From positions 1 through 42,694 of the IMG/VR virus record IMGVR_UViG_3300035698_005380: a DNA stretch of 42,694 nt, one strand, 5' to 3'. The notes beneath the pieces were generated by a model, which saw nothing but the letters and a program-made list of their open reading frames with translations, made no database searches and was not told where the DNA came from. The position numbers were made by a program, and so were the translations under genes. Source of the stretch: a virus. Of this stretch, positions 1 to 42,694 are shown one piece after another (the first letter of the stretch is position 1; every line of letters begins with the position of its first letter).

Positions 1-125
1 TGAGTAATACAATACTAGTAGAGCTTAAAGAAGCAATAAGAACTGAAAACGTATCATGGCTTCGTGAGTTAACGGTAATGATACAAAGAATTGCGGATGA
101 TTTGGAAAGGCAAGGAGCAAAGTAA
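1..125 (+). CDS. Small hypothetical protein, start codon cut by the window edge
   Basis: Reading from base 3 gives an open frame of 40 codons ending in TAA at 123-125. Bases 1-2 are TG, so the start codon (ATG, GTG or TTG) lies one base outside the window and the product would be 41 residues. The peptide is mostly charged and helical, with a Trp-Leu-Arg-Glu core and a Lys end, and looks like a small soluble phage protein. The stop overlaps the next start (TAATG), so the two are probably translationally coupled. No family recognised. Confidence 0.5.
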   Translation, partial: SNTILVELKEAIRTENVSWLRELTVMIQRIADDLERQGAK

Positions 126-211
126 TGGGTTATGACTACGATAGTTTGTGCAAGAAAATGCTTGATGCTAACGAGCTGAGTGAACGATTCAACCAACATA
201 GTGAGGATTGA
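125..211 (+). CDS. Very small hypothetical protein (28 aa)
   Basis: The ATG at 125 overlaps the TAA of the preceding gene (TAATG), and the frame runs 28 codons to TGA at 209-211. The peptide is acidic and hydrophilic (MGYDYDSLCKKMLDANELSE at the start). The AGGAG-like sequence inside the end of the upstream gene (near 110-117) could serve as its ribosome binding site. It sits in a run of tiny genes, which is common in phage early regions. Function unknown; the coupling to its neighbours is the main support. Confidence 0.4.
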   Translation: MGYDYDSLCKKMLDANELSERFNQHSED

Positions 212-213
212 TT

Positions 214-297
214 ATGAAAAACCTACTGATAGACATCATCACGATGGCTGGGCTTGCGGCGTTCTTTGCCTTTGTATTTTTAGGCTTTTTGCTTTAG
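214..297 (+). CDS. Single-span membrane micro-protein (27 aa)
   Basis: ATG at 214, two bases after the previous stop, runs 27 codons to TAG at 295-297. After a short charged start (MKNLLIDIITM) the rest is one hydrophobic helix rich in Phe, Leu and Ala, which would span the membrane once. A GAGGA sequence at 202-206 fits a ribosome binding site. Membrane micro-proteins like this occur often in phages as inhibitors or superinfection-exclusion factors, but nothing here identifies the role. Confidence 0.4.
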   Translation: MKNLLIDIITMAGLAAFFAFVFLGFLL

Positions 298-331
298 GCG
301 TTTCCTACCCACCGTTCCAAAGGAAGGAGTT

Positions 332-397
332 ATGAAAGAGCCGACATTCAGTTCGGCTCTTTATCCTTTTCCACAACAAAATGAGACATACACATGA
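332..397 (+). CDS. Possible 21-aa leader peptide coupled to the AAA+ gene
   Basis: A purine-rich ribosome-binding stretch (AAGGAAGGAG, 320-329) precedes an ATG at 332 that opens 21 codons (MKEPTFSSALYPFPQQNETY plus T). Its TGA at 395-397 overlaps the ATG of the large ATPase gene at 394 (ATGA). The ATPase gene has no convincing ribosome binding site of its own, so coupling through this ORF is attractive. A perfect 10-bp stem-loop lies inside the ORF. It could also be chance: the peptide resembles nothing, and the AGGAG is only two bases from the ATG, although the AAGGA just before it is better placed. Confidence 0.35.
   Translation: MKEPTFSSALYPFPQQNETYT
335..362 (+). terminator. Stem-loop, possible terminator or attenuator
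   Basis: AAAGAGCCGA (335-344) pairs perfectly with TCGGCTCTTT (353-362) across an 8-base loop, and ATCCTTTTCC follows. This looks like an intrinsic terminator with a broken U-tract. It lies 32 bases before the ATPase start, too close for a separate promoter between the two, so some read-through into the operon is expected. Confidence 0.55.
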
Positions 398-2508
398 GTA
401 AACCAATACAACAATACTTAGATGATTTCAGCATTAAATCAGATGCTAACGCCTTGGCTTCTATGGCTGGGTCGTTCGGTGAGTCATCTCTTAAAAGACG
501 AAAAGCGCGGCTGAAAGCGAATAACCTCGCCATAGAAAATTTGGTCTACAGCTACTCAGGTGAAGGGTTTGATGTGATGAGTGACAAGGAGAAATGTGAG
601 GCATTATCAGCAGCACCGAATTCAAGTGCTATGAAGGCCACCATCAGTAGTGTGAGGGATTACACCTCACGACTAGCTCACTATTGTATTGCTTTGGGGC
701 TTGTGTCGAACGCTAAGTATGTGAATTCGATACTGGAACCAGATAAGTTTGGCGTGACTATCAGTAATATCTGCCCACTTGGACTTCACCGCGCTTCATT
801 CATTTTACTCCAACAAATGCTATCCGAATGGCATATGAATGAGACAGGGAAGAAATGTGTCGCGGAGAGTATGCACGATTATCACGAACTAACCGAGAAA
901 TTCATCCTGCAATGGCATAGCGAGTCAGACCCTCTGGCTCACGTTTCAGAACCATTGCCACCCACTCCTGAAGCTAGCTTCTCGCCATCGATTGATTGTT
1001 CTGGATTTGATCTGCGAGAGACGCTGAATGTGTTTGCAATAGTGTACTCAAAGACCAAAGACGAATCCTTGGATTTGGATTTACTGTTCAATCAGATGCG
1101 GATGCTTGTTGGTATCAATAAGAGCTTTGTCGCCAGTATTGAGAAGTTGAGCAAAAATGATGAAGCATTACGTAAATTACAAGTGAATGAAGATGAGGTC
1201 TCAGATGTTGAATTAACGGCCAGCATTGAGCTGATCAAATTGATTGAATCCGCCACAACAACCACAACCACAACCACAGAGGCAGCACACATGACAGCAG
1301 TAGAAACTAGCAAGTACGACGCAAAACGAATCGACACCACCATGCTTTCCATCATCAACTCAGCGATGAGTAGTAGCAAGATGGGATCGTTTGAGGACTT
1401 GTGTAAAGAGATCAACGATTCCATTAGCACGAATGCAGAATTGAGTGATGCATTGGCAAAGGCACGTACTGCGGCGGCAGCAGTGAAGATGGCTCCCGTA
1501 TCGATTGATGCTAGTAGTGACGGTGTAATTCCCAAGGGCAAAACAGTGACTCGAAAGGTGATTGATATTCTGGATGAGTTGGGCATGGATGTACCAGCAG
1601 ACCAAAGAGATCGCTTTATGTTTGAAGTACCCTACTTTGTGTGGGAATCAGCCCATCCTCACGTACCTAACTTCGATGCTGATTACCAATGGCGTTGGGA
1701 TATCTTACTCAAAATTGTATGGGGTATATCCAAGAACATGAAGCCTTGGGTGCATGGTCACACTGGTACTGGCAAGACCACACTCGTAGAGCAAGCCTGT
1801 GCCATATTGAAGTGGCCTTTTGCACGTATCAACTTTGACTCGGAGATTACTCGTATGGATTTGATTGGTAATGCAGGGCTTGAAACGGATGAGCATGGCA
1901 ACACCATCACCAAGTTTGTCGAGGGCATACTGCCTCAGATGTTGGCGCAACCCTATGTGATTTGTGGTGACGAGTTCGACTTTGTGCGTAGTGACATTGC
2001 TTACGTGTTTCAACGAGCCTTGGAAGATAAGGGCTTGCTACTGACTGAGGATGCAGGTCGATTAGTGCAGCCACATCCCTACTCTAGGATTATTGCCACT
2101 GCCAATACACAGGGTCAGGGTGATGAGTTTGGCTTGTATCAAGGTGCGAGAGTCCAGAGTCAGGCTTTCTTGGATAGATTCCAGTGCTGGATAGAAGTGC
2201 CGTACTTGGATTCTGATAAAGAGAAGGCGTTAGTGTCTGCGAAAGTACCTTCGCTGCCCGAAGCGATGGTGGACAAGATAATCAAGTATGTTTGTGAGCA
2301 TAGAGAAGCGTTCAAGCAAGCCGCCATATTGAAGCCAATGAGTCCACGAGGGGTGGTTTCTCTGGCGTCAGCGATCAGCGACTTCACCAGCTACGAAAGG
2401 CATGAGGCTGATGGCGTGAGAATGGCACTTGAGTCTACGATCTTAGGGTCAGTGACACATGCGGATGCAGCTAAAATTAATGAGTTGGTTGATCGGACGT
2501 TTAACTAA
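394..2508 (+). CDS. MoxR/CobS-like AAA+ ATPase (704 aa)
   Basis: The C-terminal half is an AAA+ module: Walker A GHTGTGKT at residues 455-462, and Walker B with the acidic pair at 526-527 (YVICGDEFDF). A later ATAN stretch fits sensor 1, and a DRF stretch follows. This arrangement is typical of CobS/MoxR proteins, which remodel partners together with a VWA protein. The N-terminal 380 residues are not CobS-like and include a run of eight threonines made by ACA/ACC repeats (about 1254-1278). The VWA partner lies two genes downstream, as in CobS-CobT pairs. No CobN-like chelatase subunit is present, so a role in cobalamin synthesis is unlikely; chaperone-like remodelling of a host or virion target is the better inference. 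It opens an operon with overlapping starts and stops. Confidence 0.85.
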   Translation: MSKPIQQYLDDFSIKSDANALASMAGSFGESSLKRRKARLKANNLAIENLVYSYSGEGFDVMSDKEKCEALSAAPNSSAMKATISSVRDYTSRLAHYCIALGLVSNAKYVNSILEPDKFGVTISNICPLGLHRASFILLQQMLSEWHMNETGKKCVAESMHDYHELTEKFILQWHSESDPLAHVSEPLPPTPEASFSPSIDCSGFDLRETLNVFAIVYSKTKDESLDLDLLFNQMRMLVGINKSFVASIEKLSKNDEALRKLQVNEDEVSDVELTASIELIKLIESATTTTTTTTEAAHMTAVETSKYDAKRIDTTMLSIINSAMSSSKMGSFEDLCKEINDSISTNAELSDALAKARTAAAAVKMAPVSIDASSDGVIPKGKTVTRKVIDILDELGMDVPADQRDRFMFEVPYFVWESAHPHVPNFDADYQWRWDILLKIVWGISKNMKPWVHGHTGTGKTTLVEQACAILKWPFARINFDSEITRMDLIGNAGLETDEHGNTITKFVEGILPQMLAQPYVICGDEFDFVRSDIAYVFQRALEDKGLLLTEDAGRLVQPHPYSRIIATANTQGQGDEFGLYQGARVQSQAFLDRFQCWIEVPYLDSDKEKALVSAKVPSLPEAMVDKIIKYVCEHREAFKQAAILKPMSPRGVVSLASAISDFTSYERHEADGVRMALESTILGSVTHADAAKINELVDRTFN

Positions 2509-2693
2509 TGAACATATCTAACAGCGTTTCCTATAGGCAGATTAATGCCTTGCGTAAAGCACAGGCCAAGGCTGTTGCAGAAGGTAAGGTTACGTTCCAG
2601 TTCGACAACAAGATGCTTGATGTGCATTACGCCAAGTTCATGCTGGATTTTTTAACTATGCAGTCAACGTCAATGGGGGGTAAAAATGATTGA
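2508..2693 (+). CDS. Small hypothetical protein (61 aa)
   Basis: The ATG at 2508 shares a base with the TAA of the ATPase gene (TAATG), so translation is coupled. The product is basic and helical with no recognised motif. Its end overlaps the start of the next gene by eight bases. Its place between the AAA+ ATPase and the VWA protein suggests an accessory part of that module, but this is inference from gene order only. Confidence 0.6.
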   Translation: MNISNSVSYRQINALRKAQAKAVAEGKVTFQFDNKMLDVHYAKFMLDFLTMQSTSMGGKND

Positions 2694-3111
2694 CCAAAGA
2701 GTGTATGACCTGACAACAAAAGAATCAGTAGATCGTGAGGTTAACTTGATTGTCTCGAAGAAGGAAGGGACGAGGATTAAGGTATTCGTCTTGGTACGTA
2801 GTGACAGACGTAAAGATATGGTGAGTGATAGCTTGAACGCTATGTGTTTCTTGGCGTTTGCATTATTACTTGGTGCTTACATTTTAACGGGGGGGATTGG
2901 GGCAATTCACCTCGTTATATGGTTTGTTTCACTGAGTTATGTGGCCTACCTAATCTATCTTCGATGGCGATCATCTTCTCAAGCAGATAAGCGTGGGCAA
3001 GTTGTTGCGAAAACATTCCTGCGTAATGGTGGGTCATTGGATGCAGGGCTTGAAGCAATTGTGATCGACGAAATAAAAAAACTTACATTGAATAATAGGA
3101 GCAACACATGA
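2686..3111 (+). CDS. Membrane protein with two predicted spans (141 aa)
   Basis: Residues about 46-67 and 72-92 form two hydrophobic segments joined by a short turn, followed by a basic stretch (YLRWRSSSQADKRG), which suggests a helical hairpin with both ends in the cytoplasm. The N-terminal 40 residues are charged and soluble, and the C-terminus is a short helix. The start overlaps the previous gene and the stop overlaps the VWA gene (ATGA). No family recognised. Its position between AAA+ and VWA genes hints that it tethers the module to the membrane. Confidence 0.65.
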   Translation: MIDQRVYDLTTKESVDREVNLIVSKKEGTRIKVFVLVRSDRRKDMVSDSLNAMCFLAFALLLGAYILTGGIGAIHLVIWFVSLSYVAYLIYLRWRSSSQADKRGQVVAKTFLRNGGSLDAGLEAIVIDEIKKLTLNNRSNT

Positions 3112-5105
3112 GTAGAAATCTAACGATAACAACTGTACCTGAGCATGGATTAGATACACAGGAATTTATTCAAGCGCAGACTGCGGCGAGTCGAGTCTTT
3201 GGTCGAGACAAGGATGCGAAAATAATCTTTGAAGGTAACTCCGCATACGTTCGCAGTGACGGGGCGATCTGCTACCCGTCATTGGCCGAGGGGAGTCGTA
3301 TGACCAAGGAGAATGTACTGGTGAGTCGAGGGTATGCAGATCACGAGTCGTCACACAAAAGATATACCCACATGGGTACGATAAAGAAGTTCATTGGGGA
3401 GTGTGAGAAGTCTGACAATGGATTACTGCGTAGTACACAGAATGCAGTTGAGGACTTGAGGGTTGATCACTTAGCGATACGGGATTACAGCGGTGCTAAG
3501 GCCAACTTAGAGGCTACTTGCGAGAGTGTTTACAACGAGTTTCTGGAGGTTGTCGAGAATAATCCTGAGCTAGGGGTGGACTTTGATGTGACGCTGCCAC
3601 TGATGATCACCGCCGAAGGACGTAAGCGTATGGGTTACAACGCACCCAGTATCCAGAAGACGTTGGACGTAATGACTGATGAGCAACGGGCTAAGGTCGA
3701 GGCGTTCGTTGACCTTGCGATTGAGTGCCGTAATCCAGACCCAATCCGAGGTACGCAGGAGACTATTGCGGTTAGTCGAGCTATTGTTTCGGCTAAGGAG
3801 AAGTCTGATGAAGAGAGTGAGGGTCGTAGTGAGGGTAAGGGTGATGAGTTAGCTAGTTCTGATAGCTCTGATAGCTCTGACGCATCTGATGAAGGTGATG
3901 GTGATGAGGGTGATGAGGGTGAGGGAGAGGGAGACGGTGATGGTTTCACGCCTAGAAATCGAGACAGTAGTGAGTCGGATGCTAGGTTGGAGGGTAGTAG
4001 TAAGCCGCTTGAGTTCGATGACTTTAGGAAGCGCAGCCTTGAGAAGACGTTTAGTAATCATGTTAGGAGTGATAGCAGTACGTACCGCCCGTTTAGTACG
4101 GAGTATGACCAGTATTCTCGGTTGGGTGACGAGACTTCAATGGGTAAGTACATGGCGAAGATTGCTGAAATTAGATTGTATGAGGATGAGGTTCGAGCAT
4201 TGTCAGGTAAGACCAGCACGATGGCGAGAAAGCTCGAAAGAGCATTACTGAGTACGCAGAAACGTGATTGGGAAATAGCGCGAGAGGTAGGGGTGCTTGA
4301 CCCGAAGCGTTTGAGTCGGGTTATTACTGGTAGCCGGAATGTGTTTCGTATGAGGGAGGATCGTAAAGAAGTTGATACGGCGGTTAGTGTGATGATCGAT
4401 CTCAGTGGCAGTATGTATGGATACGAGGCTCGACTAGCCCAGCAGGTTGCCATTGCGTTGAGCTTGGTGATGGAGAAGTCTGGCGTCTCATATGAGGTGC
4501 TTGGTTTCAATAACTACTACGTAAATACTGACTCACCCAATGTGGGGGCTGGTTGTTTCAGTAATGCACTGGCTGGAAGTCCAGCTAGACGGAGAGAGTT
4601 TGTTAATAGAGCTAGGGCTGCAATGAGTGGTGACGATCAATTCTCTCGGTATGAGCCTGTGCAAATCTATGAGTTCAAGGGATTTGATAAGCGGTTAGTG
4701 CAAGAGCGATTGGGATTGGGTGTTATCAATCGGCTGGCGGGTGGTCACAACTCTGATTCCGAGGCAGTTAGTGTGGCGGCTAATCACTTGAAGCGTCGGC
4801 CAGAGACTAAGAAGATTCTGTTTGTGTTGAGTGATGGGCAACCTGCGGTGAGTTGTGATTTTGGTACGAACCATTTGGCACAGCATCTACGTAATCAGGT
4901 AGCCGAAGTGGGCAAGCATGGTATCGACTGCGTGGGCATCGGGATTAAAAGTGAAGCAGTGAAGCACTTCTATCCCAACTACGTCGTGGTAAATAATCTG
5001 GATGACCTGCCTAAGCAAGCGTTCGACCAGTTGGCTAGGTTGCTGGTGGGAGAGCGATTCAAGGTGGATAACTCAGACCTAATGAGTCCGAGTATGGCGC
5101 GATGA
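3108..5105 (+). CDS. CobT-like VWA protein with HExxH metallopeptidase-like N-terminus (665 aa)
   Basis: Three parts are visible. The N-terminal domain carries H79-E-S-S-H83 and, about 30 residues on, NAVEDLR with E115, the pattern of zinc-binding gluzincin-like domains seen at the front of some phage VWA proteins. Residues about 230-290 are a low-complexity Asp/Glu/Gly/Ser linker, as in CobT. The C-terminal VWA domain has the MIDAS motif DLSGS at 431-435 and a later LFVLSDGQP strand. VWA proteins of this type work with a CobS/MoxR ATPase, here the gene at 394. Whether the N-terminal site is an active protease cannot be told from sequence. The stop overlaps the next start. Confidence 0.8.
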   Translation: MSRNLTITTVPEHGLDTQEFIQAQTAASRVFGRDKDAKIIFEGNSAYVRSDGAICYPSLAEGSRMTKENVLVSRGYADHESSHKRYTHMGTIKKFIGECEKSDNGLLRSTQNAVEDLRVDHLAIRDYSGAKANLEATCESVYNEFLEVVENNPELGVDFDVTLPLMITAEGRKRMGYNAPSIQKTLDVMTDEQRAKVEAFVDLAIECRNPDPIRGTQETIAVSRAIVSAKEKSDEESEGRSEGKGDELASSDSSDSSDASDEGDGDEGDEGEGEGDGDGFTPRNRDSSESDARLEGSSKPLEFDDFRKRSLEKTFSNHVRSDSSTYRPFSTEYDQYSRLGDETSMGKYMAKIAEIRLYEDEVRALSGKTSTMARKLERALLSTQKRDWEIAREVGVLDPKRLSRVITGSRNVFRMREDRKEVDTAVSVMIDLSGSMYGYEARLAQQVAIALSLVMEKSGVSYEVLGFNNYYVNTDSPNVGAGCFSNALAGSPARRREFVNRARAAMSGDDQFSRYEPVQIYEFKGFDKRLVQERLGLGVINRLAGGHNSDSEAVSVAANHLKRRPETKKILFVLSDGQPAVSCDFGTNHLAQHLRNQVAEVGKHGIDCVGIGIKSEAVKHFYPNYVVVNNLDDLPKQAFDQLARLLVGERFKVDNSDLMSPSMAR

Positions 5106-5302
5106 AGTCGCCAGATAGGGTAGGTATTGTGCGGATGTACTGGCTGGCTTGGTATCCCAAGGTTGGGCTATGGCCTGACTTCTGGGTGGCAGTGGCGGCT
5201 AGGGTTAGGGCTAGAGGGATTAGGGCTAAGGATAAAGAGGGCGTGGTTGGGATTTGTAACGAAGTATATTTACTAATGAAACACATGAGGAAAAACACAT
5301 GA
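5102..5302 (+). CDS. Small hypothetical protein (66 aa)
   Basis: The start overlaps the VWA stop (ATGA) and its own stop overlaps the next start (ATGA), so it is embedded in a coupled operon. The N-terminal 30 residues are rich in Trp and Val and could bind membranes or a partner; the middle is very basic (ARVRARGIRAKDKE). The DNA there has repeated TAGGG units, explained by the Arg/Ala-rich coding. No family recognised. Confidence 0.55.
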   Translation: MKSPDRVGIVRMYWLAWYPKVGLWPDFWVAVAARVRARGIRAKDKEGVVGICNEVYLLMKHMRKNT

Positions 5303-5832
5303 GCAAAGATGATTTTAATTCAAAGGTAGGCAAGAGTGCGTTGGATGGTTTACTGAATCGTAAGAAGCCTGAGCCTGTGGCTATTCCATCCTATGATCAT
5401 GGCTCTTATGAGCGATATCCAGAAGGGTATTATTCGAGGGGTGGCAGTGATATGTTTGGTGGTAGCTCTAGTCGTCGGTCGGATGGTGTTACTACGACTC
5501 AACCTGCTTGGCAGGGCAATGAGAAGCTGGCATCGAAGGGTGATGTGAGTAGCCAAGTGAAGTTTGAGGCGGATGGTAAACATGCTGTTGTGGGTGAGAA
5601 TGGTATGCGTAATATCAGGGTTGCGGTGAGGAGTAAAATCCTAGCGGAGCTACGTAACCGAGGCGTACATGTTAAGTTGGGGCATGACTACAAGATAGAT
5701 GATTTTGTGCAGCACTTACTGTCTAGTGGGTCTTGCCAAGTACGGAAGAAGCAAGGCACTGGATTCCTAACGGTCAAGAGTGACGATTGGTTTGAAGATG
5801 AGTTGGACTTTGGCTTTGATGGTGAGTTATGA
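5299..5832 (+). CDS. Hypothetical protein with disordered N-terminus (177 aa)
   Basis: The ATG at 5299 overlaps the previous stop and has GAGGAAAAA just upstream as a ribosome binding site. Residues about 25-80 are rich in Ser, Gly, Tyr and Pro and look disordered. Residues about 95-165 alternate charged and hydrophobic positions and look folded. The last 12 residues are very acidic with Phe. The acidic Phe tail could be a docking peptide, but this is a guess. Part of the AAA+/VWA operon; no family recognised. Confidence 0.6.
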   Translation: MSKDDFNSKVGKSALDGLLNRKKPEPVAIPSYDHGSYERYPEGYYSRGGSDMFGGSSSRRSDGVTTTQPAWQGNEKLASKGDVSSQVKFEADGKHAVVGENGMRNIRVAVRSKILAELRNRGVHVKLGHDYKIDDFVQHLLSSGSCQVRKKQGTGFLTVKSDDWFEDELDFGFDGEL

Positions 5833-5844
5833 AGGAGTTCAGAT

Positions 5845-6543
5845 ATGATTATTGAAAAGACAGAGCCTAGATATTTAGATGGGGTTGAGTACGTGCGTGT
5901 TTTTTGGGCAGACTCGATCTTTTACGAGGATATTCGTGCCGACTTTTACGAGGAGTGGAAAGGTGAGCTGGGTCATAGAGAGGAATTTGAGGTGGATAAA
6001 TTAACGGTGAGTGATTTGTTTGAAGTGTGGTTGAGCTTTGATGTGAGTGATCGCAAGAGTGTGTTGGAAATGATGAATCGTCGGGAGGCTTACGACGATT
6101 TTGAAAGAGAGGTGCTGAGTCGAGGTGATGAAAAGAAAGCATCGCTTAGAACTGTGTGCCTTGGGGCTATCCCTAAGTACAAGGTAGTGCTGGATGCGGC
6201 TGGGATTCCTGACCGATCTGGATTAAAGGTGGTGCTTTTGCGGATGAATAAGAAGCAGGAGTTGGCGCGTATCTTGGTGGCAACTGACAAGGATGGCAAG
6301 GTAGATGCTCGTGAGGGGAGTTACTTGATGGTAACACTGGCTGGTGGTCGGGTTGGCCATCAGATTTACATGTTAATGGAGGTTGATTCATCGGGGCATG
6401 ACAGTCATCGGTATAGTGTTGAGTGCATTATTGATGGCAAGTTTTCCATGAAGAAGTTACCCACAGCAATGATGTTGGGGGTGTTTGATACGGAGAGTGA
6501 GTTGATGGCGTTCGCTGAGACAAGGATGTTACAGGGCTTATAA
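5845..6543 (+). CDS. Hypothetical protein (232 aa)
   Basis: ATG at 5845 has AAGGAG 11-16 bases upstream, a good ribosome binding site, and it is the only gene of this operon not overlapping its neighbour. The N-terminal half is acidic and aromatic; the C-terminal half is a mixed alpha/beta sequence with no recognised motif. It is the last gene of the left operon. No clear intrinsic terminator follows; an AT-rich stretch and a new promoter come next. Confidence 0.65.
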   Translation: MIIEKTEPRYLDGVEYVRVFWADSIFYEDIRADFYEEWKGELGHREEFEVDKLTVSDLFEVWLSFDVSDRKSVLEMMNRREAYDDFEREVLSRGDEKKASLRTVCLGAIPKYKVVLDAAGIPDRSGLKVVLLRMNKKQELARILVATDKDGKVDAREGSYLMVTLAGGRVGHQIYMLMEVDSSGHDSHRYSVECIIDGKFSMKKLPTAMMLGVFDTESELMAFAETRMLQGL

Positions 6544-6576
6544 GGTTGATTGATACGGCTATAATTTAATTAGTCG

Positions 6577-6605
6577 TTGTCAAAATGCTATTGAGAGACT
6601 AGACT
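6577..6605 (+). promoter_or_regulatory. Sigma70-type promoter for the regulator/integrase operon
   Basis: TTGTCA (6577-6582), a 17-base spacer and TAGACT (6600-6605) make a reasonable sigma70 promoter reading rightward. A TATAAT at 6560-6565 is a second, weaker candidate because no good -35 lies before it. The 18-bp palindrome at 6609-6626 starts right after the -10, over the expected start of transcription, so the promoter is probably repressible. It would drive the small genes, the LuxR-type regulator and the integrase. Confidence 0.5.
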
Positions 6606-6608
6606 CTT

Positions 6609-6626
6609 TGTACTGTATACGATACA
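6609..6626. promoter_or_regulatory. 18-bp imperfect palindrome, probable operator
   Basis: TGTACTGTATACGATACA is an imperfect inverted repeat around a central GTATAC. It matches 16 of 18 bases of the site at 12983-13000, which lies in the other main control region. An AGGTGT-type site (minus strand, 6632-6640) follows six bases later. Repeated palindromes over promoters are the usual sign of a phage repressor operator. Confidence 0.6.
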
Positions 6627-6683
6627 AGATTGACACCTTGAACCCACTATCGTTCAGTAAATTAACCAAAACGGAGAGAAATA

Positions 6684-6851
6684 ATGAGTATTATTTTCGC
6701 ATTTCTAAACAGAGTAACTACATTCGGGGCGACGCTACATGCCTTGGTCAGGCAATTTAGACCTATGGTTTGCTTTGCGGTTGTTAGTTATGTAGCACCC
6801 TTTAAGTACAAGACTACAACGAGGGACGCAACATGTGCCAGCCGATTGTAG
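6684..6851 (+). CDS. Small hypothetical protein (55 aa)
   Basis: ATG at 6684 has GGAGAG about eight bases upstream, a good ribosome binding site. It is the first gene after the promoter at 6577-6605. The product is basic and hydrophobic (FAFLNRVTTFGATLHALVRQ near the start) with a possible short amphipathic or membrane-touching helix. Its end overlaps the next gene by 19 bases in another frame. No family recognised. Confidence 0.5.
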   Translation: MSIIFAFLNRVTTFGATLHALVRQFRPMVCFAVVSYVAPFKYKTTTRDATCASRL

Positions 6852-7075
6852 CAAATAACTTTATCGGTCTACGTCAATTAAGTGAATGCTTGATGGTGTA
6901 TCACCGTGACTATTGCACCAAAACTAAGTTCAAATACAAGATGAAACAATCCAACGGGTCATCATTTGAATCGCTACAAAGTAGGAATCTTGGTCGGTCA
7001 TCGACCCGCAACGGGGTCATTAACTTTGATGGCATGTCTTCTATTGAGCAGAAGCACTTTGTATTGAAGTGCTAG
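6833..7075 (+). CDS. Small hypothetical protein (80 aa)
   Basis: ATG at 6833 lies inside the end of the preceding small gene, with GAGGGA about eight bases upstream. The product is basic and polar, rich in Ser, Asn and Lys, with four cysteines that form no obvious metal site. No family recognised. It is the second gene of the probable regulator/integrase transcript. Confidence 0.5.
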   Translation: MCQPIVANNFIGLRQLSECLMVYHRDYCTKTKFKYKMKQSNGSSFESLQSRNLGRSSTRNGVINFDGMSSIEQKHFVLKC

Positions 7076-7130
7076 CGCAACAAAGAGAGTAGGAATAAAT
7101 GAATTATTATTAAATTATAGGTATAAAAAA

Positions 7131-7562
7131 ATGACTGATGAAAGCATAGCAAACTTGAGCGACAAGATTACTCGTTTGGAAGCTAAGGTAGACCTTCTGA
7201 TACAGATAACGGCATCACAATCTGTGAAGGTTGAAAGCAAGATAAGTATAGGCGAAACATTGGAGAAGCTAACGACGAAGCAACACGCTGCATTGCAGAT
7301 GTTGTTTAATGGTTCTTCAAATGCGGAAATCGCTGAACGATTTGAGGTTAGCCAGAACACGGCGAAGGTCTACGTCCGTGGCATTGCTAATAAGCTAGGG
7401 GTTAACACTAGGAATCAAATTGTTGTTAAGTGTTTTGATGACTACAAGGAGATAGCGGAAGACGAGTATCGTTTGTTGAGTGGTGGTTTGCCTAAGCATT
7501 GGGCAGAAACTTACGAGATGCCCGATCCGTACAAGGCTTTATACGCAATTAAAACGAGGTAG
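7131..7562 (+). CDS. LuxR-type (GerE) HTH transcription regulator (143 aa)
   Basis: Residues about 45-105 match a LuxR/GerE helix-turn-helix: LTTKQHAALQMLFNGSSNAE followed by IAERFEVSQNTAKVYVRGIA. The first 35 residues form a short coiled coil, likely for dimerisation. There is no receiver or autoinducer domain, so it is a small DNA-binding regulator. The start has only a weak ribosome binding site; a four-codon ORF with a good one lies about 30 bases upstream. It sits six bases before the integrase, so the two are co-transcribed. It may bind the 18-bp palindromes, since LuxR-type dimers favour sites of about that size; that is inference. Confidence 0.8.
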   Translation: MTDESIANLSDKITRLEAKVDLLIQITASQSVKVESKISIGETLEKLTTKQHAALQMLFNGSSNAEIAERFEVSQNTAKVYVRGIANKLGVNTRNQIVVKCFDDYKEIAEDEYRLLSGGLPKHWAETYEMPDPYKALYAIKTR

Positions 7563-7567
7563 ATATT

Positions 7568-8464
7568 ATGAGTAGAGTGACGTTGTTAAACAACGCTCAA
7601 CTAATGAAGAGGATCAGTAGGAATTACACGTTCGATGATGCGTGTAGTTCTTACCTTGATCATCGGAGGAGCTTGGGGGATACGGATATCTCCCATGCGA
7701 GGCGGCTACGTGCCGTCCTTGCCGAGATAAGTCTCGATGATATTAGTCGGCGTTACATTCACAACCAGATAACTGAGCCGATGTATGCGAGAGGGTTGTC
7801 TGGGTCAACGGTGCGGCGCTTCTTGACTACGTGCCAATCCATCCTGAACCATGCACACCACATGGAGTTGACTGACAATCAGGTTAAGCTGGATAAGCCA
7901 GCCGAGGGTGCGCCGAGGGACGTTTGGATTACGCTTGAAGAGGTCGATCAGTTTATTGGCCACTGTCACCCGAAGTTCAAGGCGTTTGCCACGTTCTTAT
8001 TCTTTACAGGTTGTCGTCTTGGTGATGCGTTGAAGTGTAACTGGACACAGGTACATGATGGTTGTGTACTGTTCACGACTCGTAAAGGTAAGGGGTTGCC
8101 GAGAAAGCGGTATGTGCCATTGCATACTAAGGTGTTAGCTGCCATCGGTGAGGTGGGAGATCAAGGATATATACATAAGCTCAACGGTAGGGGCTGGCAT
8201 AAGTCTGAGGTCTATCCTTACTGGAATCATGCGGTTGAAATGTGTTTGGCCGATACGGTGAAGGGCAGTGCATCTTACGAAAGGTTTCATGGCATCACGC
8301 CGCATGGGGCTAGGCATACTTTTGCTTCGTTGTTAATTATGAATGAGGTAAGTGAGCGTGATGTGGCTGAGTTATTGGGTCACTCGTCGATGGATATGAT
8401 GAAGAGATATACCCACTTGAGTACGTCTCACTTGAAGAAAGCGATACTCAAGCTAGGTGTCTGA
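7568..8464 (+). CDS. int: Tyrosine recombinase (phage integrase, 298 aa)
   Basis: The catalytic set is complete: R150 (TGCRLGDAL), a Lys in the beta-hairpin (K173 or K175), H246-x-x-R249 (TPHGARHTF), H272 (LLGHSSMD) and the nucleophile Y281 (MKRYTHLS). The N-terminal 110 residues fit a SAM-like core-binding domain. Length is normal for the shorter phage integrases; the N-terminal arm-binding domain is small or missing. It ends 234 bases from the tRNA-Ser segment that marks attP, the usual int-attP arrangement. GAGG seven to ten bases before the ATG is its ribosome binding site. Confidence 0.93.
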   Translation: MSRVTLLNNAQLMKRISRNYTFDDACSSYLDHRRSLGDTDISHARRLRAVLAEISLDDISRRYIHNQITEPMYARGLSGSTVRRFLTTCQSILNHAHHMELTDNQVKLDKPAEGAPRDVWITLEEVDQFIGHCHPKFKAFATFLFFTGCRLGDALKCNWTQVHDGCVLFTTRKGKGLPRKRYVPLHTKVLAAIGEVGDQGYIHKLNGRGWHKSEVYPYWNHAVEMCLADTVKGSASYERFHGITPHGARHTFASLLIMNEVSERDVAELLGHSSMDMMKRYTHLSTSHLKKAILKLGV

Positions 8465-8658
8465 TTGGACTGCCCGTTGTGGGTAAATTGTTAGAAATGT
8501 TTGAGTACTTTAGAGATTAGACACAGCTAAATCTAACAGAAAAGACTGTCCATTAGTTGTTTCGCTGACAGCTTAATTAGGTGTCAGGTTTTTGCTACAA
8601 AATTTAATTAATTCGTATTTCTGCTTGTTTAACCATGATATTTTATGATGGTTAAAAT

Positions 8659-8691
8659 AAAAAAACTCAAGCGATATCAACCACTTGAGTT
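8659..8691 (-). terminator. Intrinsic terminator downstream of the tRNA-Ser segment
   Basis: Read on the minus strand, AACTCAAG and CTTGAGTT form a perfect 8-bp stem (8684-8691 with 8664-8671), followed by seven T. It lies six bases past the CCA end of the tRNA segment, in the tRNA's own direction. After integration it could serve as a new terminator for the rebuilt host tRNA gene. On the plus strand it lacks a U-tract. Confidence 0.7.
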
Positions 8692-8697
8692 AATATA

Positions 8698-8757
8698 TGG
8701 CGGAGAGCGAGGGATTCGAACCCTCGATACGGATTAACGTATACACCCTTAGCAGGG
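8698..8757 (-). other. attP: attP core: 3' half of a tRNA-Ser(GCU) gene
   Basis: Read on the minus strand the segment contains an anticodon loop CTGCTAA (anticodon GCU), a long variable arm, a T-arm with GGTTCGAATCC, the 3' acceptor strand and the discriminator with CCA. Beyond 8757 the 5' anticodon-stem strand no longer pairs, and the D-arm and 5' acceptor are missing, so this is not a functional tRNA. It is the typical identity block of a tRNA-targeting integrase, ending in the anticodon arm where tyrosine recombinases often cross over. Because phage genes flank it on both sides, it is attP and not attL or attR. Confidence 0.88.
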
Positions 8758-8885
8758 CAGTATTGTCACACCTTAATGTATAGTAAGTGTAGTGATTAGG
8801 TGTATGTTTTTTAGTTTTAACCTACTCTTTTTATGTAATGGATATCAGTTTAACACCTTGTTGATTGATGGGCGTGTCTTTACAG

Positions 8886-8914
8886 TTGTAAGGTGTCTAC
8901 AAAGTATGTAAGAT
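8886..8914 (+). promoter_or_regulatory. Possible promoter for the small gene at 8936
   Basis: TTGTAA (8886-8891), 17 bases, then TAAGAT (8909-8914) is a plausible sigma70 promoter. An AGGTGT-type site (8889-8897) overlaps the -35 and runs into the spacer, where a bound protein would block RNA polymerase. Confidence 0.4.
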
Positions 8915-8935
8915 ATATTTTAGAGGAAAAGAAAC

Positions 8936-9139
8936 ATGCTAGAAAATAATAATAAGGCGAATGGTTTATCTCTACCACTCGGAGACAAAGTTAAGATAAA
9001 TATAGGGCTTGATCGTGCGTTGGTATATCTGATTGAGTTAAGAGATTCTGGGGAGATTGAACCCATATCTATTGACGAGGTTGGAGATATCATTTACACG
9101 TTAGAAGAAATTATGGATGCACTACAAGACAGTAAATGA
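8936..9139 (+). CDS. Small acidic hypothetical protein (67 aa)
   Basis: ATG at 8936 has AGAGGAAAAG upstream as a ribosome binding site. The product is acidic, with a mixed N-terminus and a C-terminal helix (DIIYTLEEIMDALQDS). No HTH or basic patch is seen, so it does not resemble an excisionase although it lies beside attP. It is a single-gene unit with its own promoter candidate and a strong terminator. Function unknown. Confidence 0.6.
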   Translation: MLENNNKANGLSLPLGDKVKINIGLDRALVYLIELRDSGEIEPISIDEVGDIIYTLEEIMDALQDSK

Positions 9140-9180
9140 TAACATAACGGTTCTTCGAGAGAAGATCATGTGTGTTGTCG

Positions 9181-9205
9181 GGGCGGCTTTCGGGTCGCCC
9201 TTTTT
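9181..9205 (+). terminator. Intrinsic terminator
   Basis: GGGCGGC (9181-9187) pairs with GTCGCCC (9194-9200), with one G-U pair, across a six-base loop and is followed by TTTTT. It ends rightward transcription from the gene at 8936 just before the convergent leftward gene that ends at 9207. Confidence 0.85.
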
Positions 9206-9206
9206 A

Positions 9207-9398
9207 TTACCTGAGTCTTTGTTCTTTCTGCGTTCTTGTGTGCATAGCACTGAACAATCTGTCCGTGTTAGCCTTTGAAAATTTATATGCGTATGCGTAC
9301 GCTTCTTTTAGGGTCATACCCTCCTTCTTTACCAGTGTCGATGCATTCTTGTCGATAACGTTCATACTCCGACCTGCCTTTAGTACTACACTAATCAT
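9207..9398 (-). CDS. Small basic hypothetical protein (63 aa)
   Basis: The start overlaps the stop of the nuclease gene (ATGA), so it is the last, coupled gene of a leftward operon. The product is basic and helical (MTLKEAYAYAYKFSKANTDR in the middle). No known family. Its stop sits right beside the U-tract of the convergent terminator. Confidence 0.5.
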   Translation of the reverse strand: MISVVLKAGRSMNVIDKNASTLVKKEGMTLKEAYAYAYKFSKANTDRLFSAMHTRTQKEQRLR

Positions 9399-9763
9399 TT
9401 AAAGTAACCCTGAGAAATCCCCCACGCTTTATAGAACACTGTGAAGTCATCTAATGATATGAGTACGTAAGAGTCTCCTATCTTTTGACGCGACCGCCTG
9501 TTGATTACCACGGGGTATTCTCCTAGTGATGCATTGCGTAGTGCTTGAGCATACGCTGCTGGGAACGATAGCTTCTCTACTCGCTTGGCTTCAACTGCCA
9601 GTGCTGGCACACCCATTAGGTCACACGCACCTACAGTATCCTTCATGGTTGGGTCTTTGGTGTACAAGGATCGGAACACCTCGACACCAAGTTTTTCGCT
9701 GAAATATACGCATAGGTCTCGTTCAAACTGATCACCTTTTGCTTTTACACCTTTGATTGCCAT
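9395..9763 (-). CDS. PD-(D/E)XK endonuclease, Holliday-junction-resolvase-like (122 aa)
   Basis: The sequence has the layout of small resolvases of the Hjc/PD-(D/E)XK type: an N-terminal KGDQFERDL with E14, GACDL with D48, and VEAKR with E58 and K60 forming the D...ExK core. Length fits the family. It would cut branched DNA intermediates in phage replication or recombination. The start overlaps the upstream stop (TAATG). A generic VRR-NUC-like nuclease is the main alternative. Confidence 0.6.
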   Translation of the reverse strand: MAIKGVKAKGDQFERDLCVYFSEKLGVEVFRSLYTKDPTMKDTVGACDLMGVPALAVEAKRVEKLSFPAAYAQALRNASLGEYPVVINRRSRQKIGDSYVLISLDDFTVFYKAWGISQGYFK

Positions 9764-10101
9764 TAGTCAGGGTCATCCCAATCAAGTTTATTTTTGCAAG
9801 GAGTGCAAATGAATTTGTTTTTTGGCCGTGGAAGAATTGATTTGCATATCATGCAAGGTCGAGACCATTTAATTATCTCGCTTCGTCTTGAACGTACATG
9901 CTTTTCTGATTGAAGGTTTGCTATGCCTTGTGCTACAAGGATTCGCTTTACTGTATCGACACAGACGCCGACATGATTTGCCAATGTCTTGTACGTCATA
10001 CGCCTCTGCGTGTGTATCTTACCGATGTCTTCCATGACGATGGGATGATTGCTACGTAGCCAATCAACCTGTTCGGTTGTCACGAACCTCGCTTTTGCCA
10101 T
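9763..10101 (-). CDS. HTH and zinc-ribbon protein, probable DNA-binding (112 aa)
   Basis: Residues about 35-60 (YKTLANHVGVCVDTVKRILV) look like a helix-turn-helix. The C-terminal part has CMIC (83-86) and CTPC (99-102), a four-cysteine zinc site. It resembles phage regulators or HNH-neighbour zinc proteins, but no HNH motif is present. It is the first gene after a good promoter (10128-10156) whose start region carries a TTAGGTGTC site, so it is likely tightly regulated. It precedes the resolvase-like gene in the same transcript. Confidence 0.6.
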   Translation of the reverse strand: MAKARFVTTEQVDWLRSNHPIVMEDIGKIHTQRRMTYKTLANHVGVCVDTVKRILVAQGIANLQSEKHVRSRRSEIIKWSRPCMICKSILPRPKNKFICTPCKNKLDWDDPD

Positions 10102-10115
10102 ACTCCAACCAATCT

Positions 10116-10177
10116 TTAGGTGTCAGTAGTATATCTATGTGTGGGTACTTTGTCACCTTTACTGCTCTTTAGGTGTC
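10116..10177. promoter_or_regulatory. Two TTAGGTGTC sites flanking a leftward promoter
   Basis: Exact copies of TTAGGTGTC lie at 10116-10124 and 10169-10177, 53 bases apart. The first covers the expected start of transcription of the promoter at 10128-10156, and the second lies upstream of its -35, inside the end of the small gene at 10159. The same 9-mer occurs at 8577 in the attachment region. Confidence 0.5.
10128..10156 (-). promoter_or_regulatory. Sigma70-type promoter for the HTH/resolvase operon
   Basis: On the minus strand GTGACA (10151-10156), 17 bases, then TATACT (10128-10133) is a strong sigma70 match. Transcription would start near 10121, inside a TTAGGTGTC site, and enter the gene that starts at 10101. 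Confidence 0.6.
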
Positions 10178-10374
10178 TTACTCAATGTATATTCTCTGTT
10201 GGCGCTGTCAATCTTGATTGCTAATGCGCCACCCTGCTCAACTTCAAACTTAGTTAAGCGCATCTTTCCGAAGGCATCTTGTAGTTTATTTATAGTAGCT
10301 ACCATCTCGTCCGGCATGAGTGATCGATTGATGGCTGGATCAGTTGTTAAGTTTGCTTTAACCATTCGTTTCAT
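10159..10374 (-). CDS. Small hypothetical protein (71 aa)
   Basis: ATG at 10374 has AAGGTAA about seven bases upstream. The product is basic at its start and then mixed, with no recognised motif. It lies between a structured non-coding stretch upstream and a promoter downstream, so it may be a unit of its own. No clear promoter was found in front of it. Function unknown. Confidence 0.5.
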   Translation of the reverse strand: MKRMVKANLTTDPAINRSLMPDEMVATINKLQDAFGKMRLTKFEVEQGGALAIKIDSANREYTLSKTPKEQ

Positions 10375-10426
10375 TTTTTATTACCTTGTTGTGTTGCTCT
10401 GACCAAGAAGAGGGGAGTCAGGTGGA

Positions 10427-10534
10427 GGGGGAGTGCTAACGACTCCCCCACCGGACGACCCTTCTGGTCTACGCAAAGGTTTATTATTTGTTTTCCGGTT
10501 CTTATTTATATATAAGGGAGGACGAAACCGGAAA
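10427..10534. other. Structured non-coding stretch with two strong stem-loops
   Basis: GGGGGAGT (10427-10434) pairs with ACTCCCCC (10442-10449) across seven bases. TTTCCGGTT (10492-10500) pairs with AACCGGAAA (10526-10534), and its 25-base loop holds an inner CTTAT/ATAAG stem. CCGG recurs at 10451-10454, 10496-10499, 10528-10531 and 10540-10543. There is no U-tract, so these are not terminators. A 63-codon ORF crosses the region but lacks a ribosome binding site and a convincing sequence. A small RNA, a leader or a replication signal is possible. Confidence 0.4.
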
Positions 10535-10586
10535 GAATACCGGACAACACCTCTTTTCTTTATACATATCATACACTTACAAATTT

Positions 10587-10625
10587 AAAAACCGTCTCAC
10601 AAATAATTAACTTGAGACGGTTTTT
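10587..10625 (-). terminator. Strong terminator after the primase-helicase gene
   Basis: AAAAACCGTCTCA (10587-10599) pairs with TGAGACGGTTTTT (10613-10625) over 13 perfect base pairs across a 13-base loop. A and T runs at both ends let it work in both directions. It begins right after the stop codon of the primase-helicase gene (10626-10628). Confidence 0.9.
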
Positions 10626-12740
10626 TCAGCCTAAAACTAGGTAGTTTGTGGGCTTGCCGCGAGTGCCTTCACTCACTGATTTGACCACTAATTTACCCTC
10701 ATTGAGTAGCTTGGTGACAGCACCCTTAAACAAAACCTTGCCAGCTTTACTCTTATAATCTTGTGCTAATTCACGCATCGAGTAGCCGCAATCAAACACG
10801 CCAGACAACTCACGACCTGCATTTTTAACCACGTAATAAATCTCATCGTGGAGGTCGTTAAAGTCTGGGTGTTCATCGGCCATTGCTAATGTCTTGCCCT
10901 CATCGACAATCACACCTGTATCGATCAACTCTTTGATCTTTGCATACGTAACTGTCTTACTGGTAAACACATGGCTTAGAATATCCTTACGTGTATTTAG
11001 CCCCTTGCGTATTGCCTCGATCACCATACCCTCGGTACTCACATCTGCTGGCTCATGTCGTGAGCCATCGATCTCATCTGTGCGATCTACAAGCAATCCT
11101 GATAATGGTTCGCGTATCAACCAGTGCGTACTCACATCACCACCGAAGTTTTCTTTGCCAAGCCCAGCCATAAACACGTTGTTGTTACCTACGAGATTTA
11201 ATCTACTGGATACTTCCTCACATACTTCCTGAGATGGACGCCAGATAGGGATGGCGAAGCGTGATGAGTTGACGATGTTACTTGCACCACGAATCTTACC
11301 GATCGCGCCTTGAGGTGTGGTTGGGGCTGTACCCATATCATCCTTGCGTAGATGATGAGTAAAGATAACAGTAGCACCTGTCTTGACTGCGATGTTCTGC
11401 GCCCACTTGAGCGCTCGGTCAGCGGCCACATTGTCTTCGTCGAAGCGCCATTCAAAGAATGATTGCAAAGGATCAAACACAACCATTGCCAAGTCCTCCA
11501 TCTGTATCAGCGTGTTGCGCCAATCATCAGCTTCTTGTGTGAACTTAGGCGCGTCAAACTTTTTTGTACCAAAGTTCATCGCAGTCTCAAGCTCAGGTAT
11601 AGGTATAACTATTAGCTGGTCAGGAAATCCAATGCGTCGATACGTGGGGTCAAGGAATTCAAAGCGGCGCATCAACTCATTACGATCATCTTCAGCTAAA
11701 AACATCACAACCTTGCCATGCTTGCGTATCGGATGGCCCATAAACATAGGTGTCACACCTTCTTCTGGACACGCAATTTTCATCGCCAAGTCCATGAGTA
11801 AGTACGTCTTACCTACGCCGCCCGACGAGGCAATGACTCCGGGCAATCCCGCTGGGATTAAATCTTTCACGAGCCAGTCCCGATCTGGTGGCGCACCGCA
11901 CAGACCAATAGAATCACACTCAAACATGAGTCTCATGTGAGCGCGTAGTGTCCTCTCCTTATCAGTGATCAGCGACTCCTTGCGTACACCGTCAGCATTA
12001 AACTCATCGGGGTTATTCTTTTTGTGTATCTGCATAACAGATACTACGATTATCTTAACCTCGTCTTGATCGAGGGGTGGCTTACACCTCTTCTCATTTT
12101 CCGTGAGTGCTAAAAGAAATAACTCTTTACCCCACCCCGCAGGGTTATCGACAATCAACTTACCGACGAGCCTCGTCATCATGTCGTTACGATTACCAGA
12201 AGAAAACTCATCGGGTAGTATGTCGCGCACTACGCCGTCAGCAGTAGCGGCTGGCACATAGTCCTCAAATTCCCAATCCGGCAGCTCAAACGGGATGTCA
12301 GACACCTTAACGTCGAGGGGTAAGTCCCATTTGTAACCAGCACTCGGATAAACTTTAACGAGTCCACCATCACCTCTCACATCTATGTTGTTTATACCTC
12401 TCCAAGTTGTTGCATTTTTAATAACGCGCTTTGGATGCTTGAAAAAATAATGCCTACCTCTTTTAGTAGTCTGCATAATAGGAGTCGGACACCCCATCTT
12501 TTCAAACTCTCTTATAGACTGCTCATCGTCACAGTCAACAACAACAATTCCCGATAGCTCACCAGTTATGATAGCTATCCCAGCAGTCGGGAAACGATCC
12601 CATAATTCTTCTACCAGTTCAGGTTCTTGTTCGGTCAGTTGATATTCTTTCCACTTAACTAGTGGCTTTTTGTCGTCACCTACTGGTATCACTTGAAAAC
12701 CAAGCTCGCAGTAAGCAACAGCCCATTCTTTTAGATTCAT
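10626..12740 (-). CDS. Bifunctional primase-polymerase / helicase (704 aa)
   Basis: The N-terminal 160 residues are an archaeo-eukaryotic-type prim-pol domain: VVVDCDDE with D69 and D71, RGRHYFF with H97, and DVRGDGGLVKVYPSAGY. Residues about 295-500 are a RecA-like (RepA/AAA_25) helicase with Walker A ASSGGVGKT at 304-312 and a later VVFDPLQ that fits Walker B. The C-terminal 150 residues look like winged-helix repeats. It would prime and unwind phage DNA at the fork, so it is the main replication protein. It is read leftward from the shared control region at 12960-13050, just after the small Cro-like gene, and ends in a strong terminator. Its ribosome binding site is weak (GAGAC). Confidence 0.9.
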   Translation of the reverse strand: MNLKEWAVAYCELGFQVIPVGDDKKPLVKWKEYQLTEQEPELVEELWDRFPTAGIAIITGELSGIVVVDCDDEQSIREFEKMGCPTPIMQTTKRGRHYFFKHPKRVIKNATTWRGINNIDVRGDGGLVKVYPSAGYKWDLPLDVKVSDIPFELPDWEFEDYVPAATADGVVRDILPDEFSSGNRNDMMTRLVGKLIVDNPAGWGKELFLLALTENEKRCKPPLDQDEVKIIVVSVMQIHKKNNPDEFNADGVRKESLITDKERTLRAHMRLMFECDSIGLCGAPPDRDWLVKDLIPAGLPGVIASSGGVGKTYLLMDLAMKIACPEEGVTPMFMGHPIRKHGKVVMFLAEDDRNELMRRFEFLDPTYRRIGFPDQLIVIPIPELETAMNFGTKKFDAPKFTQEADDWRNTLIQMEDLAMVVFDPLQSFFEWRFDEDNVAADRALKWAQNIAVKTGATVIFTHHLRKDDMGTAPTTPQGAIGKIRGASNIVNSSRFAIPIWRPSQEVCEEVSSRLNLVGNNNVFMAGLGKENFGGDVSTHWLIREPLSGLLVDRTDEIDGSRHEPADVSTEGMVIEAIRKGLNTRKDILSHVFTSKTVTYAKIKELIDTGVIVDEGKTLAMADEHPDFNDLHDEIYYVVKNAGRELSGVFDCGYSMRELAQDYKSKAGKVLFKGAVTKLLNEGKLVVKSVSEGTRGKPTNYLVLG

Positions 12741-12766
12741 TTGTGTGTGTCTCTATATTAAAGGAG

Positions 12767-12952
12767 TTAGATAAAATACTTATTGATATTTAATTTTGGG
12801 TTTTTAGTCTTCAAGACCTCCAGCACTCTAGTAGTTACAAAGCCTTGGTTTTGCCATCTATAAGGTGCGGTTCTAAATTTCTCAGTGAGTTTCGCCACTT
12901 CTTTAGCACCACCGCAGTCGTCGATTAATTGCTTAACATTAAACTTCTTCAC
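12767..12952 (-). CDS. Small Cro/YdaS-like HTH regulator (61 aa)
   Basis: The protein matches small phage Cro-type repressors: a helix-turn-helix at about residues 14-38 (GGAKEVAKLTEKFRTAPYRW then QNQGF), a conserved Val-Leu-Glu-Val helix, and a short tail ending in YFI. The start is GTG at 12950-12952 with TAGGA upstream. It is the first gene leftward from the divergent control region and precedes the primase-helicase. This is the position of a Cro-like switch protein acting on its own operator, probably the palindrome at 12983-13000. No separate CI-type repressor is visible in the window. Confidence 0.65.
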   Translation of the reverse strand: MKKFNVKQLIDDCGGAKEVAKLTEKFRTAPYRWQNQGFVTTRVLEVLKTKNPKLNINKYFI

Positions 12953-12969
12953 TTTTTTATCCTAGTCGC

Positions 12970-12997
12970 TTGCATTAAAAAATGTATTGTATATGAT
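12970..12997 (+). promoter_or_regulatory. Rightward promoter for the recombination cassette
   Basis: TTGCAT (12970-12975), 16 bases, then TATGAT (12992-12997) gives a rightward sigma70 promoter for the genes from 13052. The -10 lies wholly inside the 18-bp palindrome, so a bound protein would block it. Confidence 0.5.
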
Positions 12998-13000
12998 ACA
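12983..13000. promoter_or_regulatory. 18-bp palindrome, probable operator of the divergent control region
   Basis: TGTATTGTATATGATACA is an imperfect palindrome that matches the site at 6609-6626 in 16 of 18 bases. It covers the -10 elements of both divergent promoters. An AGGTGT-type site (minus strand, 12999-13007) overlaps its end by two bases. Confidence 0.65.
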
Positions 13001-13017
13001 CACCTAAAGTACATCAA
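12988..13017 (-). promoter_or_regulatory. Leftward promoter for the Cro-like and primase genes
   Basis: On the minus strand TTGATG (13012-13017), 18 bases, then TATACA (12988-12993) is a plausible sigma70 promoter. Its spacer contains TTAGGTGTG and its -10 lies in the palindrome, so both short sites could control it. Confidence 0.45.
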
Positions 13018-13051
13018 AGAACTTTAATAACAGGTTAAGGAGACACCACAA

Positions 13052-13429
13052 ATGATGATAGACACACCCGAAAGACCAATAGATTTTGCTGTGATGGATG
13101 AGATTTGCGATCAATATTTTGCCGCAAAGAAGAGTAAAGCATTAGCAGATGCAGAATTTAAAGATGCAACAGCAAGAGTGGATGCTCTGCTGAGTGCCAA
13201 CGAAGAGATTAAAAACTCTAGCAACTACTCAGTAGCTAGAGTGTTGGGTCAGTCATATAAATGGGATAAAGAGATGCTTGGTCACATGGTCGGCTCTCAC
13301 TTAATAGAGCTATCTCCATCAGTGAATAAAAAAACATTTGATGATGCGGATGCAGAAGACCAGCTCATGTTGATGCCAGCTTTAGAGATCAAGCCATCTA
13401 ATAAGATATCAATTAAAAAAATAAAATAG
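13052..13429 (+). CDS. Hypothetical protein, first gene of the recombination cassette (125 aa)
   Basis: ATG at 13052 follows AAGGAG (13036-13041); a second ATG comes directly after it. The product is acidic, mostly helical, with a Lys-rich end (KPSNKISIKKIK). Residues 20-60 form one long helix. No family recognised. Its position just before a Sak4-like ATPase and an SSB-like protein suggests a role in recombination or replication, perhaps as a binding partner. Confidence 0.65.
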   Translation: MMIDTPERPIDFAVMDEICDQYFAAKKSKALADAEFKDATARVDALLSANEEIKNSSNYSVARVLGQSYKWDKEMLGHMVGSHLIELSPSVNKKTFDDADAEDQLMLMPALEIKPSNKISIKKIK

Positions 13430-13439
13430 GGTACGAGTA

Positions 13440-14243
13440 ATGACATTTATAACCAAAAAGACTGACAACGAATCAATAAAAAATACCAGCAAGACACTCA
13501 TCTATGCACTGCATGGATTCGGCAAGACGACACAGTGCAGAAACTATCAAGAAAAGTTTGGTCGTGGCCTCATCCTAAGTGGTGAAGGGGGGCTATCAAG
13601 TATCTCTGACACGGGTATCGACTACCTACCCTTTAGTAGTTGGGATGGCAAGCATGAGCCTGACAACGGTATCTATTCGTTCCGTGGCATCTGCATGATG
13701 ATGGCAAATCCTGACTCTGGATTCGCATCAGAAAAGTTTGCTTGGATAGCTATCGATTCGCTAACGGAACTCAGTGACCTACTCATGCGAGAGCTTGAGC
13801 GTAAGTACGCTAATGATGCTAATGGCTTCAAGTTATGGGGCGACTTCAAACGGCAGATGATTGGCTCACTCAAGTTTATTCGAGACCTGCCTTATCACGT
13901 ACTGGTTACTTGTCTTGCCAAAGACGAGGAAGACGACAACGGTAGAGTTTCCTTTTGGCCTGACGTACATGGAAAGGCAGTTAGTAAGCAATTGCCAGCC
14001 CTATTCGACCACGTTTTTGCTGGTCATAGATACACAGAAACAGTAGAGGACGGTTCAGTTGTTGTCCATCGTCGTCTCTACGCAGATGAGGTTTACGGTT
14101 ATCACGGGAAGGTGCGAGACCCACTGCGTCGCATCCCCCCCGTCATAAACACCAGCAACGTCGCGGATGTTGTTAGTGCGATACACATGAGCAGCAGTGA
14201 TTTTAAAACTTGGCTAACAGCCGTAGGAGTACAAGCAAAATGA
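13440..14243 (+). CDS. Sak4-like RecA-fold ATPase (AAA_24 type, 267 aa)
   Basis: Walker A reads ALHGFGKT at residues 23-30; the first glycine of the usual loop is replaced, which is common in this phage family. FAWIAIDSLTEL fits Walker B, and VLVTCLAKDE looks like the following sensor strand. Sak4-type proteins are single-strand annealing or strand-exchange ATPases in phage recombination. The next gene encodes an SSB-like protein with an acidic tail and overlaps it by four bases (ATGA); a RecB-like nuclease follows, making a complete recombination set. A generic phage nucleotide-binding protein is the cautious alternative. Confidence 0.7.
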   Translation: MTFITKKTDNESIKNTSKTLIYALHGFGKTTQCRNYQEKFGRGLILSGEGGLSSISDTGIDYLPFSSWDGKHEPDNGIYSFRGICMMMANPDSGFASEKFAWIAIDSLTELSDLLMRELERKYANDANGFKLWGDFKRQMIGSLKFIRDLPYHVLVTCLAKDEEDDNGRVSFWPDVHGKAVSKQLPALFDHVFAGHRYTETVEDGSVVVHRRLYADEVYGYHGKVRDPLRRIPPVINTSNVADVVSAIHMSSSDFKTWLTAVGVQAK

Positions 14244-14770
14244 GTGAATTTCAACTAGATCAGCTAGACCTATCGAACGTAGAAGCAGACTCAGGTGAGT
14301 CACGACTAAGAGCAGGGCGATACGTTTGCCGCGTGGATGATGCGTCTCTTGAGAAAGTAAAGACCGACCCTAACGGTCGTCGTATCCAAGTAAAGTTTAT
14401 CGATAATAGTGGCCTCGGTTTTATCAGTGAATCTATCAATATCCATTTGCCTAAGTCAGACAAAGGCACTGAGATTGGCAAGAAGCAGTTACTAACCCTA
14501 CTAACGCATGGTGGTGACAGCGTACCGACAAAACCATCTATTGAGAAAGTACGTGGTATCAAGGCAGTCGGTGTCAACGTGATCGATGAAGTCTATTACA
14601 AAGACGGTGTGCAGAAGATGGGCAGCAAGGTCGATAGCTGGCATCCATATTTTGCGCCGGACTCGGCGGTGAATTTAGGGGCGGCTCCTATGTCTCCACC
14701 ACCAACGCAAGGTACTAATGGTGCTGCCGCACCAGTTTCAGCCAGTACGTTTGACGACATACCTTTTTAA
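14240..14770 (+). CDS. SSB-like single-strand DNA-binding protein (DUF669-type, 176 aa)
   Basis: The true start is the ATG at 14240, which overlaps the TGA of the Sak4-like gene; an upstream in-frame TTG has no support. The central 110 residues are beta-rich and resemble the OB-type phage proteins that follow Sak4 genes. Then comes a Pro/Ala/Thr/Gly linker and a last segment FDDIPF, the acidic-hydrophobic tail by which SSB proteins recruit partners. It would coat single-stranded DNA for the annealing ATPase and nuclease beside it. Confidence 0.65.
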   Translation: MSEFQLDQLDLSNVEADSGESRLRAGRYVCRVDDASLEKVKTDPNGRRIQVKFIDNSGLGFISESINIHLPKSDKGTEIGKKQLLTLLTHGGDSVPTKPSIEKVRGIKAVGVNVIDEVYYKDGVQKMGSKVDSWHPYFAPDSAVNLGAAPMSPPPTQGTNGAAAPVSASTFDDIPF

Positions 14771-14823
14771 GGAGCTCCTGCAAGGCAATTGTAGTTAGGG
14801 TAATCCTTCCCTGTTGAGCCGAC

Positions 14824-14847
14824 GGTCGGCGGTGCTACGCACCGACC
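14824..14847 (+). other. Hairpin in the leader of the DUF3310 gene
   Basis: CGGTGC (14830-14835) pairs with GCACCG (14839-14844) across a three-base loop, and GGT (14824-14826) with ACC (14845-14847) extends the stem after a three-base bulge. No U-tract follows, so it is not an intrinsic terminator. It lies 27 bases before the ATG at 14875 and could affect mRNA processing or stability. Confidence 0.4.
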
Positions 14848-14874
14848 ATCTAACAACACACATGAGAAATTAAA

Positions 14875-15153
14875 ATGAAAGAAATTAGAAAGAAAAGAAA
14901 GTACACAAAGAGAGCCGATAAACCATCCGCATTGACCGTACAAGTTGATGGTTCGCATTACAAAAATATGCCGATCCAGCCCGTAGAATTCAGTATGAAG
15001 AATGGTTTGAGTTTTCTTGCTGGCTGCGTAGTCAAAAGAGTATGTCGCTGTGATAAGAAGAACGGTGGTAATGACTGGCTTATTGACCTAGAGAAGGCCA
15101 AGCATGAGATTGATTTAATAATCGAATTCAAGTTGGCTAGGCTAGCTAAGTAA
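14875..15153 (+). CDS. DUF3310 protein, T7 gp1.7-like nucleotide-kinase family (92 aa)
   Basis: After a very basic start the sequence holds the DUF3310 signature: GSHYKNMPIQPVEF at residues 26-39, then FLAGCVVKRVCRCDKKNG and a helix DLEKAKHEIDLIIEF. In T7 a related protein (gp1.7) acts as a nucleotide kinase; whether this short one is active cannot be told. It sits in the replication and recombination cassette, and its TAA overlaps the next ATG (TAATG). Confidence 0.75.
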   Translation: MKEIRKKRKYTKRADKPSALTVQVDGSHYKNMPIQPVEFSMKNGLSFLAGCVVKRVCRCDKKNGGNDWLIDLEKAKHEIDLIIEFKLARLAK

Positions 15154-16025
15154 TGAAAACGCTACGCGAGTTTGTTGATTATTTGCAGGAAGACTTACCG
15201 CCCAAAGGCATTGAGTTCACTAAAGATACAGATGAGCGCATGTATATTGGCGCATCCAGCATAGGCTCAGATTGTGAGCGACAGGTTGCGCTAAGGCTTC
15301 GTGGATATCCGCAGGATGTACTAACTAAAAAGCTACGGCGCATCTTTTCAGTCGGTCACAAGGTTGAGGATGTTGTTGTCGAGAATATTTTAGCAGCTAT
15401 CAAGGTCAACCCTGAGATTGCGCTAGAGGACACTGGCCCAGTACAGCACGAGTACACGTACTTCGGGAAAGTTTGTCGGGCGCACTCAGATGGCATCCTT
15501 TATTTCGTTTCAGACCCATCAAGAAAAATACTACTGGAGATTAAGACGGCTAACGATGCGTCATTCTCTGCCACTGTACGCCAAGGCATTCATGTTGCTC
15601 ACAGCGAGTATTACGATCAGATGCAATTGATGATGGGGCTAGGTGGTATGAAGGAAGGCTTGATGTACATGATCAATAAAAACGACTCTCGCTTGTATAC
15701 GGAGATCATTAACTTTGACCACGCCACGTACTACTACCTGCTTCAACGCATTGAGTACATTGCAGCGGGTAGCGACGAGAAGATAGCGAAAGGCCCGAAC
15801 GATTGGCGGTGCAGTATGTGTAGCTACAACGTGATGTGCTGGACAGATGAGCCTGTGCCTGTTGATCGACGCCACTGCCGTCATTGCAAGAACGCAATTA
15901 TGACAAGTGACGAAACCCTTTTCGCTACCTGTTGTAGCCCACTAATTGCGGTTAATGGTATGACTCAAACTGAGGCCAGTAGAGCGAAAACCTGTAACTA
16001 CTTTGAAGACCACAGAGGAATTTAA
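15153..16025 (+). CDS. Cas4/RecB-like PD-(D/E)XK exonuclease with a probable iron-sulfur site (290 aa)
   Basis: The nuclease core is clear: a conserved GASSIGSDCERQ start, AHSDG with D113, and LLEIKTA with E129 and K131, preceded by H69 in VGHKVED. C41 together with C220, C223 and C229 (RCSMCSYNVMCW) matches the four-cysteine Fe-S pattern of Cas4 and AddB-type nucleases. The last 60 residues add C242-x-x-C245 and C260-C261, perhaps a second zinc site. It would resect DNA ends to give single strands for the Sak4-like and SSB-like proteins upstream. Coupled to the DUF3310 gene by a TAATG overlap. Confidence 0.8.
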   Translation: MKTLREFVDYLQEDLPPKGIEFTKDTDERMYIGASSIGSDCERQVALRLRGYPQDVLTKKLRRIFSVGHKVEDVVVENILAAIKVNPEIALEDTGPVQHEYTYFGKVCRAHSDGILYFVSDPSRKILLEIKTANDASFSATVRQGIHVAHSEYYDQMQLMMGLGGMKEGLMYMINKNDSRLYTEIINFDHATYYYLLQRIEYIAAGSDEKIAKGPNDWRCSMCSYNVMCWTDEPVPVDRRHCRHCKNAIMTSDETLFATCCSPLIAVNGMTQTEASRAKTCNYFEDHRGI

Positions 16026-16026
16026 A

Positions 16027-16317
16027 ATGAATGGTAAGTGGACGAAAGAAAATTTTGAAATACATGACAAAGCTCATCCTGAGATTTACATAAAGTTTTG
16101 CAAGTACGCAATGCAAGCTGCATTAGTGAAAGGCCGCTACTCGGCTAAGTGCATCTTCCACCGCGTACGATGGGACTCAATGATCATTGATCAGATGTCA
16201 GATTTTAAGGTAGATGATGGATGGATATCTCACTACGCAAGAAAGTTTATGAGCGAAAACCCTAGCTTAAAGAATTTCTTTGGGCTTAGAAATCGAAGAA
16301 GTACCTACCACTCTTGA
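16027..16317 (+). CDS. Conserved-type phage hypothetical protein (96 aa)
   Basis: The ATG at 16027 has GAGGAA about seven bases upstream and follows the nuclease stop at once, so it is preferred to an in-frame TTG at 16003. The sequence is basic and aromatic, with the pattern AHPEIYIKFCKYA, a Lys-Gly-Arg-Tyr-Ser turn and a later VRWDSMI. This pattern recalls a small uncharacterised protein often found in phage replication regions. No catalytic motif is visible. Confidence 0.65.
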   Translation: MNGKWTKENFEIHDKAHPEIYIKFCKYAMQAALVKGRYSAKCIFHRVRWDSMIIDQMSDFKVDDGWISHYARKFMSENPSLKNFFGLRNRRSTYHS

Positions 16318-16327
16318 GGATTAAATT

Positions 16328-16579
16328 ATGAATAACATGAAAATAACAATGCTGGTTTTACCTGTAATACTTTATTTCGGATTCGCATTTACTGCCAACG
16401 CAGGAGTTCGCTGTTCGACCGATTACTTTGGTAATCAAACATGCTACGGAACAGGTAACGATAGTGGTTATCGGAGCCAAGGCAGTACGGATTACTTCGG
16501 TAATCAAACATGGACTGACAATAAAGGTAATCGTACTAGATGCACCACGGATTATTTTGGTAACACTAACTGTAATTAA
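16328..16579 (+). CDS. Secreted protein with three TDYFGN repeats (83 aa)
   Basis: Residues 1-25 are a signal peptide: a short basic start, a hydrophobic core, and a cleavage site after Ala-Asn-Ala. The mature part holds TDYFGN at 31-36, 54-59 and 74-79, with cysteines at 29, 39, 72 and 82 that could form two disulfides in the periplasm. The repeats are also visible in the DNA. GAGGA lies about eight bases before the ATG. The protein is not needed for replication; as an exported protein it could alter the cell surface or block superinfection. That is inference; similar repeat proteins exist in bacterial genomes, so acquisition from a host is possible. Confidence 0.65.
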   Translation: MNNMKITMLVLPVILYFGFAFTANAGVRCSTDYFGNQTCYGTGNDSGYRSQGSTDYFGNQTWTDNKGNRTRCTTDYFGNTNCN

Positions 16580-16754
16580 TTTTATGGGCTTATCGCCCAC
16601 AAAAACTGGAGCTGGCCCAGATGCCGATCTGATATTGGATCGTAATAAGCGAAGACCTGTGTTGGAAAGCGATTCATGCCGTAATTTTCAGAAATAACAC
16701 AGGCACTAATTTAACAAGCGATTAAGTAGCGGCGTTAGTTTGAGAGATAGTGAT

Positions 16755-16931
16755 ATGAGTAGTGTATACATAGTAGTTAAGCATGACAGTCTATGCGATA
16801 AAATAATAAAAGTTTTTGAAGATAAAGCATCGGCAGTAAATTACTCTGCGCTGTGCAACAACACATCAAGTAGCATTGATAATGAGTTCTTCATTGTTGA
16901 AAAGCATTTGCTGATGAAGATCAAGTCGTGA
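16755..16931 (+). CDS. Small hypothetical protein (58 aa), possibly DUF7336-like
   Basis: The ATG at 16755 is preferred to an in-frame TTG at 16740 because a GAGAGA sequence lies before it. The start SSVYIVVKHDS followed by VFEDKASAVNYS recalls small phage proteins that begin VYIV-H and continue with a helix beginning at S/D-x-x-A. The resemblance is weak. The stop overlaps the next start (GTGA). The 175 bases before it hold a 37-codon ORF without a ribosome binding site and a short TGGGC/GCCCA hairpin (16585-16599), nothing firmer. Confidence 0.5.
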   Translation: MSSVYIVVKHDSLCDKIIKVFEDKASAVNYSALCNNTSSSIDNEFFIVEKHLLMKIKS

Positions 16932-17215
16932 GGGGGGTTAAGTGGCAGGACATACCTGCTGATTTTAAGTACCCATTATGCAAGGTTTGTGGGAAGCCAA
17001 CCCCTGTGTTTTCAAAAGAAGGTAAGCGGATACCGCACTGCAAACGGCTCACTGCAAAGACCTGCGGCGACCCGTATTGTCGTGGCGTGATGATCGGTAG
17101 GCCAAAGATCAGGGGGAAGTACAAGCCTAAGACTGTTGCACCAGTTGTTATTACTGATTTAGATATTGCTTTTCAATCATTTAACTTTAAAGGCTCTAGC
17201 ATTAAGATAAATTAA
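16928..17215 (+). CDS. Small cysteine-rich, probably zinc-binding protein (95 aa)
   Basis: The start is GTG at 16928, overlapping the previous stop (GTGA); no in-frame ATG fits better. C18-x-x-C21 (LCKVCGKPT) and a second group of cysteines (CKRLTAKTCGDPYCRG) would hold one zinc ion, like the zinc knuckles of small phage DNA-binding or HNH-associated proteins. The last 40 residues are basic and then hydrophobic. It is the last gene of the rightward cassette. Function unknown. Confidence 0.6.
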   Translation: MRGVKWQDIPADFKYPLCKVCGKPTPVFSKEGKRIPHCKRLTAKTCGDPYCRGVMIGRPKIRGKYKPKTVAPVVITDLDIAFQSFNFKGSSIKIN

Positions 17216-17229
17216 TAGATCGGGTTAGC

Positions 17230-17264
17230 ACCCTAGCTAGGGTACAAGTCACCTTAGCTAGGGT
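17230..17264. repeat. Two tandem copies of a 14-bp palindrome between convergent genes
   Basis: ACCCTAGCTAGGGT (17230-17243) is a perfect palindrome, and ACCTTAGCTAGGGT (17251-17264) is a one-mismatch copy 21 bases on. They fill the gap between the last rightward gene and the end of the leftward late operon. Neither is followed by a U-tract, so they are not standard terminators. A protein-binding site or a processing signal is possible. Confidence 0.6.
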
Positions 17265-17274
17265 ATACATTAAT

Positions 17275-20200
17275 CTACCAAGAACTACCCCAGCCACTAG
17301 ACCTTCGCTCAGTTTTCTCACCCGCAAAAAAATTCACACTCGCTTCTTTCACTGATTTTATACCGCCGAGTACAGGCAACCTACCAATTATTTCTCTGGT
17401 TGCTAGCCTCTCTTTAGAGTTTGTACCAGTAGTACCTTTGTCCCAGACATCCAGTGCAGCTTCTTTCGCACCGCCCATAACATTTACAACACTTGCACCA
17501 AGCCCGAAGGTTGGGCCAAGGATTGTTCCTGCGGCACGTTGTACGCCGTACGCTCCATTGTCTGCTTGAGAAGCTACGTCATGCATCATATCCCCGATTA
17601 AACCGAACCCACCAGCAGCGGTAAGACCCTCAAAGTACCAACCAAGGAAGGTATCTAAATCGCCATGTACGTCTGCGTTGTAACCAAGAAGCTCTCCATA
17701 CTTACCAGCGCTGCGCTCTCGGAACTCTGCGCTCTCACCATCTTCGCCACCACGCTGTTGCACCAAGTCTTTCGTGCCTATTGCTGCCATACCTAATGCA
17801 GGAGCAAAGGTTGCGAAATAAAGAGGCCGCTTAAAGTTGCCTGATTTGACATCATCAAGCAGTACATCCTTTGCCATACGACCCATGAGTAATGGAAAAG
17901 ACTTGAGCTGGAAAAGTATCGATCCGGCTGGTGTCTGGTACGCAAGGGGTATATCGTCAGGGTTAGGAGAAAAAATAGTGTCGTTCGCAAACTTAATCAT
18001 ACCTAACGCAACCACATCGTCAGCAGGGTCTAGCTTTTTAGTGGGGTCTTTTAGCCACTCTGACATGCCATATCGATTCAAGTATCTGTATGCAAACTTG
18101 TACTCGCGACTCTGATCTTTTTCAGTTAATGATGGATCGTAACTCTTAGCTGCCTTAGTGACCTGCGTATTAAAGGACTCAAGTGCTACTGCACCAGCCA
18201 AGCCTCTCCACATATCAGTCCAAGGTGTCAGCATCGTCGCGTTAAAGAATGCGTTCTGTGCAACACCAACTCCACCAGTTGCGTCGGCTCCATACATACC
18301 TACCATTCTTGAATGCAGCGCATTCTCTATAGCTACGCCCGTGTTCTTAATCTCTGATCGGTAGTCAGGGTCAGCCGCGTACTTACTAATACCTTTCATC
18401 CATGACCGGAATGATCCAGACCGGATCAACGGTAATACAGCGTCGGGTATAGAGGTTAGAACGGTAAAGGATAGCAGTGATATATTATTAATCGCACGTA
18501 CATTACGAGAAGCATTTATAAACTTCTGGCTCTCACGAGGATTAACTTGTTTACCTTGTAGTGTACGTATCGTTCCTTCTGCGTGATCAAATTCACTACG
18601 GTTAATCGCTGTTGGCCTACCATCTTCGGCTAGCTTGAAGTCGCTCATCGCATTGGCGATCGCATCCACTCGGCGGTCGTACGTCTTAGTACGTTTGTCT
18701 TCTGGTAACAGGTTGAGCATGAAGTCTTTCGCGGCAATCTTGCCGTGTTTTAGGTACTGGTCAAGGGCTTCCATCGCAAAAGGTCTAGCCTGTTCTTCGG
18801 ATTGAAACGGCATCTCCATTACTTTTTCCATTGAGGCGGAACTTGTGACACCAGTAATAGGGTCTTGTCCCTTAATTTCCTTAGTGAATATGCGAGGCGT
18901 TGATAGCTGCCGGACAACTGCATCGATACCTGACTCACCTATATCCATGTAATCTGCGTATGCGTGTACGTTCAAACCAATATTCTTAGTCTGATGTATC
19001 CGTTTTGACGCACCATCCATGTACTTAACCAGAAGACCATCGAGATTATTTTCCATAAATGGCTCAAACAAATCATACAGCTCAGGAGTTTTATCAATAC
19101 GCAACAACCGCTGATAGTCCAGATGCCCTTCAACACCGCCCTTGTTAGATACAGGTGGTGGTATGTAGAGGCCATCGTCATTCAATAGGTTGTTAGTGAT
19201 GCGACCTGCAATCTGACTAGCTTCTTCTGTCGAGCGACTAGAGTTTTCTGTTTTAAGGTACATGGTTAATGCTCGCGTGAAGGCATCCATATCCTTACCG
19301 ATGCTCTCTATATTCCATACTTGCGGCATATAGTTCTCGATATCACCAACCATAACTTCATTATCAATCATCTCAGTGTGCAGACTTTTCATCGTGCCTT
19401 TGATTTTATTAAATAATGTTTTTTCTGGTGCGGTAAGCGCTGAATATGCTCGGCTTGCATTACCTCTACGCAGGGCTTTTAGTACATTTTTATGTGACTC
19501 TGGTTGACCACGACTTGCTTTGTTAAATGGGTTTGATGATTTCACCCATTCTTTCACAACGCCATCACGGTCAGGTAGCTCGTTCATTAGCTGTTTGATA
19601 GGCATGTAGGCGCGAGCAAACTTGTTGTAGACGGATGGGTAATAGTTCTCTACGTAATTTGCAAGCCAGTTCATACCTGTCTTACGCATACGCTGAGAGT
19701 TCTTTGAGAGCAATCTCTCTGCTACTGACGCTTCGCGTATACCTTTAATATCCTCATCGTTTAGTGCGCGACCCTTGGCTATCTTACGTAATCCACTAGT
19801 TACTTCTGGTGCTGTGCCTTTTGTTTCGGCGTTATCAAGCATGGTAGCAATACTCGCACTGTCGCCACCCTCACCCCTTAACGCAGAGAGCGCAGTTGTG
19901 AGTGACGCAGGTTGAGACATACTATCCGAGTAGTACAAGCGAGTATCTTTTTCGTCAAAGTATTGAGCATCTTGTGATTTAATATTGAAAGCTGCGCTGC
20001 GCCAATTATCATTGGCGTCTAGTGTTTCGATTAGTGTGTAAGACTCATGCGGAATCCGATCACCCGTTAGAGTGTTCTGGTGCGTTGAGTGTATGGCGTC
20101 GTAACCTAACTGACCAAAAAACTCCGTGTACCTCTGTTGGGCTGCCTTCTTACTACCAACTACTTTCTGGAGTGCTTTAACAGACATCATGTAAAGCTCG

Positions 20201-23200
20201 TCTCCCGATAGCGACCCTGACTCAGTTAGTTGCTTGTTCATTGGTGCGTACGCCTGTCTAATCTGCTCCATCTCTTTACCTTCAGAGAGCATTTCTAACA
20301 TCCCGAATCTCATCATTGACTGAAGAGTGGTGTCTTCCATTTTGTACATCGAGGTACGTCTTAGGTCGATGGGGTTATTAACCCTCGCATATACTGTCAA
20401 GACACCAGCGTTATAATCTATGTCTAAGTTCTTTAACACGGTATGGAAACTCTGCTCGTTGTACTCTAACAACTCTATTTCAGAATCCAGCCTTTCGAGT
20501 TTTAATTGGTTATCGATACTCGATATATCACCTACGTCAGAGTAATCACCACGCCCATTAATTAAATCTTGTCGATCTACTTTCTTGTTTGATATTTGTG
20601 AACGAAGTGAGCTAGCCCTTTTTGCATTATCCAAAGCCTCGATCTTCTGATCAGCATCGAGATTAGGGCTGCCTTCAATCATTCGCGTCCATGAAGCCAT
20701 CGTTGGTTTCTTCGCGTAGACCTCATCTGCTATGACAGGGTTGGTAGTTATGTAAATTCCAGCGCCAAAGTTACCCGATTGAGATGGCTGGAACACAACC
20801 TCCCTATCTTCCAATGGGTTTAGATTAGGTGTGCCGTGGTACAGTCTAATTGGTGTGCCGTCAGGCCCGATCAACCCGCCATTAATGTAGTCATGGATTC
20901 TCGATTTCTTGTTGTTACTAGATGATGCGTACATATCTTGGAAATGCTGCGCTGCCATGCTTGCTGGCACAGGGCCACGGTTTCGTATGGGCATCTTGGT
21001 AGATTTTCTAGGCTGCACCATGTCGCCGTAAACCGTTAAACGACGGAAGACTTGTTTGATATCTTTGCGTCCAATAACCCCATTAAGTAAGTAAGCCGCA
21101 CCCTCAATAAAGGTATCGAGCTTTGACTCAACCGAGCTTCTTAGATTTAAAGACTCAGGTGTTCCACTATCTCTCGCGGAGAAGACATCTCCTTTTGATG
21201 TGCGTTCAGCTAGGTATTGCGACCAATGCTCAACAAACCATTCTTCTGACTGCCTCTCTAGTCTGTCGTGTACTGGCAGCTCATCATACTTTCTTCGAGA
21301 TACGTTCTTCTTAATGTCATCGTTTGACTCGATAAACGCATTCATTATCTCGCCTCTATCCTTGTCAGTGATCATGTTAGTACGCATGAGAACATGCCCA
21401 ACTTCATGCATCAGGTCGAATGGATCGCTGTTACCCTTGTTAAGCCCAACCGTCATGCGACGAAGATCGTTGCGAAGGTTCTTAAACTCAGGACTAGTGA
21501 AGTCTGCCATTACGCCAGTGATTCCTGCTGACGCACTACCTCGACCACTAAGACGCATTACATCATCCATTGATAATATGTTTGCATCTTCCATTGTTGC
21601 CTTAGCTGATCGACCCATTAGGTTGAACATTCGGTATGCCATTGTGCGTAGGTCATGCTGCACTTCTGGGTTGCGATGAACAAAATACCCCATTGCTTCA
21701 CGTATACCAAACCGCGCATTGGCGGGTATACCGTCAGCCGCGCCACCCTCATAGTCAATCGCTTCTATCTTAGACGCTAATCCTATTGCTTGGGTCTTGA
21801 TAGGCATAATAGCTTGAATCTTAGGCCCGACAACTGCCACTTTATTCAGCTCACCAGCTCTCTTAATAGTTCGGTCTATCGCTTTATTATAAGATCGTCG
21901 CTGAGTTTCCCATATAATGCGTGTCACTTCTTCTGTATTACCCGACTCAAAAGCGTCGGTAAGCATGGTTTCCAACTCATCTATTTTTGCAGCTTGAATT
22001 CGCTTAGAGTGTTCTAACGATGCGGCACGAGGCTTGCCTACTGGCTCAGTCGTTAGCTTCTCTTTACGTAGTAACTCTGTAAGAATCTGCGACCCTTCTT
22101 TCGTTCCCTCGAACCCTTTGTAAACATCCGCGAGTTGTCTGATTGTAAGGCCATTAAGGTCTGGTAAAGGTTTGCCAGAGCGCTCAAGTTTTCCAAGTTT
22201 TCCAGCAGCAAATTGCGCTGCCCTTGCTTTAAGAATGTTTTCAAGTTTGTCAGTACCATCCGCTATCCTTTCTTTTTTGTTACGCTCTCGTGCTTGATTG
22301 TATTTTGCTTTTGGAGGCAAGGGTTCAACTGCATGTACGCCTTTTCGGAATGATTCAGGCATAGACCCTACGTAGTCATCAAGAGCCTCGCTGGTAGGAA
22401 TACCGTACCGCACAAACTCTTCCTCTAGTAATTGTTTGCTACGTTTTAGTATCTGAGAGAGTGATCCGTTGTCAGATTGTGGATCAAATATTTCCACCCT
22501 TAACTCTTGGATTATTTCATCCAGTGATGAATCAGGGTCAGTTAAATTGAAGAATGAGTATCCATTTTCAAAGTCGTTGTAGTCAAAAGCAACACTGTCA
22601 TTACCATCACCACCCTCATAGTCGCTATCCACGTACGAATATTCGTCGTACCCTTCCTCGGCTAAGTCACTATCACGGTGCGGGTTAGCTACAATATTGT
22701 CGTTGAACACTTGGTCGGCATCAGCCACATTACCAAGCATCTTTATACGCAGCTTGTCAGCCTTGCCTCGTATTTGCTTGCGTATCTTTCGAGTGGCCTT
22801 TAGTGCGCCTGTAGATACCCGTCCTTCCTTAGCTGCTCTAAACCTAGATGGAACAAGCTGATACAAATGAACAACCACTTCACCTACCGCGTTAATAATT
22901 CTGGTTGGGTCTTCTGTTAGTAGAGCATCGTGTAGGTTCTTATCAACTTCATCCGTCATCTGCCAACGGAACTTCATCATCTCGCCGTATGGTAGTAATG
23001 GCGCTGGGTTGCGTACCTTTGGGTTCTTGGCAGAGAACTTAATCTTCTCGTCGCCTAGCAATATCTTTGCAAACAAAGGCTCAAGGTCTTTATCAAGCAG
23101 CTTCTTGTTAGTAGCTCGATTAAAAAATTCCTCAACGTACTTTACTAGTCTTTTATACAAGGCTTCATTGCCCATGTTGTACTTGCCATTGCTAGCAAGG

Positions 23201-25965
23201 TACGCTTCAAACTGGTTGGCAAAAAATTCTTGAGGTGAGTCAGCATCGTTGGCTTTCCCACTCCTGATCAACCGAAACTTCACTGATTCTTCTGCAAACT
23301 TTCCATCAATATCATAATATTTTGATACAGTATCCCAGAACTCAAAACGATCTTCTGATGTTAGTATGTTTTGATAAGCCCAATGAGCAATCTCGTGCGC
23401 CATCGTTGTTGCTGGCGTGTATGCACCCTCTTCGTTAGATATTTTTTGCGTTATCCTTATCTGATTTTGACTGGATTTATCGTCACCACTTAGGACATCG
23501 TAGTAATTCCCACCACCTCGGCTAATGCTTGGCGCAGCGCTCCCAGTCAAATCTTTGATAAGCTGGACAGTGGCAGATTGTTCTTCGTCAGTATATTTAG
23601 CAAGAATATCTCTCGCGTTCTGCATAGACGTTTCTTTGTCTACGTTGTTGAATCGCTCGACACCATTGGGCGCTATCTTAGCCAACTCTTCATTCGCGAC
23701 TTTTAATGCATCGACTATTTGAAAAAACCCGTCTTTGTCTTTAGGCCAATGAACATTATCTAATGCAATTATATGACGGTATAGTCCTTGAGCGTTTGAA
23801 ATACCATCACGTACTCCCTCCTCTATTATTCCTTTCGCTGCCCCTAAATAAAGTGAACTCGGCAGGGGCATGTCTATTATTCTTTGACTAACATCACGAG
23901 AGATAGCAACTGATTTAAGCTGATCTTCAGGGAAAGCTCGCTTCGATTCGTTAGGTACAAGGTCTTGTGCTGACGCAGGAGCCTCATCGAATGGGATGAT
24001 CATGTCTGGTGCGTGGCGACCACCTTTGCCACCGATCAGGGACATGTCTACCCGACCAAAAATCCAGTCTTCTATCGGCTTCTTGCCGAGGATGACACTA
24101 GGCTTATTGATACCAGCATCAAGTTGTTTCTGTGAAATAACTTTGTAATCGTGAGTACCGTCAGCGTTAGGCTTCTTGCTCATAATAGCTGCGAGTTGGC
24201 CTTCTGGAATTTCTGCGCTCTCATCAATCTGGCGTAGTTGTTCAGCCCTGCTCATTGCCTCTGGTGTACCATCACCAACTTCTCTTTGGTGATCCCGTAT
24301 GATTCGTAGATTTTCCATCATACGTTCACGTAAGTTTTCTATATTTGTTGGGCTGGCTGGTTCAGCTTTTAATTCCTTATTTGCCTTTCCTTTGAGCGTA
24401 GACTTCTTTTCTTCAAGTGCGTCTGGTGACGGCGCTGCTGCACGTTCTGCTGGTGTAGGTGTAACCATTTCTCCACGAGCCATGCGAAGAGTCGGTTCAT
24501 CCCTATAGAATTTCTGAGTAATAGGGTCGTAGTAGGCTATCTCACCCTTCTTAATTACTGTGCTGTACTTAATAAACTCGCCATTCTTTACTATCTTTGT
24601 TCCACCATTGTACTGCTTTTCAGCTTGCCACTTAACAGGCTCACGACCCTCTACGTACTTGATTGACTTGCCATCCTCAACTCGTCGTGGCGCGTGTGCA
24701 ATCGCTTTAGCTATATCAAGACCAATGACGGGTTCACCATTAATCTCACTAATCATCTTAGAGACCGTCTGGTTCTTCTCGTTTGGAGTGGCTTGCCTAC
24801 CTGATAGTTTTGGGTCAACCCAATCACCATAAGTAGTGCTAGGTACTCGCGCTACAGGATTATTATTAAGCTCATCAGTCACTCGTTGAGTCGGTGATGG
24901 TCGCTCATCTGTGTTCTCATCAACCTCCTTTAATTTTTCTTTCTTGTTGGATTCAGCAATCCTAGCCTTAGCTTTGTGCTGCATAAATGAGAGAGCCGCC
25001 TTGCGGTTGGCTTCATTTTGACTAAGACCCTTACCTTTATAAAAGTCACTTAGCTTACGTACCACGATCTTATCAGACTCAGAAAGGCTCTCTGTAATCG
25101 TATGGTAAACGGATTTTATTTGTGTATTAAGATCACCTGATTGGTCTGATGATCCTGACACATCATCCAAAACACCCATTAAGTAATCTACGTTTGCTGC
25201 GTAGTCGGCCATCTCTTGCTCAGTTGGATCAACTATCTTGTCATACGCTTCTTTTTCGCTATTGAATACATCCAATACGTCTTGCTGAGACATCTCGACG
25301 GATGCGGCTTTGGGTGTTTGCGACGAAATTATTTCATCCAGTATTTTTGATGCGTCTGCGAATTCTTTTACAGCAGACTCTATTTCTTTGAGGCCAACGC
25401 GACCATCACCATCAGGGGTGATCATCCCAGCCAACAACTCGATATCAATATCATTATCTGTGGCTGCTTGTTCAAGCTGCTTTCTAGCTCGTTGCTTAAA
25501 CTTCATGCCGCCCAGCATTTTTTCAGGAGACTCAGGTGTTGACGCACTACCGATTGGGTCGGCTGATGATGTTCCTGAAGTTACTATGGGGGCTTCTGGT
25601 GTGGGCTGCGTACCGACTTGTCCGGTAGGTGCTTCGACTTGTCCAGTAGGGGTTGGATTAAACTTCTGCATGTAGTCTTCGTACGTAGGAACGAATCCTT
25701 GCTTGCCAGCTATCTTTGCTTCGAGGTCTTTGTACTGCTTACCTAATCCGTTTGCCAGCTCATCGACTGCACTGAGTCTAGCCTTGATGTTAAGTTTTCC
25801 TGAGAGTTTCTTTGCCTCAACTGGATCATCAGATCGAAATTCCAATCCGAAGGTAGGGTCTTTAGCTATTTGCTTCGACCGTTTTGAGAGAGTTTTTAGA
25901 TCAAGATCATCGTCTTGTAAATGAAGAGCTGCACAATCAGTTATAGTGCCTATAGTTTTAGCCAT
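17275..25965 (-). CDS. Giant polyvalent virion protein: two HExxH motifs, ADP-ribosyltransferase signature (2896 aa)
   Basis: Recognisable parts in order are: H857-E-I-A-H861 (a zinc-metallopeptidase motif), H1520-E-V-G-H1524 (a second one), and an ADP-ribosyltransferase-like region with YHGT at 1709-1712, GAGIYIT with Y1738, and GYDAI and HESYTLIE with E1974 as the likely H-Y-E triad. The last 300 residues alternate hydrophobic and Gly/Ala-rich stretches, as in proteins that cross or pore the membrane during ejection. This combination fits the large polyvalent proteins of podoviruses, packaged and injected to act on host targets early. It is the last gene of the late operon; AGGTGA lies before the ATG. 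No single-subunit RNA polymerase motifs are seen, so it is not an N4-type virion RNA polymerase. Individual activities are unproven. Confidence 0.8.
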   Translation of the reverse strand: MAKTIGTITDCAALHLQDDDLDLKTLSKRSKQIAKDPTFGLEFRSDDPVEAKKLSGKLNIKARLSAVDELANGLGKQYKDLEAKIAGKQGFVPTYEDYMQKFNPTPTGQVEAPTGQVGTQPTPEAPIVTSGTSSADPIGSASTPESPEKMLGGMKFKQRARKQLEQAATDNDIDIELLAGMITPDGDGRVGLKEIESAVKEFADASKILDEIISSQTPKAASVEMSQQDVLDVFNSEKEAYDKIVDPTEQEMADYAANVDYLMGVLDDVSGSSDQSGDLNTQIKSVYHTITESLSESDKIVVRKLSDFYKGKGLSQNEANRKAALSFMQHKAKARIAESNKKEKLKEVDENTDERPSPTQRVTDELNNNPVARVPSTTYGDWVDPKLSGRQATPNEKNQTVSKMISEINGEPVIGLDIAKAIAHAPRRVEDGKSIKYVEGREPVKWQAEKQYNGGTKIVKNGEFIKYSTVIKKGEIAYYDPITQKFYRDEPTLRMARGEMVTPTPAERAAAPSPDALEEKKSTLKGKANKELKAEPASPTNIENLRERMMENLRIIRDHQREVGDGTPEAMSRAEQLRQIDESAEIPEGQLAAIMSKKPNADGTHDYKVISQKQLDAGINKPSVILGKKPIEDWIFGRVDMSLIGGKGGRHAPDMIIPFDEAPASAQDLVPNESKRAFPEDQLKSVAISRDVSQRIIDMPLPSSLYLGAAKGIIEEGVRDGISNAQGLYRHIIALDNVHWPKDKDGFFQIVDALKVANEELAKIAPNGVERFNNVDKETSMQNARDILAKYTDEEQSATVQLIKDLTGSAAPSISRGGGNYYDVLSGDDKSSQNQIRITQKISNEEGAYTPATTMAHEIAHWAYQNILTSEDRFEFWDTVSKYYDIDGKFAEESVKFRLIRSGKANDADSPQEFFANQFEAYLASNGKYNMGNEALYKRLVKYVEEFFNRATNKKLLDKDLEPLFAKILLGDEKIKFSAKNPKVRNPAPLLPYGEMMKFRWQMTDEVDKNLHDALLTEDPTRIINAVGEVVVHLYQLVPSRFRAAKEGRVSTGALKATRKIRKQIRGKADKLRIKMLGNVADADQVFNDNIVANPHRDSDLAEEGYDEYSYVDSDYEGGDGNDSVAFDYNDFENGYSFFNLTDPDSSLDEIIQELRVEIFDPQSDNGSLSQILKRSKQLLEEEFVRYGIPTSEALDDYVGSMPESFRKGVHAVEPLPPKAKYNQARERNKKERIADGTDKLENILKARAAQFAAGKLGKLERSGKPLPDLNGLTIRQLADVYKGFEGTKEGSQILTELLRKEKLTTEPVGKPRAASLEHSKRIQAAKIDELETMLTDAFESGNTEEVTRIIWETQRRSYNKAIDRTIKRAGELNKVAVVGPKIQAIMPIKTQAIGLASKIEAIDYEGGAADGIPANARFGIREAMGYFVHRNPEVQHDLRTMAYRMFNLMGRSAKATMEDANILSMDDVMRLSGRGSASAGITGVMADFTSPEFKNLRNDLRRMTVGLNKGNSDPFDLMHEVGHVLMRTNMITDKDRGEIMNAFIESNDDIKKNVSRRKYDELPVHDRLERQSEEWFVEHWSQYLAERTSKGDVFSARDSGTPESLNLRSSVESKLDTFIEGAAYLLNGVIGRKDIKQVFRRLTVYGDMVQPRKSTKMPIRNRGPVPASMAAQHFQDMYASSSNNKKSRIHDYINGGLIGPDGTPIRLYHGTPNLNPLEDREVVFQPSQSGNFGAGIYITTNPVIADEVYAKKPTMASWTRMIEGSPNLDADQKIEALDNAKRASSLRSQISNKKVDRQDLINGRGDYSDVGDISSIDNQLKLERLDSEIELLEYNEQSFHTVLKNLDIDYNAGVLTVYARVNNPIDLRRTSMYKMEDTTLQSMMRFGMLEMLSEGKEMEQIRQAYAPMNKQLTESGSLSGDELYMMSVKALQKVVGSKKAAQQRYTEFFGQLGYDAIHSTHQNTLTGDRIPHESYTLIETLDANDNWRSAAFNIKSQDAQYFDEKDTRLYYSDSMSQPASLTTALSALRGEGGDSASIATMLDNAETKGTAPEVTSGLRKIAKGRALNDEDIKGIREASVAERLLSKNSQRMRKTGMNWLANYVENYYPSVYNKFARAYMPIKQLMNELPDRDGVVKEWVKSSNPFNKASRGQPESHKNVLKALRRGNASRAYSALTAPEKTLFNKIKGTMKSLHTEMIDNEVMVGDIENYMPQVWNIESIGKDMDAFTRALTMYLKTENSSRSTEEASQIAGRITNNLLNDDGLYIPPPVSNKGGVEGHLDYQRLLRIDKTPELYDLFEPFMENNLDGLLVKYMDGASKRIHQTKNIGLNVHAYADYMDIGESGIDAVVRQLSTPRIFTKEIKGQDPITGVTSSASMEKVMEMPFQSEEQARPFAMEALDQYLKHGKIAAKDFMLNLLPEDKRTKTYDRRVDAIANAMSDFKLAEDGRPTAINRSEFDHAEGTIRTLQGKQVNPRESQKFINASRNVRAINNISLLSFTVLTSIPDAVLPLIRSGSFRSWMKGISKYAADPDYRSEIKNTGVAIENALHSRMVGMYGADATGGVGVAQNAFFNATMLTPWTDMWRGLAGAVALESFNTQVTKAAKSYDPSLTEKDQSREYKFAYRYLNRYGMSEWLKDPTKKLDPADDVVALGMIKFANDTIFSPNPDDIPLAYQTPAGSILFQLKSFPLLMGRMAKDVLLDDVKSGNFKRPLYFATFAPALGMAAIGTKDLVQQRGGEDGESAEFRERSAGKYGELLGYNADVHGDLDTFLGWYFEGLTAAGGFGLIGDMMHDVASQADNGAYGVQRAAGTILGPTFGLGASVVNVMGGAKEAALDVWDKGTTGTNSKERLATREIIGRLPVLGGIKSVKEASVNFFAGEKTERRSSGWGSSW

Positions 25966-26042
25966 GTTTCACCTGTGGTCGGGATATTTTTCATCCGACT
26001 GTTACGTTACTTACTTTATTTTGTTGTAGTTGGGGCAGACAT

Positions 26043-26321
26043 TTACTTTAGTAAGCCCACAAAGTCCTTTAGCTTGTCAACCACCATAAGACCCAAGCCA
26101 CCACTGGCGACGAGAACCCCAATGACAATCCCCTTACCCACTCGGAGCTTGCCCTCAAAGTCTTTGATTTCGTTTTCAAGGTCGATGATTCTGATGCGGT
26201 CGTTGTTACTATCCCGACGTAGTTCGTTAAGCTCATATCGCAATAGCTTGAGTTCCGTAGCTTCTGCAACCGATGAACCTCTTCGAGATAGCTCGGCTGC
26301 CCTTTTATCATCATTTTCCAT
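26043..26321 (-). CDS. Coiled-coil protein with a C-terminal membrane segment (92 aa)
   Basis: Residues about 15-60 form a charged coiled coil and residues about 63-82 one hydrophobic segment (GIVIGVLVASGGLGLMVV), with a short amphipathic end. It overlaps the holin gene by 11 bases. Together with the holin and endolysin it completes a lysis cassette, so it may be a spanin-like or holin-modulating protein. It has no lipoprotein signal and the membrane segment is at the C-terminus, so it is not a classical Rz. The 77 bases after it hold only the leader of the giant gene. Confidence 0.6.
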   Translation of the reverse strand: MENDDKRAAELSRRGSSVAEATELKLLRYELNELRRDSNNDRIRIIDLENEIKDFEGKLRVGKGIVIGVLVASGGLGLMVVDKLKDFVGLLK

Positions 26322-26880
26322 TACTTAATCTCGACGTACCGCGAGACATGAACCACCATGAGACAGCGGTTATTGTTAGGAAAAGAAGTTGGTTAATCAT
26401 ATTTGCGTAGAGTGCGTAGAGCTTGGTAATGGGTATGGATTCAAGACCATTAATCATTTGATGCGTTTCAAACATGAAGTAGGTTGTTACGATAAGAAGG
26501 TAGATGGTTATAGTGGGTCGCATTAGGTATCGAATACCATCTACGAATTTAATACCCGTCATCTTTAATTGAATTGCTACGCTAGACGCGAATGCCTCGG
26601 CCTCGACTTTCTGAATTTCAATTGAGCCTTTGGTTTCTGCGATGTCAATTGCGATCTGTCCTTCGAGCTGCGATGACTCCATGCCTTTGTCGGCAAGGGC
26701 GATTGCGTGAGTGTGTGCCATTTGGTCTTGTTGAAGGTCAATATTAGCCATAGCCAAATCGTGTGCGAATCTTTGTTGGTCAGCCTTTCTATTTTCACGC
26801 TTTGTTATGTATCCCCCAACCACGCCCACAATAGAGCCTAGTCCGGCACTACTGGCTATTCCTAGTATTGTCTCTAGCAT
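26311..26880 (-). CDS. 3TM-type holin (189 aa)
   Basis: Three hydrophobic segments are visible: the N-terminus (ILGIASSAGLGSIVGVVGGY), a middle one (TITIYLLIVTTYFMF) and a C-terminal one (INQLLFLTITAVSWWFM). Between the first two lies a long charged helical stretch. This is the layout of the phage 3TM holin family (Holin_3TMs). It would open the inner membrane to release the endolysin from the gene directly upstream, three bases away. Confidence 0.8.
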   Translation of the reverse strand: MLETILGIASSAGLGSIVGVVGGYITKRENRKADQQRFAHDLAMANIDLQQDQMAHTHAIALADKGMESSQLEGQIAIDIAETKGSIEIQKVEAEAFASSVAIQLKMTGIKFVDGIRYLMRPTITIYLLIVTTYFMFETHQMINGLESIPITKLYALYANMINQLLFLTITAVSWWFMSRGTSRLSNGK

Positions 26881-26883
26881 GGG

Positions 26884-27306
26884 TCAATCCGTATATTTAG
26901 GTTTCGAGTATTTTCCCACGATATTAAATATCAAATCGTCCTCACCAAGGAACTCCTTTACTTCGCGTAATGCCTTACGACTTCCTATGACGGCAGGTTT
27001 GCCACCAAGTATTGATTTGCCTGTGCCAAGGATTAAGCAGCCACGGGAATGTGAAACAAAGTTACCATTGTGAATAAGGATTCCTGATCGATTAGGTACG
27101 GCTTGCATGTGCCATACTCGTTTGTATTTACCGGATGCGCTTCTGGGTAGGTACTTTGTTATGTATTGTCCTTCTGGTATGCAGGATATATTTGATCTAT
27201 TGTTTAGCCACGGTCGCTCTATGGTACTGAACGACTCTCCTTCAATAGTAAATGTGCCGTACGTGTGTGTTGGGTAATAGGATCGAATTAGAGTTAGTGC
27301 TATCAC
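26884..27306 (-). CDS. Putative endolysin, DUF5675 type with a YkuD-like HxG...SRGC motif (140 aa)
   Basis: The sequence fits DUF5675: LIRSYYPTHTYGTF at the start, TIERPW, an IPEGQY turn, then ILIHNGNF (H79) and SHSRGCL with C90. The His...Ser-x-Gly-Cys pattern resembles L,D-transpeptidase (YkuD) active sites, so a cysteine enzyme acting on peptidoglycan peptides is likely. It lies directly before the holin. The start is GTG at 27304-27306 with GAGG seven bases upstream. No signal peptide or SAR domain, so it depends on the holin for export. Endolysin activity is inferred from family and neighbours. Confidence 0.75.
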   Translation of the reverse strand: MIALTLIRSYYPTHTYGTFTIEGESFSTIERPWLNNRSNISCIPEGQYITKYLPRSASGKYKRVWHMQAVPNRSGILIHNGNFVSHSRGCLILGTGKSILGGKPAVIGSRKALREVKEFLGEDDLIFNIVGKYSKPKYTD

Positions 27307-27334
27307 AATATAACCTCAATGTTTTTTTGAATTT

Positions 27335-27362
27335 ACTGCATCGCCACCTCCAACGATGCAGT
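27335..27362 (-). other. Strong stem-loop in front of the endolysin gene
   Basis: ACTGCATCG (27335-27343) and CGATGCAGT (27354-27362) form a perfect 9-bp stem with a ten-base loop containing GGAGG on the transcribed strand. No U-tract follows in either direction. It lies about 29 bases before the endolysin GTG and could act in mRNA processing or in control of lysis gene translation. Confidence 0.5.
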
Positions 27363-27376
27363 AGTCAGCGACTAGA

Positions 27377-27448
27377 TTATTTGGATCGAGGCTTCTTTGG
27401 CTTAGATGGTTTGCCGTATGGTATTTTCTTTGGCTTAGAGTTTTTCAT
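27377..27448 (-). CDS. Very basic micro-protein (23 aa)
   Basis: Too short for standard ORF calling. ATG at 27446-27448 has TGAGGGA about eight bases upstream, a good ribosome binding site. The product is MKNSKPKKIPYGKPSKPKKP plus RSK: two near-repeats of SKPKK around PYGKP. Short Lys/Pro peptides with an xPYGKxx core are met in other podoviruses near the internal virion genes. It could bind nucleic acid or a virion protein. It fills most of an otherwise empty 166-base gap. Confidence 0.5.
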   Translation of the reverse strand: MKNSKPKKIPYGKPSKPKKPRSK

Positions 27449-27472
27449 CGTTTTTCCCTCAGTGATTTCATG

Positions 27473-29116
27473 TTAACCGCCTATACATATCTTAAATTTC
27501 TGGAGCCTATCCACTCGGTCTGTAATCCCTTTGTACATAACGCTTGCTTGCTGGTTTGGTGTAGTAACAACCTCTCCGCTAGGCATTTCAACCGCGTCAT
27601 CAAAGAAGATTTGATCTAGTGCTATTGCAGAATCCGGCGCTTGAGTTGGTGCAACTGCTACTGGAGCTACGGGCGTAGGCTCCGGTACGTTAGGCGTCAT
27701 AAGAGGTTGGTCACTTTCTATATCTACTGCTTGTACGTCGGTTTCATTTTGACCGGGGGGTTGCGGCTGCGTAGTAGTTTGTTCTCCTTGCGTACTAGCT
27801 TCGGTTGTATTGGCTTTTGTTGTCGCCTCTCTCGATTCAGCAAACTTTTTAACAATGTCGCCAAACAATTCTTCTGACCGAGGGCTGTACGCATCTTCAC
27901 CTTTTAGCTGTTCGTACCAGCCAATAACTTCTTGTAGGTTAATATCCCTTGCTGTGCCTAGATTGTTTTCACCCTCTACACCACTATTCAATAATGCTTG
28001 AATCTCAGTATTTTCATTTGATATGCGAGTAGCTAAACCCCTGAGTTTTGCTGACCTAGTATGACTTGCTTTTGCATCAGCAATCTCATCTGGATCACCA
28101 TCAGCATTAGCTCTACGTAAAACTTCAGCAGTTTCGTTATAGCGTACGTTAATCGCATTAACATCGATTATATCGGGTCTTGCGATAGGTATTTCTTCTT
28201 CGTCTAGTGTTGGGCTTTCGGTAGCATTGAACTGGCGTTCAGCTTCCATTTCATTACGATCTTGAGTGGTCTGCTGCTCATTTTCAATAATAACTTCATT
28301 GGCCCCTAGATCATCAGTTAAAGCTGGGGCTGGTTGTTGTGGCCCTTCAATGTCTGGACGGTTTTGGATAGTGTTTGCGATATCTTCCTCTTGAAGGCCG
28401 CGAGCTAGTTTGTTACCTCTAACCGCACCCATCACGCCGCCGCCAACTCCACCTAACAAACCACTTAATGCGCCACCAACTCCAGCCGCTACTGCGGTTT
28501 GACCTAGACTAAACTCATCCTGTAGTCCGAGCTGCATGTCACGCGCTTGGATCGCTGAGTCAGCTATTGCTTCGATAGGTGCGCCGTACTTTGCTTCAGC
28601 AATTGCACCAGATTTTGCACCAGCTTTAGTTGCTGCCCATGTTGTGTTTTTTCCAGCTTGAGCCGCAAGTCGCGCTGCTTGACCTACCTTACCTGCTGCC
28701 GCTATGGGGCCAATAAGGTTTAGTGGATCAGTAAGGATAGCCTTACCAATAGACTTAGCTACTTGAAAACCATCCTTGTCACCCATGCCACCATCTTGAA
28801 AGAAGAAGGGCATCTTTTGGTACGCGCCTACTAAGCGCTTCTTCAGCTCTCGCTCTTGAAGGTTTGAGTTATACGTATCAAGTACGTCACCTGATGTACC
28901 GAACGTGACATTAAGTTCAGCATAAGTACGGTCGTCGTACCACTGCCGAATCATGTCGTCCTTGTTCTCGAACCGCTTGCCATTCATTGCGTAGTATTCT
29001 CGCAAGTCATCATGGAATCTAGGATCATCAAGTAACTTAGAAGGGTCTACTGAATTAAGGTAGTCACCACGCTGTTCTCCGGCGGATGGAGTGAAGTCTG
29101 TAAATTTTGCTGGCAT
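27473..29116 (-). CDS. Internal virion / ejection-type protein (547 aa)
   Basis: The N-terminal 120 residues are charged (with LDDPRFHDDLREYYAMNGKR). Residues about 135-235 are rich in Ala and Gly with long weakly hydrophobic helices (SLGQTAVAAGVGGALSGLLG), as in podovirus proteins ejected into the envelope. The C-terminal 250 residues are polar, acidic and Gln/Pro/Thr-rich, probably disordered. It follows two coiled-coil virion proteins in the late operon, the order of podovirus ejection proteins. No lytic transglycosylase motif is visible. Starts with a GTAAAAA-type leader; the ribosome binding site is weak. Confidence 0.6.
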   Translation of the reverse strand: MPAKFTDFTPSAGEQRGDYLNSVDPSKLLDDPRFHDDLREYYAMNGKRFENKDDMIRQWYDDRTYAELNVTFGTSGDVLDTYNSNLQERELKKRLVGAYQKMPFFFQDGGMGDKDGFQVAKSIGKAILTDPLNLIGPIAAAGKVGQAARLAAQAGKNTTWAATKAGAKSGAIAEAKYGAPIEAIADSAIQARDMQLGLQDEFSLGQTAVAAGVGGALSGLLGGVGGGVMGAVRGNKLARGLQEEDIANTIQNRPDIEGPQQPAPALTDDLGANEVIIENEQQTTQDRNEMEAERQFNATESPTLDEEEIPIARPDIIDVNAINVRYNETAEVLRRANADGDPDEIADAKASHTRSAKLRGLATRISNENTEIQALLNSGVEGENNLGTARDINLQEVIGWYEQLKGEDAYSPRSEELFGDIVKKFAESREATTKANTTEASTQGEQTTTQPQPPGQNETDVQAVDIESDQPLMTPNVPEPTPVAPVAVAPTQAPDSAIALDQIFFDDAVEMPSGEVVTTPNQQASVMYKGITDRVDRLQKFKICIGG

Positions 29117-29122
29117 CTTTTT

Positions 29123-30991
29123 TTACCTAATTCTGCGGCTTATGACTCGTGGATTAGCTTGATCCCAAGCGGCTTGCATCTCTTCCCTTACTTGTGTTTT
29201 TAAATTTGCAACCATGTATGCACGTTTCCTACCTGCCATCTCATCTTTGTTAATTCCCTTTTCGGACAGGATGGCCGTTACTCGTGCCATGATATCTTCT
29301 TCGGTTGGCGGCTCTGCGCCAGTTAGTGAGCTGGGATTCCCCTTCCCTGCATCTACATCAGTTGTTTTGACCTCTACATCAGTTGTTGTGACCTCTACTT
29401 TTTTCCGTAGTAGCGCATCAATACGGGCGATGAGGATTTCCGTTTGAGATTTGAGTGGGTCTAAGAGTTGTGATTGTGCGGTGGACTCAAGAAAAGGTTC
29501 ACTGCCTTTAATCCATCTCTCAGGATTGCGTAACCTCAATTCAATCTCTTTTTCAAGGGTCTCATAATTATTTTGTAACGACACTTTCATTTTTTCTAAA
29601 TTACCAGTAGCGGTTTTTTTATCTACCACTACGCCACTAGTAAGCATTGATTGGATTCCTGTGAAAGTAGTTTCCATTTTCTTGCCCCACTGAGCGAGTT
29701 GTAATTGGAAATCTTCAACATAATCAATTACAGTCTCTTGGTCTGGGTACTGATCCGCCGCTAACTTTTTTGCACGAGTACGTTGATCTGAAATATTCCT
29801 TAACTGCGCGTTTTCGATTTCGGATAGCGATTGCCTCCATTTATTGTATCCCTCGGCAGGGCTACTAAATTCATTGCCTCGAATAAAGGCTGCCAAACTA
29901 GCCGCCTGTTGGGTTGTCAAATCTAAATCTGCGATCGCAAGACGAGCAGCACCTTTCTTAGTGTCATCGACATCATTTAGAGTAGCTTGGAGGTAACTAG
30001 TAACAGCCTTAGCTTGGTTTGTAATATCCAAAAAGGCTTGGTCAGTGGCTTCTAATTTGCCTTTAATATTTTCGGCTTCTATATTTCCGTCGCGCCTTAA
30101 CTGCATCTCTTTCATAATGATGTCAGCCATCCTCTCTATTTCTTCTGGTGTTTCCTGGCTACCAATGTCAGCCATTTGCAAGTCTTCAATAATATTCGCA
30201 CGTACTGCGGCATAACCCTTGCCTCCTGCGGCAAGCTGGTTCTGCCTGAAAGTGTCACTCATGTACTCCTTTTTAAGATTATGGAACATTACTGTACGTT
30301 GACGATTCTGGTCTTCTTTCAGTTGGTTTTGGTTATCCTTCAGTCTGGTCTGCTCATCTGAGAATTGTTTTTTCAATTGAGCTTGGTATTGACTTAGCTC
30401 GCCTTGATTAAAGTCCTTGAAATTCTCGTCATCGAACAAGCCTGAAATATCTGCTGCGCCATCCGTTTCCTTTAACATCGACAAACCTTTTTGAAGCACA
30501 TCGTCGTACATTTTCTTGACTTTTTTATCACGGCGTTGCTGGTAGTTGCCTATGTTATCTGTAGCGCTTTTTCTGGATTCAAATTCATATTGGGAATCAC
30601 CATTAGATAATATTCCAGTGAGTGAATTTTGAAGTTCAGCCTCCGTCATATTCATCATGTTGTCTTCTATGTACTGCTGAATCTGGTTATTAACAGCCAT
30701 GTTTTTTGCGGCGAAGTCTAGGTTCTTGCCATAATCATCCCGTCGCTTTTTCTCTTGATTGTCATTACCCATACGCTCAATTATGTCTTGGGCTGGGAGG
30801 CTGCCACGGATAAAGAAATCTTTAGGGCCAACGACTTGTTCAAGGTATTGGTTATAGTCTGCTGCGCTTGCGTAGGGGTTGTTCTGCTTGTATGTCTCGA
30901 ATAGCTTGGCTACTTCGCCCCGTCTACGTTCATTACGCTCGCCCCATTGGAGCATTCCAGCGCCAACTCCTGCTTGTGTAAATGCTCCCAT
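29123..30991 (-). CDS. Coiled-coil internal virion protein (622 aa)
   Basis: Nearly the whole sequence is charged and helical with long coiled-coil stretches; there are no cysteines or catalytic motifs. The N-terminus (MGAFTQAGVGAGMLQWGERN) is short, Gly-rich and hydrophobic, as in other podovirus core proteins. A 21-base tandem repeat (29353-29373 and 29374-29394) encodes a doubled KTTDVEV-type unit near the C-terminus. TAGGTAGGA lies before the ATG. Six bases separate it from the next gene. Position between the other two core-type genes supports an internal virion or ejection role. Confidence 0.6.
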   Translation of the reverse strand: MGAFTQAGVGAGMLQWGERNERRRGEVAKLFETYKQNNPYASAADYNQYLEQVVGPKDFFIRGSLPAQDIIERMGNDNQEKKRRDDYGKNLDFAAKNMAVNNQIQQYIEDNMMNMTEAELQNSLTGILSNGDSQYEFESRKSATDNIGNYQQRRDKKVKKMYDDVLQKGLSMLKETDGAADISGLFDDENFKDFNQGELSQYQAQLKKQFSDEQTRLKDNQNQLKEDQNRQRTVMFHNLKKEYMSDTFRQNQLAAGGKGYAAVRANIIEDLQMADIGSQETPEEIERMADIIMKEMQLRRDGNIEAENIKGKLEATDQAFLDITNQAKAVTSYLQATLNDVDDTKKGAARLAIADLDLTTQQAASLAAFIRGNEFSSPAEGYNKWRQSLSEIENAQLRNISDQRTRAKKLAADQYPDQETVIDYVEDFQLQLAQWGKKMETTFTGIQSMLTSGVVVDKKTATGNLEKMKVSLQNNYETLEKEIELRLRNPERWIKGSEPFLESTAQSQLLDPLKSQTEILIARIDALLRKKVEVTTTDVEVKTTDVDAGKGNPSSLTGAEPPTEEDIMARVTAILSEKGINKDEMAGRKRAYMVANLKTQVREEMQAAWDQANPRVISRRIR

Positions 30992-31028
30992 TGTTTTTTC
31001 CTACCTATCATTCAGTGTAAGTTCGAGG

Positions 31029-32531
31029 CTACCAGTAGCCGCCTCGTTTTGTCGGGCCTGATGTACCACCAAACCTACCGTATGGAGAGCTTGGCGCTGA
31101 TGGCCTTGAGTCCATCCACGACCCAAACTGTGACCCAGCATCCATCAGCATCCTAGTGCTATTTGACGCTGCTTCTCCTGCACCTTGGACTAAGCTATCA
31201 AAGTTACTAGCGTATCCATTGCCACCCATTGCGTTAGATAATAGAGTTCCCCCCGAAGAATAGCTTGGTTGAGTTGGGTTAAAGCTACCAGTAGCGCCTG
31301 ACATTTGACCGCCAGCTAATGAGCTATTTAATCTCATAGTGTTAGCCATCGCGGGGGTATAATTACGTTGTTGCATTACGTTGGAGTTGATGTTGAGTGG
31401 CGCTCTGAAATCTCCTGCTGACGATCTTACGCTTCCACCATTGTTTCCTGTGCCAAGGCTAGCCCAGCCATTTGTTTGCGCTGTGACAGGGTTTCGCATG
31501 TCCCGCATAACCTGCAATAGACCTTCCTTACCTCTGATTTTTTCTTCGATAGCGGCAGCACGAGATGATACATCTGCATTGAACGCGCTGATTTCATTGT
31601 TCTGTAAATTACTTACGTAGCCCATGCCGTCTTGTCTGGCTTGGTTACGGGCGTTGTTGTACAGGGGTGTTAGTTGCTCTTGAAGTAGACGACGACGAGA
31701 GCTGTCGCCTGTTGTTGAATTATCAACACCTCTTCTGATTAGGTCTGCTTCGTTAACGGATGAGAGTCTATCGGCTGCACGATCAGCGTCTTCAAGATAG
31801 CCTGTATAGAATTCATTTGTGAACTCATTTACATCATCTTCGCCATAACGCTTAACTCGCTCAAGGTCTCCAAACGAATAAATTGTGTCGTCAATCTCTC
31901 TCGATAAAGTGTTGGCTTGACCAAGTATTTTTGATTGCCGATCAATTTCAAATTGACGCTCTTTGTCAGCCATGCCCATCTGAACTTCATAGTCGTTGAC
32001 GCGCTTTTGGTACTCAAGCTCGCTACGCATTTGATCTTCTTCAAAACGCTTAACGTCGTAGTCTCTCTCACCTACGGCGATCTGACGTACGTACTCAAGC
32101 TCATCTAGTGCAAGCTGTCGTTCTTTTGCGGTTGTCGATTCATCTCTCGCAAACTGCTCAAGCTCGCGAGCGCGTTCTTCTGCTGCTAATGAGTCGGCTT
32201 TATTGACTCTATACTTTTCGTAGTCTTGCTCCTGCTGGCGAAAGTTCTGGTCTTTTTGAACAAAGTCACGCGAGTAGTTCATATACTCTTGGGCTGCCAA
32301 CTCGTTCTTTCTGTTGTAGCCCATCATGTAATCAAACATCTCGTCCTCTCGATCAAAGCCTTGCTCTGCCCTTTGATACGAACGCTCTCGATACTTGTTG
32401 TCTATTAGGGCTTGCTCTCGCTTGAAAGCTAGCTCCTCCATAGCCATACTTTCCTGACCTCTAGCGCCTTTCGCAGACTGCATACTGCCGTAAAGCGAAA
32501 GGCCAGCACTTATTGCTGCTCCCCATCCCAT
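31029..32531 (-). CDS. Coiled-coil internal virion protein, T7 gp14-like layout (500 aa)
   Basis: The protein opens with a small hydrophobic segment (MGWGAAISAGLSLYGSMQSA), as gp14-type ejection proteins do. A very long Glu/Arg/Gln-rich coiled coil follows (about 25-330), and then a Ser/Gly/Asn-rich end finishing RGGYW. AGGAG lies about six bases before the ATG. No enzyme motif. It is the first of the three probable internal virion genes after the tail genes. The call rests on shape and gene order, not on a clear family match. Confidence 0.6.
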   Translation of the reverse strand: MGWGAAISAGLSLYGSMQSAKGARGQESMAMEELAFKREQALIDNKYRERSYQRAEQGFDREDEMFDYMMGYNRKNELAAQEYMNYSRDFVQKDQNFRQQEQDYEKYRVNKADSLAAEERARELEQFARDESTTAKERQLALDELEYVRQIAVGERDYDVKRFEEDQMRSELEYQKRVNDYEVQMGMADKERQFEIDRQSKILGQANTLSREIDDTIYSFGDLERVKRYGEDDVNEFTNEFYTGYLEDADRAADRLSSVNEADLIRRGVDNSTTGDSSRRRLLQEQLTPLYNNARNQARQDGMGYVSNLQNNEISAFNADVSSRAAAIEEKIRGKEGLLQVMRDMRNPVTAQTNGWASLGTGNNGGSVRSSAGDFRAPLNINSNVMQQRNYTPAMANTMRLNSSLAGGQMSGATGSFNPTQPSYSSGGTLLSNAMGGNGYASNFDSLVQGAGEAASNSTRMLMDAGSQFGSWMDSRPSAPSSPYGRFGGTSGPTKRGGYW

Positions 32532-32540
32532 AACAATCTC

Positions 32541-35093
32541 CTATGCGTATTGAGCGCCGTATTGATTTTGATATTGTTGAGCAAGACCCTTATCTTTTTC
32601 ACCAACCTTACTAATCAATAATGCAAATTCTTCTGGCGACAAATCACCTGAACTAAATAGGCGGTTTATATAATCATTATCAACCCCCATATCACCTACG
32701 TTTTGAGCTTCTGCTGCGTTACGTGCAGCAACAGATTCAGCCGAACTCGATATACGGTCTGTCTGGCCCTGTAAGTAGTTTTGAATCCCAGCCATCTCAT
32801 CTCTTGCTTGAGTTGCGCCGTAAAGCTCTTGCTCTGTATTTAGCTCGTTGTAAGGGTCATACGCAGAATCTACACTTGCTTGATTGTAAAACTGCATATC
32901 GCCAAGCTGATCAAGATACTCTTGCGACCTAGTTTCTATGCCGCCACGATAGTCAGACAGGTCATCAAGCCTGCCGCCCATTGCGTCACTGGAGGTGGTT
33001 AGGTAGTTTCGTACGTCATCGAGGCCGTTACCGGAGTATCGTGACAGCGCCGTTCCTTGAGCGTTCATACCATCGATCGTTTCATTTATGCCACCTTCGT
33101 TGTAGAGTTCCATTCCTTGACCAGAAGCCAGTAGTCTTTCAAGTTCGGATTGGATGTCATTTATACCTGCGGCTCGATCACCTTGAAGACCTGTGAGCTG
33201 GTCTCGACTAAGCCCAATACTTGCCAATATAGAAGCGAAATCTGGGGTCAACTCTGAACGAAAAGACTCAACATTATTTCTGGCGTCGTTTATTCGTCCG
33301 TCGTATCGAGACATAGCACCACCATCGTAGATACTGGCCTCGTCTAATCCGCTTTGGATTCCACGTACGTCTGAACTGAATATACGCTTGTAATCATCAA
33401 TCCTATCAAGCTCATCATTTCGATCATCCCGAAGACCATCTACACGATCATCTAGCCCAGAGAATCGACGCAAGTAATCATCCTGCTGATTATCATCGTT
33501 TATCTTGTTATCGAACCCACGAAGCTGCTGAACTAACGCGCCGATGTCAGTATCAAACGACTCTATTTGATCACCGTTAGCTATTCCCATGTCGTCAAAC
33601 TCAATCTCTCTGTCGAGATAATTGTCGTTCATTGATTTATAGAAACTTTCTAGGGCGTCATTTTCTGCGTCATACAATTCTTGGTCTGTAGCTAACTGAC
33701 CTTCGATACCATCGAGAGATGTTCCGTACCCCGACAGGGTATCGTTAAATGAGTTAAGCTCTGAGTCATACCGATTTAAGTTGTCACGCATGTTGTATGC
33801 GTCATCACTAAATCTATCGAGGACTCCTTCGCCATAAATGTCTGCGCGTCCAAAGTTCCGGTCGTAGCTAGTAAGGCCGCTATCAAACTCACGAGAAAAT
33901 GCATCGTTACGAAATAACTCTGCGTCGTAAAGGTTTTGATTAGTGTCGCGTTGACCTTGGACAAGGCCGTACAGATCGCGCATTTCTCCTGAGTCCGTTA
34001 GCTTTGTTGCACCAGTATTAAAGCCACTCAAATCTACAGCATTACCAAAAGCGTCTTTAATAGTCCCTCTGATATCTGGAGTTTCTGTTTGGAATACAGT
34101 GCTTATGTCTTTGTAGTTTGGCCCATCATATTGAAAGTTTTCAAAACCATTCAGATCAATACCATCCAGTTGATCGTACGTGCCTCTGAGTTGGTCGGTG
34201 TATGCCCCAATGTTAGTGTTAAAGGCATTAACTTTATCGTTGTATGCGCTCAAGTCTCCAAGCTGAGAATCAAGCCGCCCACCAACAACCCTTCTGTTTG
34301 ATATTCCATCGTCAAATAATTTTTTACTGGAGTTAAAGCTATTCTGATCTCGTGCGTTGATCATTCCGCTGTAAGCACCATCAACATTGTAGGTGTTAGT
34401 TAAGAACTGATTCACACTGTCATTGGTTGAGGCGTAAGGCGTGTATTGAAAGCCTCCACTGCCGTATGGGTTTTTCCAAGGTGGTACGCGAGGATTGCCG
34501 TCGCCCGGTTTATTGTGGACTAGGAAATCATCTGCGAAATAAGTGTTGTTGCCACCTAGTCGGAAGTTATAGACAGTTTGTTCGTCTGCGCCGTAGCCAA
34601 CTATAGCCTCTACTTCTAAAGGCTTGTTGCCAATACGTGTAATCTTATCGCCTAACTCAAGCTGCTCCGCGTCAAGACCTGCGTGTTCTGTGTTCGTAAT
34701 TTCTGGTTCGATTGACTTCCACTTATCGTCTACGCGAAATGGATGCTCAGAAGTTACGAATGGTACTGAGTCATTAATTCGGTATAGCTTCCGACCCGCT
34801 AAGGGGGGTTGCTCAAGTTTAATTACTGGGTTCTTTTTACCATCTTCACCTAGAAGCTCATCACCCACTTTAATATTTTCAATTAAATCGTAAGAGCCAT
34901 CGCCACGGATTACTTTAGTGCCTCCTATAAAACAGCATCCTCTTTGACCTTGTGTGCTGCGACCACCACGGCCATAACCACCGGGGCCGCGACCACCGGG
35001 GCCGACATTACCGCCACCGCCGCCGTTACTGCTAGTACCACCACTTCTTCCACCGCCGCCGCTACTGCTAGTACCATCACCTCTTCCGTCCAT
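32541..35093 (-). CDS. Virion protein with an N-terminal Hint (intein/hedgehog-type) domain (850 aa)
   Basis: Residues 1-52 are Gly/Ser-rich and contain a 12-residue repeat. Residues 53-194 are a Hint domain: CCFIGGTKV (C53/C54), IENIKVGDELLG, TSEHPF with T114 and H117, and the closing TYFADDFLVHN with H193 and N194. The residue after N194 is Lys, not Cys, Ser or Thr, so normal protein splicing is not expected; cleavage at one or both Hint ends is. The remaining 655 residues are Asp/Asn/Tyr/Gly-rich with repeating helical units and look structural. It lies between the tail fibre and the internal virion proteins, so it is probably a virion component processed by its own Hint domain. GAGG precedes the ATG by nine bases. 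Confidence 0.8.
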   Translation of the reverse strand: MDGRGDGTSSSGGGGRSGGTSSNGGGGGNVGPGGRGPGGYGRGGRSTQGQRGCCFIGGTKVIRGDGSYDLIENIKVGDELLGEDGKKNPVIKLEQPPLAGRKLYRINDSVPFVTSEHPFRVDDKWKSIEPEITNTEHAGLDAEQLELGDKITRIGNKPLEVEAIVGYGADEQTVYNFRLGGNNTYFADDFLVHNKPGDGNPRVPPWKNPYGSGGFQYTPYASTNDSVNQFLTNTYNVDGAYSGMINARDQNSFNSSKKLFDDGISNRRVVGGRLDSQLGDLSAYNDKVNAFNTNIGAYTDQLRGTYDQLDGIDLNGFENFQYDGPNYKDISTVFQTETPDIRGTIKDAFGNAVDLSGFNTGATKLTDSGEMRDLYGLVQGQRDTNQNLYDAELFRNDAFSREFDSGLTSYDRNFGRADIYGEGVLDRFSDDAYNMRDNLNRYDSELNSFNDTLSGYGTSLDGIEGQLATDQELYDAENDALESFYKSMNDNYLDREIEFDDMGIANGDQIESFDTDIGALVQQLRGFDNKINDDNQQDDYLRRFSGLDDRVDGLRDDRNDELDRIDDYKRIFSSDVRGIQSGLDEASIYDGGAMSRYDGRINDARNNVESFRSELTPDFASILASIGLSRDQLTGLQGDRAAGINDIQSELERLLASGQGMELYNEGGINETIDGMNAQGTALSRYSGNGLDDVRNYLTTSSDAMGGRLDDLSDYRGGIETRSQEYLDQLGDMQFYNQASVDSAYDPYNELNTEQELYGATQARDEMAGIQNYLQGQTDRISSSAESVAARNAAEAQNVGDMGVDNDYINRLFSSGDLSPEEFALLISKVGEKDKGLAQQYQNQYGAQYA
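35017..35088 (-). repeat. 36-bp tandem direct repeat at the 5' end of the Hint gene
   Basis: Copies at 35017-35052 and 35053-35088 are near identical and encode two 12-residue units of the form G-T-S-S-S/N-G-G-G-G. The repeat builds the flexible Gly/Ser lead in front of the Hint domain and could vary in copy number by slippage. Confidence 0.7.
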
Positions 35094-35131
35094 TAGTAAC
35101 AGCCTCTGTATGGGATTAATGTATTATTCAT
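35093..35131 (-). CDS. Possible 12-aa ORF coupled to the Hint gene
   Basis: ATG at 35129-35131 opens 12 codons (MNNTLIPYRGCY) and its TAA overlaps the start of the Hint gene (TAATG). A weak AGG lies upstream. It may be a real leader that couples translation, or chance in a 47-base gap. Confidence 0.2.
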   Translation of the reverse strand: MNNTLIPYRGCY

Positions 35132-35140
35132 ATCTAGCGC

Positions 35141-36697
35141 CTACTGTGACTTAATCTGCGACACGATTGATATGTCGAGGTTGGTTGCGTTTGTAGCATT
35201 AGTGACTGTGTAGCCAATTAACTTGGAAGCTGATGTACCGACAACTTCGACAGGCGAAGCGAACACGGTTACAACTTCGGCTGTTGTGCTGAGTGCGATA
35301 GCTGAGTCTTGTACTACGCCACCAACCGTTAGCTGTACGGTGCATGAGCCAGCGTCGATACGCATTGCTACTTTAGTTAGCGTGACTGAGTGACCGAAGA
35401 CTCGTTTAATTGGTGCGGCTGTTACGTTGACTACGGTAGGGGTATATGAAAAATAACTATCGTAAGCAATGATTTCTGGTAGTTGAGCCACAGGTAGTTT
35501 TGCAGCGGTATCGAGAGATGCTACTCCGTTGATCGCGGCCTTAGTTGAGACAGGAATCAGGGAAGAAAAATCGATAGCAGCGAAACTTAATGCGGTTCCA
35601 GTTGCATCTACTTTCAAGTATTGCAAAGCAGAATTAGAATCAAACGTAGGGATAGAGGACGCAGGGTTAGCGCTTATATAATTAACGCCATCGTAGAACT
35701 TTAACTGGTTTGGGTTAGTAGATGTGTCAAGCCAAAGTCGAGTGGCAGGACTAGGTGTTGATGCGCTAATTCCAATACTAGGTGTTGCGGCTAGCGTAGT
35801 TGCTAGGCCGTCCACTTTTGATGTAGGGATTTGATTATCTGTAAGAACTAATTTTGTATATGGGATGTAGCCATTAATATCAGTATACGTGGCCTCAGTC
35901 ATTAAGCCTGTCACAACCCTTGAATCTACGGGGCCAGTACCGATAATAGAAACATCATTAGCTGTTGGAACTGACAAGTTAAAGATAATTAAGTTATTAA
36001 TCTCGTCCAGTACATAATCATTTGCACCACCAGCCCTCTGGAGTATCCCATTTTTGTAAACTTGAATTGCGTCTGTAGAATCGAACACAAAGCTAAAGTT
36101 TGCCTGTGCGCCAATTGTTGTTATATCTGTCCTTCTAAAGTCATAGCCACTACCCGATTCAATTTTGAAGACTGTTACGTTATCCCCAGAAGAAAGCGCT
36201 ACATTAAAAGTAATGCTGCCTGTTGATGCAGTACCGTCAGTGCTATCTTTTGTGTAGTCTGCGCCTGATCCTTCAGCAAGAAGCAATCCGTCTTTATAGA
36301 CCATTAACATACTTGTTGTGTCATGCGGAATATCTATCTCTGTTACAGCGCCAGTAGCGGTGTATAGAAATCTTGAGTTGAAAATTGGCTCGCCAATTAA
36401 CCCATAATCAATCCCTGTAGCGCCGCGTATGTCTGCGACAGGAACTACGATTGTCCAACCTTCTTCTGTATCAGTGTATGTGCCGGATCGGTATTGAATA
36501 CCAGATGAAGCGTCGAGGCGTAATTGTACTTTCGCATCGAACGTACCAGTAGAATCAAAACACAAAGCCATTAATTCAGAGATAGTTTTGTTACCATATT
36601 CCGCCGCATTTAAGTATCGAACTACGTTTTCAAATTCAGCGTTTACGTTGCCTGATGAAGTGTAGTTCTGAGAGTTGTTCTGACGTAATCTGCTCAT
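35141..36697 (-). CDS. Tail fibre / receptor-binding appendage protein (518 aa)
   Basis: The sequence is beta-rich, Thr/Ser/Val/Asp-rich and nearly free of cysteine, as phage fibres are. Two similar units of the form VYKDGLLL...DYT (about residues 131-150) and VYKNGILQ...DYV (about 211-230) are repeats seen in tail appendages. A middle segment (ATRLWLDTSTNPNQLKFYDG) is a common fibre motif. The N-terminal 60 residues would attach to the tail. It follows the tail-stabilisation protein by one base. The C-terminal 120 residues probably face the host receptor. Confidence 0.7.
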   Translation of the reverse strand: MSRLRQNNSQNYTSSGNVNAEFENVVRYLNAAEYGNKTISELMALCFDSTGTFDAKVQLRLDASSGIQYRSGTYTDTEEGWTIVVPVADIRGATGIDYGLIGEPIFNSRFLYTATGAVTEIDIPHDTTSMLMVYKDGLLLAEGSGADYTKDSTDGTASTGSITFNVALSSGDNVTVFKIESGSGYDFRRTDITTIGAQANFSFVFDSTDAIQVYKNGILQRAGGANDYVLDEINNLIIFNLSVPTANDVSIIGTGPVDSRVVTGLMTEATYTDINGYIPYTKLVLTDNQIPTSKVDGLATTLAATPSIGISASTPSPATRLWLDTSTNPNQLKFYDGVNYISANPASSIPTFDSNSALQYLKVDATGTALSFAAIDFSSLIPVSTKAAINGVASLDTAAKLPVAQLPEIIAYDSYFSYTPTVVNVTAAPIKRVFGHSVTLTKVAMRIDAGSCTVQLTVGGVVQDSAIALSTTAEVVTVFASPVEVVGTSASKLIGYTVTNATNATNLDISIVSQIKSQ

Positions 36698-36698
36698 T

Positions 36699-38210
36699 CT
36701 ATTTTCTCACGTTGAATCCGATGGCACTTACACGCACCAGACCTTTGCCTTGGGAAGTCAGCTTCACTCGAAGGCCACGGTAAATGGCTTCAAACTTGCG
36801 GTCGTACTGACGATTAATTGGGTTATTAGGAAAAGAACCATCACTGTCATCTTCAATCTCAAGAGGAAAAGCGGATAGCAATTGATCTTTCTCGTTGAAA
36901 ATCTCTACAAGAATGTCACCCTTACCGGATGCATGAATGAAGAATGAGTGAGTTGATTTATCTTGAGTCATCGATCCATGCCAAAGGATAGGCGTTTTAA
37001 TAGTCATCACGTTGTCAGCGAGATTCCTATTGCTATCCTCAACATCAAATACTTCATACACACCACCACGACAACCAAGGACGGTGCGATCTCCGATAGA
37101 GTCTCCACAGAAAGCGTTTAAGTAATCGCCCGTTGACCATCGGTTAGGGTTAGTCTCTGCTGATGTTAGCGTCAGCGTCAGCCTTTTTGAGATCGTAGAA
37201 GTAATTGGAAAAAAGACATGGTACTGAGAGGTTTCAGGCTCCCATACCGCGCTAATCGCTTCTTTGTTTTTGACCTGCTTTATTAAGGCTCGATACGTTA
37301 GATCGATGCTGGCTGATAGTACGTTTGCAAATACTAAAATACCGTTGTCTCGTGATCGTGCAATTGTGTGGATGCCACGCTCTGAACAGAATAAAAGGTC
37401 TGTTCCTGCTTGTTTGATTGTGTTGTGTGAGATGGTTCCAATATTAATGTTGGCGCGGCCATCAATAATCCATTGATCAATGTCTGGATCAATCGTATAG
37501 ATAATGCATTTGTTCCTAGTAAATATTGCAAGAGAGCGCTGTTCGAATGCGGAGATACCTTTAATCTCATCAGCAGTACCGATAAGGTTTCCGATATCTA
37601 TCTGACCTGCGCGTAGCACATTTTCATCAATTGATGATTCATCGTCAGGAAATACTGAACTTGAATCTACACGAGAAAGTTGGACTGCGGTTCTCTTACC
37701 GATAAGCCCTGCTACGCAAAGCCTACGCTGAACTGATGCAATGTATTTTGGTGACAATAAAGCAATAGAGCTGGATGTGTTTTTTGTGTACGTAAGTCCA
37801 TTGTAAGAATAAATAAACCCTGTCTGTGAGGTTAAGTGTACTTTGTCATTGAATACAGTAGAGCTAACGACTGAACCTGCGCTGTACGCATCATTGAGTT
37901 CGTGTTTTGCATCTGACTTGAGCGTTACTGAATCGCCATTGTCTACAGCGTAAACGACATTAGCGACATCTTCATTAGAGGTATAAAACCTAATGTGTGT
38001 AACCGGATAGGTTTCATCGATCGCTAATAATGCAGCAGGGTTACGTGTGATCTGGCCACGCCAATCACAATAAGCATTGTTACAAATATCTAGGCTTTGG
38101 GCGTCACTTCGATCTTGTGCGGTTACGTCTGCACTTGAATCAACTCCAATAAAGTTTGAGATTATCTGTGACTTTATTGATACGGCTGGGTTGGATCGTG
38201 TGCTAGCCAT
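36699..38210 (-). CDS. Tail stabilisation / tail tube-nozzle protein, P22 gp10-like (503 aa)
   Basis: A beta-rich protein with the layout of podovirus stabilisation or nozzle proteins: an N-terminal ...NNAYCDWRGQITRNPA stretch typical of the start, then propeller-like strands (SERGIHTIA, YHVFFPI, GCRGGVYEVFD). It overlaps the connector gene by one base and precedes the fibre, the order expected in a short-tailed phage. T7-type tail tubular protein B is the alternative name for the same position. There is no enzyme motif. Confidence 0.65.
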   Translation of the reverse strand: MASTRSNPAVSIKSQIISNFIGVDSSADVTAQDRSDAQSLDICNNAYCDWRGQITRNPAALLAIDETYPVTHIRFYTSNEDVANVVYAVDNGDSVTLKSDAKHELNDAYSAGSVVSSTVFNDKVHLTSQTGFIYSYNGLTYTKNTSSSIALLSPKYIASVQRRLCVAGLIGKRTAVQLSRVDSSSVFPDDESSIDENVLRAGQIDIGNLIGTADEIKGISAFEQRSLAIFTRNKCIIYTIDPDIDQWIIDGRANINIGTISHNTIKQAGTDLLFCSERGIHTIARSRDNGILVFANVLSASIDLTYRALIKQVKNKEAISAVWEPETSQYHVFFPITSTISKRLTLTLTSAETNPNRWSTGDYLNAFCGDSIGDRTVLGCRGGVYEVFDVEDSNRNLADNVMTIKTPILWHGSMTQDKSTHSFFIHASGKGDILVEIFNEKDQLLSAFPLEIEDDSDGSFPNNPINRQYDRKFEAIYRGLRVKLTSQGKGLVRVSAIGFNVRK

Positions 38211-38671
38211 TAGACGGGTGGCGCTTTCTTCAAGCCGTTAGTAACATTTGTTATGTATGACTTGGATAAATTGGAACCGCCATCGGTCGGTCTTATTTCA
38301 ATTGGTGTGTTGCCGTTAAGGGCTTTCCACGTTAATTGATTTAGAGTTTTGTAATAGAGTGCTTGATAGCCTTGAGTTTTCTCAGAGGCTTGTTGAAAGC
38401 TATAGTGAGCGATTAGACCAGCCAGTATGATTGGGTCTTGGATTGAGCGCTGCTCATCTACGCTGATGTAGTAGCCTACGTTTTCTCGGCCATCGTAATA
38501 AGGGTGTTCTGTGTAGTCGTCAACTATCTGGTTAGCAAATTCAATGAACATAAGCTCAACATCACCGTCAATGGACGCTGCTGAGAAATCACCAAATCGG
38601 CGGATGGCGCGTTTGATTAACTCACGAAGAGGTGAGTAATCGTTTGATATAGTTGGGAGGATAGATGGCAT
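38210..38671 (-). CDS. Head-tail connector / adaptor protein (153 aa)
   Basis: A mainly helical protein of normal adaptor length, with LRELIKRAIRRFGDFSAA at the start, a conserved-looking FANQIVDDYTEHPYYD and a central Asp/Ile/Ala helix (PIILAGLIAHYSFQQAS). These features fit the gp4/gp11-type adaptor ring that joins portal and tail in podoviruses. It lies between the capsid region and the tail nozzle gene. The portal itself is not in the window. Confidence 0.6.
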   Translation of the reverse strand: MPSILPTISNDYSPLRELIKRAIRRFGDFSAASIDGDVELMFIEFANQIVDDYTEHPYYDGRENVGYYISVDEQRSIQDPIILAGLIAHYSFQQASEKTQGYQALYYKTLNQLTWKALNGNTPIEIRPTDGGSNLSKSYITNVTNGLKKAPPV

Positions 38672-38673
38672 CG

Positions 38674-38901
38674 TTATACACGCGCCACTCGTCCACGAGT
38701 TACGTGGTAATTCATATCAAATAAATCGGCTATGCCGACAGGGACTTTCCATTCTAGGTGGCCGCCATGCTCGTGAGATTGAGTTGCACGTATGCCGCGT
38801 ATCTTAAATTCAACACCTTCTTCTTGGCGGCTACGGTAGATCACGTATTTTGAAACGGGTTCTACTTTTATCTCTAGTGCTGATTTCTTTATAGTTACCA
38901 T
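38674..38901 (-). CDS. Small structural-region protein (75 aa)
   Basis: A small basic, beta-rich protein with a His-rich turn (TQSHEHGGHLEWKVP). It is the first gene after the terminator that follows the major capsid gene and is separated from the connector by two bases. Capsid decoration or head-completion are reasonable guesses from its position, but no family is recognised. Confidence 0.55.
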   Translation of the reverse strand: MVTIKKSALEIKVEPVSKYVIYRSRQEEGVEFKIRGIRATQSHEHGGHLEWKVPVGIADLFDMNYHVTRGRVARV

Positions 38902-38916
38902 GCGTGTCTCTTAATC

Positions 38917-38945
38917 AAAAATGAGGCTCCCGTTATGGGAGCCTC
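38917..38945 (-). terminator. Intrinsic terminator after the major capsid gene
   Basis: GAGGCTCCC (38923-38931) pairs with GGGAGCCTC (38937-38945) across a five-base loop over nine perfect base pairs, and on the minus strand the stem is followed by A then TTTTT. It starts eight bases after the capsid stop codon. Confidence 0.9.
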
Positions 38946-38952
38946 GACGGGC

Positions 38953-40146
38953 TTAACCTAAAGTAGTCCAGCCTTTGATGTACTGATGTACTTTGTCTTG
39001 AGTTAATTCAAGACCACATTCAGTAAGGTACTCGTGCTTCTTGCGATCTTCACCATTACCTTGACGATCCATCAAGATTTGCGTATCGGACGAATCCAAA
39101 TAGCGGTACTTGAGGAATGGGAAGTCAAGAATGACAGCAGCGCTGTTCATTGCTGGTATTTGACGGAACTGTGGGTGAACGTGAACCAACAGGTCACCTG
39201 CGAAAGTCTGGTAGCGAACGAAGTTCACGCCGTATGATCCTTCTACTTGCGTAGGAGACCAACGGTTTTTACCAATGGCTTGCAGATGGCCAGCGATTTT
39301 AGCGCCACAGAAGAAGATTTTCTCTTTCGATCCGTATGCGAATACAGTCTCGATTAAGAAGTTATCAAATTCTTGTTCCGTCATGGTGCTTGCTACGGCA
39401 TTAATCTCTGACGCAGCTACGTTGTAAACACCAGTGATCTCGTTAGTCACGCCGCCAGTAAAGCGAGTGGGTGAAGAGGTAGTTGGATTTTCAACGTGCT
39501 TAACACCAAATAACATAGCTCGTTCAATGTCGCTCATGTGTAGCTTGAGCGCTTTTTCCATTGACTCTGTTTCCTTGTCGCCAGTACGAAGATGTGAATT
39601 CTTCAACGTACGTGAGACAGAGAACGCAGTACGGAAAATTTGCGTCACGTTATATGCTACGGTTGAGTCAAACGAGATAGGCTCAGGTGTATCCGCGCCT
39701 TCCGCTGCTGCAAAGCCAGCTACATAAAGTACGGCGTTATCAAGAATGGCGTGTGCTGTGCCACCGATGTTACGTTGTACTGATACAGTAGTTGCTGTTG
39801 CTGTAGTGGTTACATGCATAACCTCGCCAGTTGCGGAGTTGACTAAGATCGATCCTGCAATTGCAAACAAGTTTTCTGCGCTTGAGTCCAGAGTTAGCAC
39901 TTGTACAGTTCCAGCGGTGCTAACAATAGCGCCGTTGATCTGCATAACACGCTCAGGCAACTCGTCACGAAAGTTGTTGAATTTAGGATCATCAGATGAT
40001 TCGGAAGAAGTCATAGACAACAATGCGTTTAATGGTGCATCGCCGTTAGGTTCTAAAAGTGTGAACATCTCACGATAGTTCGTAGGTCTAAAGTCGGTAC
40101 TAAAAGTTCCAGTGCCGCGAAGACCTTGTATTCCTGATACAGGCAT
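38953..40146 (-). CDS. Major capsid protein, SU10/DUF5309 type (397 aa)
   Basis: The start (MPVSGIQGLRGTGTFSTDFR) and the order of segments, including NVTQIFRTAFSVSRTLKNSH, FFCGAKIAGHLQAIGKNRW and a C-terminal LLVHVHPQFRQIP then DSSDTQILMDRQGNG, match DUF5309-type (SU10-like) HK97-fold capsid proteins. Length is normal. GAGGAA lies about seven bases before the ATG. The gene sits between two strong terminators (40329-40357 and 38917-38945), so it is probably made from its own transcript as well as by read-through. The 182-base leader contains an imperfect stem (about 40185-40218). Confidence 0.85.
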   Translation of the reverse strand: MPVSGIQGLRGTGTFSTDFRPTNYREMFTLLEPNGDAPLNALLSMTSSESSDDPKFNNFRDELPERVMQINGAIVSTAGTVQVLTLDSSAENLFAIAGSILVNSATGEVMHVTTTATATTVSVQRNIGGTAHAILDNAVLYVAGFAAAEGADTPEPISFDSTVAYNVTQIFRTAFSVSRTLKNSHLRTGDKETESMEKALKLHMSDIERAMLFGVKHVENPTTSSPTRFTGGVTNEITGVYNVAASEINAVASTMTEQEFDNFLIETVFAYGSKEKIFFCGAKIAGHLQAIGKNRWSPTQVEGSYGVNFVRYQTFAGDLLVHVHPQFRQIPAMNSAAVILDFPFLKYRYLDSSDTQILMDRQGNGEDRKKHEYLTECGLELTQDKVHQYIKGWTTLG

Positions 40147-40328
40147 AACAAAATTCCTCGAAAATGAGAGTTAAGAAAAGATAAATTGGTCTTTGCGGCA
40201 TTTGCTTCGCAAGGAACCTTCTGTCCTTCTCATGGCTTGGGTGGATAGTCTCGACACCGTTTAAGCTAGATATGACTTCTGGTATGGTTGAAGTGTAAGG
40301 GTCGGGTATAAATTAATCGTCCCGTCAT

Positions 40329-40357
40329 AAAAAAAGCCCTGCTTATTGGGCAGGGCT
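40329..40357 (-). terminator. Intrinsic terminator between scaffold and major capsid genes
   Basis: On the minus strand AGCCCTGC and GCAGGGCT (40350-40357 and 40335-40342) form a perfect 8-bp stem across seven bases, followed by seven T. It would end transcription from the upstream scaffold gene. The 182 bases between it and the capsid gene hold no ORF and no good sigma70 match, although a weak TTACAC-17-TCATAT lies at 40270-40298. Confidence 0.9.
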
Positions 40358-40393
40358 AAGAGGAGTTGGACTTAGGGAAGTCCGATGAGTAAA

Positions 40394-41392
40394 TTATTCC
40401 GCGAATTTACGACTGAGCATTGCGTCGAGTGGTGCGTTACCTGCGACTGGCGCTGCGCTCATTCCGCCTGATGGTTGTTGTGGCGGCGTACCAGTAAATG
40501 ATTGACGGCGAGTTTGAACCTCACGTAGTCGATCTACTTCGCCTGTTTGCGTACCATTCTTGAAGTCCTGAGCAACGCGCATAGTGAGGACGGGATCAAG
40601 GAAGTCTTCCATTGTGTAGCCACGCTCTGATGCGAACATCATAAAATCGCTTTCGGCTTCGTCCGGTAGACCTAGTTTTTGTTGCACTCGTGAAAGGTTG
40701 TTTGCTACACGCTGCTTTGCGTTAGATATATTTTGTTGTCCAGCCTGTTCTGCCGCACCTTTACCTACATCGAGCATACCTTGTGAGCGACCAAGAACCT
40801 GTTGCATCATCTGCATCATCTGCATCATCTGAGTTCCAGTGTTCTTGTTACCCTCAAGCATTTCTTTGTACATTGGGGGTAGCGATGCTGCATTGTCTTT
40901 TTCCCATGCTTCAAACTGTTTTGATATGTCATCAGCTTGCATGGGCTTTTGATCGCCCTGCTTGTTAGGTCGCTGATCTTCACCACCCATTTGTGGATTA
41001 TGTCGATTCGCCATCTCGATTAAAGACCGCGCAAACTTCTCCGGTGTTAGGCCAGGATTTGCTTTCATTGCGCCATTGGCTAGATCAAGGATAGGTCGCA
41101 TAGCCGAATTCATTTCATTCATCTGGCCGTAGCGTTCAAATGTTCCTGTGATCTGCTTTTCAGATAACTCACGTTCGTCGTCTTCACCAAACTTAACTTT
41201 ATACATAATTGGTGGTAGTTGAGCGTTGTCTGCTTCTGTTTTTGGTGCGCCTTTTGTCGTTGCTTTGTCAATAACGGGAACAACACTTTCCTGTGGTGCT
41301 GGGGCTTTTGCTGTTGTTGGTTCAGGGCCAAGTTTACCGCCGGACATGGCAGACATTGCTTGAGCTATTTGTTCTGGGTTTTGCTGGTTCAT
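40394..41392 (-). CDS. Capsid scaffold / assembly protein (332 aa)
   Basis: Directly before the capsid gene. The protein is helical, rich in Gln, Met, Glu and Lys, and without cysteine, typical of scaffolds. A Met/Gln run near residue 190 (MMQMMQMMQQ) is coded by a short GAT-type repeat. The C-terminal 70 residues are basic and disordered, a usual capsid-binding tail. AGGAAA lies before the ATG, and the gene overlaps the previous one by four bases (ATGA). No protease domain is visible, so it is not a fused maturation protease. Confidence 0.7.
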   Translation of the reverse strand: MNQQNPEQIAQAMSAMSGGKLGPEPTTAKAPAPQESVVPVIDKATTKGAPKTEADNAQLPPIMYKVKFGEDDERELSEKQITGTFERYGQMNEMNSAMRPILDLANGAMKANPGLTPEKFARSLIEMANRHNPQMGGEDQRPNKQGDQKPMQADDISKQFEAWEKDNAASLPPMYKEMLEGNKNTGTQMMQMMQMMQQVLGRSQGMLDVGKGAAEQAGQQNISNAKQRVANNLSRVQQKLGLPDEAESDFMMFASERGYTMEDFLDPVLTMRVAQDFKNGTQTGEVDRLREVQTRRQSFTGTPPQQPSGGMSAAPVAGNAPLDAMLSRKFAE

Positions 41393-41691
41393 TTAATATT
41401 TCCTGTGAGAGCTGCGTCTGCTGCGTCTGACCTTTGCAGGGCTTGTTGATTTAAGAAGAAACGGAGTAGCACCTCTGGAACATTCTTAAAATTACGAGAT
41501 GCGTGGATTGCTCCACGGCGAAAATGTATTTCTCGGTCGGTCATTGTTGGGTCGGAACCCATATCATCTACCGCCTTGTTGGAGTCATACATAAGGGATT
41601 CTTCGATCAACTCCCAAGCTAATGAGCCTTTTAATTCTTCCAGAGACTTAACAGCCTCACTCGGTTTGATGGTATCAATTAGTCTTTTCAT
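41389..41691 (-). CDS. Small structural-region protein (100 aa)
   Basis: The ATG at 41689-41691 is preferred to a TTG at 41737-41739, which would overlap the upstream gene; neither has a good ribosome binding site, so the start is uncertain. The product is helical and charged (EIHFRRGAIHASRNFKNVPE in the middle), with no recognised family. The stop overlaps the scaffold start (ATGA), so it probably belongs to head assembly or packaging. Confidence 0.55.
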   Translation of the reverse strand: MKRLIDTIKPSEAVKSLEELKGSLAWELIEESLMYDSNKAVDDMGSDPTMTDREIHFRRGAIHASRNFKNVPEVLLRFFLNQQALQRSDAADAALTGNIK

Positions 41692-41716
41692 AGGTGATTG
41701 AGAAGTTACAGGGGAG

Positions 41717-41899
41717 TTAAGAAGGTGTCGTCCCGTCAAGGAACTTATTTACACTATTTTGCTTTGCGTAACCTTGTTTGATGGCTCGCTCACGAGCTTT
41801 GTTACCGCAATAGCGTTTACCATCAGGCATGTACTGGAAACACGATTGACCAAATGCATTCTTGCCAGCAAACTTTACTTTATCTTCTGGTTTTGCCAC
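41717..41899 (-). CDS. Small basic hypothetical protein (60 aa)
   Basis: The best start is the GTG at 41897-41899, which overlaps the TAG of the previous gene (TAGTG) and has AAAGGA upstream; a TTG at 41923 is the longer alternative. The product is basic with two cysteines and an Asn-Lys-Ala-Arg-Glu-Arg helix. No family recognised. It sits in the coupled run of small genes leading to the scaffold. Confidence 0.55.
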   Translation of the reverse strand: MAKPEDKVKFAGKNAFGQSCFQYMPDGKRYCGNKARERAIKQGYAKQNSVNKFLDGTTPS

Positions 41900-42234
41900 T
41901 ACTGGAATCCTTTGTCGATCCAATATTTTGGGTAGTTTAAATCTTTTATTGTAAGTTTTTTGTTAAGGAGAAGTAACGTAATATAGCGAATTGTTGTTTT
42001 CCTTATAGTTCTAAAATCATTTACGTAAACACAAGTATTAGCTTTATTTTCTCGTACTTGGTTATCTTCTTTTGCTGATCCCCACATACTATTATCTGCG
42101 TACTCCCTACCTTCGTTATCTTTCCAGTTTTTAAATGATGCTTTCTTTACTTTAAAAATATAGACCATGTAGGTAGCCAACAATACCAAGACTAAGGATA
42201 TAAAAGTTAACGCTTGAGTTACAAATAAAGCCAT
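41899..42234 (-). CDS. Single-span membrane protein (111 aa)
   Basis: Residues about 5-27 are a hydrophobic segment (ALTFISLVLVLLATYMVYIF) followed by a basic stretch, giving a protein anchored at its N-terminus with the rest in the cytoplasm. The tail is basic and polar with a second, weaker hydrophobic patch near residues 83-92 (YITLLLL). GAGGG lies about nine bases before the ATG. No family recognised. Membrane proteins in this position are sometimes superinfection or ejection factors. Confidence 0.55.
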   Translation of the reverse strand: MALFVTQALTFISLVLVLLATYMVYIFKVKKASFKNWKDNEGREYADNSMWGSAKEDNQVRENKANTCVYVNDFRTIRKTTIRYITLLLLNKKLTIKDLNYPKYWIDKGFQ

Positions 42235-42236
42235 AG

Positions 42237-42617
42237 CTATAGTCCCTCAGTTATATGAATATCAAGTAATTCAGTGGCATCTGTACAAGCATCAATCGCC
42301 GTCTGTACCACTGCATCAGCATCACGTATAGCTACTCGATCAGACTCAGCTTGTGTTGCGTCTTGGCTTGGTATCTGCTTCATTATGACTTCATCGTGAG
42401 GTGCAAAGTCCTTTTCTCGTTTTGCTCTGCGTAACTCATGTGCAATCTCCTTTGCTAAAGGTAAATCAGTTGCCACCGCGTCACCTGTGATGCGCCATGC
42501 GCTACGGAAGGCTCTATCAGGTACTGACTCCACCTCCTTCCATGTTGCACCTTCAGGGATGCTAGATTGCTTTGAGCAAGTGGCGACTGTGTTGTCTTCT
42601 TGTTGATATACGTACAT
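42237..42617 (-). CDS. Hypothetical phage protein (126 aa)
   Basis: The sequence contains VPDRAFRSAWRITGDAVATD followed by a helix KEIAHELRRAKREKDFAPHD, a pattern (DRxFRxAW) found in small phage proteins of unknown role. The N-terminus is short and polar; the last 45 residues form a helix rich in Ala and Asp. The start overlaps the stop of the unfinished gene at the right edge (TAATG), and it is followed by the membrane protein gene two bases on. It is part of the leftward late operon. Confidence 0.55.
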   Translation of the reverse strand: MYVYQQEDNTVATCSKQSSIPEGATWKEVESVPDRAFRSAWRITGDAVATDLPLAKEIAHELRRAKREKDFAPHDEVIMKQIPSQDATQAESDRVAIRDADAVVQTAIDACTDATELLDIHITEGL

Positions 42618-42694
42618 TAATGCTTCCTCAAATAGTTAATAGCCTTCTCAAGAAGCCCTATATCATCTTTAAAATGGCCTAAAGCAAAGTTACA
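42617..42694 (-). CDS. C-terminal end of a leftward gene, cut by the window edge
   Basis: On the minus strand the last 78 bases are open and read 25 residues ending in LEKAINYLRKH before TAA at 42617-42619, which overlaps the next start. Only this tail is visible; it is helical. The gene continues beyond the window, on the side where the portal and terminase are expected. Confidence 0.5.
   Translation of the reverse strand, partial: CNFALGHFKDDIGLLEKAINYLRKH

Follow-up and report, generated by a model that had tools for sequence, protein, structure and literature searches.

A putatively self-processing A-type BIL Hint domain in a phage virion-region protein, and its relatives in tail proteins of uncultured phages

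Judged by its residues and family features, the Hint domain near the N-terminus of the marine phage protein P0001 is a catalytically intact A-type BIL domain, and it probably removes itself after translation from the variable N-terminus of its helical, virion-region host, via a thioester at Cys54 and cyclisation of Asn194. An A-type BIL domain with lysine at the +1 position in such a protein, within a broad group of phage domains, appears to be undescribed; the preliminary description of this DNA had known of no report of a self-processing step of this kind in virion assembly, and in the open-access literature that we searched no paper describes a Hint or BIL domain in a virion protein. Known phage inteins are regarded as selfish elements and are housed in enzymes of replication and packaging, and the biological role of BIL domains is unsettled. 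The tail hub, tail assembly, tape-measure and fibre proteins that host the relatives of the P0001 domain offer a testable setting for BIL domains, and the sequences suggest that phages may use protein self-processing in the building of their particles. If this is true, autocatalytic processing would be part of virion maturation in many uncultured phages, and these domains would provide naturally occurring ligases that work without a +1 nucleophile.

Results

P0001 is an open reading frame of 850 residues (32541..35093, minus strand, as are all features of the window given here) within the window, by which we mean the whole analysed stretch of 42,694 nucleotides (IMG/VR record IMGVR_UViG_3300035698_005380). 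It begins with an ATG start codon, upstream of which lies AGAGG, and consists of a Gly-rich lead, the Hint domain and a helical repeat part. The lead (residues 1-53; 34935..35093) is rich in Gly, Ser and Arg, ends with Cys53, and has a GC content of 63% as compared to 43-46% in the rest of the reading frame, with GC3 unchanged. The Hint domain (residues 54-194; 34512..34934), which is supported by Pfam, PDB comparisons, an AF2 model searched with Foldseek, and its relatives, begins with Cys54, the Cys1 of the domain; this residue and the preceding Cys53 at -1 (34932..34937) are the only cysteines in all of P0001. Block B is formed by Thr114-x-x-His117 (TSEH; 34743..34754) and block G by His193-Asn194 (34512..34517), directly after which comes the +1 residue, Lys195 (34509..34511). 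Residues 195-277 (34263..34511) are a linker modeled at low confidence (AF2 pLDDT mostly <60), which would be the new N-terminal part if the protein were cleaved at the C-terminal end of the domain. The remainder (residues 278-850; 32544..34262) is predicted to consist entirely of long helical repeats and is common to gp39 of Roseobacter phage CRP-810 and its relatives. A fold search of this part against the PDB returned no significant match, an NCBIfam scan of P0001 returned no named family and a Pfam scan found no endonuclease domain. The domain had previously been drawn from Cys53 to Asn194, between a lead of 52 residues and a structural part of 655. Its end and the Gly-rich character of the lead hold up (25 of 53 residues are Gly), whereas alignment to the relatives places Cys1 at Cys54, which makes the lead 53 residues long, and 656 residues follow Asn194.

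Multiple lines of evidence identify the domain as a genuine Hint domain. It matches Pfam Hom_end_hint (PF05203) at E 8e-8 and 32.9 bits, above the curated cut-off of 32.1, which is the profile match that the preliminary description had called for. As a single sequence compared to PDB sequences, it matches PI-SceI (phmmer, E 4e-7) and aligns over its full length, at a weak E of 0.002, to the BIL domain 2lwy. A profile built from an alignment of 62 phage relatives matches Tetrahymena BIL2 at 1e-28 and 2lwy at 6e-27. The AlphaFold model is confident (pLDDT 87.9, pTM 0.84), and its best PDB folds by Foldseek are likewise BIL2 (E 8e-10, TM 0.77) followed by 2lwy (1e-7). The catalytic set is complete, comprising Cys54, Thr114/His117 and His193-Asn194. 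Across the 62 relatives, at 22-42% identity, Cys1, the block B Thr and His, Asp149 and the terminal His-Asn are kept, blocks B and G being nearly invariant, although the search pattern itself accounts for part of the His-Asn conservation. The phage Hint profile also matches residues 1082-1221 of PDB 8w20 chain A (1.6e-20), a solved protein of 1368 aa named "Intein C-terminal splicing domain-containing protein".

A-type BIL domains are known to end in His-Asn, to lack a +1 nucleophile and to occupy variable regions of non-conserved proteins (PMC4031507, PMC5874633, PMC7664689). The P0001 domain exhibits the Hint fold and blocks, an N-terminal Cys, TxxH and a C-terminal H193-N194; its +1 residue is Lys195 rather than Cys, Ser or Thr, as had been noticed before; and it lies in a variable region of a non-conserved protein, since the N-terminal modules differ between homologues. 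A true class 1 intein is ruled out by Lys195, and the site is not a conserved one in a conserved protein. A B-type BIL is similarly ruled out, because B-type domains lack the HN block. Pfam found no sterol-recognition region after the Hint domain of P0001, where the phage helical repeat is located instead.

The closest isolate to this phage is CRP-810, with which it shares the gene order capsid, gp42, gp41, (gp40), gp39, gp38. The major capsid protein (SU10_MCP, E 7.6e-36) lies at 38953..40146, the homologue of the gp42 "stabilization protein" at 36699..38210, the tail-fibre-like homologue of gp41, immediately upstream of P0001, at 35141..36697, and the homologue of gp38, immediately downstream, at 31029..32531. 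Residues 278-850 of P0001 are homologous to gp39, which occupies the same position. P0001 thus lies among the virion genes of a podovirus of the CRP-810 type, and from this synteny with CRP-810 we infer that it is a particle protein. The CRP-810 paper, which describes a diverse marine family, does not include gp39 among its identified structural genes (PMC11288001). Elsewhere in the window, a protein of 2896 aa (17275-25965) has a sub-threshold match to an ADP-ribosyltransferase domain (ART-PolyVal, E 2.7e-4).

The homologues compared were CRP-810 gp39, L009 (two tandem copies), L010, L007, L221-L224 and L226-L228, among which L226 and L227 are identical over the portion compared and L224 is truncated N-terminally. 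None of those checked contains a Hint domain, nor do the records that were searched whole, apart from one partial match elsewhere in the record of L226. Their N-termini consist of short Pro-rich leads or unrelated extensions. The two tandem copies in L009, a CRP-810-type relative (13488-15344 and 15350-17902), are diverged and differ in their N-terminal extensions. The absence of the domain from these homologues, together with their differing N-termini, indicates that the Hint was acquired at a variable N-terminal site of P0001. Searches of IMG/VR returned no relatives of the whole of P0001 or of the junction between Hint and body, and no second contig carrying this junction. Still, an assembly chimera is unlikely; the GC3 of the Hint equals that of the rest of the reading frame, and a single intact frame spans the junction.

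The P0001 domain had been presented as a single case of a Hint at the front of a virion-region protein. Its intact catalytic residues and its location in the virion-gene block stand, but it is not singular, as many environmental phages encode such domains. IMG/VR was scanned with a codon pattern for YFA...LVHNK and then with a nearly identical pattern lacking the K. The matches listed fall into two groups, one with weak matches to the Hint model and +1 Cys or Ser, and the other with strong, full-length matches. The former are ordinary inteins: 9 of 10 scanned hosts are helicases or terminases, and the tenth has only a LAGLIDADG match. Among the matches listed from the scan without K, the strong group comprises 21 clusters without a +1 nucleophile, where the +1 residue is K in 10, G in 4, A in 2, V in 2 and E, R and P in 1 each, as well as 3 more clusters with +1 C. 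Lys in 10 of 21 clusters against a background of 7% corresponds to p about 5e-7, although the HMM was built from domains with Lys at +1 and the enrichment may be overestimated. An artefact of the K-containing pattern was rejected as the source of the +1 Lys, given that without K it is still the commonest residue, though less dominant. Cys1, a position not selected by the search, is kept in 54 of 57 clusters among the matches listed from both scans.

In 4 clusters, again among the matches listed, the protein ends with the +1 Lys (VHNK*). That it is kept even there suggests that the Lys belongs to the domain rather than to the flank. Proteins of L020, L034, L085, L104, L114 and L127 end exactly at VHNK, with a C-terminal Hint, a single Lys and a stop. 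Tandem-Hint proteins are very frequent among the viral contigs found, such as those of L022 (2615-5341, minus strand), L137 (4241-6976, plus), L098 (8802-10574, plus) and L117 (5194-12708, minus), each with two to four Hint domains spaced by a few residues. In L068 (3005-3424, plus strand) and its cluster of 34, the last Hint of tandem arrays ends in Ser-Asp-Glu rather than His-Asn, and such copies are either degenerate or act differently. In the tree, the P0001 Hint falls with L019, L046, L099, L117 and L175 in a clade of 7 rows (SH-like 96), and support is shallow elsewhere; 2 of these five partners reside in recognised tail proteins.

Host proteins were judged by their flanks rather than by the Hint itself, and the assignments cover a minority of clusters. 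Among about 30 hosts scanned from the strong group, many of which have no recognisable flank, 8 are recognisable tail proteins: J-like tail hubs in L019 (Hint N-terminal), L045 and L183 (Hint in a Gly-rich loop), a lambda gpI-like tail assembly protein in L016, a tape measure in L198, a long tail fibre with an S74 chaperone in L053, a tail fibre in L154 and a minor tail protein in L099. Flanks of replication or packaging enzymes were found in 0 of these roughly 30 hosts. A search for a homologue of the L045 hub that lacks the insertion returned only the two loci of L045 itself.

Lambda gpI begins with a ubiquitin-like domain whose terminal glycine is conserved (PMC1779556), and in L016 (3495-4607, minus strand), L023, L058 and L120 the Hint immediately follows the corresponding N-terminal part of a gpI-like protein. 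The L016 junctions read VPVLQGAG|C...HN|KGLLGIILGAA, and a homologue without the insert, in L041, reads across the site (joined flanks 27% identical over 230 aa, E 4e-19). The gene upstream of the L016 protein encodes JAB and NlpC/P60 domains. Its gpI assignment is based upon PHROG matches and the L041 comparison, with Pfam Lambda_tail_I appearing below its cut-off and in L041 only. A search for gpI relatives in cellular genomes found two loci, both matched mainly via the Hint region. By analogy, the L016 arrangement is suggestive of a parallel to Tetrahymena BUBL1.

Discussion

Since all testable features of A-type BIL domains are present in the P0001 Hint, excision would be expected. The lead would be taken over by Cys54 as a thioester through an N-S acyl shift, assisted by His117, while Asn194 would cyclise and cut before Lys195, yielding a mature protein of 656 residues starting at Lys195. 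The thioester might then be hydrolysed, with loss of the lead, or be attacked by an amine, which would re-join the lead to Lys195 or to another amine. That the domain is active, the order of its reactions and what becomes of the lead are our extrapolation from characterized domains. The latter mainly cleave, but can also ligate, the N-terminal thioester then being attacked by the amine that Asn cyclisation releases (PMC4031507, PMC5874633, PMC7664689); a contrary review states that A-type domains cannot ligate (PMC7765530), hence the literature is not uniform. The earlier statement that joining of the flanks is not to be expected was nevertheless too strong, given ligation by aminolysis in A-type BILs (PMC4031507) and the isopeptide bonds made by Tetrahymena BIL2 (PMC8616854). 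Overall, the observation made in the preliminary description is confirmed, whereas its interpretation is partly supported.

Several considerations weigh against excision. Cleavage before Lys195 would discard or strand the Gly-rich lead, all homologues of P0001 lack the Hint, which implies that the protein works without it, and in proteins ending with VHNK such cleavage would free one Lys only and thus cannot be what the domain is for there. The domain could instead act as a ligase rather than a protease, with the lead passing as a thioester on Cys54 to a lysine, such that the Gly-rich arm becomes covalently attached as in BUBL1 BIL2; the acceptor could be Lys195 after C-terminal cleavage, the side chain of Lys195 or a lysine on a different virion protein. 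BIL2, the best profile and fold match, joins its ubiquitin-like flank to lysine side chains of substrates through isopeptide bonds (PMC8616854), the +1 Lys recurs in 10 of the 21 clusters listed and even as a last residue, and in the phage gpI-like proteins the Hint lies right behind a ubiquitin-like domain. However, the Lys enrichment was measured with an HMM made from Lys+1 domains, related BIL-like domains carry G, A, V, R, P or E at +1, and no crosslinks are known; we therefore regard this ligase role in P0001 as unlikely. It is also quite unlikely that the role extends to a widespread family of BIL domains in the virion (mostly tail) proteins of environmental tailed phages, in which a functional +1 Lys would make them ATP-independent, single-turnover ligases and a phage counterpart of BUBL1; as the tail is assembled, such ligases would couple lysine amines to an N-terminal flank, here the Gly-rich arm and in gpI-type proteins the ubiquitin-like domain.

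Retention of the Hint in mature P0001, as an inactive or purely structural or display domain at the tip of an arm, would accord with the frequent location of BIL-like phage Hints in Gly-rich, exposed linkers, and with a position near the far N-terminus that leaves the helical part undisturbed. Yet a structural domain has no need of Cys1, TxxH and HN, which are conserved among highly divergent relatives, making retention rather improbable. Even harder to credit is that the domain is a class 1 intein in decay following the loss of its +1 nucleophile. It belongs to the same fold family and has no endonuclease domain, but scattered decay would not give a large and diverse family without a +1 nucleophile and with another host range, and the homologues of P0001 exhibit variable N-termini only rather than an inteinless conserved site. 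This difference in hosts, with +1 Cys or Ser domains in helicases and terminases and those without a nucleophile in hub, gpI, tape-measure and fibre proteins, favors a self-removing A-type BIL as the most probable reading.

When compared to known systems, P0001 shares only some features with each. Class 1 inteins found in phage helicases and terminases agree with it in fold and in blocks A, B, F and G, but carry a +1 Cys or Ser and reside in enzymes, neither of which applies to the P0001 Hint. The Hedgehog Hog/Hint domain (1at0) is alike in fold (Foldseek E 7e-4) and in the expected N-S acyl shift chemistry, whereas P0001 has a C-terminal HN and no recognised sterol-recognition region. CRP-810 gp39 and its homologues correspond to the helical part and gene position of P0001, without a Hint in any checked. 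BUBL1 BIL2 (6y75, 6tmm) shares the NHNFFANGVLAH-type end and the Cys1/Asn architecture, but is eukaryotic with ubiquitin-like flanks, while the lead of P0001 is a Gly-rich stretch of 53 residues. The A-type BILs (C. thermocellum, PDB 2lwy) share the Hint fold, Cys1, TxxH, HN, the lack of both a +1 nucleophile and an endonuclease, and the location in a variable region of a non-conserved protein; P0001 is distinct in its low sequence identity, its phage virion-region host and its +1 Lys. In the C. thermocellum domain the +1 residue is reportedly Ala (Dassa 2004). In the A-type BIL of Magnetospirillum it is Tyr (PMC4031507).
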